A stretch of 64,000 nt of DNA from Comamonas sp. BIGb0152 (GTDB lineage Bacteria > Pseudomonadota > Gammaproteobacteria > Burkholderiales > Burkholderiaceae_C): assembly GCF_024809975.1 (NCBI RefSeq), contig NZ_JANUDY010000001.1, positions 682,001 through 746,000 on the forward strand, given 5' to 3'. Under the pieces are notes generated by a model. That model did no database searches and was not told the origin of the DNA. It saw only the letters and a list, made by a program, of their open reading frames with translations. A program made the position numbers and the translations under genes. Shown here piece by piece: positions 1-64,000 of the stretch (position 1 is its first letter; each line of letters begins with the position of its first letter).

Positions 1-1719
1 GCGCAGCACGGGCGCTGCCAAGGGCGAAAAGTCCTGGCCCTTGCCTTCGCCGCCCAAAATCAAGACCACCCGGCGTTCGGCGCCCAGGCCCATCAGCGCA
101 GCCACGGTGGCACCCACATTGGTGCCTTTGCTGTCGTCAAAATATTCCACGTCGCTGACGATGCCGATCGGCTCAACCCGGTGGCGCTCGCCCCGGTACT
201 CGCGCAGGCCAAACAGCATGGCGGCAAAACCGGCGCCTGCCGCACGGCCCAGGGCCAAGGCGGCCAGCGCATTCATCGCGTTGTGGCGGCCACGGATGCG
301 CAGCGCATCGGCGGGCATCAGCCGCTGCATGAACACATCGTCTGCCGCGCTGTGGTTGCGCTTGTTGGTGGCACTGTTGCCGTCGTCTTGGGCACGCACC
401 AGCCAGGCCATGCCGTTGACCACGTCCAGGCCATAGTCACCCACCTGGCTCGGCGCATCCAGGCCAAAGCTGATGTGCGGTCGCAGTTGCGGCCGCTGCA
501 GCTTGACCCGGACGGGGGGCGGCAGCATGGCCATCACGGCCGGGTCGTCCCGGTTGAGCACCATCAGCGCGTCAGCGCCAAAAATCTTGGCCTTGGCCGC
601 TGCATAGGCTTGCATGCTGCCATGCCAGTCCAGATGGTCCTGGCTGATATTGAGCACGGTAGCGGCCGTCGGGTTGAAGGCATGCGCATCTTCCAGCTGG
701 AAGCTGGACAGCTCCAGCACCCAGGCCTGGGGCAGGTTTTCGCCGTCGATGTGCTGCGCCAGGGTATCGAGCAGGCTGGGGCCGATATTGCCGGCCACGG
801 CGGTGGATATGCCAGCATGCGCGAGCAACTGCCCCGTCAAGGACGTGACCGTGGTCTTGCCATTGGTCCCCGTAATCGCCAGCACCTTGGGCGCATAGCC
901 ATGGCCCTGGGCCAGTGCTTGCAGCGCCAGGCTGAACAAATCGAGCTCGCCACTGACAGGCAGGCCAATGGCGCGGGCGGCATCCACCACGGGTGCGACC
1001 ACCTCGGGGCTGAGCCCGGGGGAGCGGTACACGGCGCGCACCGGCTGGCCATCGATCAGCGCAGCCGTCAACGGGCCCGCCTCAAAGCGCACCTCGGGCA
1101 ATTCGCTGCGCAGCTGCGCCAGTTGCGGTGGCTCGTCGCGTGTGTCGGCCACGGTGACCTGGGCACCGCAGCGCGCACACCAGCGCGCCATCGCCAGGCC
1201 CGAGATCCCCAGACCGAGCACCAACACCTGCTGGCCCTGCAGAGGGGTTGCCTGGCCTTGGGGCCACTGCGCGGGCACTGGGGCAAACACGACCTCTTCC
1301 GCCTGCGGCTGCAGATCAACGGCGGTGACATCGCTGCTGGCCGCATCCGAGACGCCAGGATCGGCAAAAATCTGCGCCACAAAGGCGGCCGCTTCCTTGG
1401 CCGCCGTCAAGGTCGACACATCGGGAACGGGGGCCAAGTCTGCAGGCAGTGCTTCCACCGGGGCCGTGTCTACTTCGACCGTGTCCATAGAGTCCGACTC
1501 CACGGGGGCCGTCTCCAGGGGGGCCATATCCATGGTGGCCGCATCCGCTTGTGCCAACGCAGCATCCGTGGTCGGCACCGCCTCTGCCAGTGTGGCGGCC
1601 TCCAGCCCGGGCTCCACGGCCTGCGGCAGCACAGCAGCTTGCGGCAACGCAGCCGTTTCCAGCGGTGCGGCAACGGCATCCGTCGGGGCGACCAGGGGGT
1701 TGAGGTGCTCGGTCGACAT
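1..1719 (-). CDS. murD: UDP-N-acetylmuramoyl-L-alanine:D-glutamate ligase (MurD), 3' end beyond the window, with long N-terminal extension
   Basis: MurD adds D-glutamate to UDP-MurNAc-L-Ala in cytoplasmic peptidoglycan precursor synthesis. The reading frame stays open from an ATG at 1719 to the left edge (573 codons, no stop), so the C-terminus is missing. A Rossmann-like start with VLGLGISG follows at about residue 162, the Mur-ligase ATP motif [10 protein letters not shown] later, and [12 protein letters not shown] near the edge. The first 155 or so residues are extra relative to usual MurD proteins (about 440-500 aa). They are rich in Ala, Pro, Asp, Glu and Thr and look disordered. The start is supported by an AGG-containing Shine-Dalgarno sequence and a gap of only 5 nt after mraY. 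No internal start has better support. MurD identity is secure; the role of the extension is unknown. Confidence 0.95.
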
Positions 1720-1724
1720 GGTGT

Positions 1725-2903
1725 TTACCTCAGCTTCAAGGTAGACAGACCGACCAGGCACAGCAGCATGGTGATGATCCAGAAGCGCACGACCACCTGG
1801 GTTTCGCGCCAGCCGCTTTTCTCGAAGTGGTGGTGCAAGGGGGCCATCTTCAGCAAGCGCCGGCCTTCGCCGTAGCGCTTCTTGGTGTACTTGAACCAGA
1901 CCACCTGCAGCATCACCGACACAGCCTCGGCCACAAAGATGCCGCCCATGATGGCCAGCACAATCTCCTGGCGCACGATGACGGCAATGGTGCCCAGTGC
2001 GCCGCCCAAAGCCAGCGCGCCCACGTCGCCCATGAAGACCTGGGCCGGATGGGTGTTGAACCACAGAAAAGCCAGGCCTGCGCCCGTCATGGCGCAGCAA
2101 AAAATCAGCAATTCACCGGTGCCACCAATGTGCGGGAAGAGCAGGTAGCGCGAGAAATTGACGCTGCCCGTGACATAGGCAAACACGCCCAGGGCCGAGC
2201 CCACCATCACCACGGGCATGATGGCCAAGCCATCGAGCCCATCGGTGAGGTTCACGGCATTGCTGGCACCCACGATGACCAGGTAGGTCAGGATCACAAA
2301 GCCCAGCACGCCCAGCGGGTAGTTCACCTGCTTGAAAAAGGGCACCATCAGGCCGGCATTGGGAGGCAGATCCAGCGAGAAGCCCGATTGCACCCAGCTG
2401 ACAAACAGGCTCCAGACCTCGGCATTGGTGTTTTCCGAGATGCAAAACACCAGCGCCAGTGCGGCGGCCAGGCCAACGACCGACTGCCAGAAATACTTTT
2501 CGCGCGAACGCATGCCCTCGGGGTCCTTGTTGACCACCTTGCGCCAGTCATCGACCCAGCCAATGGCACCAAAGCCCCAGGTCACAATCAGCACGATCCA
2601 GACAAAGCGGTTGGACAGGTCAAACCAGAGCACCGTCGAGATGGTGATGGCCAGCAAGATCAGCACCCCACCCATCGTGGGCGTGCCGCTTTTGCTCAGA
2701 TGGCTTTCCATGGCATAGCCTCGGATGGGCTGGCCAATCTTCAGGGCTGACAAGGTGCGGATCACCTTGGGACCGGCCACCAGGCCAATCACCAGCGCCG
2801 TCATCGCGGCCATCACGGCGCGGAAGGTGAGGTACTGGAAAATGCGCAAAAAGCCAAACTCTGGCGAGAGGCTTTGCAACCAGCTGGCGAGCACAATCAG
2901 CAT
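1725..2903 (-). CDS. mraY: Phospho-N-acetylmuramoyl-pentapeptide transferase (MraY)
   Basis: Integral membrane enzyme that transfers phospho-MurNAc-pentapeptide to undecaprenyl phosphate, forming lipid I. The 392-aa protein has about ten hydrophobic segments and the family motifs [32 protein letters not shown] (catalytic Asp region) and the C-terminal histidine stretch APLHHHFE. Its length is normal for beta-proteobacterial MraY. It overlaps the end of murF by 7 nt and is followed 5 nt later by murD, so it is part of one continuous dcw transcript. Confidence 0.97.
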
Positions 2904-4318
2904 GCGGCCTCCTCACGGGCGCTCAGCCCCTTGTCTGCGCACGACTGCATCGCCTGCACCACTTGCTCCATCTTCATGAACCGCGAACCTTTGACCAACA
3001 CACTGCCTAGTTGAGGCATCAGCTTGCACACCGCATCCTGCAAGGCAGGCATGCTCTCGAAATGTTGAGCCCCAGCGCCAAAGGCCTCTGCGGCAAACCC
3101 GCTTTGCGGGCCCAGGGTAAACAGCTGGCTGATGCCTTGCTGCCGGGCCAGCGCGCCGGCCTCGGCATGGAACTGAGGGCCCTGGTCTCCTACCTCGCCC
3201 ATATCGCCCAGCACCAACAGCCGGGCAGCTGGCAGCTCGGCCAGCACCGCAATGGCGGCTTGCACCGAATCGGGGTTGGCGTTGTAGCTGTCATCGACCA
3301 CCGTCAGGCTATGACCGGCCACCGCCATGGACAGCGCGCGCGAGCGGCCTTTGACCGGCTCAAACGCCGACAGGCCCTGGGCAATCGCTGCCAGCGGCAC
3401 ACCGGCCGCGTGGGCCGATGCGGCGGCCGCCAAGGCATTGCGCACATTGTGGCGGCCGGCAATCTGCAGCACCACGGCGGCCTCGCCACCAGGCAGGTGC
3501 AGCTGGAGGTGCCAGGCGCCTTCGCGCCAGACCACGCCACTGGCAAAGGCCTGCGCACCATCGGCCTGCTCGCCAAACAGGCAAGTGGCCCGGCCTGCGG
3601 CCAGCCCTTGCCACAAGGGGGTATAGACATCGCCTGCGGGGAACACGGCCACACCATCGGCCGGCAGGGCCGACAGCACGCTGCCGTTTTCCAGCGCCAC
3701 GGCCTCGACCGTGTGCATGAACTCCTGGTGCTCGCGCTGGGCGTTGTTGACCAGGGCCACCTGGGGCTGCGCCATGGCGGCCAGCACGGCGATTTCGCCG
3801 GGGTGGTTCATGCCCAGCTCCACGACGGCTGCGCGGTGCGCTGCCGTCAGGCCCAGCAAGGTCAAAGGCACGCCGATCTCGTTATTCAAATTGCCCCGGG
3901 TGGCAAAGGCAGCGTCGCCGACATGGGCCCGCAAGATGGAGGCCAGCATCTGGGTCACCGTGGTCTTGCCATTGCTGCCCGTCACCGCAATCAGCGGCAG
4001 CTGGAACTGCGCGCGCCAACCGGTGGCCAGCGCGCCCAGCGCAGCCAAGCTGTCGGGCACCACAATGCCGGGCAGGCCGGCAGCTGCGGGGTCGGCATGG
4101 CACAGCGCGGCCGCTGCACCTGCTGCCTGGGCCTGGGCCAGAAACTGGTTGGCATCAAAGCGCTCACCCTTGAGCGCCACAAACAAATCGCCCGCCTGCA
4201 AGCTGCGCGAATCCGAATGCACACGCAGCAAAGGCACTGCACCCTCCCCCACCAGCCGGGCCTGGGGGACAAGGGGCCCAATGAAGCCCAGCGCCTGCTG
4301 CAGGGTCATCATGCTCAT
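2897..4318 (-). CDS. murF: UDP-N-acetylmuramoyl-tripeptide:D-Ala-D-Ala ligase (MurF)
   Basis: Cytoplasmic ATP-dependent ligase that adds D-Ala-D-Ala to the UDP-MurNAc-tripeptide. The 473-aa protein shows the substrate-binding N-domain ([20 protein letters not shown]), the P-loop [12 protein letters not shown], and the C-domain motifs [12 protein letters not shown] and LGDMGEVG typical of MurF. It starts in a 4-nt ATGA overlap with murE and ends inside the start of mraY, as expected for translationally coupled dcw genes. Confidence 0.97.
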
Positions 4319-5850
4319 AGTCGTTCTTTCCGCTTGGCCAGCGCAGCATGGGCCTGCGCGGCATCGAGGAAGGGCAGCTTCACGCCAGCCACTTCCTGGT
4401 AGTCCTCATGGCCTTTTCCGGCCAGCAAAATCACATCCTGGCTGGCCGCGCGCAGCACCGCCTCTTCGATGGCCACTGCCCGCTCGGCCTGTACCTGCCA
4501 ATGCGCATCGGGGGTCATGCCACGCAGAATGTCGTCGATGATGGCCTGGGGCTGCTCGCCGCGCGGGTTGTCGCTGGTCACGATCACAGCGTCGGCGCCG
4601 GCCTGGGCAATGCGGCCCATCAGCGGGCGCTTGCCGGCATCGCGGTTGCCACCGCAGCCAAACACGCACCACAGCTTGCCGCCGCGCTGCTGGGCCAGGG
4701 GCCGCAGGGCCTGCAAGGCCTTGTCCAGCGCATCAGGGGTGTGGGCGTAATCAATGGCCACCAAAGGTGCATCGGCTTGTGCCACTTGCTCCATGCGGCC
4801 AGGCACCGCTGCCAGCACCGCGCAGGCTTGGGCCGCCTGCTGCAAGCTGGCGCCCAGCACGCGCAGGCTAGCGATGACCTGCAGCAGATTGAGCACGTTG
4901 TACTGGCCAATCACCTGGCTGTGCAAGGTCACGGCAGCATGCGCGGCGCCGGCCTCCACCACCTCAAACACCAGCCCACGCTCGCCCGCGCGGATGGCCT
5001 GGGCAGACAGACGGGCCTGCGCGGCGCTGTCCACGGAGACGGTCCACAGATCCAGCGCGCCACCGGCCAGCGATGCCGCCAAGGCCGCGCCCCGGGCATC
5101 GTCCAGATTGACCACGGCGGACTGCAGGCCAGGCCACTGGAACAGCGCCTCTTTGGCGGCCCAGTAGGCATCCATGCTGCCGTGGTAGTCCAGGTGGTCC
5201 TGGCTGAAATTGGTGAAGATCGCCAGTCGGATGCGGGTGCCCGCCAGGCGGTGCTCGGCAATGCCGATGGACGAGGCCTCGATGGCGCAAGCGCCGTAGC
5301 CGGCATCGGCAAAGCGGCGGAAGGCGCGCTGCAGCAGCACCGGATCCGGCGTGGTCATGCCCGTCGCATCCAGCTGCTTGGGCGGAATACCCACGCCCAA
5401 GGTGCCCACCATGGCGCAGCCCCGGTGTTGCAAAACTCCGGCTTCGCAGAGATGGCTCACCGCCTGGGCCAGCCACCAGCTGATACTGGTCTTGCCATTG
5501 GTGCCGGTCACGGCCAGCACATCGAGCTGCTCGCTGGGCTGGCCCAACCAGGCACTGGCAATCGGGCCAGTGGCGGCCTTTAAATCGGGCATGGCCGCTA
5601 CGGGCATGCCTTGCACATCAAACTGCTCCAGACCGGCTTGCTCCACCAGGCAGGCGGCAGCGCCGCGCTGCACGGCTTGCGCCACATAGGCACGGCCGTC
5701 GTTGACGCCGCCAGGCCAGGCAATGAAGGCATCGCCGGCTTGCACCTGGCGGCTGTCTGTTTGCAGGTTGCCGCTCCATACCCGCTCGCGCAGCCATTCA
5801 ACGGCTGCGGCGCTGCTGTGCACGGTGGTCACAGGGGTGGTGGCGCTCAT
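4315..5850 (-). CDS. murE: UDP-MurNAc-L-Ala-D-Glu:meso-diaminopimelate ligase (MurE)
   Basis: Adds the third residue of the peptidoglycan stem, presumably meso-DAP in this Gram-negative. The 511-aa protein has the DSRQVQAGDAFIAWPG N-terminal motif, the P-loop GTNGKTSISWW, the TNFSQDHLDYHG motif around the carbamylated lysine region, and the DAP-recognition signature DNPR (SDNPRGEQP). Both ends overlap neighbouring genes by ATGA (ftsI upstream, murF downstream). Confidence 0.97.
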   Translation of the reverse strand: MSATTPVTTVHSSAAAVEWLRERVWSGNLQTDSRQVQAGDAFIAWPGGVNDGRAYVAQAVQRGAAACLVEQAGLEQFDVQGMPVAAMPDLKAATGPIASAWLGQPSEQLDVLAVTGTNGKTSISWWLAQAVSHLCEAGVLQHRGCAMVGTLGVGIPPKQLDATGMTTPDPVLLQRAFRRFADAGYGACAIEASSIGIAEHRLAGTRIRLAIFTNFSQDHLDYHGSMDAYWAAKEALFQWPGLQSAVVNLDDARGAALAASLAGGALDLWTVSVDSAAQARLSAQAIRAGERGLVFEVVEAGAAHAAVTLHSQVIGQYNVLNLLQVIASLRVLGASLQQAAQACAVLAAVPGRMEQVAQADAPLVAIDYAHTPDALDKALQALRPLAQQRGGKLWCVFGCGGNRDAGKRPLMGRIAQAGADAVIVTSDNPRGEQPQAIIDDILRGMTPDAHWQVQAERAVAIEEAVLRAASQDVILLAGKGHEDYQEVAGVKLPFLDAAQAHAALAKRKERL

Positions 5851-7592
5851 AGCGGCTCCTCCACATCGTTGGCCACGATCTGCGGCTTGACCGACATATC
5901 GGGCTGTACGCCCATCAGGCGCAAGGTCTGCTGCACCACTTCGCTGAACACCGGGCCGGCGACGGTACCGCCGTAAAAACTGCCCTGGCTGGGCTCGTCG
6001 ACCATCACGGCGACGATGATGCGCGGGTTCTCAATCGGCGCAATGCCGGTGAACCAGGCGCGGTACTTGCCTGCGGCATAGCCACGGCCCTGCTGCTTGC
6101 GCGCCGTGCCCGACTTGCCGCCAATGGAGTAGCCCACGGTCTGCGCCTTTTGGCCGGTACCGCCCGGGCCGGCTGCCAGCCACAGCATGTGGCGCACCAG
6201 CTCGGCCGTCTTCTTGGAGAACACCGGTGTGCCCGCTGGGCGGCCGCTGCGCTTGAGCATGGTCGCGGGGATCACATTGCCGTCGTTCGAGAACACGGTA
6301 TAGGAGCGCGCCATCTGGAACAAGGATGCCGACAGGCCATAGCCGTAAGAGATGGTGGCCTGCTCGACGGGCTTCCAGCTCTTCCAGGGGCGCAGACGGC
6401 CGCTGGCCGCACCGGGGAAGGCGATCTGGGGCTTTTGGCCATAGCCCAGCGCCGAGTGCACGTTCCACATCTCTTGCGCCGACATCTTTTGCGCCACCTT
6501 GAGCGCGCCCACGTTGCTGGACTTCTGGATCACGCCGTCCACCGTCAATGCGCCATAGTTGTGGGTGTCGCTGATGGTGAAGCCGCCAATCGCATAGCGG
6601 CCTGGCGTGGTGTCGATGATGGTGTTGTTCTTGACCCGGCCCAGCTCCAGCGCCGTGCCCACCGTGATGGGCTTCATCGTCGAGCCGGGCTCGAAGGTAT
6701 CGGTGATGGCGCGGTTGCGCAGCTGCTCGCCCGTCAGGCGCGAGCGGTTGTTCGGGTCGTAGCTGGGGTAGTTGGCCAGCGCCAGCACTTCGCCGGTGTG
6801 GGCATCCATCACCACCACGCTGCCGGCCTTGGCCTTGAAGGCCGCGACCTGGTCGCGCAGCTTTTGGTAAGCGAAGAACTGCACCTTGCTGTCGATGGAC
6901 AGCTGGATATCCTGGCCCTCTTGCGGCGGCGTCTCCACGCCCACGCCTTCAACGATGCGGCCCAGGCGGTCCTTGATCACGCGGCGCGAGCCGGCCTTGC
7001 CGCCCAGCTCGGTGTTGAAGGCCAGCTCCATGCCTTCCTGGCCCTGGTCTTCCACATTGGTAAAGCCCACGACGTGGGCTGCTGATTCACCTTCGGGGTA
7101 CTGGCGCTTGTACTCTTTGCGCAGGTAGATGCCCTTGACATCCAGCGCCTTGATCTTCTGCCCAATATCCCAATCGAGCTGGCGCTTGATCCAGACAAAG
7201 GACTTGTCCTCGTCGGCCAGCTTGGCGTCAAACTGGGCCTTGGGCATGCCTATTAATTTGGAGATCTCTGCCAGCTTGCCCTTGATCGCCGGGTCGTCCT
7301 GGTCCACATCTTCCGGAATCGCCCAGATGCTGGCGGCCGGCACGCTGGAGGCCAGAATCAAACCATTGCGGTCCAGAATGCGGCCCCGGTTGGCGGGCAA
7401 TTCAATCGTGCGGGCAAAGCGTACCTCGCCCTGGCGCAGGAAGAAATCGTTGCCGATGACCTGCACATAGGCGGCGCGGCCAATCAGACCCGTGAACGCC
7501 AAGGCCAGACCAATCATGATGAAGCGGCTGCGCCACATCGGCGTGCGCTCAGCCAGCAGTGGGCTGGTGGAGTAGCGCATGTCCTTGCTCAT
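5847..7592 (-). CDS. ftsI: Septal peptidoglycan transpeptidase, penicillin-binding protein 3 (FtsI)
   Basis: Class B PBP that cross-links septal peptidoglycan together with FtsW. I place the start at the ATG at 7592, giving a 581-aa protein beginning MSKDMRYS. It overlaps the ftsL stop by ATGA, whereas the longer ORF from 7664 lies wholly inside ftsL. A short cytoplasmic tail and one membrane anchor (FIMIGLALAFTGLIGRAAYVQV) are followed by the PBP dimerisation domain. The transpeptidase motifs are S-x-x-K in EPGSTMKP (near residue 301), SSN in KSSNVGAL (about 356) and KSGT (about 491). It overlaps murE downstream. Confidence 0.96.
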   Translation of the reverse strand: MSKDMRYSTSPLLAERTPMWRSRFIMIGLALAFTGLIGRAAYVQVIGNDFFLRQGEVRFARTIELPANRGRILDRNGLILASSVPAASIWAIPEDVDQDDPAIKGKLAEISKLIGMPKAQFDAKLADEDKSFVWIKRQLDWDIGQKIKALDVKGIYLRKEYKRQYPEGESAAHVVGFTNVEDQGQEGMELAFNTELGGKAGSRRVIKDRLGRIVEGVGVETPPQEGQDIQLSIDSKVQFFAYQKLRDQVAAFKAKAGSVVVMDAHTGEVLALANYPSYDPNNRSRLTGEQLRNRAITDTFEPGSTMKPITVGTALELGRVKNNTIIDTTPGRYAIGGFTISDTHNYGALTVDGVIQKSSNVGALKVAQKMSAQEMWNVHSALGYGQKPQIAFPGAASGRLRPWKSWKPVEQATISYGYGLSASLFQMARSYTVFSNDGNVIPATMLKRSGRPAGTPVFSKKTAELVRHMLWLAAGPGGTGQKAQTVGYSIGGKSGTARKQQGRGYAAGKYRAWFTGIAPIENPRIIVAVMVDEPSQGSFYGGTVAGPVFSEVVQQTLRLMGVQPDMSVKPQIVANDVEEPL

Positions 7593-7882
7593 GGTGCAGC
7601 CACTCCCGCGCCGGGCTCGGCCACATACACGGTGACCGCCGGGGTCGCCGTCTGCATGGCCCATTTGTCACGCGCCAGTTGCTCCAGCCGCAGCGGCGTG
7701 GCCTGGGCCCGCTTTTCCACCTGCAGGCGCTGGTGGTCCGTCTCCAGCTGGCGCGACTCGGCCAGCGCACGGTCCAGCTCGGTAAACAGCTTGCGCGATT
7801 CGTACTGCGACTGCACCAGCGCCATGGCGCTGACGATGGTCACCAGGAGCAGCAGGATGTTCAGGCGCAGCAGCACAGCCAC
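7589..7882 (-). CDS. ftsL: Cell division protein FtsL
   Basis: Small bitopic protein of the FtsQLB divisome complex. The 97-aa product has a hydrophobic segment at residues 3-20 (LLRLNILLLLVTIVSAMALV) and then a heptad-patterned coiled coil (QSQYESRKLFTELDRALAESRQLETDHQRL), the usual FtsL layout. The start is a GTG at 7882; no ATG in frame lies between it and the rsmH stop, although a CTG at about 7912 would add ten residues. Position between rsmH and ftsI is the classic one. Sequence conservation in this family is low, so the call leans on topology and context. Confidence 0.9.
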   Translation of the reverse strand: MAVLLRLNILLLLVTIVSAMALVQSQYESRKLFTELDRALAESRQLETDHQRLQVEKRAQATPLRLEQLARDKWAMQTATPAVTVYVAEPGAGVAAP

Positions 7883-7916
7883 CCCCTGTGGGTTCGCACG
7901 GCCAGACCGCAGGCCC

Positions 7917-8846
7917 TCATGCTGCCACCTCGGTACGCTCAGCCACCCGCATCACCGCGCTGCGGGCGCGTGGGTTGGCCGCTACCTCGGCCTCACTGGG
8001 CTTGCTGCGCTCCAATGCCTTGAGCAGCATGGGCTTGGGCGCTGCAAAGGGCGCGCGCCGGTCGAACACTTCTTTGGAATGCTTGGCAATGAACTGCTTG
8101 ACAATGCGGTCTTCCAGCGAATGGAAGCTGATCACCACCAAGCGGCCACCGGGTGCCAGCACCCGCAAGCTGGCCTCTAGCGCCTGCTCGAGCTCTTCAA
8201 GCTCGGCATTAATGAAAATCCGAAGAGCCTGGAATGTCCGCGTGGCAGGGTTTTGCCCAGCCTCGCGGGTCTTGACTGCGCCAGCCACGAGCTCGGCCAG
8301 ATCGGCAGTGGTGGCGACTGGCGAGCCAGCCTCCCGCCGCGCAACAATCGCCTTTGCAATGGGCCCAGCAAACCGTTCTTCACCGAAGTCACGTATCACC
8401 TCCGCTATTTGCTGTGTTTCCGCCTCTTGCAACCACTCGGCCACGCTTTGGCCCCGGGTGGTATCCATGCGCATATCGAGCGGGCCAACGAAGCGGAAGC
8501 TGAAACCGCGCTCGGGACTGTCAATCTGCGGGGAGCTGACCCCCAGATCCAGCAATACGCCCGCCACCGAAGCAGCGGGCAATTGCGCCATGTGGCTAAA
8601 GCCCTCATGGCGAATGGAAAAACGGGGATCGGCGATCTTGCCCGCCTCGGCAATCGCCTCGACATCCTTGTCAAAAGCAATGAGCCGGCCCTGGGCCGGC
8701 ATCTTGGACAGCACCAAGCGGGAGTGCCCGCCTCGGCCAAATGTCCCATCCACAAAGACCGGCTCGGTCTCTACCGCCGTCTGTAAAAGTGCGTCAACGG
8801 CCTCGTTCAGCAGGACCGTGGTGTGCAGGTAGTTATTGGTTTCCAC
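7917..8846 (-). CDS. rsmH: 16S rRNA (cytosine(1402)-N(4))-methyltransferase RsmH
   Basis: SAM-dependent methylation of C1402 in the ribosomal P site. The 309-aa protein has the SAM-binding motif [11 protein letters not shown] near residues 32-42, [10 protein letters not shown], and [12 protein letters not shown] near the C-terminus, all RsmH signatures. I chose the GTG at 8846 because a GAGG Shine-Dalgarno sequence sits 5 nt upstream and gives a family-typical N-terminus ([12 protein letters not shown]). A GTG at 8852 is also possible. The ORF extended to 8945 would lie inside mraZ. Confidence 0.95.
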
Positions 8847-8853
8847 ATGCACC

Positions 8854-9279
8854 TCAGAATGCAAAGTTATCCAGGGCATCGGGCGGCAGATTCTGCAGGG
8901 CTTCCGCCTCCTGCTTCTCATAGGTCGCCTTGTCCCACAATTCAAAATGGCTGCCCATCCCCATCAGGATGGCATCCTTGCTGATGTTGGCGGCAGCGCG
9001 CAACTCGGGCGACACCAGCACACGGCCCGTGCCATCCATCTCCACATCCATGGCACTGCCCAAAAATATGCGTTTGAGCACTTGCTCACCCATCTTGACC
9101 TGCGCCATGCGGGCGCTGAAGAGCGCCCAGGCATCCTGCGGAAAAATCATCAGGCAACCATGGGGATGGCGGGTGATGGTCAAGGTCGCCCCCGGCTTCG
9201 TCAGCGCGTCGCGATGCCGGGTCGGTATCGATAACCGCCCCTTGGCATCAAGACTGAGTGAGGAAGCTCCTTGAAACAC
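8854..9279 (-). CDS. mraZ: Transcriptional regulator MraZ
   Basis: AbrB-fold DNA-binding protein that represses the dcw promoter in E. coli. I use the GTG at 9279, giving 141 aa beginning with the family-typical [18 protein letters not shown]. The upstream extension to 9378 has no family counterpart and would cover the regulatory repeats. The SpoVT/AbrB repeats are seen at the N-terminus ([14 protein letters not shown]) and again near [12 protein letters not shown]. First gene of the division cluster, with rsmH following directly. The predicted binding boxes lie just upstream. Confidence 0.94.
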
Positions 9280-9316
9280 GGCGTGGACTCTGGTTGAGGT
9301 TTCGGAGGAAGACAAG

Positions 9317-9352
9317 TGCACTTTTTCCCACAAAACTGCACTTTTCCCCACT
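9317..9352 (-). promoter_or_regulatory. Candidate MraZ-binding boxes upstream of mraZ
   Basis: On the minus strand two near-identical direct repeats, GTGGGGAAAAGTGCAG (9352-9337) and GTGGGAAAAAGTGCA (9331-9317), begin 21 bp apart, 38-73 bp upstream of the mraZ GTG. MraZ is known to bind tandem TGGGN-type repeats in its own leader, so this is the likely autoregulatory operator. The assignment is by motif and position only. Confidence 0.7.
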
Positions 9353-9379
9353 GTATCAGGAATTCCAGATGGCGCCACA

Positions 9380-9607
9380 CTTCAACACAATGATTTGCAA
9401 TGAAAATACAAGTAAATCAATAACTTATAACGTACTTCACGTAAAAACCGCTACGAAATTCTTCTTATTTGATAGGTACTTACAATCACCTCTATATCCA
9501 GACTCTGAGCTATCCACCGACGATAGGGGATATGAAATTCCATGTCATCTGTTACAAATGCAGTCCCTAGAACGGTGGGCTGCAAGTGGTGCCTGTCCCA
9601 AAAGCAA
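9380..9607. other. AT-rich intergenic stretch upstream of the dcw cluster
   Basis: Between the hslU terminator and the mraZ boxes lies about 230 bp that is strikingly AT-rich compared with the flanking coding DNA. I see no ORF with a credible ribosome binding site and no RNA gene. It presumably carries the dcw promoter, but no -35/-10 pair stood out clearly enough to place. A small dyad with arms CGT and ACG occurs in CGTACTTCACG (9431-9441). Confidence 0.5.
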
Positions 9608-9631
9608 GTGCCCGCCAACTGGGGCGGGCAC
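9598..9631 (-). terminator. Rho-independent terminator of hslVU
   Basis: Perfect 9-bp inverted repeat GTGCCCGCC (9608-9616) and GGCGGGCAC (9623-9631) with a 6-nt loop. On the minus strand it is followed by the T-rich TTGCTTTTGG. It lies 34 nt beyond the hslU stop. Confidence 0.7.
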
Positions 9632-9664
9632 GGGGCGCAGGCTGGCCGAAGCCCGCTCTGAATG

Positions 9665-10981
9665 CTACAGAATGTAGCGCGACAAATCCTCGTTCTGGCT
9701 CAGCGACTGGAGCCGCTTATCCACATAGGCGGCATCAATGACCACGGTCTGCCCGTCCAGCTTGGTCGCATCAAAGCTGATCTCTTCAAGCAGGCGCTCC
9801 ATCACCGTCGCCAGGCGGCGTGCGCCGATGTTCTCGGTGCGCTCGTTGACGTCAAAGGCGATACGGGCCAGGCGCGTAATGCCTTCGGCTTCAAACTGCA
9901 GCTTCACACCTTCGGTGGCCAACAAGGCCTCGTACTGCTTGATCAAAGAGGCATGGGTCTGCGTCAGAATCGCCTCGAAATCCTGCACCGACAGCGAACC
10001 CAGCTCCACCCGGATGGGGAAACGCCCCTGCAGCTCGGGAATCAGGTCGCTGGGCTTGGCCAGGTGAAACGCGCCCGAGGCAATGAACAGAATATGGTCG
10101 GTCTTCACAATGCCGTACTTGGTGGACACGGAAGTGCCCTCGACCAAGGGCAGCAGATCGCGCTGAACCCCTTGGCGCGAGACATCGCTGCCGCTGGTTT
10201 CCTGGCGCGTAGCGACCTTGTCGATCTCGTCGATGAAGACAATGCCGTTTTGCTCCAGATTCTCGATGGCGCGGGATTTGACATCGTCCTCGTTGACCAG
10301 CTTGGCAGCCTCTTCATCGGTGATGAGCTGCAGCGCTTCGCTGATCTTGAGCTTGCGGACCTTGCGCTTTTCCTGGCCCATTTGGCTGAACATGCCGCGC
10401 AACTGCTCGGCCATCTCTTCCATGCCCTGGGGGCCGGTAATCTCGATCTGGGGCTTGGCTTCGGCCACATCGATCTCGATCTCCTTGTCGCTCAGCTCGC
10501 CCTGGCGCAGCTTTTTGCGGAAGACCTGGCGCGTGCCGGTATCGGGCGCCGCCTCGCCAGTGCGGGCCGGTGGCAGCAACGCATCCAGAATGCGCTCTTC
10601 TGCCGCATCTTCCGCCCGGGCGCGCAGCTTTTTCACATCCGCTGCGCGGGTCTGCTTGACGGCCACTTCGGCCAGGTCGCGGATGATGGCATCCACATCC
10701 TTGCCCACATAGCCAACCTCGGTGAACTTGGTCGCCTCCACCTTGATGAAGGGCGCATCGGCCAGCTTGGCCAGGCGGCGTGCGATCTCGGTCTTGCCGA
10801 CGCCGGTGGGGCCAATCATCAGAATGTTCTTGGGCGTGATTTCCTGGCGCAGGCCATCAGCGACCTGCTGGCGGCGCCAGCGGTTGCGCAGCGCTATCGC
10901 TACAGCGCGCTTGGCGTTGGCCTGGCCAACGATATGGTTGTCGAGTTCAGAAACAATTTCCTGGGGCGTCATCGAGGACAT
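9665..10981 (-). CDS. hslU: ATP-dependent protease ATPase subunit HslU (ClpY)
   Basis: AAA+ unfoldase that feeds substrates to the HslV peptidase. The 438-aa protein has the N-terminal [16 protein letters not shown], Walker [16 protein letters not shown], the conserved pore-loop region [18 protein letters not shown], Walker [12 protein letters not shown], and the C-terminal GARRL sensor-2 motif. The end, LSRYIL, is the conserved HslU tail that inserts into HslV. It follows hslV by 93 nt on the same strand, and a terminator follows the stop. Confidence 0.97.
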
Positions 10982-11074
10982 AAAGCAAAAATCCGGGTTA
11001 GCGCCAGCGAGGTGCGGGCGCTGCTGTCGATCAATCGAGGAGGATAGGTCTGTACACAGGGGGGCCAGCCGCGC

Positions 11075-11620
11075 CTACAAGGTCTCGATGGTGTGGTGCA
11101 TATTGGTGTAGATACACAGCTCGCCGGCGATCGCCAGCGACTTGCGCACCACGTCTTCTGCCGACAGCTCGGTGTTGTTCAGCAGCGCCTTGGCGGCGGA
11201 ATGCGCATAGGCCCCGCCCGATCCAATCGACACAATGCCCTGCTCGGGCTCCAGCACATCCCCATTGCCAGTGATGATCAGCGAGGCTGAATGGTCAGCG
11301 ACGGCCAGCATGGCTTCAAGGCGGCGCAGCACCCGGTCGGTGCGCCAGTCCTTGGTCAACTCGATGGCTGCGCGGGTCAAATGGCCTTGGTGCTTGTCCA
11401 GCTTGGCCTCGAAGCGTTCAAACAAAGTAAAGGCATCGGCCGTGGCGCCAGCGAAGCCCGCCAGCACTTTGCCGCCATAGAGCTTGCGCACCTTGCGTGC
11501 AGTGCCCTTGACCACAATGTTGCCAAGCGTGACCTGGCCGTCGCCGCCGATGGCGACCTGGATGCCCTGCGGGGTTTCGCGCCGCACGCTGAGGATGGTT
11601 GTGCCGTGATACTGTTCCAT
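11075..11620 (-). CDS. hslV: ATP-dependent protease catalytic subunit HslV (ClpQ)
   Basis: Proteasome-like threonine peptidase. The 181-aa protein from the ATG at 11620 begins [14 protein letters not shown]. The nucleophile is expected to be the first Thr of TTILSVRR after removal of a short propeptide. [14 protein letters not shown] and the C-terminal [13 protein letters not shown] match the family. The ORF extension to 11692 crosses the terminator of the preceding gene and is rejected. A GGAC sequence precedes the ATG. Upstream, CTTGGAAA and CTCTATAT resemble a sigma-32 promoter, but the latter lies almost on the start codon, so I do not annotate it. Confidence 0.97.
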
Positions 11621-11680
11621 AGTCCTGCCTATATAGAGCCGGGAGGCCGTTTTCCAAGGCACCGGCAGCGCGGCAGACGG

Positions 11681-11706
11681 AAAAAAACGCACCCGGGGGT
11701 GCGTTT
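11681..11706 (-). terminator. Terminator between the STAS-domain gene and hslV
   Basis: Inverted repeat AACGCACCC (11686-11694) and GGGTGCGTT (11697-11705), followed on the minus strand by a run of seven T residues (A-run at 11681-11687 on the plus strand). It separates the hslVU unit from the upstream gene. Confidence 0.8.
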
Positions 11707-11728
11707 TCGCCCAACACCGCTGCCAGCA

Positions 11729-13396
11729 TCAGTTTTCGCGCTGGTTGACGATGGAGTGCTCGTTGATGCCGATCAGGTTGAAAAACACCGCATTGAGCCG
11801 GTGCAGGTTGCCAAAGCGCACCAGAACATTTTTTTGCTGGCATTCGGCCACCCAGTTCAGCACCGATCCGGCAGCGACAAAGTCGATGCGCATCAGCCGA
11901 TCGCAGCGCACCGTGAAAGCCCGGCCAGGCTCCACCATGGGCGTGAAGGTGTCGAGCTGCTGAGACACATCTCCCTCGACAACCCCTTCAAGCACCGCCT
12001 GCGGGCTCTCAGCGACCAGCGACTTTCGCTCCGGCAGATCCAGCGCCAGCACCGAATCGTGCGCCACAGGCGCTCCTGAACGGGCACTGTCGCTGCTCAT
12101 CTCCAGCTTGGGCGGCACCCAGGACGGCGGAGAGACTTCGTAGGTGATGCAGTAGTCCAGCGCTGCGGCTTCAAAATCCTGCTCCAGCTTCAGCACGCGC
12201 AGCAATGCCAGGCGCAGCGCCCAGCGGTCTTGCGCCACCTGCTTGTCACCCACGGGCGTCAGCGCCTCCAGCACCGACAGCAAATGGTCAGTGCCGACAA
12301 ACACCACGCGCACCTCCGGCCTCTCGGCCCAGGCCCGGAACTGTGCAAGCAAAGGCTCTACCGCCTCGTCGCGCAGTTCGGTCACGCGGGACCAATTCAA
12401 GGTCCAAGGCGGCGCAAAGCGCTTGAGATTGCCCAGCAAGCCGCTGAGCGCTGCAGCGCTGAGCACCGGCGGTGCCTGCCAGTTCAGCAGCCGGGTTTCG
12501 GCACCCGGCGCCTCTGCGGTTTGCTGGGCCTTGGCGCCCAGCTCTTGCGGCATCGAAAACCACACCGGCGCGGAGCGGCCATATTTGCTGGCAAATTCAA
12601 TGGCGTGGAAATCAAACTTGGTCTGGTCGCCCATGGCCCGGTACAGGTCAAACAAGGTCAGCCAAATCGTCAGCTGCCCCATCAGGTCGCCCTTGCGCTG
12701 CTGCACCAGCGCCAGCAGCGAGGCTTCCGCCCCAGCAGCATCGCCATTGGCAAACAGCACCGCCGCCTCTTCAAGATCCGTGTCATGGATAAAGCGCCCC
12801 GACTCCACCTGCGCATCGTAGGCGGCAGGGGGCAAGGTCGCGGGGGCGGCCATGCTGGCCGCAGGCGGGGCAGCGGCCACGGCTGGCTCGGCAACCAGGG
12901 GCTCTGCAGGCGCTGCCACAGGCGCGGCAGCCTCCTGCGGCGCCGCTTGCGCCGCTGCGGCCTGATTGGCTGCAGCAGCAGTGGCGGCATCGCCGGCCCA
13001 CCATTGCTTGGACATCTGGCGCTCGATCTGGTTGATCTTCTCGATGGTGTGCGCAGGATGCGCAGGCTTGCCAGCTGCGGCCTGGGCGCCATCGGGCGCG
13101 ACACCGGCTTCGAGCATCGCCGCTGAGCTGGCCGCGCTCAAGCCATCTACCCCAGAGGTGCTGGACTTGTTGGCTTCACGCCGTATTTTGCGCAGTTGGT
13201 CGAACTCCAGCTTGCGCACAAAATCATTGCGGCGCTTGCGCTCCATGATCTCCTTGAGCGCCTGCTTGGAAAACTGGGCTTCCGGATTCTCCGGCTCCGG
13301 CGTTTTGTCCAACTCCGACCACTGCGTGGTCGGCTTGGTTACAAAGCGCACCACCTTGGACAACAAACCCTTGTTTGGCTTGTGGGCCTCACTCAT
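11729..13396 (-). CDS. STAS-domain protein of unknown role
   Basis: A 555-aa soluble protein in three parts. The N-terminal region (about residues 1-75, KGLLSKVVRFVTKPTTQWSEL then KEIMERKRRNDFVRKLEFDQLRKIRRE) is basic. A long Ala/Pro-rich linker spans roughly 100-200. The C-terminal half ends in a STAS/SpoIIAA-like domain (about 455-555, TVRCDRLMRIDFVAAGSVLNWVAECQQKNVLVRF). STAS domains usually mediate protein-protein switching; no kinase, transporter or sigma factor partner is encoded next to it. It lies 42 nt downstream of dksA and may be cotranscribed with it. I recognise the domain but no specific function. Confidence 0.85.
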   Translation of the reverse strand: MSEAHKPNKGLLSKVVRFVTKPTTQWSELDKTPEPENPEAQFSKQALKEIMERKRRNDFVRKLEFDQLRKIRREANKSSTSGVDGLSAASSAAMLEAGVAPDGAQAAAGKPAHPAHTIEKINQIERQMSKQWWAGDAATAAAANQAAAAQAAPQEAAAPVAAPAEPLVAEPAVAAAPPAASMAAPATLPPAAYDAQVESGRFIHDTDLEEAAVLFANGDAAGAEASLLALVQQRKGDLMGQLTIWLTLFDLYRAMGDQTKFDFHAIEFASKYGRSAPVWFSMPQELGAKAQQTAEAPGAETRLLNWQAPPVLSAAALSGLLGNLKRFAPPWTLNWSRVTELRDEAVEPLLAQFRAWAERPEVRVVFVGTDHLLSVLEALTPVGDKQVAQDRWALRLALLRVLKLEQDFEAAALDYCITYEVSPPSWVPPKLEMSSDSARSGAPVAHDSVLALDLPERKSLVAESPQAVLEGVVEGDVSQQLDTFTPMVEPGRAFTVRCDRLMRIDFVAAGSVLNWVAECQQKNVLVRFGNLHRLNAVFFNLIGINEHSIVNQREN

Positions 13397-13438
13397 GGTT
13401 ACTCCCTCCCCTTGCGTGTCCGGTGCGCTGCCTCAGCT

Positions 13439-13921
13439 TCAATCACCAAACATTTTTTGTTTCAATTCACGGCGCTGCTGCGCTTCCAGCGACAAGGTGG
13501 CCGTTGGACGGGCCAGCAGACGACCCACGCCAATGGGCTCGCCGGTCTCATCGCAGTAGCCATAATCGCCCGCATCGATGCGGGTGATCGACTGGTCGAT
13601 CTTCTTCAGAAGCTTACGCTCCCGGTCACGCGTGCGCAAGACCAGTGCATGCTCTTCCTCAATGGTAGCGCGGTCTGCAGGATCAGGCACCACGACGGTA
13701 TCTTCACGCAGGTTTTCCGTCGTGGCGTCGGCATTCATATGGATACCGGTCTTCAACTCCACCAGCTTCTTGCGAAAAAACGCCAGCTGGATGTCGTTCA
13801 TGTATTCGCTCTCCGGCATCGACAGCACCTCATCGTCAGTGAGGGTGTCTACCGTCTTCGACTTCCAAGCATTGGCCAGCTTAGCGTCGCGTTTAGGGAT
13901 AGTTGGCGTTGTGGTAGGCAT
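13439..13921 (-). CDS. dksA: RNA polymerase-binding transcription factor DksA, zinc-ligand-poor form
   Basis: DksA binds the RNA polymerase secondary channel and with ppGpp tunes rRNA and amino-acid promoters. The 160-aa protein has the long coiled coil (YMNDIQLAFFRKKLVELK to RTRDRERKLLKKIDQSITRID) and the C-terminal globular motif YGYCDETGEPIGVGRL. The four positions that are Cys in E. coli DksA are here Cys123, Thr126, Ser144 and Ala147, so the canonical Zn finger cannot form. Such single-Cys forms are known (for example P. aeruginosa DksA2 and R. sphaeroides DksA) and are, as I recall, usual in Burkholderiales. The adjacent hslVU and CobW-type genes fit a conserved neighbourhood. Confidence 0.95.
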   Translation of the reverse strand: MPTTTPTIPKRDAKLANAWKSKTVDTLTDDEVLSMPESEYMNDIQLAFFRKKLVELKTGIHMNADATTENLREDTVVVPDPADRATIEEEHALVLRTRDRERKLLKKIDQSITRIDAGDYGYCDETGEPIGVGRLLARPTATLSLEAQQRRELKQKMFGD

Positions 13922-14194
13922 AGTTCTCTCGACTGGCTAGCGCCGTTCTTACAGGCGACGGATGTCCGTCTCGTTACAAAAGAGGTGCCAAGCCCGACAG
14001 GCCCAGCTCCCCTGATCCACTGGCCCCAGCCCCATCGGGGCTCGGGCGCATCGGCGAAGTTGGGCGCGTGCCCGCTTTGCTGCATTTTGGGCCGCGATTG
14101 TATATGCCATCCATAGGGCCCAACAAGTGCGTGCAGCCCAGATGCAACGCGGGGTTTCCCGAAGCCCATCCCCCAGGCTGCACCTTGCGGCCGA

Positions 14195-15304
14195 TCAGGC
14201 CTCCACGACGCACTGGTCCAGACCCTGTCGCAAGATGTCTTGCGGCAGGTCAATGCCGATGAACACCATCTTGCTTTGGCGGCGCTCGTCAGCGGCCCAT
14301 TCTGGACCCAGGTCGCTGCCCATCAGCTGGTGCACGCCTTGGAAAATCACCTTGCGGTCGGTGCCCTTCATCGCCAGAACGCCCTTGTAGCGCAGCATGC
14401 GCGGGCCATAAATGTTCACAATGGCGCCCAAAAAGTCTTCCAGCTTGGCCGGGTCAAAGGCCTTGTCCGCACGGTAGACAAAGCTTTTCACATCGTCGTC
14501 ATGGTGGTGGTGGTGCGGATGGTTGCAGTGCTCGCCATGCACGTGTTCGTCGCCATGGTCGTGGCCGCAGTTTTCGTCATGCACATGGCCGTGGTCATGG
14601 TCGTGACCGCAGTTCTCATCGTGAACATGGCCATGGTCGTGCTCGTCTTCCTTGAGGAAGTCGGGATCGATATTCAAGGTGGCATTCAGATTGAAGCCAC
14701 GCAGATCCAGCACATCCTTCAGCGGCACATCGCCAAAATGCACGGCACGGATAGGCGCACGCGGGTTCATGTGCTTGAGGCGGTGGATCAGCGCATCCTT
14801 GTCGGCCTCGCTCACCAGGTCGGTCTTGGACAGGAAAATCTGGTCGGCAAAGCCGACTTGGCGACGCGCCTCCTGGCGGGTATCGAGCTGCTGGCCCGCG
14901 TGTTTGGCATCCACCAGGGTGATGATCGAGTCGATCAAATAGGTTTCCGCAATCTCTTCGTCCATGAAGAAGGTCTGCGCCACGGGGCCGGGGTCTGCCA
15001 GGCCGGTGGTTTCGATCACGATGCGCTCAAAATCCACCAGGCCCTTGCGGCGTTTGGCGGCCAACAGCTGCAGCGCTTCACGCAGGTCTTCACGGATGGT
15101 GCAGCAGATGCAGCCATTGCTCATCTGCAGAATTTGTTCCTTGGACTCTGTCTTGAGGATATCGGTGTCGATGTTCTCTTCACCGAACTCGTTCTCGATC
15201 ACGGCAATCTTCATGCCGTGCGACTCATGCAGCACACGCTTGAGCAGCGTGGTTTTGCCCGAACCCAAAAAACCCGTGAGGATGGTGACTGGAATGAGTG
15301 ACAT
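14195..15304 (-). CDS. CobW/COG0523-family metal-binding GTPase (putative zinc metallochaperone)
   Basis: G3E P-loop GTPase, 369 aa from the ATG at 15304 (MSLIPVTIL). Walker A GFLGSGKT is at residues 11-18, the metal-binding CxCC motif is Cys65/67/68 in GCICC, ETTGLADP is the Walker B region, and SKTD is the guanine-specificity motif. Around residues 225-275 there is a His/Asp/Cys-rich loop with two near-identical repeats (DHGHVHDENCGHD) and a run of five His, then the CobW C-terminal domain. The family includes ZNG1/YeiR-type zinc chaperones. It lies 273 bp upstream of the zinc-ligand-poor dksA on the same strand. I found no convincing Zur box. The metal is inferred, not shown. Confidence 0.9.
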   Translation of the reverse strand: MSLIPVTILTGFLGSGKTTLLKRVLHESHGMKIAVIENEFGEENIDTDILKTESKEQILQMSNGCICCTIREDLREALQLLAAKRRKGLVDFERIVIETTGLADPGPVAQTFFMDEEIAETYLIDSIITLVDAKHAGQQLDTRQEARRQVGFADQIFLSKTDLVSEADKDALIHRLKHMNPRAPIRAVHFGDVPLKDVLDLRGFNLNATLNIDPDFLKEDEHDHGHVHDENCGHDHDHGHVHDENCGHDHGDEHVHGEHCNHPHHHHHDDDVKSFVYRADKAFDPAKLEDFLGAIVNIYGPRMLRYKGVLAMKGTDRKVIFQGVHQLMGSDLGPEWAADERRQSKMVFIGIDLPQDILRQGLDQCVVEA

Positions 15305-15623
15305 AGAACCCCTGATAGTTACACAAAAGGCAGCAGCCACAAGCCGCGCCCTGCGCAGACTTGCCCGTCCACCGGCCCTGCAGCCAAATTGCAGGCCTTT
15401 GTATCAAACACCGTTATGTGAGGCCATGCCAGGCAATATCAAGACACCGGCAGGTAAATTCTGCTGGCATGCAAACAGCCGGCTATTGTGGCACGGTTTG
15501 CAGGGCAGACTGCCTCTGGTCTTGCCAGCGATCAGCCCCTGTGCCAGCGGCCAAAGAATGCTATCAAAAAAGCAGCAAGAATGCCGCTGCAATGCGCCTG
15601 CGCAAGCCCAATGCCTGGCGATG
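15305..15623. other. Intergenic region upstream of the CobW-type GTPase
   Basis: About 320 bp between the pseudouridine-synthase-like gene and the GTPase start. It must contain the GTPase promoter. Apart from the weak terminator at 15566-15590 I see no gene. ORFs crossing it are out-of-frame shadows without ribosome binding sites. Confidence 0.4.
15566..15590 (-). terminator. Weak terminator after the pseudouridine-synthase-like gene
   Basis: On the minus strand GCAGC and GCTGC (15590-15586 and 15576-15572) form a short stem followed directly by TTTTTT. The 5-bp stem is short, so confidence is modest. Confidence 0.4.
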
Positions 15624-16379
15624 TCAGAAGCGCTCATACCCTTGCAGATAGCGCCACTGCCCCTGGGGCAGCTTGCCCAGAGAAATGCGGCCGATCCGCA
15701 AGCGTTTGAGCCCCACCAGCTCCAAACCCAGAGCCGCGCAGATGCTGGCCAACCACTCGGGCGCGACGCGCTTGAGCGCAAAGCGCAAATGGGTTTCATT
15801 CTGCCAACTGGCCTTGAGAGGCGGCAGGCGGTCACCGTCGATATACAGGCCATTGGCCAGCAAGGCCAGGCCATCGTCGATGATCTGGCCACGCACCTCG
15901 GCGAGAAACTCCTGCTCGATCAGACCGGCATCCTCCGTCAGATGGCGGAGGATGCGTGCATCCTGGCTGTAGACCACCAAGCCGCTGGCGGCGCGGGGCA
16001 TGGGCAGCACAAACTGCTGGTGGCGAAAATGGCGTGCCACCGGCACCATCGGCTGGGGCGTATCCACATCCGCCAGATGCGCGGGCACCAGAAGGTCCAG
16101 CGCACTGGCGCCCTCGCGCCCCGGCTCTACCGGGCGCAGGCTGTAGCCTGCGGGTTTGTGCAGCAACAAGGTAACGGCCTGGATCGGGCGCAGATGGGCA
16201 CCCGGCTGCAAGGCCACGGCCTGGCCCGGCAGCACACGGGCGCCGGGTGTGTCCTGCACCTGGCCATCCACCGTGACAAAACCGGCGTCAATGTAGTGCT
16301 CGGCCTCGGCGCGCGAGCAACCGATGTCGCTCGCCAGGCGCTTGGACAGGCGGATGGCTTGGGGGTCTAGAGCTTGCAT
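15624..16379 (-). CDS. S4-domain, RsuA/RluF-type pseudouridine synthase-like protein lacking the catalytic Asp
   Basis: A 251-aa protein from the ATG at 16379 (MQALDPQAIRLSKRLA). An N-terminal S4 RNA-binding domain (RLSKRLASDIGCSRAEAEHYIDAGFVTVDGQ) is followed by an RluB/RluF-like fold (LLHKPAGY). Active enzymes of this family carry a G-R-L-D motif whose Asp is essential. Here the equivalent stretch reads VLPMPRAASGLVVYSQD, with Pro128 where the Asp should be. The C-terminus (KRLRIGRISLGKLPQGQWRYL) matches the family. The S4 domain is intact, so it may act as an rRNA-binding factor rather than an enzyme. The start extension to 16463 is unsupported. Confidence 0.85.
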   Translation of the reverse strand: MQALDPQAIRLSKRLASDIGCSRAEAEHYIDAGFVTVDGQVQDTPGARVLPGQAVALQPGAHLRPIQAVTLLLHKPAGYSLRPVEPGREGASALDLLVPAHLADVDTPQPMVPVARHFRHQQFVLPMPRAASGLVVYSQDARILRHLTEDAGLIEQEFLAEVRGQIIDDGLALLANGLYIDGDRLPPLKASWQNETHLRFALKRVAPEWLASICAALGLELVGLKRLRIGRISLGKLPQGQWRYLQGYERF

Positions 16380-16427
16380 GGGGCAGCAAATCTGCGGCTT
16401 GGCACGACAGTGCGCCATCCGCTCCTT

Positions 16428-16474
16428 AAAAAATAGCAAAAGCCCTGCATTCGCAGAGCGCAAACGCTATTTTA
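16428..16474 (-). terminator. Stem-loop terminator after the sensor kinase gene
   Basis: Long imperfect inverted repeat with outer arms AAAAAATAGC (16428-16437) and GCTATTTT (16466-16473) and an inner stem GCCCTGC/GCAGAGC around the loop ATTC. On the minus strand it ends in a T-run about 60 nt beyond the kinase stop. Hairpins bounded by AATAGC/GCTATT are, from memory, frequent between genes in Comamonadaceae. Confidence 0.65.
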
Positions 16475-16530
16475 ATCGCCTGCCATGGCTTGCGCTCCGC
16501 CGCAGCCCTTCACGGCCTGCCTGCAGGCAC

Positions 16531-17700
16531 TCAAGCCGGTGCAAAACGCAGGCGAAACCGTGCCCCGCCTCCGGGCGCGCTTTCCGCATACGCCACCCCG
16601 CCTTGCAGTTCGGTCAGCGCATGGACAATGGACAGCCCCAGCCCCGAGCCCTCTCTTTTGCGGCGGCCCGGCGCCATCGCAAAACGCCTGAAGGGATGCG
16701 TGCGCAGCTCCGGCGGCAGGCCCGGCCCGGCATCGCTGACCAGCAGCTCGACCCAGATGTGCCCTTGCCCATCACGCATGGGGCGCACCTCCACCTCCAG
16801 CCAGCGGCCGCTGGCCGCATGGCGCACGGCATTGCCCACCAGGTTGGCAATGATCTGGCGCATGCGCAAAGGGTCGGCGCGGATGGCGCTGACGGCATCA
16901 TCCTCAGGCAGCACCTGCGACAGCGCCATCTCGGCCAGTTGCAACTGAGGCTGCAGCTCCTGCAGACTCTCGCGCACCAGCGCACCCAGGCTCAGGCGCT
17001 CCTTGCGCAGCGACATTTCACCGGCCTCGGCCATGGCCAGGGTGTGCAAATCATCGATCAAGCGGCCCAGATGCTCGGTCTGCGCCAGCAGCAGCCTAAA
17101 CTCCAGCTCGCTGGGCGCGATAACGCCATCGCACAGCGCATGCAAATGGGTCTTGAGCACCGACAAGGGCGTGCGCAGCTCATGCGAGATGGACGCCGCC
17201 GAGGCCTGGCGCTCGGCATTGAGTTTTTGCAGCGCATCGATCATGGCATTGAAGGTATGCACCACCTCCTTCAACTCCCCATGCGCGCCCTCTTCGACCA
17301 CACGCGTCGAGCTGAAATCCCCATGCGCCACGCGCTGCGCCACCTCCACCATCGACGCCAGCGGCCGCGTGATATAGCGCGAGACGAAAAAGCCCATGGC
17401 CAGGCCAAACGGCAGGCAGACCAGCAGGCCAATGAACAGCGACACCTGCTCGCCAAAGAACACCTCGCCACGCCAGTACTCGCCATAGATCTGCATGGCG
17501 CGCGGGCTGTTGTCCATGTCCCGGTCCATGAGATCGTCCAGCTCCACGCGCACGGACTCGGGCAGGCTTTGGTAGAACTGGTTGTACTGCACTGCATTGA
17601 AGGCCCAGGCGCAGGCGCTGAGCAGCGCAATGGTGCTGAGCAGGGTGCCGGCAATCCAGAAGCCAAAGCGCACCCAGATGCGGTTCAGTCCCCGGGCCAT
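16531..17700 (-). CDS. Two-component sensor histidine kinase
   Basis: A 389-aa inner-membrane kinase. It has one hydrophobic segment near residues 13-35, a short periplasmic part of about 50 residues, a second segment near 86-107, HAMP (YITRPLASMVEVAQRVAHGD), the H-box ASISHELRTPLS, the N-box NLVGNAVRHA, G1 DAGPGLP and G2 GSGLGLSIV. It overlaps the response regulator gene by 16 nt. The pair is divergent from the export operon starting at 18651, so it most likely controls that operon, as BaeSR-type systems control efflux genes. The signal cannot be read from the sequence. Confidence 0.92.
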   Translation of the reverse strand: MARGLNRIWVRFGFWIAGTLLSTIALLSACAWAFNAVQYNQFYQSLPESVRVELDDLMDRDMDNSPRAMQIYGEYWRGEVFFGEQVSLFIGLLVCLPFGLAMGFFVSRYITRPLASMVEVAQRVAHGDFSSTRVVEEGAHGELKEVVHTFNAMIDALQKLNAERQASAASISHELRTPLSVLKTHLHALCDGVIAPSELEFRLLLAQTEHLGRLIDDLHTLAMAEAGEMSLRKERLSLGALVRESLQELQPQLQLAEMALSQVLPEDDAVSAIRADPLRMRQIIANLVGNAVRHAASGRWLEVEVRPMRDGQGHIWVELLVSDAGPGLPPELRTHPFRRFAMAPGRRKREGSGLGLSIVHALTELQGGVAYAESAPGGGARFRLRFAPA

Positions 17701-18410
17701 AGGCGGTACCCAATGCTGCGCACGGTCTCGATCAGCTCCTCCTGGCCTGCCAGCTGCAGTTTGCGGCGCAGCTTGGACAGGTGCGAGTCAATCACCCGCT
17801 CCAGCGCGTCGCTCTCGGGCAAGCAATGCTCGATCAGCTGCGCACGCGAAAAACAACGCCGCGGCTGCGATGCCAGCAGGGCCAGCAGCCGAAATTCGGT
17901 CAGGGTCAGCGGCAGCGGCGTGGCCATGCCTTGCGCGTCATACACGCGGGCGCTGTGCGCGTCCGGGCTGATCTCCAGCGCCCCGACCCGGATCGGCGCC
18001 ATGGGCGCAGACGCGGCCTTGGGCTGGCTGCGGCGCAACACGGCCCGCACCCGCGCCACCACCTCGGCCGGATTAAAAGGCTTGACCACATAGTCATCCG
18101 CCCCCAGGCGCAAAGCCACCAGCTTGTCCACATCGTCGGCCAGCGCGGTCACCATGATCACCGGCGTCTGGCCCTGATCCCGGATAAAGCGCAGCACATC
18201 GACACCGTCCATGCCAGGCAAGTGAATATCGAGCAGCACCAGATCGGGCTGGTGCTGGCGAAAAAGCTGCACGGCCTGCTCACCATCGCGCGCATGCAGG
18301 CTGCGCAGGCCGTCGCGCTCCAGGTAGGCGACAAGAATCGTGGCGATTCCCGGCTCATCCTCCACGACGAGCACCAGCGGAACCGCCACCGGTGGAGTGG
18401 GTAGTTTCAT
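17685..18410 (-). CDS. OmpR-family response regulator
   Basis: A 241-aa protein with a receiver domain (LVLVVEDEPGI, phospho-acceptor Asp in LVLLDIHLPGMDG, switch Lys in VVKPFNPAEV) and a C-terminal winged helix (LTLTEFRLLALLASQPRRCFSRAQLIEHCLP... VIDSHLSKLRRKL). It is the partner of the overlapping kinase. The start lies 240 bp from the divergent export operon. An 18-bp perfect palindrome in that gap is a candidate binding site. Confidence 0.94.
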   Translation of the reverse strand: MKLPTPPVAVPLVLVVEDEPGIATILVAYLERDGLRSLHARDGEQAVQLFRQHQPDLVLLDIHLPGMDGVDVLRFIRDQGQTPVIMVTALADDVDKLVALRLGADDYVVKPFNPAEVVARVRAVLRRSQPKAASAPMAPIRVGALEISPDAHSARVYDAQGMATPLPLTLTEFRLLALLASQPRRCFSRAQLIEHCLPESDALERVIDSHLSKLRRKLQLAGQEELIETVRSIGYRLWPGD

Positions 18411-18546
18411 CGCGGACTGCTTCCAAAAATAGGGGCATGCGGCACAGCCTCAAAGGCGCGCACACGCTGTTGAAACAAGCCATTATGACCGTGCTGCCAG
18501 CCGGTTGCACGCCCTTGCCGCCTCCATGTTTTCTCCATCATTTGTG

Positions 18547-18564
18547 CAAGCTTGCGCAAGCTTG
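18547..18564. promoter_or_regulatory. Perfect 18-bp palindrome in the divergent promoter region
   Basis: CAAGCTTGCGCAAGCTTG is identical on both strands and consists of two CAAGCTTG units 10 bp apart. It lies 137 bp from the response regulator start and 87 bp from the outer membrane factor GTG. It could be the response-regulator operator for both operons. OmpR-type regulators usually prefer direct repeats near 10-11 bp, which the two units also satisfy. Confidence 0.5.
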
Positions 18565-18650
18565 GCGGGTTTGAATCAAGCGCATATTTGTCCCGCCTAT
18601 GCGGTCTGGCCACTGCGGTCAACACCGGCCTTGAACCGACTCCATTGCAC

Positions 18651-20075
18651 GTGAAACCCCTGTTCTGCAAAACACTGCTGCTGCTTGCCCCTGCTGCTTT
18701 GCTGGCCGGCTGCATGACGCCGCCGCAACCCCCGCTTGACCAAGACACCCCTGCGCAGTGGCGCCAGGCGGTCAGTGCAGGGGTCGATGCGCGCACCATC
18801 CGGGCTGCCGATTTGGCCAGCTGGTGGACGCTGCTGGCCGATCCGGCGCTGAACGCGCTGGTCGAGCAGGCCCTGGCCCAGAACCTGGACCTGGCCCAAG
18901 CGCTGGGCAGGCTCCAGGCGCAGCGCATTTTGCTGGGCATTGCCACTGCCGCCTACAAACCAGAAGTCAGCGCAGGCGTGCGGACCTTGCAAGACGTGGC
19001 CGCGCTGGACTCCTACTTCCATGCCAGCCTGGACGTGAGCTGGAACCCCGGCCTGTTTGGCGCCTATGAATCGAGCACGCTCGATGGCCAGGCGCAGCTG
19101 CTCAATGCCCAGGCACAGCTGCAGGCGGCCCAGGTCCAGCTGATCGCCAACGTGGTGCAGCGCTATCTGGAAATCCGTGTCGCACAGCAGCAGCGCTTTT
19201 GGCTGACGCAGCAGCAGCAACTGGACGCACGCCGCCAGCAGCTGCAGCAGCTGCGCGTGCAGCAGCACATCGGCAGCGCCGATCTGGTGCAGCAAGCCAG
19301 CCTGGAGCTGGCCCGCAGCCGCAGCCAGGAGGCAGACCTGCAACACCACCAGGCACGCGCAGCGCATGCACTGGCCGCGCTGCTGGGCCGCAGCGAACCC
19401 GATGGTGCCTGGTTGGCCCCCTCCTCGGCGCCCTCGCTGCCCGCCACCGCCGGGCTGAACCTGCAGGTGCTGCCCGCTGAGCTGCTGCGCCACCGCCCCG
19501 CCATCCTGGCGGCCGAAGCCGGTGTGCAGCGCGCCGCAGCCGCTGCCGGCCTGTCGCACTCGGCCCTGTATCCACGCTTTGCGTTGGGCGGCTCACTGCT
19601 CTACTCCTACAACCTGACGCAAAACCGGCGCTCCAGCTCCAACCACGTGCCCATGCTGGGCCCGGTGATCGACATCCCCCTGCTCGACTGGGGCCGCAGG
19701 CGCGCACAGGCCGATGCGGACGAGGTGCAGATGAACAACGCCGTCAAGGCATACCGGCAAAGCGTTCTGGACGGCATTGCCGAGGTGGAAACCGCGCTGG
19801 CGGGCCTGGCCGCCCAGCAGCAACGCCAGCAGTCGCTGGACACCCAAACCAGCTTGCTGCGCACACGCGCCCAGCAGTTGCAGCGCCGCCAGCAGCTGGG
19901 CCTGGCCAGCGAGCTCGACGCCATGGAGCCGCGCCGCCTGCTGCTGCTGCAGCAAAGCCAGCAAGGCGTCGCCCAGGCGGCGCAGGCACTGGCCTGGGTG
20001 ACGCTGTTCCAGGCCCTGGGTGGCGCCCCCCTGCCGCAGCAAGCCCTGCCTGGCGCAACCGGGCCCCTGCCATGA
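18651..20075 (+). CDS. TolC/NodT-type outer membrane efflux lipoprotein
   Basis: Outer membrane channel of a tripartite exporter. From the GTG at 18651 the 474-aa product begins MKPLFCKTLLLLAPAALLAGC, a lipoprotein signal peptide with LAGC lipobox (Cys21). The longer reading frame from a TTG at 18552 would bury this signal, so I reject it. Two OEP repeats with long amphipathic helices follow (WWTLLADPALNALVEQALAQNLDLAQA and RHRPAILAAEAGVQRAAAAAGLSHSALYPRF), as in NodT/CusC proteins. No clear Shine-Dalgarno sequence precedes the GTG. First gene of the operon; overlaps the permease start by ATGA. Confidence 0.9.
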   Translation: MKPLFCKTLLLLAPAALLAGCMTPPQPPLDQDTPAQWRQAVSAGVDARTIRAADLASWWTLLADPALNALVEQALAQNLDLAQALGRLQAQRILLGIATAAYKPEVSAGVRTLQDVAALDSYFHASLDVSWNPGLFGAYESSTLDGQAQLLNAQAQLQAAQVQLIANVVQRYLEIRVAQQQRFWLTQQQQLDARRQQLQQLRVQQHIGSADLVQQASLELARSRSQEADLQHHQARAAHALAALLGRSEPDGAWLAPSSAPSLPATAGLNLQVLPAELLRHRPAILAAEAGVQRAAAAAGLSHSALYPRFALGGSLLYSYNLTQNRRSSSNHVPMLGPVIDIPLLDWGRRRAQADADEVQMNNAVKAYRQSVLDGIAEVETALAGLAAQQQRQQSLDTQTSLLRTRAQQLQRRQQLGLASELDAMEPRRLLLLQQSQQGVAQAAQALAWVTLFQALGGAPLPQQALPGATGPLP

Positions 20076-21217
20076 TTGCCCTGGCACGCAAAACCCTAGT
20101 CTACGAATGGCGCCGCTTTGTGCCCTCGGTCTTTGCCGTGGGCTTTGCCGGTGTGTTGCTGGTCATGCAGGCGGCGCTGGTGCTGGGTATTTTCAGCTCG
20201 GCTGCCATTTACATCACGGCCAGCTCTGCCGACCTGTGGGTGGGCTACCCCGGCACACAAAGCGTGAACTTCGGCCGCAACATCGGCCCCGATGTGGAAA
20301 TGCGCCTGCGCACGGACCCGGATATCCGGGCCGTCGAGCCCTTCGTCTGGGTGGATGGCGACTGGCGTGCCAGCCAGGGCGCTGGCCAGACCGTGGGCGC
20401 GGTATCGGTCTACCTCTCGGGCATCTCCACCAGCAATACCGCCATGATGTTCGACCGCGTGATTGCGCCATGGCAGCGCAAGCTGCTGCGCGAACCCGGT
20501 GCCGTCATTGTTGACCGCGCCGACCTGGACAACCTCGCTAGCAGCGAAGGCGGCACCGCCTGGATCAACAACCAGCGCGTGCGGATCGTGGCCGCCGTCG
20601 ATGGCCTGCGTGGCCTGGGCGGCATCAATGTGCTGGCATCGCTGGAGAGCGCCCACCAGATCGCAGGCAGCTCGCCCAACCAGGGCAGCACCTATCTGCT
20701 GGCCCGGGTGCGCAAAGGCGCCGACAGCCATACTGTGCAGCAGCGCTTGAGCAGCGAAGCCCGCAGTTTTGGCCCACACGAGGTCTGGACCGCCAGTGCC
20801 TTTGCGCACCGTTCGCAGCGTTACTGGATGCTCGATACCGGCGCCGGCGCAGGTGTGCTGTTCATGGCCGTGGTCGTGTGCCTGGTGGGCGCCGTTGTCA
20901 CCAGCCAGTCGCTCAAAAGCGTGGTGGCGGGCTCGGTGCGCGAATACGCGGTGCTCAATGCCCTGGGCGTGAGCCGTGCCGCACTGGGCCGAATTGTGGT
21001 GGAGCAGGCCTGCTGGATCGGTGCTGCCGGCCTGCTGCTCACCAGCATCGCCAGCCTGGCCCTGGTCTCGGTGGCGCAGATCTACCGGGTGCCTGTTGCA
21101 CTCAACCTGCAAGCCGTGCTTGCCTGCGCTGCCTTGGTCGCCACCTTGGCCCTGTTGTCCGGCCTGGGTGCCATGCGCGTGCTGCTGCGCACCGACCCGG
21201 CCACCTTGCTGCGCTGA
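20072..21217 (+). CDS. FtsX-like ABC transporter permease (DevC/MacB type)
   Basis: A 381-aa inner-membrane protein. One N-terminal membrane helix (VFAVGFAGVLLVMQAALVLGIF) is followed by a large periplasmic MacB-core-like domain (about residues 45-260). Three more helices form the FtsX domain (GVLFMAVVVCLVGAVVTSQ, AGLLLTSIASLALVSV, VLACAALVATLALLSGLGAM), ending in DPATLLR, typical of DevC. This is the type VII/mechanotransmission ABC class. It pairs with the ATPase and HlyD-like adaptor downstream, so the complex resembles the glycolipid exporter DevBCA-TolC more than an RND pump. Confidence 0.9.
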   Translation: MIALARKTLVYEWRRFVPSVFAVGFAGVLLVMQAALVLGIFSSAAIYITASSADLWVGYPGTQSVNFGRNIGPDVEMRLRTDPDIRAVEPFVWVDGDWRASQGAGQTVGAVSVYLSGISTSNTAMMFDRVIAPWQRKLLREPGAVIVDRADLDNLASSEGGTAWINNQRVRIVAAVDGLRGLGGINVLASLESAHQIAGSSPNQGSTYLLARVRKGADSHTVQQRLSSEARSFGPHEVWTASAFAHRSQRYWMLDTGAGAGVLFMAVVVCLVGAVVTSQSLKSVVAGSVREYAVLNALGVSRAALGRIVVEQACWIGAAGLLLTSIASLALVSVAQIYRVPVALNLQAVLACAALVATLALLSGLGAMRVLLRTDPATLLR

Positions 21218-21228
21218 AAGACCTGCCC

Positions 21229-21951
21229 ATGCCCACCAGCGCCCTCTCCCCACCCAGCCTGCAGGCCGTTGGCTTGCGCAAGACCTATGTCTCGGGCGCT
21301 ATCCGCGTCCAGGTCCTGCAAGACCTGTCGGTGGATTTGTACTCCGGCGAGCTGACCTTGATCTCCGGTCCCTCGGGCTGCGGCAAAAGCACCTTGCTGT
21401 CCCTGCTCTCAGGCCTGCTCACCCCGGACCAGGGTGAGACCTTCGCCCTGGGCCAGAACCTGACGACCATGCCCCCCCGCGAGATGGAACGCTTTCGGCT
21501 GTTGCATACCGGCTTTGTGTTCCAGGGTTTCAACCTGTTTCCGGCGCTGACGGCCCTGGAGCAGGTGCAACTGCCGCTGGGCTACCTGGGCATACGGCGC
21601 AGCGAATCGCTGCGCCGCGCGCAGGACGCCCTCGAAGAAGTCGGCCTCACCCACCGCGCCCATATGCGGCCCGCCGAGCTGTCTGGCGGCGAGAAGCAAC
21701 GCGTGGCCATTGCCCGAGCCCTGGCCAAGGCGCCCCAGCTTTTGTTTGCCGACGAGCCGACCAGCGCGCTGGATGCCGAAAGCGGCCAGCGCGTGATCGA
21801 CATCCTCCATCGCGTTGCACGCAGCCACGGCAGCACCGTGCTGTGCGTCAGCCACGATCCGCGTCTGGTCGGCCACGCCGACCGGGTGCTGGACATGGAA
21901 GACGGCGCCGTGTACCGCGACCGACGCCAACCCACCGTGATAGAGAACTAA
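21229..21951 (+). CDS. ABC transporter ATP-binding protein (DevA/LolD type)
   Basis: A 240-aa nucleotide-binding subunit from the ATG at 21229. It has Walker A GPSGCGKST, Q-loop FVFQGFNLFPALTALEQV, signature LSGGEKQRVAIARAL, Walker B LLFADEPTSALDAESG and H-loop CVSHDPR. The longer reading frame from 20878 overlaps the permease and is rejected. The sequence is of the LolD/MacB/DevA clade, which works with FtsX-like permeases such as its upstream neighbour. It sits 11 nt after the permease stop and 3 nt before the adaptor gene. Confidence 0.93.
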   Translation: MPTSALSPPSLQAVGLRKTYVSGAIRVQVLQDLSVDLYSGELTLISGPSGCGKSTLLSLLSGLLTPDQGETFALGQNLTTMPPREMERFRLLHTGFVFQGFNLFPALTALEQVQLPLGYLGIRRSESLRRAQDALEEVGLTHRAHMRPAELSGGEKQRVAIARALAKAPQLLFADEPTSALDAESGQRVIDILHRVARSHGSTVLCVSHDPRLVGHADRVLDMEDGAVYRDRRQPTVIEN

Positions 21952-21954
21952 GCC

Positions 21955-22887
21955 GTGACCAAGACCTCCCCCACCCCTTTGTCTTCGCCGCATGCATGGC
22001 TGGCGCTGGGCCTGATCGGCATGGCAGCGCTGGGCTTGGTGGCATGCACGCCAGCCGCCGACAGCCCGCCTGTCAATACGGCCACCCAGCAGCAAAACCG
22101 CTCCCCGGTTGCCGTCGCCAGAGGAAAAATCGAAGTCGATGGCGGCCTGCTGAACCTGGCCAGCGCCATCGATGGCACGGTGCAGAAGGTCGCCGTCCGC
22201 GAGGGCCAGCAGGTGCAGGCCGGCCAGCTGCTGCTGAAAATCAACGACCAAGACCTGCGTGCCGAACTGGCCGTGGCCCAGTCTGCGCACCAACTGGCCC
22301 AGGCCAAGCACAAGGCGCAGGCTGCCAGGCTGCCGGCGCTGCAAACCCAGCTCAAGCGTTTGCAGGCCGCTGCACGCGATGGCGCCGCTGACATGCAGGA
22401 GGTCGACAACGCGCAGACCGCGCTGCGCAATGCGCAATCAGAGGCCGATGTAGCGCAGGCCGAGGTACAGCTGGCCCAGGCCAAAACGCAACAGTTGCGC
22501 GACCGCCAGCGCCTCTACCAGCTGAGCGCCCCGGAGGCAGCCACCGTGGTGCACCTGCATGCCCAGGTCGGCAGCCAGGTGCACACCAACCAGGCGACGA
22601 TGCGTTTGCTGCCGCAGCGCCCGCTGCGCATACGGGCAGAGCTCAACGAGAGCTTTGCCGGCGCGGTGCAAAAGGGCATGCGCGCCACGGTGGTGCTCGA
22701 CAACGACAGCGCCACCCCACTGCCCGAGGCCCGGGTGCTGCGCATCAACCCCATGTTTGGGCCCTCGGCGTTGCAGGACGATGCGCAGCGCGGGACGCTG
22801 CGCGTCGTCGAATGCGTGCTGGAATTTGAGGCCCCACCCGACAACCTGCGTGTGGGCCAGAACGTGAGAGTGAGCTTCCATGAATAA
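21955..22887 (+). CDS. HlyD-family periplasmic adaptor lipoprotein (DevB type)
   Basis: A 310-aa membrane fusion protein with a GTG start directly after the ATPase stop. The N-terminal hydrophobic stretch ends in LGLVAC, a probable lipobox (Cys31). A lipoyl half-motif (ASAIDGTVQKVAVREGQQVQAGQLLLKIND) precedes a coiled-coil hairpin of about 90 residues (ELAVAQSAHQLAQAKHKAQ... QLRDRQRLYQL) and the second lipoyl and beta-barrel parts (PLRIRAELNESF). It would link the ABC complex to the TolC-like channel. The last 8 nt overlap the HAD phosphatase gene. Confidence 0.9.
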   Translation: MTKTSPTPLSSPHAWLALGLIGMAALGLVACTPAADSPPVNTATQQQNRSPVAVARGKIEVDGGLLNLASAIDGTVQKVAVREGQQVQAGQLLLKINDQDLRAELAVAQSAHQLAQAKHKAQAARLPALQTQLKRLQAAARDGAADMQEVDNAQTALRNAQSEADVAQAEVQLAQAKTQQLRDRQRLYQLSAPEAATVVHLHAQVGSQVHTNQATMRLLPQRPLRIRAELNESFAGAVQKGMRATVVLDNDSATPLPEARVLRINPMFGPSALQDDAQRGTLRVVECVLEFEAPPDNLRVGQNVRVSFHE

Positions 22888-23590
22888 ACACATCCTTTGG
22901 CAAGCGCCCGCTTGCCGCAACGCGGCCGGCTGGATGGTCCAGTCCGATTTTGACGGCACGATCAGCGTGGTCGATGTCACCGACAGCTTGCTGCAGCGTT
23001 TTGGCATGGCCGGCTGGACCGCCTTGGAAGCCGCCTGGGAGCGGGGCGACATCGGCTCGCGCGCCTGCATGCAAGGCCAGGTGGCGCTGCTGGACATGAG
23101 CCAGCAAGAGCTGGATGCGCACCTGGACGGCATTGCCATCGACCCCGGTTTTGCCGGCTTTGCACAAGCGGCACAGGCCCTGGGCCTGCAGGTGCAAGTG
23201 GTCAGCGACGGCATCGACTACGCCATCCAGCATGTGCTGGCGCGCCACGGCCTGGGCCACCTGGAGGTGGTGGCCAACCGCCTGGTGCAGTTGGACACCC
23301 GCCGCTGGGCACTGGATTCGCCCTGGGCCAGCCCGCACTGCAAACGCGCCAGCGGCAACTGCAAATGTGAGCGCCTGGCCGCGCAGCATACCCAGGCTAC
23401 GCGGGTACTCTATGTGGGCGACAGCAGCTCGGATTTCTGCGTCTCGCACCAGGCCGACTATGTGTTCGCCAAGTACCGGCTGATCGACCACTGCGAGCGC
23501 CATGGCATTGCCCATGCGCCTTTTCACAGCTTCAGCGATGCCACGCCCTTGCTGACGCAGTTCATGCAGCAGCAGGAGATCGCGGCATGA
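22880..23590 (+). CDS. HAD-IB (MtnX/SerB-like) phosphatase
   Basis: A 236-aa soluble haloacid-dehalogenase phosphatase. Motif I is SDFDGTIS (nucleophile and acid Asp), motif II lies near QVVSDGIDY, and motif IV is YVGDSSSDFCVSHQADYVFAK. The region FGMAGWTALEAAWERGDIGSRACMQGQ resembles MtnX, the methylthioribulose-pathway phosphatase, but no methionine-salvage gene is nearby. Given its overlap with the adaptor and hydrolase genes, it more likely dephosphorylates an intermediate of the linked pathway. The substrate is unknown. Confidence 0.82.
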   Translation: MNKHILWQAPACRNAAGWMVQSDFDGTISVVDVTDSLLQRFGMAGWTALEAAWERGDIGSRACMQGQVALLDMSQQELDAHLDGIAIDPGFAGFAQAAQALGLQVQVVSDGIDYAIQHVLARHGLGHLEVVANRLVQLDTRRWALDSPWASPHCKRASGNCKCERLAAQHTQATRVLYVGDSSSDFCVSHQADYVFAKYRLIDHCERHGIAHAPFHSFSDATPLLTQFMQQQEIAA

Positions 23591-24465
23591 GTTCCGCCCT
23601 CGATATGCTGTGTCTAACGCCCCATGAATTCGTCATGCCGGGCTCCGGCGCCGCCGCGCGTACCGGCGTACTGCTGGTGCATGGCCTGACCGGCACCCCG
23701 GCCGAAATGCGCTTGCTCGCCAAGGGCCTCAACCGCGAGGGCTTTACCGTCTATGCGGTGCAACTGGCCGGCCACTGCGGCAGCATGCAGGACCTGGTCC
23801 GCACCCGCTGGACCGACTGGCTGGCCAGTGTGCAGTCCGCATTGCTGCGCTTTGCCCCGCATGTCGACCGGGTGGTGGTGGGTGGCCTGTCGATGGGGGC
23901 CTTGCTGTCGCTCGCGGTGGCCGCCTCGCATCCGCGCCAGGTGGCAGGGGTGGCGGCGCTGTCCACCACCTTCCGCTATGACGGCTGGAGCATTCCGCGC
24001 TACACCAAGCTGGCCTTTCTACTGCCGCTTTTTCGCCTGTTGGGCATTGGCCGCCACCGCGTGTTCATGGAAGCGCCGCCCTATGGCATCAAGGACGAGG
24101 CCTTGCGCGCAAGGGTGGTCGCACAAATGCACAGCGGCGACAGCGCTGCGGCCGGCCTGCCCGGCAACCCCTGGTGGTCCATCATCGAGCTGCGCCGGCT
24201 CTCTGCCCATGTCCGCGCCCACCTGCCTGATTTGCGTGCCCCCTGTCTGGCCATCCACGCTAGAGAGGACGATATCTCCCACCTCTCCAATGCCCAGGAC
24301 ATTGCCACCGGCGCGGTCCATGCGCAGGTCGAGGTCGTGCTGCTGGACAACTGCTACCACATGATCACCATCGACCGCGAGCGCCGCACGGTGATCGCCA
24401 AGGTGCATGACTTTGTGGTTCGCATTGGCGGCACGCCAGCACAGGCGGCCGCATATGGGCAGTGA
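23587..24465 (+). CDS. Alpha/beta hydrolase (carboxylesterase/lipase-like)
   Basis: A 292-aa protein with the oxyanion motif VLLVHGLTGTPAEM, nucleophile elbow GGLSMG (catalytic Ser), a late acid in AIHAREDDISH and His in DNCYHMITID. This is the Est30/monoacylglycerol-lipase type. There is no signal peptide, so it is cytoplasmic. Overlaps both neighbours (ATGA upstream; 11 nt downstream), pointing to a tightly coupled operon. It may act as an acyl hydrolase or transferase on the pathway product; the substrate is unknown. Confidence 0.85.
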   Translation: MSSALDMLCLTPHEFVMPGSGAAARTGVLLVHGLTGTPAEMRLLAKGLNREGFTVYAVQLAGHCGSMQDLVRTRWTDWLASVQSALLRFAPHVDRVVVGGLSMGALLSLAVAASHPRQVAGVAALSTTFRYDGWSIPRYTKLAFLLPLFRLLGIGRHRVFMEAPPYGIKDEALRARVVAQMHSGDSAAAGLPGNPWWSIIELRRLSAHVRAHLPDLRAPCLAIHAREDDISHLSNAQDIATGAVHAQVEVVLLDNCYHMITIDRERRTVIAKVHDFVVRIGGTPAQAAAYGQ

Positions 24466-24829
24466 GATCACGCCCCTGGTGATCAGCCTGTGGCTGATCA
24501 ATGTGCTGGTCGACAGCGGCGGGCAGTTGGCCTTCAAGGCCGCTGCCAGCCAGACCCCGAGCACGGCCACCGGCATGGCGCACTGGCGCTTCATGATGGC
24601 GCGGCCCTGGATCTGGATCGGCGGGGCCTGCTACGTGGTTGAATTTATCGCCTGGCTGGCCTTCTTGTCGCTGGTACCGCTGTCCGACGGCGTGCTGCTG
24701 GGCAGCATCAATATCGTGGCCATCATGGTGGCCGGGCGCCTCTTTTTCCAGGAAAAGCTGGCACCCATGCGGGTAGCGGGCATCGTGCTGGTCTCCATCG
24801 GCGTGGCCGTGGTGGGCCTCAAGGGGTGA
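24455..24829 (+). CDS. Small EamA/SMR-type membrane protein, first of a pair
   Basis: A 124-aa protein from the ATG at 24455, overlapping the hydrolase gene. It has four predicted membrane helices (LVISLWLINVLVDSGGQLAF; IWIGGACYVVEFIAWLAFLSLV; GVLLGSINIVAIMVAGRLFF; VAGIVLVSIGVAVVGL). The GQLAFKAA motif is shared with SMR and ArnE/ArnF proteins, which act as paired half-transporters for undecaprenyl-phosphate sugars or drugs. The partner gene follows after 4 nt. Specificity is not readable. Confidence 0.8.
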   Translation: MGSEITPLVISLWLINVLVDSGGQLAFKAAASQTPSTATGMAHWRFMMARPWIWIGGACYVVEFIAWLAFLSLVPLSDGVLLGSINIVAIMVAGRLFFQEKLAPMRVAGIVLVSIGVAVVGLKG

Positions 24830-24833
24830 TGGC

Positions 24834-25268
24834 ATGAAGCGCTTCTACATCGTGGGCTTTCTGGTGCTGATGGCCTTCGACACCCTGGCCCAGCTGAGCT
24901 TCAAGAAAGCGGGCGATGCCGCACTGCCGCTGGAGTTCAGCCCTTCATGGCTCTGGCGGGTGTTTGCCCAGCCCTGGATCTATGGCGCCTTGATCGGCTA
25001 TATCGGCGCCTTCTTCACCTGGATGCATCTGCTGCGGCGCGCGCCTGTCGGCCCCGCTTTTGCCGCCTCGCACCTGGAGATCATCTCCGTGATGGTGCTG
25101 TCCCATTACCTGTTCCAGGAGAACATCGGCATGCCTCAGATACTGGGCTGCGTATTCATCGTTGCCGGCATTGCCTGCCTGGCGATGAGCGAAGCCCAGG
25201 ACCATGGCGCCGCCGAGCCTACTGACCCGGCAGACAGGGCTGGGGGCGCCAGCGCGCCCGCACGCTGA
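24834..25268 (+). CDS. Small EamA/SMR-type membrane protein, second of a pair
   Basis: A 144-aa protein with four membrane helices and the AQLSFKKAG motif, parallel to GQLAFKAA in its neighbour, then a hydrophilic tail rich in Ala and Pro. The residues WMHLLRRAPVGPAFAASHLEIISVMVLS resemble the last helices of ArnE/F and SMR proteins. I infer a heterodimer with the preceding product, flipping a small or lipid-linked compound across the inner membrane. Confidence 0.8.
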   Translation: MKRFYIVGFLVLMAFDTLAQLSFKKAGDAALPLEFSPSWLWRVFAQPWIYGALIGYIGAFFTWMHLLRRAPVGPAFAASHLEIISVMVLSHYLFQENIGMPQILGCVFIVAGIACLAMSEAQDHGAAEPTDPADRAGGASAPAR

Positions 25269-25296
25269 TGGCATTGACCGGCCAGGGGCACAGGCG

Positions 25297-26535
25297 ATGA
25301 CAGCGCACCGCATCTCCGTCCCACCCACCGCAGGCCTGGCGCTGCGTTGGTCCGATCTGCGCCCCTGGGGCGACGCGCGTCTGGACCGGGCGCTGGCCGC
25401 CTGGCTGGGTGTGGACGATGTGCTGCTGGAATGCTCCGGCACCTCGGCGCTGACGCTGGCACTGCGCACTCTGCGGCAGCTGGCGCCCGATCGCTGCGAG
25501 GTGGTAGTACCCGCCTATACCTGCCCCTTGGTGGCGCTGGCTGTGGCCCAGTGTGGCCTGCAGCTGCGCCTATGCGATCTGTCGCCCGATGCACTGGATA
25601 TGGATAGCAGCCCACTGCATGCGCTGATAAGCCACCGCACCCTTGCCGTGGTGCCCACCCACCTGGGTGGCCGTGTCGCCGATGTTGCCAGCGTGCTGCC
25701 CCGCGCCCAGGCCTGCGGCGCCTATGTGATCGAAGACGCCGCCCAGGCGCTGGGCGCCAGCGTGCAAGGGCGCAGCGTGGGCTTGCAGGGCGACATCGCG
25801 CTGTTCAGCCTGGCCGTGGGCAAAGGCCTGTCCACCTATGAAGGTGGCGTGCTGCTGGCACGCGACCCCGCGCTGATGGCGGTGCTGCGTGCGCAGCACC
25901 AGCAATCGATACGGCCCCACCTGGGCTGGGAGCTGCGCCGCAGCCTGGAACTGCTGGGCTATGCCGCCGCATTCCGGCCCGCCTTGCTCGATCTTGTCTA
26001 TGGCGCGCCGCTGCGCCGCAGCCTGGCACGGGGCGCCTGGGTGGAGGCGGCCGGCGATGATTTCGACAGCCATATCCCGCAGCACAGCCTGGGGGCCTGG
26101 CGCCAGCGCGTCGGCCTGCGCGCGCTGGCGCGGCTGCGCACGCACTGGGCGCATGCACACCAGCAGGCGCAGCGGCGCATCGCCCAGCTGCGCGCCCTGC
26201 CCGGCTTAGAGGTGCTGGGCGATACCGCCCCACAGGCACAGGGCATCTGGCCGGTGATCTTGCTGCGCCTGCCCAGTGCCGCCCAGCGCGATGCGCTGAT
26301 GCGGGCGCACTGGGCCAGTGGCTGGGGCCTGTCGCTGCCCTTCAGCCACATCCTGCCCGACTACGCGCGCTACGCGCCCCTGCTGGGAGACGCCGTGCAC
26401 GACCCGGTGCCACAGGCGCGCGACTGGGCGCAGCGCCTGCTGGCCATCAGCAACAGCGCCTGGCTCAGCGATGCACTGTTTGCCCAGTTGCTGGACGCGT
26501 TGAAGCAGACAAGGCCGCCATCAGCCGCTGGTTGA
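25297..26535 (+). CDS. DegT/DnrJ/EryC1/StrS-type PLP aminotransferase
   Basis: A 412-aa PLP enzyme from the ATG at 25297; the upstream extension overlaps the transporter gene and is rejected. Family features are SGTSALTLALRTL, VVVPAYTCPLVALAVA, VIEDAAQALGA and the PLP-lysine region FSLAVGKGLSTYEGG. These enzymes aminate keto-sugars on nucleotide carriers, or related carbonyl compounds. The C-terminal third diverges from sugar aminotransferases such as ArnB. Last gene of the plus-strand operon; its 3' end overlaps the convergent arginase-like gene by 71 bp. Confidence 0.85.
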   Translation: MTAHRISVPPTAGLALRWSDLRPWGDARLDRALAAWLGVDDVLLECSGTSALTLALRTLRQLAPDRCEVVVPAYTCPLVALAVAQCGLQLRLCDLSPDALDMDSSPLHALISHRTLAVVPTHLGGRVADVASVLPRAQACGAYVIEDAAQALGASVQGRSVGLQGDIALFSLAVGKGLSTYEGGVLLARDPALMAVLRAQHQQSIRPHLGWELRRSLELLGYAAAFRPALLDLVYGAPLRRSLARGAWVEAAGDDFDSHIPQHSLGAWRQRVGLRALARLRTHWAHAHQQAQRRIAQLRALPGLEVLGDTAPQAQGIWPVILLRLPSAAQRDALMRAHWASGWGLSLPFSHILPDYARYAPLLGDAVHDPVPQARDWAQRLLAISNSAWLSDALFAQLLDALKQTRPPSAAG

Positions 26536-27379
26536 ATGCATGCTGCCCTGCTTGCGCCTGGGCCAGCGTCTGCGCGTTGATCGCCGTGTCCTGGCCATCG
26601 CCGGCACTCAGCCAGCGCTTCCACCAGGTGGCATAGCGCCAAGACGAGATATCGCCGGTGACATCGCTGCCCACCAGCTGACCGCCCAGGGCCGCCATGA
26701 TGCGCAGCGCCTGCGCCTCACGCATCTGGCCCTGGTCCCAGTTGGTGGTCACCACATCGGGGGCAAACACATCCTTGTCGATGCTGAGGTAGCTGCTCTC
26801 GCGCGCAGTGGCCAGGACGGCGGTCAAGGCATCGACCAGGCCATCCATGCTGTCAAACGCGCGGAAGGCAGCCGCCATGCCCAGCCGCCGCGCCCAGCCC
26901 GTGTCCACGCCGCAGCTCCAGTAGCTGAGCTTGCCGGCGCGCAGCGGGCCCAGGTAGTTCTCCCAGGCGTGGCCCGCGCCAATGTCCTGCGAGGTGATGC
27001 CCGCCACATGCACATGCGATACCGCCGGGTGCATGGCAATGCGCCGCACCCAGGAGCCGCAATGCACACCCCAGGGAAAGCGCATGTTGTCGGGGTGGTT
27101 GTCCAGCACCACCACGCGCAGCGGGCGTGCCGCCGTAAAGCCCTGGCGGGCGATGCAATGCGTGATCAGCAGCCAGGAGAGGTGGTGAAAATCGCCGCTC
27201 CCCATCCAGGCCGTGCCATGCTGCGCCGGCAGCTGGGCCTGTACATGGCGGCTAAAACGCTGGTAGACACCCAGCGATGCCCCAAAGCGGATGGCGTCCT
27301 GCCAGTCGCCCAGCGGCAGACGCAGCTCCCCGGCCAGCGGGCCGACGGAGCCATCGACATCCAGCACCAAGGGCTTCAT
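26465..27379 (-). CDS. Arginase/ureohydrolase-fold protein
   Basis: A 304-aa protein from the ATG at 27379. Divergent versions of the three metal-binding signatures of the arginase family are visible: GSGDFHHLSWLL (like GGDHS), VVLDNHPDNM (like DxHxD) and YLSIDKDVFAPD (like SxDxDxxDP). Most metal ligands (His, Asp) are retained, so hydrolase activity on a guanidino, amidino or acyl-amino compound is plausible, but it is not a standard arginase or agmatinase. The start overlaps the stop of the upstream acyltransferase gene by ATGA. Last gene of a three-gene minus-strand operon. Confidence 0.75.
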   Translation of the reverse strand: MKPLVLDVDGSVGPLAGELRLPLGDWQDAIRFGASLGVYQRFSRHVQAQLPAQHGTAWMGSGDFHHLSWLLITHCIARQGFTAARPLRVVVLDNHPDNMRFPWGVHCGSWVRRIAMHPAVSHVHVAGITSQDIGAGHAWENYLGPLRAGKLSYWSCGVDTGWARRLGMAAAFRAFDSMDGLVDALTAVLATARESSYLSIDKDVFAPDVVTTNWDQGQMREAQALRIMAALGGQLVGSDVTGDISSWRYATWWKRWLSAGDGQDTAINAQTLAQAQAGQHAFNQRLMAALSASTRPATGQTVHR

Positions 27380-28443
27380 CGCTGCTCCTGCCATGCACGG
27401 TCACTTTCAAAATGCCGGGAAAAACGCCGCCCCAAGGCCCGCAGCACCGGGTTGCGGATGTAGACCGCATGCTGGGTGAACGTGAAGCTGGCGCCCAATT
27501 GCGCCTTGACTTCGGGGTCGGTCCAGCCGGCGACATAGTGTGACAGGCCGCATTCCAGCGCATATTCCAGATTGACCATCCAGCTGACGAAATACAGATT
27601 GGTCTGGCGGGCACGCGGGTAGGACAGGCCGATGTATTTGTCGACCAGCCGGCCGTCATGCGCAAAACACAGGTTCCAGCCCAGCAAGGCACCATCCTGC
27701 GCATCGCGGTACTCAAAGACAAGGCCCTGGTTGGCGGCATCGCGCAGCACCGCCGCAAAAAAGCTGCGCGTGAGCTTGTCGAAATGCAGCGCGCTTTGCG
27801 CATACACGGCTTCGAACAGCGCGTAGTAGGCATCGACCAGGGCATCGTCGGCAAAGGCTGGGCCGGTGGGAATGCGGCGGATCTGCAATTCGTTGCGGCT
27901 CTTGAGCTTGCGGCGCAGGTCGGAGCGCCGGTTCTTCGACAGCCGCGCCAGGTAGGCATCGATGCTCTCGAAATCGATAGGCACATAGGCCAGCGCCTGG
28001 CCGTCCACCAGGATAAAGCCCTCATGCTGGAGCGCCTGGGCCAGCCGGTGGGCATCCGCATTGTCGGCCGGGGGCAGCAACGGGGAGGCCTGTGGCAAGT
28101 CCTTGACGATGGTCAGCATGCAGCGCCCCGCATGGCGGCACAACTGGGCCGCCAGCCTGTCCATGTCCACATCCGGGGGCAGCACCAGGTACTCGCTCAG
28201 GGTCGAGCCTACAAAATCGGTCCGCAACCGCAGCCGCCGTGACAGCCAGGCACCCCCGGGCCATTGCAGGATGCGGCGTTTGACGGTGTCATCGGCGGTG
28301 GTCAGCAGATCGAAGGGTGCACGAAAGGCCGGAAAAGGCCGGTCCGAGCGCACCGCAAAGCCTTGCGGCGGATGCGCGGCAAACTGCCGGATCAGCGCAG
28401 AGGGCTCCAACTGGTTGCGCGAGGGACGCAGGGGCTCGTCCAA
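27376..28443 (-). CDS. FemAB/BioF2-like GNAT acyltransferase
   Basis: A 355-aa protein of the GNAT superfamily, FemAB-related (acetyltransferase_6 type). The C-terminal GNAT core includes LSKNRRSDLRRKLKSRNELQIRRI, YALFEAVYAQSALHFDKLTRSFF and GALLGWNLCFAHDGRLVDKYIGLSY. Such proteins transfer acyl or aminoacyl groups to amines in capsule, peptidoglycan and lipid pathways. The best start is a TTG at 28443, 2 nt after the preceding stop, probably by translational coupling; an internal start is not excluded. Confidence 0.78.
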   Translation of the reverse strand: MDEPLRPSRNQLEPSALIRQFAAHPPQGFAVRSDRPFPAFRAPFDLLTTADDTVKRRILQWPGGAWLSRRLRLRTDFVGSTLSEYLVLPPDVDMDRLAAQLCRHAGRCMLTIVKDLPQASPLLPPADNADAHRLAQALQHEGFILVDGQALAYVPIDFESIDAYLARLSKNRRSDLRRKLKSRNELQIRRIPTGPAFADDALVDAYYALFEAVYAQSALHFDKLTRSFFAAVLRDAANQGLVFEYRDAQDGALLGWNLCFAHDGRLVDKYIGLSYPRARQTNLYFVSWMVNLEYALECGLSHYVAGWTDPEVKAQLGASFTFTQHAVYIRNPVLRALGRRFSRHFESDRAWQEQR

Positions 28444-28445
28444 GC

Positions 28446-29822
28446 TCAGGACCGCTTGGCCAGGCTGATCAGCTGGTCGAGCAGCACCAGCGCTTCATCG
28501 ATCTCGCTGCGGCTGATCATCAGCGACGGCGCGAAGGTGATCACGTTCTTGTAGTAGCCGCCCACGTCCAGCACCAGGCCGCGTTTTTGGCCCTGGTACT
28601 CCAGCTTGCCTTCCAGGCCCAGGTCCACCATCTTGTCCAGCAGTGCCTTGTTGGGGGTAAAGCCATCGGCCGTGCAGATCTCGGCGCGCAGCGCCAGGCC
28701 CATGCCATCGACATCGCCGATCTCCGGGTGGCGCTTTTGCAGCTGCTGCAGACCATCGAGGAAATAGGCCCCCGATTCGCGCACCTGGCGGCCAAAGTCC
28801 ATCTCGTGGGTCATCCGCATGACCTCCAGGCCCAGGGCGGTGCCCAGCGGGTTGGCGGCAAAGGTCGAGTGGGTCGAGCCTGGCGGGAAGACGGTCGGGT
28901 TGATCAGTTCCTCACGCGCCCACAGCCCAGACAAGGCGTTCAGACCATTGGTCAGCGCCTTGGCAAACACCAGCACATCGGGCTTGACGCCAAAATTCTC
29001 TACCGACCACAAGGTGCCGGTGCGCCAAAAGCCCATCTGGATCTCATCGACCACCAGCAGCACGCCATGGTCGTCGAGCACTTTCTTGAGGCCGTTGAAG
29101 AAATTGGGCGGTGGCACCACATAGCCACCGGTGCCCTGGATGGGCTCCACATAGAAAGCCGCGTACTCGCACTGCTGGGTCTTGGGGTCCCAGACGGCGT
29201 GGTATTCGTTCTCGAACTTGCGCGCAAACTCCTGCACGATGGCGTCCGCATACTCTTCGGACGTCATGCCCTTGGGCCGGCGGAAGGGGTAGGGAAAGGG
29301 GATGAACTGCGCGCGGTCGCTGAAGTGGCCAAAGCGGCGGCGGTAGCGGTAGCTGGAGGTGATGCTGGAGGCCCCCAGGGTGCGGCCGTGGTAGCCGCCC
29401 TCAAAGGCAAACATCAGGCTTTTGCCGTTGGTGGCATTGCGCACCACCTTGAGCGAGTCTTCAATCGCCTGGGCCCCGCCCACGTTGAAGTGCACACGGC
29501 CTGGCAGGCCCCATTTTTTCTCGGCATCCTGCGCGATGAACTTGGCCAGTTCGATCTTGGTGGGGTGCAGGTACTGGCTGGCGACCTGGGGCAGCTCACG
29601 CAGCTGCTCGATCATCTTGTCTTCCAGACGCTTGTTCTTGTAGCCGAAGTTGACGGCCGAGTACCACATCTGCAAGTCCAGGTAGGGCGTGCCCGTCTGG
29701 TCATACATGTAGCTGCCTTCGCAGCCGGTAAAGATCTTGGGAGGATTGACGTAATGGACAGTGTCGCCAAAAGAGCAGTATTGGGCTTCGTCAGCCAGCA
29801 GTTGTTCGGTGTTGAGGGTCAC
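28446..29822 (-). CDS. Class III (omega-amino) PLP aminotransferase
   Basis: A 458-aa fold-type I aminotransferase from the GTG at 29822, which has a GGAG 9 nt upstream. Visible features: YLDLQMWYSAVNFGYKN, FNVGGAQAIEDSLKVVRNAT, the aromatic-ring stacking region FEGGYHGRTLGASS, VEPIQGTGGYVVPP, LLVVDEIQMGFWRTG, the PLP lysine in VFAKALTNGLNALSG, and THSTFAANPL. Relatives use omega-amino substrates such as ornithine, lysine, GABA or diaminobutyrate. The linked acyltransferase and arginase-fold genes suggest an amine-building pathway rather than central metabolism. Substrate not assignable. Confidence 0.85.
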   Translation of the reverse strand: MTLNTEQLLADEAQYCSFGDTVHYVNPPKIFTGCEGSYMYDQTGTPYLDLQMWYSAVNFGYKNKRLEDKMIEQLRELPQVASQYLHPTKIELAKFIAQDAEKKWGLPGRVHFNVGGAQAIEDSLKVVRNATNGKSLMFAFEGGYHGRTLGASSITSSYRYRRRFGHFSDRAQFIPFPYPFRRPKGMTSEEYADAIVQEFARKFENEYHAVWDPKTQQCEYAAFYVEPIQGTGGYVVPPPNFFNGLKKVLDDHGVLLVVDEIQMGFWRTGTLWSVENFGVKPDVLVFAKALTNGLNALSGLWAREELINPTVFPPGSTHSTFAANPLGTALGLEVMRMTHEMDFGRQVRESGAYFLDGLQQLQKRHPEIGDVDGMGLALRAEICTADGFTPNKALLDKMVDLGLEGKLEYQGQKRGLVLDVGGYYKNVITFAPSLMISRSEIDEALVLLDQLISLAKRS

Positions 29823-30033
29823 GGCGCAAGGCTCCAGATTTGAGTCCCGCAAGTCTGGCTTCGCAATGTTGTGGCTCAGCCTACGTTGTTTGTAGGATTG
29901 ATGGAGATCTTGCCCGCTTCATGGACGACTGCCTCGGCCCGGTTTGGTGCTGGCTGGCGCACGGTGTACCATGATTGCCAACCATGGCCGCCCGACGGGC
30001 GGCCGCCGCACTTTGGCCCTTGGCCCCTTCTCC

Positions 30034-30657
30034 ATGAATAGTCCTCAAAAACGTTTTTCGATGATCCGCGAGTTCCACCTCGCCGACTGGTTCACCTTGG
30101 GCAATGCCGTCTGCGGCGTGGGCGCGCTGTTCTCGGCGATGACCTTTTTGGAAACCGCTGACCGCCGGCATATCTACTTTGCAGCCGCCCTGGTGCTGGC
30201 GGCGCTGGTGTTCGATGTCTTTGATGGCCGCATTGCCCGTTGGCGGCAGAAATCATCGGCCATGGGGCGCGAGCTCGATTCGCTGGCGGATGTGATCTCG
30301 TTCGGTGTGGCGCCCGCCATCATTGCTTACGCCTGCGGCATGCAAGGCCTGTGGGACCGTATCGTGCTGGGTTACTTCGTGGCCTGTGGCGTGTCGCGCC
30401 TGGCGCGCTACAACGTCACGGCGGAGTCGCTGTCCGAGGGGCCATCGGGCAAGGTGAAGTACTTTGAAGGCACCCCCATCCCCACCTCCATCGTGCTGGT
30501 GGCGCTGTTGGCGCTGGCCGCTGCGATGAATGCGGTGCGCGCCGACCTGTGGATGGGCAAGGTGCTGATTGCGGGCTTTACCCTGCACCCGCTGGTGCTG
30601 CTGTTTGCGGTGTCGGGCTCGCTGATGATCAGCCGCATCCGGATTCCTAAGCTCTAA
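30034..30657 (+). CDS. pssA: CDP-diacylglycerol:serine O-phosphatidyltransferase (PssA)
   Basis: Membrane enzyme that makes phosphatidylserine, the precursor of phosphatidylethanolamine. The 207-aa protein carries the full CDP-alcohol phosphatidyltransferase signature D-G-x2-A-R-x8-G-x3-D-x3-D (FDGRIARWRQKSSAMGRELD then SLADVISFG) and about six hydrophobic helices. I prefer the ATG at 30034 (MNSPQKRF) to the upstream frame from 29944; an ATG at 30061 is also possible. No strong Shine-Dalgarno sequence precedes either. Transcribed divergently from the aminotransferase operon. Confidence 0.9.
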   Translation: MNSPQKRFSMIREFHLADWFTLGNAVCGVGALFSAMTFLETADRRHIYFAAALVLAALVFDVFDGRIARWRQKSSAMGRELDSLADVISFGVAPAIIAYACGMQGLWDRIVLGYFVACGVSRLARYNVTAESLSEGPSGKVKYFEGTPIPTSIVLVALLALAAAMNAVRADLWMGKVLIAGFTLHPLVLLFAVSGSLMISRIRIPKL

Positions 30658-30687
30658 GCGAACTTGGACGCAACGCCCAAGTCTCCA

Positions 30688-32385
30688 TCACATCCCGCGA
30701 ATATGCTCCACATGCGCCAGCAGTGACCGCTTGGCCACCGGCCACAGCCGCTCTGGCGTATCGGCATAGGCGATGGCCACCCAGTCCTCCGGTGTGCCGT
30801 CCGGCGCTTGGGCCATGGCCTTGCGCACCTTCTCTTCCCGCGCCATGCGGTGCGCATGCAGCTTGGCAATCACCTGCAGCGGCTGGGCCAGCACATAGCC
30901 GTGGGCCGGCAGGATAAAGCCGATCTGGCCTTGCTCGCAGGCCTGGGCCAGCTTGGCGAGCGATGCCAGATACAGGCGCATATTGCCATCGGGCGGATCC
31001 ACCACCGTGGTGCTGCCGTTCAAGATATGGTCGCCGCTGAACAGCAGGCCGTCTTCTTCCAGCACCAGGCAGACATGGTTGGCCGCATGGCCGGGCGTGT
31101 GCAGCACGCGCAGGCTGTGGCTGCGCGCGGGGTCGGTGGGATGCGCCAGTGACAGCACCTGACCATCCTGCAATTCCTGGTCCGGCCTGAACTGGCTGCC
31201 GGCCCGTGCGGTGCAGGCCGACGACAGCCCCCAGATCAGCGGCTTGCTGCGGCCGGTTTGGGCCACCAGCGCCTGCAGCGGCGCAGCCGCTGGGGAATGG
31301 TCGGCATGCGAATGGGTGCAGACGATGGCGCGGATATCGCCACCGGTGGCGGCCAGGATGCGCGCCAGGTGCGGGTCGTCCTGCGGCTGCGGCTTGGGGC
31401 CGGGGTCGAGCACGATAAAGCCCGTCTCGGCGTCGCCGATCAGGTAGGTATTGGTGCCTGGCCCGGTCATGGTGCCGCCGTTGTCCGCCGTCAGGCGTTG
31501 CACATTCTTGCGCAGCGGCACCGGCTGCGCACTCTGCCAGCCGAGCACATGGTGCAGCTGTCCATCAGGGCAGACCATGGCCAGCTCGCCATAGGCGCTC
31601 TCATGCTCCATAAAGCGCCGCACTTCGCCATCCACCACCGCGCCACGCGGCATGGACTGCCACAGCCATTGGCCCGGCTGCACCTGTTGCAGCGCCTGCA
31701 GCACATCGAGCAGGGCCTGCACCGTCGGGTAGGCGGCCAGGCGCTCCAGGGTGACGCGGGTGGGGAACATCACCGTCATGCGCCCCTCGGCCGCATGCTG
31801 CAAGGCCTGCGCAGGGTGTACCCACAGGGCCTCGAACTGTTCGCTGTCATCGGTCACCGCCTCCTGCCCCTCGGGCATGCGCGCCACGAAAAAGGGCACA
31901 TCGAAGCGGATGGGTATCTCCTGCGCGGCCGTCCAGCGCGCCAGCGGCCACAGGGCATCGGCTGCCAAGCTCAGCCCCAGCGCCGCGCATTGGGGCAGCA
32001 AGGGCTGGCTGCGGTCCATGCCGGCCACCTCGGCCTGGCTGGCCCAGCGGCCATCGGCATGGCGGGCCAGCAGCACGCCCATCTCCTCCAGGCTCTCGCG
32101 GATGGCGGCCTGGGCGTAGGTCAGCTCCTCAGCGGTCTGCGCCGTGCGCCGCGCCAGCTGGTCGTGGTTTTGCGCATCGGCCGCATCGACGGAGCCGCCG
32201 GGGAACACATAGTGCCCGGCCGCAAAACGCGCCTTGTCGGAGCGGCGCGACATCAGCACTTCCAGGCGGGTGGCACCCGGCCCCGCCTGCGGGTCTGGTG
32301 CATCGCGCAGGAACAAGGCGGTGGCGGCTGCACGGGCCGGCACGGGCTCGCGTTGCACATGGAGTAGCTGGCTGGTTCGGGTCAT
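30688..32385 (-). CDS. Nudix hydrolase fused to a metallo-beta-lactamase-fold hydrolase
   Basis: A 565-aa two-domain protein (ATG at 32385; an ATG at 32394 is equally possible). The N-terminal 250 residues are a NUDT19-like Nudix domain, with FPGGSVDAAD separated by an insert from AAIRESLEEMGV, the split Nudix box of that subfamily. The C-terminal half is an MBL-fold domain of the LACTB2/glyoxalase II group with HSHADHS, the GPGTNTYLIGD lead-in, the metal His in TPGHAANHVCLV and SGDHIL, then a winged-helix-like tail. NUDT19 relatives cleave CoA or acyl-CoA and LACTB2-type MBLs cleave thioesters or RNA. The substrate here is unknown. Confidence 0.88.
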   Translation of the reverse strand: MTRTSQLLHVQREPVPARAAATALFLRDAPDPQAGPGATRLEVLMSRRSDKARFAAGHYVFPGGSVDAADAQNHDQLARRTAQTAEELTYAQAAIRESLEEMGVLLARHADGRWASQAEVAGMDRSQPLLPQCAALGLSLAADALWPLARWTAAQEIPIRFDVPFFVARMPEGQEAVTDDSEQFEALWVHPAQALQHAAEGRMTVMFPTRVTLERLAAYPTVQALLDVLQALQQVQPGQWLWQSMPRGAVVDGEVRRFMEHESAYGELAMVCPDGQLHHVLGWQSAQPVPLRKNVQRLTADNGGTMTGPGTNTYLIGDAETGFIVLDPGPKPQPQDDPHLARILAATGGDIRAIVCTHSHADHSPAAAPLQALVAQTGRSKPLIWGLSSACTARAGSQFRPDQELQDGQVLSLAHPTDPARSHSLRVLHTPGHAANHVCLVLEEDGLLFSGDHILNGSTTVVDPPDGNMRLYLASLAKLAQACEQGQIGFILPAHGYVLAQPLQVIAKLHAHRMAREEKVRKAMAQAPDGTPEDWVAIAYADTPERLWPVAKRSLLAHVEHIRGM

Positions 32386-32560
32386 GCGGCCCATTATCAA
32401 CACTTGCATGGCCTGCCCATGTCACCCGCAGGGCGGTTGCGCAAGCCCATGGCCACAGACTGTCCGCATCTGCAACCTCGGGGCCGGGTGGCATTGACAG
32501 GTTCTCACGCGCTGTGCCCTGCTCGGCATCCGACCGGGCCCAAAAAGCGATAATGGGCGG

Positions 32561-33433
32561 ATGGACATCCGTTTTACCAAGATGCAAGGCGCCGGCAATG
32601 ATTTTGTCGTGCTCGACGAGACCGCCGGCCCGCTGGGGCTGCGCGCCGACCAGTACCGCTTTTTGGCCGACCGCCATTTTGGCGTTGGTGCCGACCAGAT
32701 CCTGACGGTGCGGCCCGCGCCCGCCGCAGGGATCGATTTCGAATACATCATCCATAACGCCGATGGCGGCGAGGTGGAGCAATGCGGCAACGGCGCGCGC
32801 TGTTTTGCACGTTATGTGTATGACAAGGGCCTGACCGACAAGCGCGCGATCCGGGTCCAGACCCAAAAAGGCGTGATCGCCCCTGAGTTGATGGCCGATG
32901 GCCGCGTGACCGTGAACATGGGCCAGCCCCGCCTGCTGCCTGACGAGGTCCCCTTCAACACCAGCGGCCTCACGCCCGTCGCGCAGCACCACACCCAGAA
33001 ATGGCCGCTGGCGCTGCAGGTGCCCAGCGATCCAACCACGGTGTTCGTGGTGCCGGTGTCCATGGGCAACCCGCATGCGGTGATGCTGGTCGACGATGTG
33101 GATACCGCACCGGTCGCATCCCAGGGCCCCGTGCTGGAGTCCCACCCGCGCTTTCCGGAGCGGGTGAATGTGGGCTTCCTGCAAGTCCAAAGCGCGCACC
33201 AGGTGCGGCTGCGGGTGTTTGAGCGCGGCACCGGCGAGACCCTGGCCTGCGGCACCGGCGCTTGCGCTGCAGTGGTCGCGGGCATCGCGCTGGGCCTGCT
33301 GCAAAGCCCCGTGGATGTGCAGACCCGTGGCGGCCTGCTGACCATCGCCTGGAGCGGCCAGGCAGCCGATCCGGTGATGATGACCGGCCCGGCCACCACG
33401 GTGTTCGAAGGGCAAATCAGCATTCCCGATTAG
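32561..33433 (+). CDS. dapF: Diaminopimelate epimerase
   Basis: Converts LL-DAP to meso-DAP for lysine and peptidoglycan. The 290-aa protein begins [19 protein letters not shown]. The two catalytic cysteines are visible in [14 protein letters not shown] and [14 protein letters not shown]. First gene of the widespread dapF-DUF484-xerC order. It is divergent from the Nudix/MBL gene across 175 bp that must hold both promoters. Confidence 0.97.
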
Positions 33434-33506
33434 TCCCCCTCCCTGCCCCTGCACCTTGCGGATACCGAATGAAGAGGCGGCCCCCGTGCCGATACAAGAG
33501 ACACCG

Positions 33507-34196
33507 ATGAACGCCAACAACCAGGTTCCCCCCATTACCGAAGAAGACATTGCCGAGTTCCTGGTGCAGACACCGGATTTCTTCGAGCGCCATGCCCAGG
33601 TGCTGACCGGCGTACACATGGTCAGCCCCTATGGCAACCGCACCGTCAGCCTGCAAGAGCGCCAGGCCGAGATGCTGCGCGACAAGATCAAGGGCCTGGA
33701 GCACCGCATCATGGACATGATGCGCAACGGCAGCCAGAACCACCACACCATTGACCGTATCCACCACTGGACCTGCGATGTGGTCAAGACCCGCAACCCG
33801 CTGCAGCTGCCCGAGGTGATTGCCCAGAGCCTGGCCCAGCACTTTGAGGTGCCCCATGTGGCGCTGCGCCTGTGGGATGTGGCGGAGACCTACCTGAACG
33901 AGCCCTTTGCCCAGGGCATCAGCGCCGATGCCCGCAGCTTTGCCAGCTCGCTGTCCACCCCCTACTGCGGCCCCAATGTGGGCGTTGAGCCCGCCGGCTG
34001 GCTGCCCCACAGCGCCCAGGTGCAGTCGGTGGTGCTGCTGCCGCTGCGCGATGGCGCCATCCTGAGCGACACCCCCGCCTGGGGCCTGCTGGTGCTGGGC
34101 TCACCCGACCCGGCCCGCTTTGAGGCGGACATGGACACCCACCTGCTCGAAAGCATTGGCGAGATTGCCGCCAGCGTGCTCTGCCGCCTGCGCTAG
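33507..34196 (+). CDS. DUF484 family protein
   Basis: A 229-aa protein (YigA type) from the ATG at 33507, which has an AAGAG upstream; the in-frame start at 33456 lacks support. N-terminal residues (ITEEDIAEFLVQTPDFFERHAQVL) and SLQERQAEMLRDKIKGLEHRIMDMM form the DUF484 helical part, followed by a GAF-like domain ending in GLLVLGSPDPARFEADMDTHLLESIGEIAASVL. The biochemical role is not known. It nearly always sits between dapF and xerC, as here (stop 3 nt before xerC). Confidence 0.92.
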   Translation: MNANNQVPPITEEDIAEFLVQTPDFFERHAQVLTGVHMVSPYGNRTVSLQERQAEMLRDKIKGLEHRIMDMMRNGSQNHHTIDRIHHWTCDVVKTRNPLQLPEVIAQSLAQHFEVPHVALRLWDVAETYLNEPFAQGISADARSFASSLSTPYCGPNVGVEPAGWLPHSAQVQSVVLLPLRDGAILSDTPAWGLLVLGSPDPARFEADMDTHLLESIGEIAASVLCRLR

Positions 34197-34199
34197 CCC

Positions 34200-35132
34200 A
34201 TGGATACGCCAGCCCCTCTGTGCGCCCCCATGCTCCAGTACCTGGAGCATGTGCGCGTGCAAAAGCGGCTGGCCGCACGCACGCACACGCTCTACACCCT
34301 GGATTTGCAGCGCCTGTCAGCCATGGCAGCCGAGCTGCCCACCGATGTGCTGCAACTCGGGCCCCAGCATATCCGCCGCTTTGTCGCGCAAATGCATGCC
34401 GCAGGCCGCAGTGGGCGCGGCATTGCCTTGATTCTGAGTGGCTGGCGCGGCTTTTACAACTGGGCTGGCCGCGAAGGCCTGGTCGAGCGCAACCCGGTGC
34501 AGGACGTGCGCGCCCCCAAATCCCCCAAACCCCTGCCCAAGGCCTTGTCGGTAGACGATGCCGTGCGCTTTGCCGAAACCAGCCATGCCCAGGGCGACCC
34601 CTGGGTGCAGGCCCGCGACAGCGCCATGGTCGAGCTGCTGTATGGCAGCGGCCTGCGCGTGGGCGAGCTGGTGGGCCTGGACACCGCCGCCAGCGTGCAG
34701 GCCCGCGGCTGGATCGACATGCAAGCGGCCGAGGCCCATGTGCTGGGCAAGGGCAGCAAGCGCCGCATTGTGCCGGTGGGCAAGGCCGCGTTAGCGGCGC
34801 TGGCCGCCTGGCTGGCCCTGCGTGACCAGGTAGCGCCCTGCGATGCGGCGCTGTTCATTGGGGTGCGCGGCGCGCGCCTGTCGGCCGCCAGCGTCTGGCA
34901 GCGTCTGCGTGAGCGCAGCCTGGTCGCCGGCATGACCACGCCGGTGCATCCGCACATGCTGCGCCATTCCTTTGCCAGCCATGTGCTGCAGTCCAGCCAG
35001 GACTTGCGTGCCGTGCAGGAGCTGCTGGGCCACGCCAGCATCACCACCACCCAGGTCTACACCCGGCTCGATTTTCAGCACCTGGCCCAGGTCTACGACC
35101 AGGCGCATCCACGCGCGCGCAAAAAGGACTGA
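34200..35132 (+). CDS. xerC: Site-specific tyrosine recombinase XerC
   Basis: Resolves chromosome dimers at dif with XerD. The 310-aa protein has the N-terminal SAM-like core-binding domain (MLQYLEHVRVQKRLAARTHTLYTLDL) and the catalytic residues in order: Arg in YGSGLRVGEL, Lys in GKGSKRRIVPVG, HxxR in HPHMLRHSFASH, His in LLGHASITTTQ and nucleophile Tyr in VYTRLD. Length and neighbours (dapF, DUF484) identify it as XerC rather than a phage integrase. A bidirectional terminator follows. Confidence 0.95.
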   Translation: MDTPAPLCAPMLQYLEHVRVQKRLAARTHTLYTLDLQRLSAMAAELPTDVLQLGPQHIRRFVAQMHAAGRSGRGIALILSGWRGFYNWAGREGLVERNPVQDVRAPKSPKPLPKALSVDDAVRFAETSHAQGDPWVQARDSAMVELLYGSGLRVGELVGLDTAASVQARGWIDMQAAEAHVLGKGSKRRIVPVGKAALAALAAWLALRDQVAPCDAALFIGVRGARLSAASVWQRLRERSLVAGMTTPVHPHMLRHSFASHVLQSSQDLRAVQELLGHASITTTQVYTRLDFQHLAQVYDQAHPRARKKD

Positions 35133-35164
35133 GCACCTGCGGCCCCAGCTGCCGGGTGCCAAAG

Positions 35165-35202
35165 ACAAAACGGCCAGCGATCTGCATCGCTGGCCGTTTT
35201 GT
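35165..35202. terminator. Bidirectional terminator between xerC and rnpB
   Basis: A perfect 17-bp inverted repeat (35165-35181 and 35186-35202) with core AAAACGGCCAGCGAT and a CTGC loop. An A-run on one side and a T-run on the other let it end both xerC (+) and rnpB (-) transcription. Confidence 0.88.
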
Positions 35203-35214
35203 ACGCTATCAAAG

Positions 35215-35557
35215 TGTGAAGTCTGCCGATAAGCCGGATTCTGTGCACCTGGGTTGCCCCAGGCGTGACCGCCATTACTCTGGGCCGGGTGTCACCACCA
35301 CGGCTCGACGCTACCTACCCGCCAACTCTGCGGAACCACATCAACGCTGGCCTACTTGGTATTGCTGCGCGTAGAGATTGCCCGTTTCACCCCGGGTGGT
35401 TTACCTTGCGGTACGCCCCCCGGACTCGTCTCTGTTGCTCTGATCCTCACCTCACGGTGGGCAGCCGTTAGCTGCTACGCTGTCCTGTGCAGTCCGGACG
35501 TTCCTCCAGTGCTGCCTTTCGGCAATTGCACCAGCGGCGGTCTGGCAGGCTTCACAG
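35215..35557 (-). ncRNA. rnpB: RNase P RNA (class A)
   Basis: The catalytic RNA that matures tRNA 5' ends. On the minus strand the 5' part reads GTGAAGCCTGCCAGACCGCC, then the conserved GGAGGAACGTCCGGACTGCA, AGAGCAACAGAGA, GGGTGAAACGGGCAAT, and near the 3' end GAATCCGGCTTATCGGCAGA, all class A landmarks. The ends pair as helix P1 (GAAGCCTGCC with GGCAGACTTC). Boundaries are good to about 5 nt. ORFs through here are spurious. A -10-like GAATAAT lies just upstream of the 5' end. Confidence 0.95.
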
Positions 35558-35645
35558 GCGTGATTATTCCACCGAATGGCCGCCGCCCGCGCCAGCGGCC
35601 CAAAAACTGCATGGCATTGCCGGGAATAAGCCGCTCAGCACAGCG

Positions 35646-36443
35646 CTACTCCAGCACCGCACTGCTGAACTCGCGCCGAAACTGCTCGGGCGGCATGCCC
35701 GCGGCACGCTGGAACATGGCGATAAAGGCCGAGGCCGTGCTGTAGCCCAGGTCAAAAGCGATCTCCTGCACCGTCTGGCCCTGGCCCAGCGCATCCACCG
35801 CACACAGATGGCGCAGGCGCTGGCGCCATTCGGCCAGGCCCATGCCCAACTCCTGGTGGCAGTGCCGGGCCAGGGTGCGCTCGGTCAGGTGCACCGAGGC
35901 CGCCCAGTCGGCCATGGTGCGGCGGCTGCCCGGCTCAGCCTTGAGGGCGTCGAGCACGGTCACCAGTGCCTTGGACTGGGCAGCGGGCAGAAAACTGTGC
36001 TCGGACGGCGCCTGCCGCATCTGGTCCACCATGACCTCGGCCAGGCGCAGGTCTTCGGGCGTTGCGGGCCGGCGTATGTCACGTTGGGCCAGATCGGCCA
36101 GGATGCTGCGCGCGATGGCGCTGATGCGGATGATGCAGGCATGCCCAGGCAGGCCCGTGCACAGCGCCGGCTGCACATAAAACGAGCGGTAGACGGCCGC
36201 CTGCGGCACATAGCAGTTGTGCTCCACCGCTGGCGGAATCCAGATACCGTACTGCGGCGGCGCCACCAGGCTCCGCCCTTGGGTGACGATGGTCATCGTG
36301 CCATGCGATGTGTAGTTCAGATGCCCGGGCCGGTGGCGGTGCGCATCGGCAAAGCTGCCGGCGGCAAACTCGTCATAACGCACCAGATAGGGCGCCGTCT
36401 CGGCATCCACGTCATAGATTTTCAGTGCCTGGCCTGTCGCCAT
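35646..36443 (-). CDS. AraC-family transcriptional regulator
   Basis: A 265-aa regulator with an N-terminal cupin-like sensor domain (YDEFAAGSFADAHRHRPGHLNYTSHGTMTIVT) and a C-terminal double helix-turn-helix (MADWAASVHLTERTLARHCHQELGMGLAEWRQRLRHLCAVDAL, then VQEIAFDLGYSTASAFIAMFQRAAGMPPEQFRREF). It is divergent from the EamA-type exporter gene across 128 bp, a common arrangement when the regulator controls its neighbour. Confidence 0.92.
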   Translation of the reverse strand: MATGQALKIYDVDAETAPYLVRYDEFAAGSFADAHRHRPGHLNYTSHGTMTIVTQGRSLVAPPQYGIWIPPAVEHNCYVPQAAVYRSFYVQPALCTGLPGHACIIRISAIARSILADLAQRDIRRPATPEDLRLAEVMVDQMRQAPSEHSFLPAAQSKALVTVLDALKAEPGSRRTMADWAASVHLTERTLARHCHQELGMGLAEWRQRLRHLCAVDALGQGQTVQEIAFDLGYSTASAFIAMFQRAAGMPPEQFRREFSSAVLE

Positions 36444-36571
36444 GGTGGCTCCTTGCAGCGACCCGCCAGCGCAACATGTCTGGCTTGGTGGCTGAATTGT
36501 CAGATTACAGCTATAGGCTTTAAACCCGCCACGGCGATGATAGCAGCCAGACGTTTTTGAGTTCTAGACAT

Positions 36572-37474
36572 ATGCAATACCTGTATCCGCTGCTCGCGGT
36601 CTTGATCTGGTCGGGCAACACGGTGGTCAGCAAACAAGCCGCTGGCGCCATCGCACCCATTGAAATCGGCTTTCTGCGCTGGGTGCTGGCGGTGCTGCTG
36701 GTCACCCCCATGCTGCTGCCTGCCGTTTGGCGCAACCGCGAGGCCATCCGAGGCCATGCCGGTCAAATCCTGGTGCTGGGCATTTTGGGCATGGTGGTCT
36801 ACCAAAGCTGCGCCTACTTTGCCGCCGCCTACACCACGGCCACGCACATGGGCATCATCCTGACCTTGTCGCCACTGGTGGTGCTGGGTATCTGTGTCGG
36901 CCTGCTGGGCCAGGTGCTGACGGCGGGCGGCGCCTTCGGCTCGCTGCTGGCCTTTGCCGGCGTGGTCTTGGTCATCAGCGAAGGCCATCCCAGCTCGCTG
37001 CTCGCCCAGGGCATCAACCGGGGCGATCTGCTGATGCTGCTGGCCTGCCTGGCCTATGCGGCCTACAACATCTTGCTCAAACGCTGGGCCATGCCGCGTG
37101 TGCCCAGCTGGCAGCTGCTGTACCTGCAGATGGTGGTGGCCATGTTCGCCCAGCTGCCGTTCTACCTGGCCTCACCCAAGGTCGGCCTCAATGCCGACAA
37201 CTGGTACCTGGTCGCCTATGCCGGCACCATGGCATCGATTGTGGCCACCTGGATGTGGATGACCGCCGTGGCCAGGCTGGGCCCCAGCCGCTCCATCATG
37301 TTCTTCAACCTGACCCCGCTGCTGACCGCGCTGATCGCCTCGGCCTGGGCCAAAGAGCAGCTGCACAGCTATTTGTGGATTGGCGGGGCGATGACCATTT
37401 TGGGCGTGCTGCTGGCCGAGCTGTGGAAAACGCCGCTGCGCCGCGCCAGAGGCAGTGCCCGCAACGCGGTCTGA
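36572..37474 (+). CDS. EamA-family (DMT superfamily) transporter
   Basis: A 300-aa inner-membrane protein with ten hydrophobic segments in two EamA repeats (LLAVLIWSGNTVVSKQAAG and DLLMLLACLAYAAYNILLKRWA). Members export amino acids or other metabolites. I use the ATG at 36572; the frame extends to a TTG at 36557 without support. The likely regulator is the divergent AraC gene. Substrate not determinable. Confidence 0.9.
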   Translation: MQYLYPLLAVLIWSGNTVVSKQAAGAIAPIEIGFLRWVLAVLLVTPMLLPAVWRNREAIRGHAGQILVLGILGMVVYQSCAYFAAAYTTATHMGIILTLSPLVVLGICVGLLGQVLTAGGAFGSLLAFAGVVLVISEGHPSSLLAQGINRGDLLMLLACLAYAAYNILLKRWAMPRVPSWQLLYLQMVVAMFAQLPFYLASPKVGLNADNWYLVAYAGTMASIVATWMWMTAVARLGPSRSIMFFNLTPLLTALIASAWAKEQLHSYLWIGGAMTILGVLLAELWKTPLRRARGSARNAV

Positions 37475-37478
37475 AAGC

Positions 37479-37649
37479 TCAGCCCATCGCCAAGAGGTCG
37501 TAGATGGTCTTGGCCATCAGCCCCAGCAGGCCGCAGACCGATACCAGCATCAGCCAGGGCGCCCAGGCCTTGTCGCGCCAAGAAAAGCCCAGCATCAGGC
37601 TGACGCAGCAAATGCCCAGCAAAACCAGGGTGGTGTTGAAACTCAGCAA
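37479..37649 (-). CDS. Small two-helix membrane protein (hypothetical)
   Basis: A 56-residue reading frame of strongly hydrophobic composition with two predicted helices (NTTLVLLGICCVSLMLGFSW and WLMLVSVCGLLGLMAKTIYDLL) separated by RDKAWAP. A GGAGG sequence lies 4 nt before a TTG at 37649, or 7 nt before the next CTG; a GTG at 37664 would place GGAGG inside the gene. It is convergent with the EamA gene, 4 nt from its stop. I do not recognise a family; the start is uncertain. Confidence 0.45.
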   Translation of the reverse strand: MLSFNTTLVLLGICCVSLMLGFSWRDKAWAPWLMLVSVCGLLGLMAKTIYDLLAMG

Positions 37650-37777
37650 ACGGCCTCCGTGCACAGTGGTGTGGATCAGCGGTCATCTTCCGCCCATTGG
37701 CCGGTTGGCTTGTTGACGGCCATCAAGGAATGCGGACGCGCCTAAGCCCTCCGCCCCCTTCTCGCTAAGAACATGCT

Positions 37778-37810
37778 TGGCATATTGATATTCCAGATGG
37801 AATGATCAAC
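37778..37810 (+). promoter_or_regulatory. Candidate CysB-type site upstream of cysK
   Basis: The sequence ATTCCAGATGGAAT (37790-37803) is an inverted repeat (ATTCC/GGAAT) embedded in an AT-rich stretch 65-78 bp upstream of the cysteine synthase ATG. LysR-type CysB commonly activates cys genes from such positions. Assignment is by location and dyad symmetry only. Confidence 0.35.
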
Positions 37811-37867
37811 TGCGTCACAATGGTTCGACGATTTCCACCCCCTACCCCTTGATCCGCTGGAGGCTCC

Positions 37868-38785
37868 ATGAAAGTTGAGAACATTCTGCACACCATTGGC
37901 AACACGCCGGTGGTCCATATCAACCGCCTGTTTGGCCCTGGCGCCCAGGTCTGGATCAAGTCCGAGCGCAGCAACCCCGGCGGCTCCATCAAGGACCGGA
38001 TTGCGCTGGCGATGATTGAAGATGCCGAAAAGTCTGGCGCACTGCAGCCCGGTGGCACCATCATTGAGCCCACCAGCGGCAACACCGGCGTGGGCCTGGC
38101 CCTCGTCGCTGCCGTCAAAGGCTACAAGCTCATCTTGGTGATGCCCGAGAGCATGTCCATCGAGCGCCGCCGCCTGATGCTGGCCTATGGCGCCAGCTTT
38201 GACCTGACCCCCAAGGAAAAAGGCATGAAGGGCGCCATCGCCCGCGCCGAAGAGCTGGCCGCGCAAACCCCCGGATCCTGGATTCCGCAGCAGTTCGAAA
38301 ACCCCGCCAACACTGCCGTGCATGAGCGCACCACCGCCCAAGAGTTGCTGGCCGATTTCCCCGATGGCCTGGATGTGCTGATCACCGGCGTGGGCACCGG
38401 CGGCCACTTGTCGGGTGTGGCCCATGTGCTCAAGGCCAAGTTCCCCCAGCTCAAGGTCTATGCGGTCGAGCCCACGGCCTCGCCGGTCATCTCGGGCGGC
38501 CAGCCCGCGCCCCACCCGATCCAGGGCATTGGTGCCGGCTTTATTCCGCGCAACCTCGATACCAGCGTGCTCGACGGCGTGATCCAGGTCGATGCCGAGC
38601 CCGCCCGTGAATACGCGCGCCGCGCCGCCCGCGAGGAAGGCCTGCTGGTCGGCATCTCGTCCGGCGCCACCTTGGCCGCCATCGCACAAAAGCTGCCCGA
38701 TCTGCCAGCCAACGCCAAGGTGCTGGGCTTTGCCTATGACACCGGTGAGCGCTACCTGTCGGTCGAGGGCTTTCTGCCCGCCTGA
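37868..38785 (+). CDS. cysK: Cysteine synthase (O-acetylserine sulfhydrylase)
   Basis: PLP enzyme forming cysteine from O-acetylserine and sulfide. The 305-aa protein has the PLP lysine in [12 protein letters not shown], the substrate loop [11 protein letters not shown], the phosphate-binding [10 protein letters not shown] and [10 protein letters not shown]. Length and loops fit CysK better than CysM, though the two are hard to separate by eye. Transcribed alone, with a good terminator behind it. Confidence 0.93.
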
Positions 38786-38815
38786 TCACCGCAGCCGCCC
38801 CTGCGCTCTACCCCC

Positions 38816-38847
38816 AGCCCCTGGCATCCAAGCCAGGGGCTTTTTTA
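38816..38847 (+). terminator. Terminator after cysK
   Basis: Perfect 10-bp stem AGCCCCTGGC (38816-38825) and GCCAGGGGCT (38832-38841), 6-nt loop, followed by TTTTTATT. Confidence 0.9.
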
Positions 38848-38875
38848 TTACCTATCGTCACATCAAAATGGATAA

Positions 38876-38892
38876 CCATAATTAATTTATGG
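38876..38892. promoter_or_regulatory. Inverted repeat upstream of putP
   Basis: CCATAA (38876-38881) and TTATGG (38887-38892) flank TTAAT. It lies in an AT-rich spot about 170 bp upstream of putP, where a promoter or operator would be expected. No known regulator motif was matched. Confidence 0.3.
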
Positions 38893-39059
38893 AGCCAGCC
38901 ATGCCATATTTCAGGCCGAGCGCGTTTTCTTGCCCAGCCACCTTCCAGCCCCTTTTTCCGATTGCGCTGCTGATCTTGGCCCGAGCACCTGGCCCCTAAC
39001 CAGAAGCCCCGCGCCCGCCTCGTCCACCCAAAAACTTCCCAACACCTGGAGAGACCGTG

Positions 39060-40559
39060 ATGCAATTTTCCTGGAACGATCCAACGGCGATCATGTTCGC
39101 CATCTACCTGGTGGCCATGCTGGCCATTGGCTGGCTCGGCTACTTGGGCACCAAGAACCTGTCCGATTACATCCTGGGCGGCCGCAGCCTGGGCAGCTTC
39201 GTGACCGCCCTGTCGGCGGGGGCATCGGACATGAGCGGCTGGCTGCTGATGGGCCTTCCGGGGGCGATCTACGCCTCCGGCCTGTCCGAATCCTGGATTG
39301 CAGTCGGCCTCATCTTTGGCGCCTACCTCAACTGGTTTTTCGTCGCGGGACGCCTGCGCCTCTACACCGAGCGCGCTGGCAATGCACTGACCTTGCCCGA
39401 CTATCTGGCCAACCGCTTCGAGGACAAAACCAATCTGCTGCGCATCGTTACCGCGCTGGTGATCCTGGTGTTCTTCACCTTGTACTGCGCCTCGGGTGTG
39501 GTGGCGGGTGCACGCCTGTTCGAGAACATGTTTGGCATGCACTACACCACCGCGCTATGGGTGGGCGCGGCTTGCACCATCGCCTATGTGCTGATTGGTG
39601 GCTTTCTGGCCGTGAGCTGGACGGACACCATCCAGGCCTCGCTGATGATCACCGCGCTGATCCTGGCACCGGTCATCGCCTGGCTGGCCGTGCAAGGCCA
39701 GTTGCAGCCCGGCCAGGACCTGCATACCATCGTGGCCGCCGAGAAGTTCGATCTGCTGCGCGGCGCCAGCGTTGCCGGTATCGTCTCGCTGCTGGCCTGG
39801 GGCCTGGGTTACTTTGGCCAGCCGCATATCCTGGTGCGCTTCATGGCCGCCTCGTCGGTGCAGACCATTCCCTCCTCACGTCGCATCAGCATGGGCTGGA
39901 TGATTCTCTGCCTGGGCGGTGCCATGGCCGTGGGCTTCATCGGTATCCCGTATTTCGCGGCCCATCCCGAAGGCGCTGTGGCCGTGAACGCCAACGCCGA
40001 GACCGTGTTCATCGAGATCGCCAAACAGCTGTTCAACCCCTGGATCACCGGCGCGCTGCTGGCGGCCATTCTGGGCGCAGTGATGAGCACGCTGTCGTGC
40101 CAGCTGCTGGTGTGTTCCAGCGCGCTGACTGAAGATATCTACCGTGTCTTCCTGCGCAAGCAGGCCAGCCAGACCGAGCTGGTGTGGGTCGGCCGCGCCA
40201 TGGTGCTGCTGGTGGCCCTGATTGCGATTGTCATCGCGCGCAACCCCGAGGCCAAGGTGCTGGGCATGGTGAGCTATGCCTGGGCAGGTTTTGGCGCCGC
40301 TTTCGGCCCAGTCATCATCTTGTCGCTGTTCTGGGGCCGCATGACGCGCGGCGGCGCACTGGCCGGCATCATTGTCGGGGCCGTCACGGTGCTGGTGTGG
40401 AAGCAGTTCGGCTGGCTGGGCCTGTACGAGATCATCCCCGGCTTCATGCTGGCCTGGATCGCTACCGTCGTCGTTAGCCGCATGGGGCCAGCGCCCTCGC
40501 CGGCCATGGCGCAAACACATGCCGAGGTGGAACGCGAGTTCGCCCAGCTGCCCCGCTGA
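39060..40559 (+). CDS. putP: Sodium/proline symporter PutP
   Basis: Na+-coupled proline uptake across the inner membrane. The 499-aa protein (SSSF family) has 12-13 hydrophobic helices and the PutP motifs YILGGRSLGSFVTALSAGASDMSGWLLMGLPGA, the Na+-site helix region and GLGYFGQPHILVRFMAA. An adjacent GTG at 39057 and the ATG at 39060 both sit behind a GGAGAG sequence; I chose the ATG. A gene of its own between two terminators. Confidence 0.94.
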   Translation: MQFSWNDPTAIMFAIYLVAMLAIGWLGYLGTKNLSDYILGGRSLGSFVTALSAGASDMSGWLLMGLPGAIYASGLSESWIAVGLIFGAYLNWFFVAGRLRLYTERAGNALTLPDYLANRFEDKTNLLRIVTALVILVFFTLYCASGVVAGARLFENMFGMHYTTALWVGAACTIAYVLIGGFLAVSWTDTIQASLMITALILAPVIAWLAVQGQLQPGQDLHTIVAAEKFDLLRGASVAGIVSLLAWGLGYFGQPHILVRFMAASSVQTIPSSRRISMGWMILCLGGAMAVGFIGIPYFAAHPEGAVAVNANAETVFIEIAKQLFNPWITGALLAAILGAVMSTLSCQLLVCSSALTEDIYRVFLRKQASQTELVWVGRAMVLLVALIAIVIARNPEAKVLGMVSYAWAGFGAAFGPVIILSLFWGRMTRGGALAGIIVGAVTVLVWKQFGWLGLYEIIPGFMLAWIATVVVSRMGPAPSPAMAQTHAEVEREFAQLPR

Positions 40560-40577
40560 TTGGCAGCGCTGCGGAAC

Positions 40578-40612
40578 AAAAAAGGGAGCGTGCCAGGCAC
40601 GCTCCCTTTTTT
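40578..40612. terminator. Bidirectional terminator between putP and tctA
   Basis: AAAAAAGGGAGCGTGCC (40578-40594) and GGCACGCTCCCTTTTTT (40596-40612) form a near-perfect hairpin with A and T runs on opposite sides, suiting the two convergent genes. Confidence 0.9.
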
Positions 40613-40632
40613 GCGGCGAGTGGCCAAGGCCT

Positions 40633-42177
40633 TCAGGCATCCGTCACAGGGGCCAATCCAGCGCTGTCCACCTGGGCTTCCAGGCGCTTGACGCGGCTCT
40701 TGCGCCAGGCCGACCAGGTCACCGCAGCGAGCAAGAACGCGCTGATGCAGACAAAGGTGGCACTGATGGGGCGCTGCATGAAGACCATCATGTCACCCCG
40801 GGACAGCAGCAGCGCACGGCGGAAGTTCTCCTCCATCATGGGGCCCAGCACAAAGCCCAGCATGATGGGTGCGACCGAGAAGTCCAGCACCATCAAGATG
40901 GCGCCGATGATGCCGAAAGCCAGCACCTCCCAGATGTGGAACAGGCTGTTTTGCGTGGTAAACACCCCCACCGCGATGAAGAACATCGCCGACGGGAACA
41001 GGTACTTGTAGGGCACGGCCAGCATCTTCACCCAGACGCCGATCAGCGGCACATTCAGGATCATCAGGATCACATTGCCGATCCAGAAGCTGGCAATCAG
41101 GCCCCAGAAAATGTCCGGGTGCTCACTGATCAGCTGCGGGCCTGGCTGGATGCCCTGGATCAACAACGCGCCCAGCAGCAAGGCCATCACGGCATCGCCC
41201 GGAATGCCCAGGCTCATGGTCGGGATGAAGTCCACCTGGGTCTTCGAGTGCGCCGAGGCCTCAGGGGCTGCGACGCCAGCGATCATGCCGGTGCCAAAGC
41301 GGCTGGGGTCCTTGGCCACCTTTTGCTCCAGCGCATAGGCGATGAAGGTGGTGATGGTTGGGCCCGTGCCGGGCATGGCGCCAAACAAGGTGCCCACGGC
41401 CGTGCCGCGCACCATCGGCCAGAAGGCCTCTTTCAGCTCGGCCATCGAGGGGCGCATGTCGCGGATGCGCATCTTGGTGTTGCTGGTGATGGCCTTCATC
41501 TTGTTGACGTTGAGCAAGAAGTCGGCAATGCCGAACAAGCCCATGGCCACGGCCACCATCTCCAGGCCATCGCTCAGGTCCGGAAGGTCGAAGGCAAAGC
41601 GGAAAGTGCCGCTGTTCACATCGGTGCCAACGATGCCGCAGAGCAGTCCAAACAAGGTCATGGCCACCCCCTTGAGCGGCGAGCCGCGCGACATGGTCGA
41701 ACCCGCCAGCAAGCCCAGCAGCATGATGGAGAACAGCTCGGCAGGGCCAAATTTGAACGCGATGGTGGTCAGCAGCGGCGAGGCGAAAATCATCACGATG
41801 ATGCCGACCGAAGCGGCAAAGAACGAGCAGATCATCGTGATGCCCAGCGCCGTTCCGCCCTTGCCTTTCTTGGTCATCGGGTAGCCGTCCAGGCAGGTCA
41901 CTGCATGGGGCGGGTGCGAAGGCAGGTTCAGCAAGATGGCGCCGATCGCGCCGCCGTACTGTGAGCCGTAGAAGATACCGGCCAGCATCAGGATGGCGGG
42001 AACCGGTTGCATGGTGTAGGTCAGCGGCAGCAGGATGGAGATCGCCGACAGCGCGCCCATGCCCGGCAGCACGCCAATCAGGTTACCCACCAGCACGCCG
42101 AAGAAGGACCACATCAGATTGTGGCCCTGGAAGGCGATGCCAAAGCCGAACCAGAGGTCTTGCAATGCTTGTCCCAT
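40633..42177 (-). CDS. tctA: Tripartite tricarboxylate transporter, large permease TctA
   Basis: Large membrane subunit of a TTT-family secondary transporter that works with TctB and a periplasmic binding protein. The 514-aa protein has about twelve hydrophobic segments and the family motifs GVLVGNLIGVLPGMGALSAISILLP, FYGSQYGGAIGAILLNLPSHPPHAVTCLDGYPM, and GTLFGAMPGTGPTITTFIAY repeated in the second half. It follows tctB by 3 nt. Substrate (citrate or another carboxylate) cannot be told. Confidence 0.94.
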   Translation of the reverse strand: MGQALQDLWFGFGIAFQGHNLMWSFFGVLVGNLIGVLPGMGALSAISILLPLTYTMQPVPAILMLAGIFYGSQYGGAIGAILLNLPSHPPHAVTCLDGYPMTKKGKGGTALGITMICSFFAASVGIIVMIFASPLLTTIAFKFGPAELFSIMLLGLLAGSTMSRGSPLKGVAMTLFGLLCGIVGTDVNSGTFRFAFDLPDLSDGLEMVAVAMGLFGIADFLLNVNKMKAITSNTKMRIRDMRPSMAELKEAFWPMVRGTAVGTLFGAMPGTGPTITTFIAYALEQKVAKDPSRFGTGMIAGVAAPEASAHSKTQVDFIPTMSLGIPGDAVMALLLGALLIQGIQPGPQLISEHPDIFWGLIASFWIGNVILMILNVPLIGVWVKMLAVPYKYLFPSAMFFIAVGVFTTQNSLFHIWEVLAFGIIGAILMVLDFSVAPIMLGFVLGPMMEENFRRALLLSRGDMMVFMQRPISATFVCISAFLLAAVTWSAWRKSRVKRLEAQVDSAGLAPVTDA

Positions 42178-42180
42178 GGC

Positions 42181-42663
42181 TTACATCCCCCATCTGACCA
42201 GCGGCATCTGCACTTGCAGCGCCCACCAGAAAATCACCACGGCGACGATCATCATCGACATGGCCAGCACAAAGCAGGCCATGATGCTGTTGCTGCGGTC
42301 GCCCAGAGCGCAGATAAACACAATGGCAAAGGTGGCGGGCAGCAGGCCCAGGTATTCGCCGCAGAAGTAGAAGGCAATGGTGCCCAGGATGATGCAGACC
42401 GCACCCCGGAAGTCCGGGATGTCATGCTTGTGCCCGACCAGCGCGGCATCGCCGCCAGCGCCTTTTTTATGGGCCGTCAGCGCAATCAGCACACCCGTCA
42501 GCGCCAGCAAGATGCCCACTGCAAAGGGGAAGTAGCCCGGCCCCATATGGTCCAGGGAGCCAATGTTGTAGCTCTGCGCCGCATAGGCCGCACTGCCACC
42601 GATCAGCACCATCAGCGCGCCGCCGTAGTAATCCTTGTTGTAGGTTTTGCCTGGGGCGCTCAT
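42181..42663 (-). CDS. tctB: Tripartite tricarboxylate transporter, small permease TctB
   Basis: A 160-aa protein with four hydrophobic helices (YYGGALMVLIGGSAAYAA; GPGYFPFAVGILLALTGVLIAL; AVCIILGTIAFYFCGEYLGLLPATFAIVFI; SIMACFVLAMSMMIVAVVIFWWALQV) and the GPGYFP motif of TctB. I take the ATG at 42663, preceded by AGGGGG. The in-frame ATG at 42720 has no usable ribosome binding site. Its start overlaps the stop of a leader ORF by ATGA, so translation is probably coupled. No tctC lies in this locus. Confidence 0.92.
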   Translation of the reverse strand: MSAPGKTYNKDYYGGALMVLIGGSAAYAAQSYNIGSLDHMGPGYFPFAVGILLALTGVLIALTAHKKGAGGDAALVGHKHDIPDFRGAVCIILGTIAFYFCGEYLGLLPATFAIVFICALGDRSNSIMACFVLAMSMMIVAVVIFWWALQVQMPLVRWGM

Positions 42664-42728
42664 GGTCGCCCCCTGGCGGGCACAGCGCGCCCATGCACAC
42701 CCCGGAGGGTGGTCCAGCATTCACACAT
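42660..42728 (-). CDS. 22-residue leader ORF overlapping the tctB start
   Basis: A short reading frame begins with ATG at 42728, 6 nt after a near-perfect AAGGAG Shine-Dalgarno sequence. It encodes 22 residues starting MCECWTTLRG and stops with TGA inside the tctB start codon (ATGA overlap). The Cys-x-Cys-Trp opening puts two Cys codons and one Trp codon among the first five, reminiscent of sensing leaders. Too short for conventional gene calling; no homologue recognised. Its strong ribosome site compared with that of tctB suggests that it governs tctBA translation. Confidence 0.6.
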   Translation of the reverse strand: MCECWTTLRGVHGRAVPARGRP

Positions 42729-42776
42729 CTTCGTCTCCTTCTTTTACAACTTTGCGCAGAAAGTCTAGAAAACGAA

Positions 42777-42808
42777 GCTGCCAAACAGCTGCCAATCCGG
42801 CAGCCAAC
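42777..42808. promoter_or_regulatory. Direct repeats upstream of tctBA, candidate TctD operator
   Basis: GCTGCCAA occurs at 42777-42784 and 42788-42795, exactly 11 bp apart, and a related GCAGCCAA follows at 42800-42807. Spacing near one helical turn is typical of OmpR/PhoB-family binding sites, and the adjacent tctD-like gene encodes such a regulator. A palindrome GTAGATCTAC lies about 20 bp further upstream. Confidence 0.4.
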
Positions 42809-42862
42809 ACCAAAAATACGTAGATCTACTTAGCCAAAACAGTCCCGCAAAAGACAGCGGAA

Positions 42863-44410
42863 TCAGGCGCTTGCGGGGGCCAGCGGCAGGCGAACACGGA
42901 CCAGCAGCCCCGGGCGGCCATCGCCATCGGCGGCATTCCCGTCTTCCAGCAGCAGCTCTCCGTGGAAGCGCTGCACATAGGCCCGTGCAATCGCCAGCCC
43001 CAGCCCCGATCCACCCGGCGCTTGCGCGGCATCGGCTTGGAGGCGGCTAAAGCGGGCAAAGGCCCGCTCGCGGTCTTCGGGGGCAATGCCGGGGCCATCA
43101 TCCTGCACACGGATCTCCACCCAGCCCGGCGTACGCAGCACGGCCACATTGATATGGCCTTGCGCCGGGGTGTAGACGATGGCGTTGTGGACCAGGTTGG
43201 CGAGCAGTTCATACACGGCCGTGGCGGCGGCCTGCACGGGCGCGGCCATCGGCACAGCCGGCGCGTGTGCGCCATCGCTGCCGGCAGGTTCATCCTCATC
43301 AAAATCCTGCCCCCGCACATCGGTCCAGCCCAGGTCCTGCTGCTTGTCCAGCGCCAGCGGCAGGTAGGCCAGCACCACCTCGCGCGCCACCGCATTGGCA
43401 TCGCAGAGTTCGGCCTCCCTGCGGATCGCCACCGCAGGCTGGCTGGCATGGGCCAGCGCCAGCAGCTGCTCGGACACGCGGCGGCCCCGCTGCAGTTGCT
43501 GGAGCATGCTGCGCAAAGTCGCCTGCACGGCCTCGGGATCGGTCTCGCGCAGCGCATAGCCGGCCTGGGTGGTCAGAATGGCCAGCGGTGTGCGCAGCTG
43601 GTGCGAGGCATCGGCCAAAAACTGGCGCTGCTGGGCCAGCGCATCGCGTTGCTGCGCCAGGTGCAGGTTCATCGCATCCACCAGGGGTCGCACCTCGCCG
43701 GGCACGTCCTGCGTCGCCAAGGGCTGCAGGTCATCGCTGCGGCGCTGCTGCACAGCGCGGCGCAAAGCCTTCAACGGCCGCAGGCCCCAGGCCACGCCCA
43801 GCCACACCACCAGCACCAAGACCAGCAGGGTGCGGCCGTCGCGCAGCAGGCTGTCCCACATGAGGCTGTGCACGGTACGCTCAATGCCCGCGCTGGTCTG
43901 GGCCGACTGGATCAGCACCCGCCATTCCTGGCCCGATCGGTCATGCAGCACGCGCAGCAAGGCCAGCACGCGCACCGGCTGGTGCTCCACCTCGGCGGCA
44001 TAGACCACGCGCGTACCATCGGCAGCCGCGCGAAAAGGCCGGCCTGCATCGGCCGGGTCCTGCGCCGGCTCTGGAAACTGCGCCGCGCCCAGCAGCAAAC
44101 GGCTCTGCGCGCCATCCGGCGTCTGCAGCTGCACGCGCAGGAACTTGCGCCGGCTGCTCACGGCCTCGAACATCGAGACGATGTGCAACGGCCCATCCAG
44201 GCTCAGCTGGCCCTCGCCGTCCCAGCCCAGGCTGTCCGACAAGGCCTGCGCCGGCTCCAGCAGGCTCTGGTCATAGGCCTGGGCCAGCTCCCGCCCCAGG
44301 CTAACGCTGTCACGCCAGCTGTCCAGCACCAAGAGCGCCGTCAGCACGGGCACCAGCACCCACAAAAGGCGCAAACGCAGGCCATGGGACGCGCGCAAAT
44401 GCCAGGCCAT
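42863..44410 (-). CDS. TctE-like sensor histidine kinase
   Basis: A 515-aa membrane kinase. It has a hydrophobic helix near residues 14-30 and a periplasmic domain of about 160 residues similar to the 2CSK_N domain of TctE (LAQAYDQSLLEPAQALSDSL). A second helix (TLLVLVLVVWLGVAWGL), HAMP (RPLKALRRAVQQR), H-box FLADASHQLRTPLAIL, N-box NLVHNAIVYTP, G1 DDGPGIAPED and G2 GGSGLGLAIA follow. The gene lies 5 nt after the regulator. Linked tctBA and kinase architecture suggest carboxylate sensing. Confidence 0.92.
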   Translation of the reverse strand: MAWHLRASHGLRLRLLWVLVPVLTALLVLDSWRDSVSLGRELAQAYDQSLLEPAQALSDSLGWDGEGQLSLDGPLHIVSMFEAVSSRRKFLRVQLQTPDGAQSRLLLGAAQFPEPAQDPADAGRPFRAAADGTRVVYAAEVEHQPVRVLALLRVLHDRSGQEWRVLIQSAQTSAGIERTVHSLMWDSLLRDGRTLLVLVLVVWLGVAWGLRPLKALRRAVQQRRSDDLQPLATQDVPGEVRPLVDAMNLHLAQQRDALAQQRQFLADASHQLRTPLAILTTQAGYALRETDPEAVQATLRSMLQQLQRGRRVSEQLLALAHASQPAVAIRREAELCDANAVAREVVLAYLPLALDKQQDLGWTDVRGQDFDEDEPAGSDGAHAPAVPMAAPVQAAATAVYELLANLVHNAIVYTPAQGHINVAVLRTPGWVEIRVQDDGPGIAPEDRERAFARFSRLQADAAQAPGGSGLGLAIARAYVQRFHGELLLEDGNAADGDGRPGLLVRVRLPLAPASA

Positions 44411-44415
44411 GGCGG

Positions 44416-45114
44416 CTAAGTGGACAGGGTCGCGCCCGGGCTGTGAGGCGCCGTGGATTCGAGCATATAGCCCAGCCCCCGCACGGTGACCACATGCACG
44501 TCGGCACCCGCCAGCTTGCGCCGCACCCGGTGCAGCACCTGCTCGATCGCATCGGGGCTGACCGTGCTGTCTTGCGGGAAGACCTTGGCGCTGAGTTTGG
44601 ATTTGCCGACGGGCGCGCCGGTGCGTGCCATCAAGGCCTCCAGCGCCGCATGCTCGCGTGGGGTCAGCGCCAGCATCTGCGCGGCCAGCCAGAAGGTGCG
44701 GTGGCTGCTGTCATAGCGCAAGGATCCGCATTGCTGCACCGCTTGCACCCTGCCCTGGCTGCGCCGGTACAGGGCCGCCAGGCGTGCCTCCAGCTCGGCC
44801 ACTTCAAAGGGTTTGGTCAGGTAGTCGTCGGCGCCTCGATGCAGGCCTTCCACCCGGTCTTGCACCGCCCCTTGCGCGGTCAGTACCAGCACCGGCTCAC
44901 GCCGGCCCTGGCTGCGCATCGACGACAACCAGTCAAAGCCATGCTGGTCGGGCAGTTGCAGATCCAGCACCACCACGTCAAAGGGGTCGTCCTGCAGCAA
45001 GCGGGTGGCCATGGCGGCATGCGAGGCGTGCACCGCCTCGATGTTGGATTGTTTGAGCGCGCGCACCAGCCAGGCCGCCATTTCCAGCTCGTCTTCAATC
45101 AGCAATATGCGCAT
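44416..45114 (-). CDS. TctD-like OmpR-family response regulator
   Basis: A 232-aa regulator with receiver domain (RILLIEDELEMAAWLVRAL, phospho-acceptor Asp in VVVLDLQLPDQHG, Lys in LTKPFEVAEL) and winged helix (LTPREHAALEALMARTGAPVGKSKLSAKVF... IEQVLHRVRRKLAGADVHVVTVRGLGYML). First gene of the regulator-kinase pair upstream of tctBA. It presumably activates the transporter genes in response to the substrate. Confidence 0.93.
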   Translation of the reverse strand: MRILLIEDELEMAAWLVRALKQSNIEAVHASHAAMATRLLQDDPFDVVVLDLQLPDQHGFDWLSSMRSQGRREPVLVLTAQGAVQDRVEGLHRGADDYLTKPFEVAELEARLAALYRRSQGRVQAVQQCGSLRYDSSHRTFWLAAQMLALTPREHAALEALMARTGAPVGKSKLSAKVFPQDSTVSPDAIEQVLHRVRRKLAGADVHVVTVRGLGYMLESTAPHSPGATLST

Positions 45115-45194
45115 GCTTAGCCGCCCGCTCGTGGAGCCACAAAGAGCGCGATCATACGCCTATGGACCGTTGCGCGGGTGTGCCGTGGGCGTCG

Positions 45195-45302
45195 CTACTC
45201 CTGGATCGGCGAGGGGATGCCAGGCGTGGGCACCGGTGGTGGCTGGATGGGAGCGGGGTCTTTGACGGGCGGCGCTTCCGGGTGACGGGGGTCAATATGC
45301 AT
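45195..45302 (-). CDS. Small proline-rich protein (hypothetical)
   Basis: A 35-residue ORF starting MHIDPRHPEAPPVKDPAP, about one third proline. It has an excellent Shine-Dalgarno sequence, AAGGAG 6 nt before the ATG at 45302, which is the main evidence. The longer frame from 45389 has none. It sits 87 nt downstream of the uvrA stop. Composition suggests an extended, disordered peptide. I do not recognise it. Confidence 0.55.
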   Translation of the reverse strand: MHIDPRHPEAPPVKDPAPIQPPPVPTPGIPSPIQE

Positions 45303-45389
45303 CAAAGGCTCCTTGAGAATCATCTCCGGGCATTGTGCCCAGGCCCGGCAGGGCGCGCTGTCAGCAAACGCCCTGCCGTCGCGGCGCAT

Positions 45390-48300
45390 TTAGCGCGCCA
45401 GCACGGGTGCCAGGGCCTTGCCGGTATGCGTGCCCGCCTGGACCAGGTCCTCGGGTGTACCCGTTGCCACAATGCGGCCGCCGGCATTGCCGCCTTCCGG
45501 CCCCAGGTCGATCACCCAGTCGGCCTCGGCGATCACATCCAGGTCATGCTCGATCACCACCACGCTGTGACCGGCATCCACCAGGCGGTGCAACACATGG
45601 ATCAGCTTGTCCACATCGGCCATGTGCAGGCCCACGGTAGGCTCATCGAGTACATACAAGGTATGGGGCGCCTTGTTGCCCCGGCGCGTGATGTCATCGC
45701 GCACCTTGGTCAGCTCGGTCACCAGCTTGATGCGCTGCGCCTCGCCGCCCGACAAGGTGGGCGAAGGCTGGCCCAGGGTCAAATAGCCCAGGCCCACATC
45801 CTGCAGCAGCTGCAGCGGATGGGCGATGCTGGGCATGCTGGCAAAGAAGGCCACGGCCTCGTCCACCTCCATCTGCAGCACCTCGCCAATGCTCTTGCCG
45901 CGCCAGGTCACCGCCAGGGTTTCGGGGCTGAAGCGGGCGCCATGGCAGACCTCACACGGCACCTTCACATCGGGCAGAAAGCTCATCTCGATGGTGCGCA
46001 TGCCCTGCCCCTCACAAGCGGGGCAGCGGCCCTCGCCAGTGTTGAAGGAGAAGCGCCCTGCCGCATAGCCGCGCGCCTTGGCTTCCAGGGTTTCGGCAAA
46101 CAGCTTGCGGATCGTGTCCCAAAAGCCGATGTAAGTGGCGGGGCAGGAGCGCGGCGTCTTGCCAATTGGCGTCTGGTCCACTTCCAGCACCCGGTCAATG
46201 CCTTCAAAGCCTTGCAAGCCCTTGCTGCCGATAAGCGCGGGGGCCTTGCCGGCATCCATGTCATCGCGCCCCGCCTTGGTCGAGCGCTGGCCCACCCAGG
46301 CGGCCACATTGGTCAGCAGCACATCGCGCGCCAAGGTGGATTTGCCCGAGCCCGACACGCCGGTGACCGCCACCAGGCGCTTGAGCGGCAGGCGCACATC
46401 GACGTTCTGCAGGTTGTGCAGGTTGGCACCCAGCACCGCCAGCCAGTGCAGCGGCGCCATGGCATCGGCGCGGGCCGGCGCCGCCATGGCGGCATTGGCC
46501 AGGGCGCTGTCGGCAGCCAGCGCTGCGGCCAGGTCTGCAGCGATCTGCTTCTTGGTGCGCTTTTTGGCGACGGGTGCGGCCTCGTCCGTGGGCGCTGCCA
46601 GCACCGCATCGGCCACGCCATGCACCAGCCGGCGCGGCTGGAAGGGGTGGCGCATCGCATGCAGCAGGTAGCGGCCGGTTTGCGATTCGGGCGCATCCAT
46701 CACATCCTGCGTCGTGCCCTGGGCCACCAGGCGGCCGCCACGCTTGCCAGCGCTGGGGCCAATGTCGATCACATGGTCGGCGCGGCGAATGGTGTCCTCA
46801 TCGTGCTCCACCACCACCAGGGTATTGCCCTTGGCGCCCAGCTTTTGCAGCGCATTAAGCAGGATGTGGTTGTCCCGCGCATGCAGGCCAATCGTGGGCT
46901 CGTCGAGCACATAGCACACCCCTTGCAGATTGCTGCCCAGCTGGGCGGCCAGGCGGATGCGCTGTGCCTCTCCGCCTGACAAGGTGGGCGCGCCCCGGTC
47001 CAGGGTCAGGTAACCCAGGCCGACCTCTTCCAAAAAGGCCAGGCGGCTGTGGATCTCGGGCAGCAAATCGCGGGAGATATCGCTTTCGCGGCCGGACAGC
47101 GACAAGCCCTCCACCCAGAGCCGCACATCCGTGACCGACAACTGGGCAATGGCGGCAATCGACCGGTCATGGAACAGCACCGCACGTGCGGTCGCATTCA
47201 GCCGCGTGCCCTGGCAGCTTGGGCAGGTGGTTTCGCCCACATCGTCGGCCTCGGGCTCCTCAAAGCTTTGCTCGCGGCCCCGGTTGTCCTGGGCCATGAC
47301 GGAGTCGTCATAGACCTTGCGCTGGTCCTTGGTCAGCTTGACGCCGGTGCCCACGCAATCGGGGCACCAGCCGTGCTTGCTGTTGTAGGAGAACAGGCGC
47401 GGATCCAGCTCGGCATAGCTGGTGGCGCACACCGGGCAGGCACGTTTGGTGGAGAACACCTGCAGTTTGCCGATGGCCGCCGTATCACTGCCTGCCTGCA
47501 TGGCCGCTTCCAAGGTGCCGATGGCCGACAGCACATGCAGCACGCCCTTGCCCAGCTCCAGCGCCGTGGCCAGCTTGTCGCGCAGCAGGGCCTCGTTCTC
47601 GGGCTTGATCTCGATGCTGGCCACCGGCAGCTCGACCGTGTGTTCCTTGAAGCGGTCCAGGCGCGGAAAGCCGGTGGTGGGCAGAAACTGGCCATCGACG
47701 CGCAGATGGGTGTAGCCACGCGGCCGCGCCCAGTCTGCCAGCTCGGTGTACACGCCCTTGCGGGCAACCACCAGCGGCGCCATCAGGCCAATCAGCTGGC
47801 CCCGGTACTGGGTCATCAGCTGGGCGGCAATGCTCTCGGGCGTTTGCGGCTGCACGGCCGCGCCATCCTTGGTGCAGTGCTGCACGCCCAGCTTCACGTA
47901 GAGCAGGCGCAGAAAATGCCAGACCTCGGTGGTGGTACCCACGGTGGATTTGCGCCCGCCGCGCGAGAGGCGCTGCTCAATCGCCACCGTCGGCGGAATG
48001 CCGTAGACCGCATCCACCTCGGGCCGGCCTGCCGGCTGCACAATGGAGCGCGCATAGGCGTTCAGCGATTCGAGGTAGCGGCGCTGGCCTTCGTTGAACA
48101 AAATGTCAAACGCCAGGGTGGACTTGCCCGAGCCCGAGACGCCCGTCACCACATTGAACTTGCCACGCGGAATATCCACGCTCAAATTCTTGAGGTTGTG
48201 CTCCTTGGCATTGATGATCTGGATGCTGTTGCCCGGCCCGGGCAGCGCGGCGCTTTGCGCAGGCGCTGCCAGCGCATAAGCGGCACGCTGCTCACGCACT

Positions 48301-51300
48301 TCATGGGGCTGGCCGTCTCCGCGCTCGCCGAGCATGGCCAGCTCGTAATCGCGCAGCGCCTGCGCGGTGTAGGAGCGGCCAGACTTGCGCACCTCCTCGG
48401 GCGTACCCTCTTCCACCACCTTGCCGCCGTCTTCGCCGGCATCCGGCCCCAGGTCGATCAGCCAGTCGCTGGCACGGATCACATCGAGGTTGTGCTCAAT
48501 GACGATCAGCGAGTTGCCCACCTCCAGCAGCTTGCGCAGCGCCCGCATCAGCTTGGCGATGTCTTCAAAGTGCAGGCCGGTGGTGGGCTCGTCAAACAGG
48601 AACAAGGTGCCTTTGCGGGCCAGCGCCTGCTTGGATTTGGCCGCGCTCTTGGCCGCCCCCGCCAGAAAACCGGCCAGCTTCAGGCGCTGGGCTTCGCCGC
48701 CCGACAAGGTCGGCACCGGCTGGCCCAGCTTCACATACTCCAGACCCACATCCACGATGGGCTGCAGCGCACGGATCACCTCGCGGTCCTTGGCGAACAG
48801 CACGGCCGCCTGGCTGACGGTCAGCTCCAGCACATCGGCCACATTCATCAGGCGGCCATCGCGCTCGATGCGTACCTCCAGAATCTCGGCGCGGTAGCGC
48901 TTGCCATCGCAGTCCGGGCAGCGCAGGTACACGTCGGAGAGAAACTGCATCTCCACATGCTCAAAGCCCGAACCGCCGCAGGTAGGGCAGCGGCCATCGC
49001 CACTGTTGAAGCTGAACTTGCCGGCGGTGTAGCCGCGCTGCAGCGACAGCGGCGCCGTCGCAAACAGCTCACGCACCGCATCCCAGGCACCGACATAGCT
49101 GACCGGGTTGGAACGCGCCGTCTTGCCAATCGGCGACTGGTCCACAAAGACGATGTCGGACAGATGGTCCGCCCCCAGCAGGCGCTGGTGCGCGCCAGCC
49201 AGCTCGGTGGGCTTGCCAAAATGGCGCATCAAAGCGGGTGCCAGCACATCCTGGATCAAGGTGGATTTACCCGAACCCGACACGCCGGTGACCACCACCA
49301 TGCGCTGGAGCGGAAAATCCACCGACACATTCTGCAGGTTGTGCTCGGTCGCGCCCTCCAGAATCAGACGCGGCGTGCTTTCGGTCACCATGCGCTTGGC
49401 ACCCATGCCGACCTGCTTGCGGCCGCCCAAATAGGCGCCAGTCAAGGTATCGGCATGGCGCAGTTCAAGAGGGCTGCCATCAAACACAATCTGCCCCCCC
49501 TTCTCGCCCGGGCCCGGGCCCATGTCGATCATGCGGTCGGCGGCAAACATCACCGCCGGATCATGCTCCACCACCACCAGGGTGTTGCCGGCGTCGCGCA
49601 AGCGCTTCATCGCCACGATGATCCGTTCCATATCACGCGGGTGCAGCCCGATGGAGGGCTCATCGAGCACGAACAAGGTGTTGACCAGCGAGGTGCCCAG
49701 GGCCGTAGTCAGGTTGATGCGCTGCACCTCGCCACCGCTCAAGGTACGGCTCTGGCGGTCCAGGGTCAGGTAGCCGATGCCGACGTCGCAGAGGTAGAGC
49801 AGACGGTTGCTGATTTCCTCGTGCAACAGCCGCAAGGCCTGGGCATCGCCATCGTTGCTGCGGCGGATGTCCATGCTGGCAAAAAACACGCGCAACCGGG
49901 CAATCGGCAGCAGCATCAAATCATGCAGGCTCAGGCCGGGCAGCGCCTCCAGCTGCGCCCGCGTCCAGGCCACGCCTTGGGGCATGAAGCGCTTGTCCGC
50001 AGGCAAGGCGGCATCCGCATCCTTCTTGCTGCCAATACGCCACAGCAGGCTCTCGGTCTTCAGCCGAGCACCGCTACAGACCGGGCAAGGCGTGTAGCTG
50101 CGGTACTTGGACAGCAAGACGCGGATATGCATCTTGTAGGACTTGGTTTCCAGATACTCAAAATAGCGGCGGATGCCATACCACTGGCGGCTCCAGTTGC
50201 CGTCCTTGTAGCCCTCCTCGCCATGGATGACCCAGTCCTTCTGCGCCTCGGTCAGCTTGGCCCAGGCAGTGTCGCGGGGAATGCCCTGCGCCTCAGCATG
50301 GCGCATCAAATCGTCCTGGATCTCTTTCCAGGCGGGTGTCTGGATGGGCTTGATCACGCCGGTGCGCAAGGTGAGCTTGTCGTTGGGAATCACCAGGCCC
50401 CAGTCGACCCCAATGACCCGGCCAAAGCCCCGGCAGGCATCGCAGGCACCCACCGCAGAGTTGAACGAGAACATCGACGGCGTGGGCTCGCGGTAGCGCA
50501 GGCCACTCTCGGGGCAGTGCAGGCCGGCAGAAAACTTCCACAGCGCGGGCTCGGCGGTGTTGCCCTCGGCATCGGCCTCTGCGATGGCATACACCGTCAT
50601 CTCGCCGCTGCCGCGCTTCAAGGCCACTTCAATGGCCTCAATCACGCGTGCCTTCTCGGCCTTGCTGAGACGAAAACGGTCGGCCACCACATCGAGCAGC
50701 TTGACCCGCAGGGGCGCCTCGGCAGCCGCCTGCTTGCCGGCCTTGGGCTTTTTCTTGCTGCTGTCCACGGCGGCAGCATGCCGCACCGCATCGACCTCGC
50801 GCTCGGCCTGCACCTTGGTGAAGCCGCTGGCCGACAGCCATTGCTCGACCTGCTCGGCGCTGGTGTTGGCCGGCAACTCGACGGGGAAGGTGATCACGAT
50901 GCGCGGGTCACCCGCCTGGCTGCGCTGCAGCAGCTTCTCGTAAATGCTCTCGGGCGTGTCGTGCTGCACTGCCAAGGCGGTCTGCTGGTCAAACAGATGG
51001 CCGGCGCGTGCTACGAGCAGTTTCAAGTGGTCGTTCAGCTCGGTCATCGTGCCCACGGTGGAGCGCGAGCTGCGCACCGGGTTGGTCTGGTCGATCGCAA
51101 TCGCCGGCGGCACGCCCTCGACCTTGTCGACGGCCGGCTTGTCCATGCGGTCGAGGAACTGGCGCGCATAGGCGCTGAAGGTCTCGACATAGCGGCGCTG
51201 CCCCTCGGCATACAAGGTGTCAAACACCAGGCTGGACTTGCCCGAGCCGCTGGGCCCTGTCACCACGGTCAGCTCCCCCGTGCGGATATCCAGATCCAGA

Positions 51301-51353
51301 TTCTTGAGGTTGTGCTGACGCGCACCACGGATGCGAATGTTTTCCTGAGACAT
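45390..51353 (-). CDS. uvrA: Double-length excinuclease ABC subunit A (tandem UvrA)
   Basis: Damage-recognition ATPase of nucleotide excision repair, here 1987 aa against about 940 for E. coli UvrA. Two complete UvrA units are fused: unit one to about residue 1000, a linker, and unit two from about 1040 ([21 protein letters not shown]). Four Walker A motifs are seen (GPSGSGKSS near 35; GVSGSGKST near 688, 1068 and 1663), each half with two LSGGE(V/A)QR signatures. CxxC zinc modules ([16 protein letters not shown]...[12 protein letters not shown]...CEVC) recur. UvrA normally dimerises, so this may be a covalent dimer. No frameshift or stop is present. A LexA-type box lies 190 bp upstream. Confidence 0.96.
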
Positions 51354-51542
51354 ACCGATGAGCTATCCAGTAATTCGTTGGCGCAGTGCAGCACCCGAAT
51401 AAGCACGGCCTCAGGCGCAAGGCCAGAGATGCCCAAATACGGATGACTGACAAGACTGCGGGGGAGCAAAATGATCGTGAACAACCATTCTAGGGAGTTC
51501 GCCCGGCACGCAACGCCGCTTGCGGCAAAGCCCTGCAAACCA

Positions 51543-51558
51543 CTGTACAAATTTACAG
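51543..51558. promoter_or_regulatory. LexA (SOS) box upstream of uvrA
   Basis: CTGTACAAATTTACAG matches the CTGT-N8-ACAG consensus exactly and lies 190 bp upstream of the uvrA start. On the minus strand a possible promoter (TTGCTA, 15 bp, TACAGT) overlaps it, the expected arrangement for LexA repression. Confidence 0.75.
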
Positions 51559-51604
51559 ATATTAGCAATTAGGAGACATCACTCCCCCCTCTGCCTGCCG
51601 CCCA

Positions 51605-51637
51605 TGAAAAAACCCGCATCCTCTCGAATGCGGGTTC
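51605..51637 (-). terminator. Terminator after the porin gene
   Basis: AACCCGCAT (51611-51619) and ATGCGGGTT (51628-51636) form a 9-bp stem; on the minus strand TTTTTTCAT follows. It lies just beyond the porin stop at 51673. Confidence 0.85.
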
Positions 51638-51672
51638 AGGGGCGGAAGGCGCGCTGGGCGCCTTAGGCCTGC

Positions 51673-52650
51673 TTAGAAGTTGTGGCGGATCCCAGCAGCG
51701 AAGGTGCTGAAGTCGGCGCCGGAGACACCGGTGGCGTAGCTGGCGTTGGCCTTGTTGTCGACCTTGGTGTAGCCAGCGTACAGCTTGGAGCGCTTGCTCA
51801 GGTTGTAGTTGTAGCCCAGGATCAGCTGGCGTGCGCCGCTGTTGCTGACGTCATCCCACTTGCCTGCCCAGCCGAAGCCAGCCACGAATTCGGAAGCACC
51901 CATGGTGTACATACCGGTCACGCGGGCCGCATTGCGCTTGCCGCGCAGCTCTTCGTCAGAGCGCTGGTAGTAAGCACCCAGCTGGAAGGCATTGATGGTG
52001 TAGTGAGCGCGCAGGCCCAGTTGCTTGTCGCCACCGACCTTGGTGAAGCCAGCACCCAGGGCCAGCGGGCCGCTTTCCCAGTTGGCTGCCAGGTCGTAGC
52101 CGTTCTTGTCGTTGGTGCCAGCAGCCTTTTCATGGAACGAGGTCGCGCCTTCGATGGTCAGGCCACCCAGGATCACGGGGGTGCGGTAGGCGATCTTGTT
52201 GGAGTCGCGCATCACGTAGGTGTACAGCGCGTCCGACAGCGAACCGGTGTCGTGGTTAGGCTGGTCCAGCACGCCGTAGTCGGCCACTGCGTAGTAGGAC
52301 TCGGAGGTGAAGGTACCCAGACGCAGCATACCGAAGCCGCCTTCCAGGTTCACTTCGCTCTGGCGCTTGAAGTTCAGACCGCCAGCGGAGCCGGTGCCCG
52401 AGCCGTCATCAGAGTTGAAACCCGATTCCAGCACGAAGCCAGCCTTCAGGCCGCCACCCAGGTCTTCCGTACCACGGAAGCCGATACGCGATGCGTTGTT
52501 GAACAGACCGGTGGTCGACACATCGCCCACCTTTTGGCGTTCCACCGAGGTATTCACACGGCCATAAACCTGCACGCTGCTTTGTGCCAGCGCAGCGGTG
52601 GAGCCAGCAACGGCCAAGGTGGCAATCATCAAACGATTCAGTGAACGCAT
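51673..52650 (-). CDS. Gram-negative porin
   Basis: A 325-aa outer membrane porin of the trimeric beta-proteobacterial type (Porin_4). A signal peptide ends in ALAQSSVQVYGRVNTSVE; the mature protein shows alternating beta-strand pattern with NASRIGFRGTEDLGGGLKAGFVLESGF near the start and the C-terminal Phe in FAAGIRHNF needed for BAM recognition. A GAGGAC Shine-Dalgarno sequence precedes the ATG. Codon use looks more biased than in neighbours, consistent with high expression. Confidence 0.95.
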   Translation of the reverse strand: MRSLNRLMIATLAVAGSTAALAQSSVQVYGRVNTSVERQKVGDVSTTGLFNNASRIGFRGTEDLGGGLKAGFVLESGFNSDDGSGTGSAGGLNFKRQSEVNLEGGFGMLRLGTFTSESYYAVADYGVLDQPNHDTGSLSDALYTYVMRDSNKIAYRTPVILGGLTIEGATSFHEKAAGTNDKNGYDLAANWESGPLALGAGFTKVGGDKQLGLRAHYTINAFQLGAYYQRSDEELRGKRNAARVTGMYTMGASEFVAGFGWAGKWDDVSNSGARQLILGYNYNLSKRSKLYAGYTKVDNKANASYATGVSGADFSTFAAGIRHNF

Positions 52651-52860
52651 AGTGTCCTCGGGGATGGAGTAATAAAAATGGTTTGGACGGTGCCGACTGG
52701 GTTTTCAAAACGCCGTATTCAGCTCGTCACATATTATTAATTCTAGGCGGCAGACCCCATTTTCGGCGCTGTATATCGCGCAGATTTTGCGAGAGTGACG
52801 CATTGTTACCACACTTCCATGACAGACCCTGGTATTAACCATGAGGCCTAGAAAAGGCGC

Positions 52861-52888
52861 AAAAAAAACAGCACCCGAAGGTGCTGTT
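52861..52888 (-). terminator. Terminator downstream of the MHS transporter gene
   Basis: AACAGCACC (52867-52875) and GGTGCTGTT (52880-52888) around CGAA, followed on the minus strand by eight T residues. It lies 230 nt past the transporter stop, beyond the stem-loop element. Confidence 0.8.
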
Positions 52889-52959
52889 GGGAGGTGAAAG
52901 CCTCAGGTGTTACGCGGCGCGCATTCCTCGGGATCCTCCGCATAACCCTCGCCAAGCGG

Positions 52960-53060
52960 GATGGACGCGGATCGGGATGAGACGCAAGGCGTCTTTTGCA
53001 GTCAATAGCCGTAGCTATTGACAAGGAAGACAACGCAGCGGATCGCCCGAGCCCGCGTTC
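52960..53060. repeat. Palindromic stem-loop element, probable intergenic repeat
   Basis: Contains the perfect hairpin GTCAATAGC (53001-53009), loop CGTA, GCTATTGAC (53014-53022), preceded by a second small hairpin GACGC-AAG-GCGTC (52981-52993). Flanks show further imperfect dyad symmetry (ACGCGGATCGGG against CGGATCGCCCGAG). Sequences ending in AAGACAACGCAGCGGATCG are, as I recall, repeated between genes in Burkholderiales. Copy number cannot be judged from one window. Confidence 0.45.
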
Positions 53061-53117
53061 AGACCACGGCAGGGAGTTTTGCAGAGGGTCCCTAGGGGCC
53101 CTCTCGCATTTTGGATC

Positions 53118-54776
<1,659 letters not shown>

Positions 54777-55041
54777 GTTGTTGTCTCCTTGTAGTGTTGC
54801 CGCTCTTTTTTTTGGCGGACACTGCATTCTTCAAGGAAGCGCTGACCCAAGTCTGACGGTTTTCCAACACAAGCTTGCAGGTCGCTGACAATTCGCTGAC
54901 AAACTCCAGTGCAACCCGCAGAAATCGTTTTGCCATGCGGAAAATCGCTGCACTGCAGCATCAACCAAGGGAAAGTCCTAGGCCTGGCAAAACAGGGCGG
55001 AGAGGCATTTTGCCGCGCGCTGCGGCTGCAAAAACGGCGGC

Positions 55042-55689
55042 TCAGGCCTTGGTCAAACCCGAGGGACGGTTGGCGGCCGCCTCCCAGTGCCCATCGGCAA
55101 ACCAGGCATCGCCGTTCAGGCAGGCGCTCAGCATCGGCAGCCCATCCAGGCCCCAGAACAGCTGCCCGTCCAGCACCATGCTGGGCACGCCAAAAGCCCC
55201 GGCGGCGGTGGCCGCATCGGTGTTGCTGCGCAGCCATTGCTTGGCCTCTTGCTCGGCCGCATCACCGCTGCGCAGCTGCTCGGCCAAGGTCTGCTGCAAA
55301 GCCTGCAGGCGCTGCGGCTCCAGCGCGTCGGCGCCACCCAGCCAGACATGGCGAAAGATCGCATCGGCCGTGAAGCGGTTGATGCAGCCGCCCTGGCCCG
55401 TGCGCAAGGCCAGGCGCAGCAAAGGCAGCGGGTTGAAAGGGTGTTGCGCAGGCATCTGCAGGCCGCAGCCCTGGCGCTCGCCCAGCCAGCTCACATGGCG
55501 GTAGGTCCAGGCACGCTTGTCGGCAATACCGGCCGGGCCGGGGTTGGCATGCTGCTGCAGCAGCGCACCCAGCAGCACGGGCCGGTAGCGCACATGCACG
55601 CTATGGCCTTGCAGCGCCTGGGGCAGCGCATCAAAGGCCAGCCAGGCGTAAGGTGAGACAAAGTCCAGGTAGAAATCGATGGTCTTCAT
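55042..55689 (-). CDS. 2-hydroxychromene-2-carboxylate isomerase-like protein (DsbA fold)
   Basis: A 215-aa kappa-class GST/DsbA-fold protein. The N-terminal motif FYLDFVSPYAWLAFDALP carries the Ser that replaces the thioredoxin cysteine and binds glutathione in this family; GAFGVPSMVLDGQLFWGLD is the cis-Pro region. HCCA isomerases act in naphthalene-type degradation, but no aromatic genes are near, so the true substrate is uncertain. It lies 11 nt downstream of the DUF1289 gene. Confidence 0.85.
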   Translation of the reverse strand: MKTIDFYLDFVSPYAWLAFDALPQALQGHSVHVRYRPVLLGALLQQHANPGPAGIADKRAWTYRHVSWLGERQGCGLQMPAQHPFNPLPLLRLALRTGQGGCINRFTADAIFRHVWLGGADALEPQRLQALQQTLAEQLRSGDAAEQEAKQWLRSNTDAATAAGAFGVPSMVLDGQLFWGLDGLPMLSACLNGDAWFADGHWEAAANRPSGLTKA

Positions 55690-55701
55690 ACCCGGACTCC
55701 T

Positions 55702-56010
55702 TTAGGGTGCAGGCACCAGTGGTCGGCCATTGCTGCCCAGGCCCGCGCGGCCCAGCGCCTGCAACCAGATCTGCTGGCGCTCTGCCGTCTCAGCCTTGGA
55801 CCAGGCACGGATTTCGTCGATCGAGCGGTAGCAGCCGATGCAATGGCTGCGGTCCGCATTCATCTTGCACAACGACACGCAAGGCGATGGCACTACATCG
55901 GCGTAATCGGCGGCAAAAGCGCCGGTCACGCGGACCTGCTTGGTGCGGGCCGCCAGCGGCGCGGGCGAGGCCACGGGCAGCGCTACGGGTTGTTCTGCTT
56001 GCTCGCTCAT
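55702..56010 (-). CDS. DUF1289 domain protein
   Basis: A 102-aa protein with the DUF1289 four-cysteine motif, SPCVSLCKMNADRSHCIGCYRSIDEI, likely a small metal- or Fe-S-binding module, followed by the usual W-x4-A-x-R helix (IRAWSKAETAERQQIW). The first 35 residues are Ala/Pro-rich. Function unknown. Its start overlaps the stop of the YbaK-type gene by ATGA. Confidence 0.88.
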   Translation of the reverse strand: MSEQAEQPVALPVASPAPLAARTKQVRVTGAFAADYADVVPSPCVSLCKMNADRSHCIGCYRSIDEIRAWSKAETAERQQIWLQALGRAGLGSNGRPLVPAP

Positions 56011-56507
56011 ACCGCCTCCTTGACCACATCGGCCACGGGCGCGCCGGTCAGCGCCTCCAGATCGGCGGGCGCCAGCGCAAAAACCCCATTCGGATGGCCC
56101 GCCGCCGCCCAGATCTGCGCAAAGCGGAACAGCTCGCGGTCGATCAGGGTCACCGGCTGGGTCACATGGCCGACCGGGGAGACTCCACCAATCGCAAAGC
56201 CGGTGCGGGCTTTGACAAAATCGGCATCCGCCCGGCCCACGGGGCCCACCAGCGCGGCCACCTTGGCCTCGTCCACGCGGCAGTCACCCGAGGTGATGAC
56301 CAGCACGCAGGCATCGTCCATCTTGCGGCGAAAAATAATGCTCTTGGCGATCTGGCCCAGCGCAATGCCCAGCGCATCGGCCGCTTCCTGGGCCGTGCGC
56401 GCTGCCACCTCCAGCATCTGCGGCCCATGCGGATGGCCCTTGTCCTGCAGCACCCTGGCTACCCGCTGTACCCCTTCGGGCAGGCTCAGCAACTCCGCTC
56501 CACACAT
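56007..56507 (-). CDS. YbaK/EbsC-family aminoacyl-tRNA deacylase
   Basis: A 166-aa protein of the trans-editing family related to the INS domain of ProRS. Visible motifs are AAQIAKSII-like GQIAKSIIFRRK (conserved Lys), VLVITSGDCRVDEAKV, and the GXXP-type loop GFAIGGVSPVGH. Such proteins remove mischarged amino acids from tRNA (often Cys- or Ala-tRNA-Pro). Which tRNA this one edits cannot be read. Confidence 0.88.
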   Translation of the reverse strand: MCGAELLSLPEGVQRVARVLQDKGHPHGPQMLEVAARTAQEAADALGIALGQIAKSIIFRRKMDDACVLVITSGDCRVDEAKVAALVGPVGRADADFVKARTGFAIGGVSPVGHVTQPVTLIDRELFRFAQIWAAAGHPNGVFALAPADLEALTGAPVADVVKEAV

Positions 56508-56592
56508 GGTTTGACTCCTTGTTAAGCCGTGATTGTGCCGATTTGCACCCCCCGCTGCAGCGCTCCGGGCATTCGCGACTGGTCTCAGCCCT

Positions 56593-57504
56593 TTAACCCG
56601 CGCGCTTGTTCATCAGCGCCACGGCCACGCGCGAGTTGGGCTTGCGCTGCAAAAAGTCGCTGATGTAGATGCCCGCATCGACCAGCTTGTCCAGGTCAAT
56701 GCCGGTCTCGATGCCCATGCCCTGCAGCATGTAGACCAGGTCTTCGGTGGCGACATTGCCGGTGGCACCCTTGGCATAAGGGCAGCCGCCCAAACCCGCA
56801 ATGGACGACTGGAAGTTCCAGATGCCCATCTCCAGCGATGCCAAGGTGTTGGGCAAGGCCTGGCCATAGGTGTCATGGAAATGCCCGCTCACCTGGTCCA
56901 CGCTGAAATACTGCAAGGTCGCCTCCAGCGCCTTTTGCACCTTGATCGGCGTGCCCACGCCAATGGTGTCGGCTACATCGACGCGCTCCACGCCAATGCC
57001 CTTCATCAGCTCAGCCAAATAGGCCACGCGCGATGGTGCAATCTCACCCTCATACGGGCAGCCCACCGTGCAGCTCATCGCGCCGCGCACCGCAATGCCA
57101 GCCGCCTTGGCGGCGGCCACCACGGGCGCAAAGCGCTCGATGCTCTCGGCAATCGAGCAGTTGATATTGCGCTGGCTGAAGGCCTCGCTGGCCGCGCCAA
57201 ACACCACGATTTCATCGGGCTGGGAGGCCACGGCCGCTTCATAGCCCTTCAGGTTCGGCGTCAGCACCGAATAGCGCACCCCGGCCTTGCGCGCCAGCCC
57301 CGCCATCACCTCGGCGTTGTCGCCCATCTGGGGCACCCACTTGGGGCTGACAAAGCTGGTCACCTCGATTTCGGTCAGGCCCGCATCTTGCAGCCGGTGC
57401 GTCAATTCGATTTTCACAGCGGCAGGAACGGGCGATTTCTCGTTTTGCAGGCCGTCACGGGGGCCGACATCAATCAATTGAACGCGTTGGGGGTAGCGGG
57501 CCAT
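56593..57504 (-). CDS. mvaB: Hydroxymethylglutaryl-CoA lyase
   Basis: Cleaves HMG-CoA to acetoacetate and acetyl-CoA, the last step of leucine catabolism. The 303-aa TIM-barrel protein has VGPRDGLQNE (metal and base residues), EVTSFVSPKWVPQMGD, SCTVGCPYEG, the metal histidines in GHFHDTYGQAL, and the catalytic Cys loop GLGGCPYAKGATGN. AGGAG lies 7 nt before the ATG. Works with the carboxylase and hydratase genes encoded upstream on the same strand. Confidence 0.96.
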   Translation of the reverse strand: MARYPQRVQLIDVGPRDGLQNEKSPVPAAVKIELTHRLQDAGLTEIEVTSFVSPKWVPQMGDNAEVMAGLARKAGVRYSVLTPNLKGYEAAVASQPDEIVVFGAASEAFSQRNINCSIAESIERFAPVVAAAKAAGIAVRGAMSCTVGCPYEGEIAPSRVAYLAELMKGIGVERVDVADTIGVGTPIKVQKALEATLQYFSVDQVSGHFHDTYGQALPNTLASLEMGIWNFQSSIAGLGGCPYAKGATGNVATEDLVYMLQGMGIETGIDLDKLVDAGIYISDFLQRKPNSRVAVALMNKRAG

Positions 57505-57548
57505 GGGGCGTCTCCTGGGGGTTTTCTGGGGTAAACGGGGGGTCGGAT

Positions 57549-58472
57549 TCAGTATCCGCGATCGGCATAGACCATGCCGCCAGGCTTCTCACCTGCGGCA
57601 AAGGCCTGGAGCTTGTGCAGGATCTGCAGCAAGGTCTCCTCGGGCAAGGTGCGGGCAGAGCTGTGCGGCGTGATGCGAATCTGGGGGTGCTGCCAGAACG
57701 GGTGCGCAGCGGGCAGCGGCTCGGTGCGGAACACATCCAAGGTGGCGCCTGCCACCTGGCCACTGTCCAGCGCGGCCAGCAGGTCGGCATCCACCAGGTG
57801 CGCGCCACGCGCCACATTGACCACATAGGCGCCCGGCTGCAGCTGCGCCAGCAGGCCGGCATCGATGATGTTCTCGGTCTGCGCCGTCAGCGGAAGCAGG
57901 TTGACGAGGATGCGCGTGGAACGCAAAAAGACCGGCAGCTGCGCCATGCCGGCAAAGCACTGCACGCCGGCGACCTGCTTGGGTGAGCGGCTCCAGCCGC
58001 GCACCGGAAAATCAAACTGCGCCACCGCCTGGGCCACGCGCTCGCCCAGCACACCCAGGCCCATCACGCCAACGGGAAAGTCGCTGCGCAAGCGCAAGGG
58101 CTGCTGGGCCCAGACGCCAGCGCTTTGCTGTGCCCGGTACGGCGCCAGGTCGCGAAAATGGTCGATGACCGCATGGCAGACATACTCGGCCATCTGCACC
58201 GCCATGCCAGCGTCTTCCAGCCGCAGCACTGGCACACCCGGGGGCAGCTGGCGCGCAAACAGCGCATCCACCCCGGCGCCCATATTGAAGATGGCCTTGA
58301 GGCCCGCGCCTTGCTCGTCCAACAGCTGCTGCGGCGGCTTCCAGACCAGCGCGTAATCGGCCTGGGCCATGCCAGGCGTCCAGCCGCTGGCTTCTGCCTG
58401 GGGCAGGTGCAGGCGAATGGCGTCCAGCCAGGGCTGCAAGTCGTCGCTTTCGGTATAGACGAGAATTTTCAT
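57549..58472 (-). CDS. GhrA-like glyoxylate/hydroxypyruvate reductase
   Basis: A 307-aa member of the D-isomer-specific 2-hydroxyacid dehydrogenases. The NAD(P)-binding motif is VGVMGLGVLGERVA; NVARGAHLVDADLLAAL gives the catalytic Arg, LDVFRTEPLP the Glu region, and ITPHSSA the His. The sequence is of the GhrA/YcdW type. It sits between HMG-CoA lyase and the carboxylase alpha gene, where it has no obvious role in leucine breakdown, and may simply be a co-transcribed passenger. Confidence 0.88.
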   Translation of the reverse strand: MKILVYTESDDLQPWLDAIRLHLPQAEASGWTPGMAQADYALVWKPPQQLLDEQGAGLKAIFNMGAGVDALFARQLPPGVPVLRLEDAGMAVQMAEYVCHAVIDHFRDLAPYRAQQSAGVWAQQPLRLRSDFPVGVMGLGVLGERVAQAVAQFDFPVRGWSRSPKQVAGVQCFAGMAQLPVFLRSTRILVNLLPLTAQTENIIDAGLLAQLQPGAYVVNVARGAHLVDADLLAALDSGQVAGATLDVFRTEPLPAAHPFWQHPQIRITPHSSARTLPEETLLQILHKLQAFAAGEKPGGMVYADRGY

Positions 58473-58531
58473 GGCCGGGATTTCAGCACAGAAAAGGGCG
58501 CTGCGCGGTCACAGACAGCGCAGCGACCGCT

Positions 58532-60541
58532 TCAGGAAGCCGTGACCTGGAGCTTGAGCAGCTCCGAGCCTTCGGTCACCTGGTCGCCGGGCGCAAACAG
58601 CAGCTCCAGCACCTCGCCGTCGGCGGGGGCTGCAATCGTGTGCTCCATCTTCATCGCTTCCATCACCGCTAGCGGCTGGCCCTTGCTGACCTTGTCGCCC
58701 GCCTTCACCGCAAACGACACCACCTTGCCCGGCATCGGCGCGGTCAAACGCCCGCCTTCGCTGCCCGCCTCACCGGCATGGGCCAGCGCATCAAAGGCGG
58801 TGATCTCAGCCGCGCCACGTGGTGCGAACACATGCACCACCTCGCCTTGCTGCCAGGTCTGCACTTGGTCGCGCTGGCCGTTGAACTGCAGCTCCACCAG
58901 CTCGCCGTTAGGGCTGAACTGCAGCGGGCCCGTGGCATCGCCCACCGTCAGCACCAGGCCAGCGGCCTCATAGCGCAGGGCTGCCTGCAATTTATCGCCA
59001 CCAAACTCAAAGTCAAAACGGCGCTCGGTCACCCCATGCGACTGCCAGCCATCACGGCGGCTAAAGGGGTCGTGGCTCTGGGTCGCGCGCTCCTGCAGCA
59101 GCTCGGCCACCACGGCCGCAGCGGCAGCGGTGTCGGCGCCCAGGCCGCGTTGTTTGAAGAGCAGTGCCTCCTCGCGCTGGATCAGTGCCGTATCGAGCTT
59201 GGCCTGGCCAAACGACGGCGTGGCCAGGATATGGCGCAGAAACTGCACATTGGTCTGCAGACCGACGATGCGCACCGCAGCCAGCGCCGCATCCAGCCGC
59301 GCCAGCGCCTGGGCGCGGTCGGCGCCATGCACGATGAGCTTGGCGATCATGCTGTCGTAGAAGGGGCTGATGGCATCGCCTTCGCGCACCCCATCGTCAA
59401 TACGCACATCGCTGACACCGAAGCTGCTGCAATCGGGCTTGCGGTAGACATGCAAGGTGCCGGTGGCGGGCAGGAAGTTGTTGTCCGGGTTCTCGGCGCA
59501 GATGCGCGCTTCGATCGCGTGGCCGGAGATCTTCAGCGCCGCCTGCTGCTTGGGCAGCGGCTGGCCGTTGGCCACCTGCAATTGCCACTGCACCAGGTCT
59601 TCGCCAGTGATGGCCTCGGTCACCGGGTGCTCGACCTGCAGGCGGGTGTTCATTTCCATGAAGTAGAACTTCATCGCCTCGGGCTGGTCGTAGCCGCCAG
59701 GCTGCTCGACGATGAATTCCACCGTGCCGGCACCCACATAGCCCACGGCCTTGGCAGCCGCCACGGCCGCCTCGCCCATCTGCTGGCGCAGCGCGGCGGT
59801 CATGCCGGGCGCTGGCGCTTCTTCCAGCACCTTCTGGTGGCGGCGCTGCACCGAGCAATCGCGCTCGAAGAGATACACGCAGTTGCCCTGCGAATCGCCA
59901 AACACCTGGATCTCGATATGGCGGGGGCGCAGCACGTATTTTTCGATCAGCACCGCATCGTTGCTAAAGCTGTTGATGGCCTCGCGCTTGCAGGACTCCA
60001 GCGCGGCGGCAAAGTCTTCGCTCTTTTCCACCAGGCGCATGCCTTTGCCACCACCGCCGGCACTGGCCTTGATCAGCACCGGGTAGCCAATGCGGTCGGC
60101 CTCCCCGTGCAGCATGGCCGGGTCCTGGCCCGCGCCGTGGTAGCCGGGCACCAGCGGCACACCGGCCTTTTCCATCAGCTGCTTGGATTCGGCCTTCAGG
60201 CCCATCGCGCGGATGGCCTGGGCAGGCGGGCCGATGAACACCAGGCCAGCAGCGGCGCAGGCCACGGCAAAGTCTTCGTTCTCGCTCAAGAAGCCGTAGC
60301 CAGGGTGGATGGCCTGGGCGCCGGTGGCCTTGGCGGCCTCAATGATGCGTTCCCAGCGCAGGTAGCTGTCCTTGGGGGCGCTGCCGCCGATGTGTACGGA
60401 CTCGTCGCAGGCCGCCACATGCTTGGCATGCGCGTCAGCGTCGGAGTAGACGGCCACGGTCTTGACACCCATGCGGCGGGCCGTAGCGGCAACACGGCAG
60501 GCAATCTCACCCCGGTTGGCGATCAAAATTTTCGAGAACAT
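58532..60541 (-). CDS. mccA: Methylcrotonyl-CoA carboxylase biotin-containing alpha subunit
   Basis: Biotin carboxylase plus biotin carrier in one 669-aa chain. Biotin carboxylase motifs: KILIANRGEIACRV, HPGYGFLSEN, the glycine-rich ATP loop GGGGKGMR, FERDCSVQRRHQKV, and FYFMEMNTRLQVEHPVTE. The C-terminal biotinyl domain has the lysine in VMEAMKMEH. Grouping with mvaB, an enoyl-CoA hydratase and a carboxyltransferase gene points to methylcrotonyl-CoA rather than propionyl- or acetyl-CoA. A GAGGAG sequence precedes the ATG. Confidence 0.93.
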   Translation of the reverse strand: MFSKILIANRGEIACRVAATARRMGVKTVAVYSDADAHAKHVAACDESVHIGGSAPKDSYLRWERIIEAAKATGAQAIHPGYGFLSENEDFAVACAAAGLVFIGPPAQAIRAMGLKAESKQLMEKAGVPLVPGYHGAGQDPAMLHGEADRIGYPVLIKASAGGGGKGMRLVEKSEDFAAALESCKREAINSFSNDAVLIEKYVLRPRHIEIQVFGDSQGNCVYLFERDCSVQRRHQKVLEEAPAPGMTAALRQQMGEAAVAAAKAVGYVGAGTVEFIVEQPGGYDQPEAMKFYFMEMNTRLQVEHPVTEAITGEDLVQWQLQVANGQPLPKQQAALKISGHAIEARICAENPDNNFLPATGTLHVYRKPDCSSFGVSDVRIDDGVREGDAISPFYDSMIAKLIVHGADRAQALARLDAALAAVRIVGLQTNVQFLRHILATPSFGQAKLDTALIQREEALLFKQRGLGADTAAAAAVVAELLQERATQSHDPFSRRDGWQSHGVTERRFDFEFGGDKLQAALRYEAAGLVLTVGDATGPLQFSPNGELVELQFNGQRDQVQTWQQGEVVHVFAPRGAAEITAFDALAHAGEAGSEGGRLTAPMPGKVVSFAVKAGDKVSKGQPLAVMEAMKMEHTIAAPADGEVLELLFAPGDQVTEGSELLKLQVTAS

Positions 60542-60596
60542 AGAACAATCTCCTCAGTCTTTTTCCTGACCCCAGCCCGCCTTCGCAAGCCCTCGG

Positions 60597-61376
60597 TCAA
60601 TATCGTTGGTTATCCGCGCCCGTGGCGGCCAGGGCCACCGGCTCTTCATGGCCCAGCCACCGGCGAATCCGGCGCACTACGGCCCGCAAAAACTTCCACA
60701 AGGTCCAGGTCAGCACCCACATCAACACCAGCACCACGGCCAACGCCACCGCAAACACCAGCGGGTGGTTGATCGCCAGCCACACCGCACCGATCGAGAC
60801 CCCATCCTCCAGCAGGCTCGCGCCCCAGTTGGAGAACGGCTCCGGGCTGGTGTTGATCGCCGCGCGCGTGGTGGTCTTGGCCACCTGGCTGCTCAGCGCC
60901 AAGGTGCCGCCCATCAGCGCAGCGGCGGTGGCCATCGTCGCGTTGTCGGTGCCAAATACGCTGGCCGCCAAGGCCGCGCCTGCGGGCACTCGCACCACGC
61001 TTTGCACCACATCCCAGGCCGAATCCACACCGGGAATCTTGTCGGCAAAGAACTCGACAAACAGCAGCGCACCGCTGATGAACAGGATCACCGGCTGCTG
61101 CAGCACCGTCAGCCCACCGGGCAGTTGCAGCACGTCCGTCGCGCCCAGCATGCCCGTCACAAACACCACCGCGTAGAGCCGAAAGCCACTGGCCCAGCCC
61201 AGCGCCGCAGCCAGGGCCATCAGCTGGCCCCAGTCCCACTGCGCCATGGCCTGGCCCACTTGGCCTGCCGCCTGGCCGACCTGGTCGGCCGCCTGCCCCA
61301 CCGTTTGGGCGGTGTCCTTGTCCAGATGCAGGCCGATGCCGTGCAGCCAGGTGACGATGGTGTTCCAGATATCCAT
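60597..61376 (-). CDS. DUF4126 membrane protein
   Basis: A 259-aa integral membrane protein. After a hydrophilic N-terminal stretch with a repeated VGQAA pattern (QTVGQAADQVGQAAGQVGQAM), it has about five hydrophobic segments and the DUF4126 features GWASGFRLYAVVFVTGMLG, KIPGVDSAWDVVQ and TTTRAAINTSPEPFSNWGAS. Function unknown. Located between two leucine-catabolism genes and in the same orientation; the link may be incidental. Confidence 0.85.
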   Translation of the reverse strand: MDIWNTIVTWLHGIGLHLDKDTAQTVGQAADQVGQAAGQVGQAMAQWDWGQLMALAAALGWASGFRLYAVVFVTGMLGATDVLQLPGGLTVLQQPVILFISGALLFVEFFADKIPGVDSAWDVVQSVVRVPAGAALAASVFGTDNATMATAAALMGGTLALSSQVAKTTTRAAINTSPEPFSNWGASLLEDGVSIGAVWLAINHPLVFAVALAVVLVLMWVLTWTLWKFLRAVVRRIRRWLGHEEPVALAATGADNQRY

Positions 61377-61468
61377 GGTGGTGCTCCTCAGTGCCAGTCA
61401 GCAAACGCGCTGTTTATAGCGCCAATGCCTGCTTGCTGTCTGCCATCCAAAGCCGTTTTTTGGAGCCC

Positions 61469-62257
61469 TTAGCCTCCCAGCCAGCTGGGTTTGCGTTTGT
61501 TCAAGAATGCCTGCACGCCTTCCTTGCCTTCGGCGCTGGAGCGGATGTCGGCAATGCCGGCCACCGTCTCGGCAATCAATGCGGCATCCACCTCGCGGCC
61601 AGCGACATCGATCACCAGCTTTTTGCAGGCCTGCACCGCTGCCGGGCTGGCGCTCAGCAGGTGCTTGAGCAGACCGTCCACAGCGCTGTCCAGTGCCTCG
61701 GCCTCCACCACCTGGTGCACAAAGCCGCTGCGCAGCGCTTCGGCGGCGTCAAAGCGCTCGCCGGTCAGAAAGTAGCGGTGCGCGGCACGTGCGCCCATGG
61801 CACGGATCACATAGGGGCTGATGGTGGCCGGGATCAGGCCGATCTTCACCTCGCTCAGGCAAAAACCGGCGTGGCTGGCCGCCACCGCCATGTCGCAGCA
61901 AGCCACCAGGCCCATGCCACCGGCGTAGACATCGCCTTGCACCCGCGCAATCGTGGGTTTGGGGCAGGTGTAGATCACGCGCAGCATCTCGGCAAGCTTG
62001 CCAGCATCGACCAGGTTCTCGTCACGGCTGTAATCGGCCATGGCGCGCATCCAGTTCAGGTTGGCGCCGGCGCAAAAGGCCGGGCCCTCGGCGGCCAGCA
62101 CCACGGCGCGAACCTGGGCCTGCTCGCCCACCCAGGTAAAGGCCCGGGTGATGTCGGCAATCACCTCGTCGCTGAAGGCATTGCGCACATCGGGCTGGGT
62201 CAGGGTGATGGTGGCCACCGGGCCGGCGGCTTCAACGGTCAGAAATGTGCTTTTCAT
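61469..62257 (-). CDS. liuC: Enoyl-CoA hydratase, probably methylglutaconyl-CoA hydratase
   Basis: Crotonase-fold enzyme of 262 aa. The oxyanion-hole motifs are FCAGANLNWM and QGDVYAGGMGLVACCDMAVA; the catalytic Glu of hydratases fits LSEVKIGLIPATISPYV. The A-x-L-N-W-M sequence after the first motif is typical of methylglutaconyl-CoA hydratase in liu clusters. It lies 23 nt after the carboxyltransferase gene and its product would feed HMG-CoA lyase. Confidence 0.9.
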   Translation of the reverse strand: MKSTFLTVEAAGPVATITLTQPDVRNAFSDEVIADITRAFTWVGEQAQVRAVVLAAEGPAFCAGANLNWMRAMADYSRDENLVDAGKLAEMLRVIYTCPKPTIARVQGDVYAGGMGLVACCDMAVAASHAGFCLSEVKIGLIPATISPYVIRAMGARAAHRYFLTGERFDAAEALRSGFVHQVVEAEALDSAVDGLLKHLLSASPAAVQACKKLVIDVAGREVDAALIAETVAGIADIRSSAEGKEGVQAFLNKRKPSWLGG

Positions 62258-62280
62258 GGTGTCCTCTCTGTCTCAGAGCC

Positions 62281-63888
62281 TTACATGCGGAAGACGCCAA
62301 ACTTGGTGTCCTCAATCGGCGCATTGCGCGTGGCCGCCAGGCCCAGCGCCAGCACGCGGCGGGTGTCGGCGGGGTCGATGACACCGTCATCCCACAGCCG
62401 GGCCGAGGCGTAGTAGGGATGGCCCTGGTCCTCGTACTGCTGGCGGATGGGGGCCTTGAAGGCCTCTTCCTCCTCCGCCGTCCAGGCACCGCCCCGGCCT
62501 TCGATGCCATCGCGCTTCACGGTAGCCAGCACGCTGGCCGCCTGCTCGCCGCCCATGACGCTGATGCGCGCATTCGGCCACATCCACAAAAAGCGCGGGC
62601 TGTAGGCCCGGCCACACATGCCATAGTTGCCGGCGCCAAAGCTGCCGCCGATGATGATGGTGAACTTGGGCACGCTGGCCGTGGCCACCGCCGTCACCAG
62701 CTTGGCGCCATGGCGGGCAATGCCCTCGTTCTCGTACTTGCGGCCGACCATGAAGCCAGTGATGTTCTGCAGGAACAGCAGCGGAATCTTGCGCTGGCAG
62801 CACAGCTCGATAAAGTGCGCGCCCTTGACGGCCGATTCGCTGAACAAAATGCCGTTGTTGGCGATGATGCCCACCTCCATGCCCTCGACCCGGGCAAAGC
62901 CGCAGACCAGGGTGGCGCCAAAGCGGGCTTTGAACTCGTCAAAATCGCTGCCATCGACAATGCGGGCGATGATCTCGCGCACATCAAAAGGCTTGCGGGT
63001 ATCGACCGGGATCACGCCATACAGCTCTTCAGTCGGGTAGGCCGGTGCCTGCGGTGCCTTGTCCGCCGGGTTGGGCTGCTTGGCCTTGTTCAGGTGGCTG
63101 ACGGCCTTGCGGGCCAGCGCCAGTGCATGGGTGTCGTTGTCGGCCAGGTGGTCGGCCACGCCCGACAGGCGCGTGTGCACATCGCCACCGCCCAGGTCTT
63201 CAGCGCTCACCACTTCGCCCGTAGCGGCTTTGACCAGCGGTGGGCCGCCCAAAAAGATCGTGCCCTGGTTCTTCACGATGATGGACTCGTCGCTCATCGC
63301 CGGCACATAGGCGCCGCCGGCGGTGCAGGAGCCCATGACCACGGCGATCTGGGCAATGCCCTGGGCGGACATATTGGCCTGGTTATAGAAGATGCGGCCA
63401 AAGTGCTCGCGGTCGGGGAAGACCTCGTCTTGATTTGGCAGGTTGGCGCCGCCCGAGTCGACCAGGTAGATGCAGGGCAGGCGGTTTTGCGCAGCCACCT
63501 CTTGGGCGCGCAAATGCTTTTTGACCGTCATCGGGTAGTAGGTGCCGCCTTTGACCGTGGCATCATTGCAGACGATCATGCAGTCCACCCCACTGACGCG
63601 GCCCACGCCGGCGATCAGGCCCGCGCCGGGCGCATCGTTGTTGTACATGTTCAGCGCGGCCAGTGGCGCCAGCTCCAAAAAGGGCGTGCCCGGGTCCAGC
63701 AGCATCTGCACGCGGTCACGCGGCAGCAGCTTGCCACGGCCCAGGTGCTTGGCGCGTGCGGCTTCACCGCCGCCCTGCGCCACCTTGGCGGACTGGGCCC
63801 GCAGGTCCTCCACAATGCTGCGCATGGCTTGCGCATTGGTCTGAAAATCTGCCGACCGGGCATTCAGCTGGGTTGCGAGTTTGCTCAT
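62281..63888 (-). CDS. mccB: Methylcrotonyl-CoA carboxylase carboxyltransferase (beta) subunit
   Basis: Transfers CO2 from carboxybiotin to methylcrotonyl-CoA. The 535-aa protein from the ATG at 63888 (GAGG upstream) has the two crotonase-like carboxyltransferase domains. Motifs include [74 protein letters not shown] and [38 protein letters not shown], the last two typical of MccB/LiuB. First gene of this catabolic series in the window; an isovaleryl-CoA dehydrogenase is not seen here. Confidence 0.94.
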
Positions 63889-63970
63889 GCTTGTCCTCTT
63901 CAATGTTCTAGCGTTCCGTTCAGAAACGCGTTTTCTTTAAAAATAGTCTGCTGCTACACGAATCCGCACC

Positions 63971-64000
63971 ATGCACACTGTTGAAACCGTCCTGCTCGTC
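63971..64000 (+). CDS. Possible start of a divergent gene, cut by the window edge
   Basis: An ATG at 63971 opens a plus-strand frame (MHTVETVLLV) that runs to the edge, divergent from mccB across 82 bp. In leu/liu loci a regulator or acyl-CoA gene often sits here. Ten codons are too few to identify it, and no clear Shine-Dalgarno sequence is visible. Confidence 0.3.
   Translation, partial: MHTVETVLLV

Follow-up and report, generated by a model that had tools for sequence, protein, structure and literature searches.

What is made by the compact group of genes at positions 16531-29852 of the stretch of Comamonas DNA analysed here (64,000 nucleotides, referred to below as the window), and where does the product go? 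The preliminary description of this DNA proposed a small amine-containing, perhaps lipid-linked, secreted molecule. The reading preferred here, to which we give roughly an even chance of being right, is that these genes direct the synthesis and export of a lipid bearing an amine. What is read from sequence is the gene set, how it co-occurs in relatives, the predicted folds and the conserved catalytic positions. The features of the locus, with the names used in the text, are as follows.

16531..17700, minus strand: HK, sensor histidine kinase, BaeS/AdeS-like (below the BaeS and AdeS cut-offs)
17685..18410, minus strand: RR, OmpR-type response regulator, AdeR-like (252.6 bits against a cut-off of 340)
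18542..18561, no strand: candidate regulator-binding site, a 10-bp direct repeat TTGTGCAAGC/TTGCGCAAGC in the RR-OMF gap
18651..20075, plus strand: OMF, TolC/NodT-type outer-membrane lipoprotein (Pfam/NCBIfam; start and lipobox by eye)
20072..21217, plus strand: FtsX-type permease, DevC-like (Pfam/NCBIfam)
21229..21951, plus strand: ABC ATPase, DevA/LolD-like (Pfam/NCBIfam)
21955..22887, plus strand: HlyD-type periplasmic adaptor, probable lipoprotein (Pfam/NCBIfam)
22880..23590, plus strand: HAD, MtnX-like HAD-IB phosphatase (TIGR01489, above cut-off)
23587..24465, plus strand: ABH, alpha/beta hydrolase (Pfam and nearest solved structures)
24455..24829, plus strand: Eam1, SMR/EamA half-transporter, predicted N-out (Pfam/NCBIfam, charge bias)
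24834..25268, plus strand: Eam2, SMR/EamA half-transporter, predicted N-in (Pfam/NCBIfam, charge bias)
25297..26535, plus strand: DegT-family PLP aminotransferase (Pfam; alternative start 25204 possible)
26465..27394, minus strand: Arg, arginase-fold protein with invariant metal-ligand positions (Pfam just below cut-off; fold)
27376..28443, minus strand: Fem, tandem-GNAT transferase, FemAB_like (Pfam; fold nearest the FemX/MprF catalytic domain)
28446..29852, minus strand: AT3, class III PLP aminotransferase, highly conserved (Pfam, alignment)

The ORF reading of the window gives 14 open, tightly packed genes at 16531-29852, where twelve had been counted earlier; every gene described then is present and open. 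The HK/RR pair is on the minus strand at the left end, the genes from OMF to DegT follow on the plus strand, and AT3, Fem and Arg lie opposite them on the minus strand, forming the convergent group already recognised. Overlaps are found between RR and HK (16 bp), OMF and FtsX (4), HlyD and HAD (8), HAD and ABH (4), and Arg and Fem (19), Fem and AT3 are separated by 2 bp, and 71 bp are shared by the 3' ends of DegT and Arg. The start of OMF is most likely the GTG at 18651, judged by eye from a signal peptide and LAGC lipobox; the TTG at 18552, which gives the longest ORF, sits inside a palindromic repeat.

An extra CDP-alcohol phosphatidyltransferase at 29944-30657 (PssA model, 110.2 bits against 107) is divergent from AT3. 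It is treated as a neighbour and not as a pathway gene, since just 3 of 80 loci (the best of 180, see below) have it next to AT3 and since the genome encodes another homologue (38% in the search) at a different place, G000:C3:127383, between ORFs reading like ilvC and leuA. The window also holds a protein in which NUDIX and metallo-beta-lactamase domains are fused (30688-32409), and a CobW-family GTPase with a long His/Asp-rich stretch (14195-15340), likely a metal chaperone.

Conservation of the gene set was scored in 80 named loci, these being the best 80 of 180 found through Fem; in 60 of the 80, about 10 kb of sequence is available to either side. Among these 60, Arg is found in 60, Eam1, Eam2 and ABH in 52 each, DegT in 48, AT3 in 44 and HAD in 40; HlyD (39), ABC and FtsX (36 each) and OMF (35) have counts that are limited by the flanks. 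Absence of co-localisation had been named beforehand as the outcome that would speak against a common pathway; the enzymes, half-transporters and exporter are in fact found together in relatives, with all 12 structural genes in 30 of the 60 loci. Loci of other families and classes hold the set too, which makes it more than a chance arrangement. Smaller sets also occur among the best 80: 12 Dyella loci have six of the genes (Fem, Arg, DegT, Eam1, Eam2 and ABH) with a ketosynthase, four loci have AT3, Fem and Arg alone, and three have Fem and Arg alone. Whole-genome searches of 8 genomes with Fem loci that are without AT3 located AT3 elsewhere in all 8. The second site consists of HAD, AT3 and the entire exporter in the three Dyella genomes examined, and showed AT3 and HAD only in one Rhodanobacter genome. 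ABH was likewise found elsewhere, at 54-76% identity, in 9 of 9 genomes with sparse loci.

The Fem profile matched 45 of 398 proteobacterial genomes drawn, 24 of them strongly (E <= 1e-16) and 21 weakly. Of the 24 strong-Fem genomes 23 have AT3 (E <= 1e-80), and of the 21 weak ones none does, counts which take in related, non-independent genomes; the exception, G696, has Eam-Eam-Fem without AT3. The weak matches (E > 1e-7) were set aside as probably other GNAT proteins, since AT3 is missing from all of their genomes. In the other direction, AT3 was found in 21 of 299 genomes, 18 of which also have Fem. No Fem was found in G206, G588 and G694, which have AT3, and one of these still has an otherwise recognisable cluster (L200). 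In G588, a 54%-identical AT3 is followed by a sulfotransferase-family gene (L207, 8912-11232). Several distant genomes have Fem and AT3 on separate contigs.

The nearest named relatives are in Comamonas (Fem 91-93% and AT3 96-97% identity). The distribution of Arg is patchy: it is found in 16 of 200 genomes of the same family, the host's own included, and a genome from the host's genus, in the same draw, lacks it. Across the class the Arg profile was found in 3 of 369 genomes, which is too rare in this draw to map, and distant Arg forms may escape it. Co-occurrence had been suggested as a check within Burkholderiales; co-localised relatives do exist, but they are not limited to that order, and extend to Rhodanobacteraceae, Xanthomonas, Pseudomonas, Rhizobium, Agrobacterium, Bartonella and Roseomonas. 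Plasmid-borne relatives of Fem or AT3 are found in Xanthomonas sacchari, Bartonella, Roseomonas, Rhizobium and Agrobacterium. On the plasmid of Bartonella sp. HY328 (L106, 14466-20515), AT3-Fem-Arg adjoins MBOAT and AlgX-like genes, and HAD, ABH, Eam and exporter genes were not found within 33 kb.

Other genes vary from locus to locus. Among the best 80 of the 180 loci, KS and ACP genes share the locus with Fem in 35 and a CMAS-type methyltransferase does so in 16, with both in none; Pfam confirmed one example each of KS, ACP and CMAS-type, and also a fatty acid desaturase found in a single Rhizobium locus. The order ACP-KS-HAD-AT3-ABH recurs in distant genomes. KS/ACP are absent from the cluster in the window, DegT and KS/ACP are absent from the Agrobacterium and Rhizobium stretches read, and no arginase was found within the distant AT3 stretches L201-L206 and L209. 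We read this gene content as a constant head-group set combined with an exchangeable chain-tailoring set. The Roseomonas cluster has a different class III aminotransferase (24% identical), and genome G781 has two different Fem genes in two places (L163 and L210) with one AT3 match, which may feed two products.

AT3 is the most conserved gene, with 54-93% identity to the window among 30 family members aligned and 67-78% for 34 plasmid copies, the next matches listed being at about 32%. It belongs to PF00202 (Aminotran_3; 243.8 bits against 30.5), and the column of the PLP lysine is kept in the aligned sequences listed. In all 31 AT3-family sequences with letters at the position, Thr is found where four listed PDB relatives have Arg. 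We take that arginine to be the ligand of the donor carboxylate in 2-oxoglutarate-type class III aminotransferases, a type whose arginine AT3 thus lacks. The host's own paralogue L005 has the Arg and its paralogues L002-L004 do not; because three own paralogues are also without it, Thr alone does not set the substrate of AT3. HAD matches TIGR01489 (MtnX-like HAD-IB; 92.1 bits against 81.55) and misses the MtnX equivalog (68.4 against 303.2), its nearest solved structure being 2fea. A parallel to such a pair is the RtxA route, in which an aminotransferase turns dihydroxyacetone phosphate (DHAP) into serinol phosphate, which is then dephosphorylated to serinol (PMC3222319, from the passages available). 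The likeness is to the RtxA N-terminal domain, in the serinol branch of rhizobitoxine synthesis: AT3 adjoins a HAD phosphatase, and purely by analogy the two could carry out the same two steps.

Fem matches FemAB_like (PF04339) over part of the profile (39.6 bits against 27), and also Acetyltransf_6. Because direct sequence searches of the PDB gave no credible match for Fem and no match at all for Arg, folds were compared instead. The tandem-GNAT fold of Fem is closest to the FemX/MprF group, and its structure model ranks nearer aminoacyl-tRNA-type enzymes, so that on the modelled fold it is a putative aminoacyl-tRNA-dependent transferase. A second, canonical PF04339 protein is encoded in the host genome at G000:C3:144484-145638 (456.5 bits, against 39.5 for Fem). 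Arg scores 21 bits against 22 for PF00491, which its counterparts in Agrobacterium (43.5) and Roseomonas (33.8) pass; the arginase fold and the di-metal ligand motifs are present, which place it in the arginase/ureohydrolase superfamily, with guanidine hydrolysis as its putative reaction. DegT belongs to the DegT Pfam family, and ABH to Hydrolase_4, with monoacylglycerol lipases and Est30 as nearest solved structures.

Of the two half-transporters, Eam2 scores above the EamA/SMR Pfam cut-off of 28.2 bits (36.5) and Eam1 below it (22.8). With loops assigned by eye on the window proteins, all 75 Eam1 sequences carry more K+R in loops 1 and 3, and Eam2 has the opposite bias in 50 of 76, with 14 ties and 12 like Eam1; the mean charge differences for Eam2 are weak. 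The opposite mean bias suits an antiparallel pair, with modest strength.

An amine-containing product, as originally suggested, fits the two PLP aminotransferases and the arginase-fold enzyme, and the product is probably a lipid, which fits the KS/ACP, CMAS-type methyltransferase or desaturase genes of relatives. A lipid-linked sugar, raised at the same time, is not favoured, because Pfam and NCBIfam identify no glycosyltransferase among the 14 genes; a glycolipid product was rejected on the same count.

The pathway that we infer, in its reactions, substrates, order and product, would begin with AT3 and HAD turning a phosphorylated keto precursor into a small amino head group, for example dihydroxyacetone phosphate into serinol. 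Fem, with its FemX/MprF fold, would join an aminoacyl (or acyl) group to the head group, Arg and DegT would tailor the nitrogen part, the lipase-like ABH would trim or transfer acyl groups, and in some relatives dedicated KS/ACP, CMAS-type or desaturase genes would tailor the chain. The lipid would be flipped over the inner membrane by Eam1/Eam2, which together with Fem would form a split MprF in function, and the FtsX/ABC/HlyD/OMF machine, under two-component control, would carry it to the outer membrane or the medium.

The alternative that survives best, possible though doubtful, is an N-acyl amino alcohol or ceramide-like lipid, in which Fem would use a fatty acyl group from acyl-ACP or acyl-CoA, as bacterial ceramide synthase or N-acyl-serinol synthases do, and not an amino acid from tRNA. 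Against this stand the ranking of the Fem model nearer aminoacyl-tRNA-type enzymes, the lack of any alpha-oxoamine-synthase-type Pfam match among the 14 genes, and the lack of KS/ACP in the window cluster and in the Agrobacterium and Rhizobium stretches read. It is unlikely that the product is instead a small soluble secreted amine, such as a pseudo-peptide or antimetabolite, with the lipid genes of relatives marking only a variant or the addition of a tail: the Eam pair and the lipase-like ABH are each kept in 52 of 60 loci (from the best 80 of 180), and distant genomes with KS/ACP have AT3 next to HAD and ABH. A generic drug efflux pump and regulator that adjoin unrelated nitrogen-metabolism genes by coincidence would suit HK and RR, which are most like the BaeS/AdeS and AdeR efflux regulators, but is very improbable and was rejected, given that 35-39 of 60 loci (from the best 80 of 180) have the exporter genes together with the enzymes, and given the split yet complete sets of three Dyella genomes, in which the exporter has relocated along with HAD and AT3.

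The preferred reading of an exported amine-bearing lipid includes regulation by HK (Pfam HATPase_c/HAMP/HisKA) and RR (Response_reg/Trans_reg_C). The two-component system ascribed to the locus is indeed present in the window, but is not a constant partner: among the 60 loci (from the best 80 of 180), RR is found at 50% identity or more in 12 and HK at 40% or more in 5, many of the flanks of about 10 kb stopping before the place of RR and limiting the HK count likewise. Near several distant clusters there are two-component genes of other kinds, an observation to be read without a background rate. The repeat at 18542-18561, between the divergent regulator and exporter genes, is also a palindrome, TTGTGCAAGCTTGCGCAAGC. 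It is identical in the three closest relatives (L025-L027) and matches at 11-16 of 20 positions in 14 more distant loci. As full conservation is confined to those three, an operator bound by the regulator is a guess from the sequence.

If the preferred reading is right, a proteobacterial lipid or lipid-like metabolite of wide but uneven distribution, served by a flippase and an exporter of its own, has so far gone undescribed. Carriers of the cluster's relatives include plant symbionts and soil and water genera. Each family is known; the combination was not found described in searches of open-licence PMC papers (passages of PMC11334938, PMC12789092 and PMC11165876 among them). Taxonomic descriptions of Dyella and Luteibacter, in the parts available, note unidentified aminolipids, and both genera have members with this cluster. 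This is a lead and not evidence, because the strains described may not themselves carry the cluster and descriptions of this kind often mention aminolipids.

The proposed pathway can be compared with several known systems. Bacterial sphingolipid synthesis (Spt, bCerS, CerR) resembles it, according to the available passages of PMC11087976 and PMC11324152, in its amine-bearing backbone, cytoplasmic N-transfer, dedicated ACP and outer-membrane destination. It differs in that no serine palmitoyltransferase (Spt)-type gene is recognised by Pfam among the 14 cluster genes; those passages name no family for bCerS that could relate it to Fem. The exporter had been likened to the glycolipid exporter DevBCA-TolC. 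Its architecture is alike, with an FtsX-type permease (FtsX), a DevA/LolD-type ATPase (ABC_tran), an HlyD adaptor (HlyD_3) and a TolC-type channel (OEP) encoded side by side in the window, but the NCBIfam cut-offs for DevC (50.3 against 290.35 bits), DevA (223.2 against 295.8) and DevB (42.3 against 129) are missed, and the 14 genes have no glycosyltransferase to supply a glycolipid. The half-transporters similarly resemble ArnE/ArnF and other SMR pairs in being two adjacent short EamA/SMR proteins of opposite mean charge bias, so that this part of the earlier comparison stands; they are, however, far under the cut-offs for ArnF (99; Eam1 28.1, Eam2 26 bits) and ArnE (92; Eam1 24.2, Eam2 22.6). 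A more specific and decidedly less probable proposal than the exported aminolipid itself is that Fem and Eam1/Eam2 form a split, SMR-based counterpart of MprF that uses Arg-tRNA to arginylate a new serinol-type aminolipid, that Arg converts the arginyl into an ornithinyl lipid in place, and that tripartite export takes it to the cell surface, making this a new tRNA-dependent aminolipid class of alpha-, beta- and gammaproteobacterial lineages. Compared with the aminoacyl-phosphatidylglycerol synthase/flippase MprF and with FemX/FemA, to which Fem is 8-16% identical, the arrangement would differ in dividing the work of one fused protein between a soluble, free-standing Fem (355 aa) and SMR-like halves.
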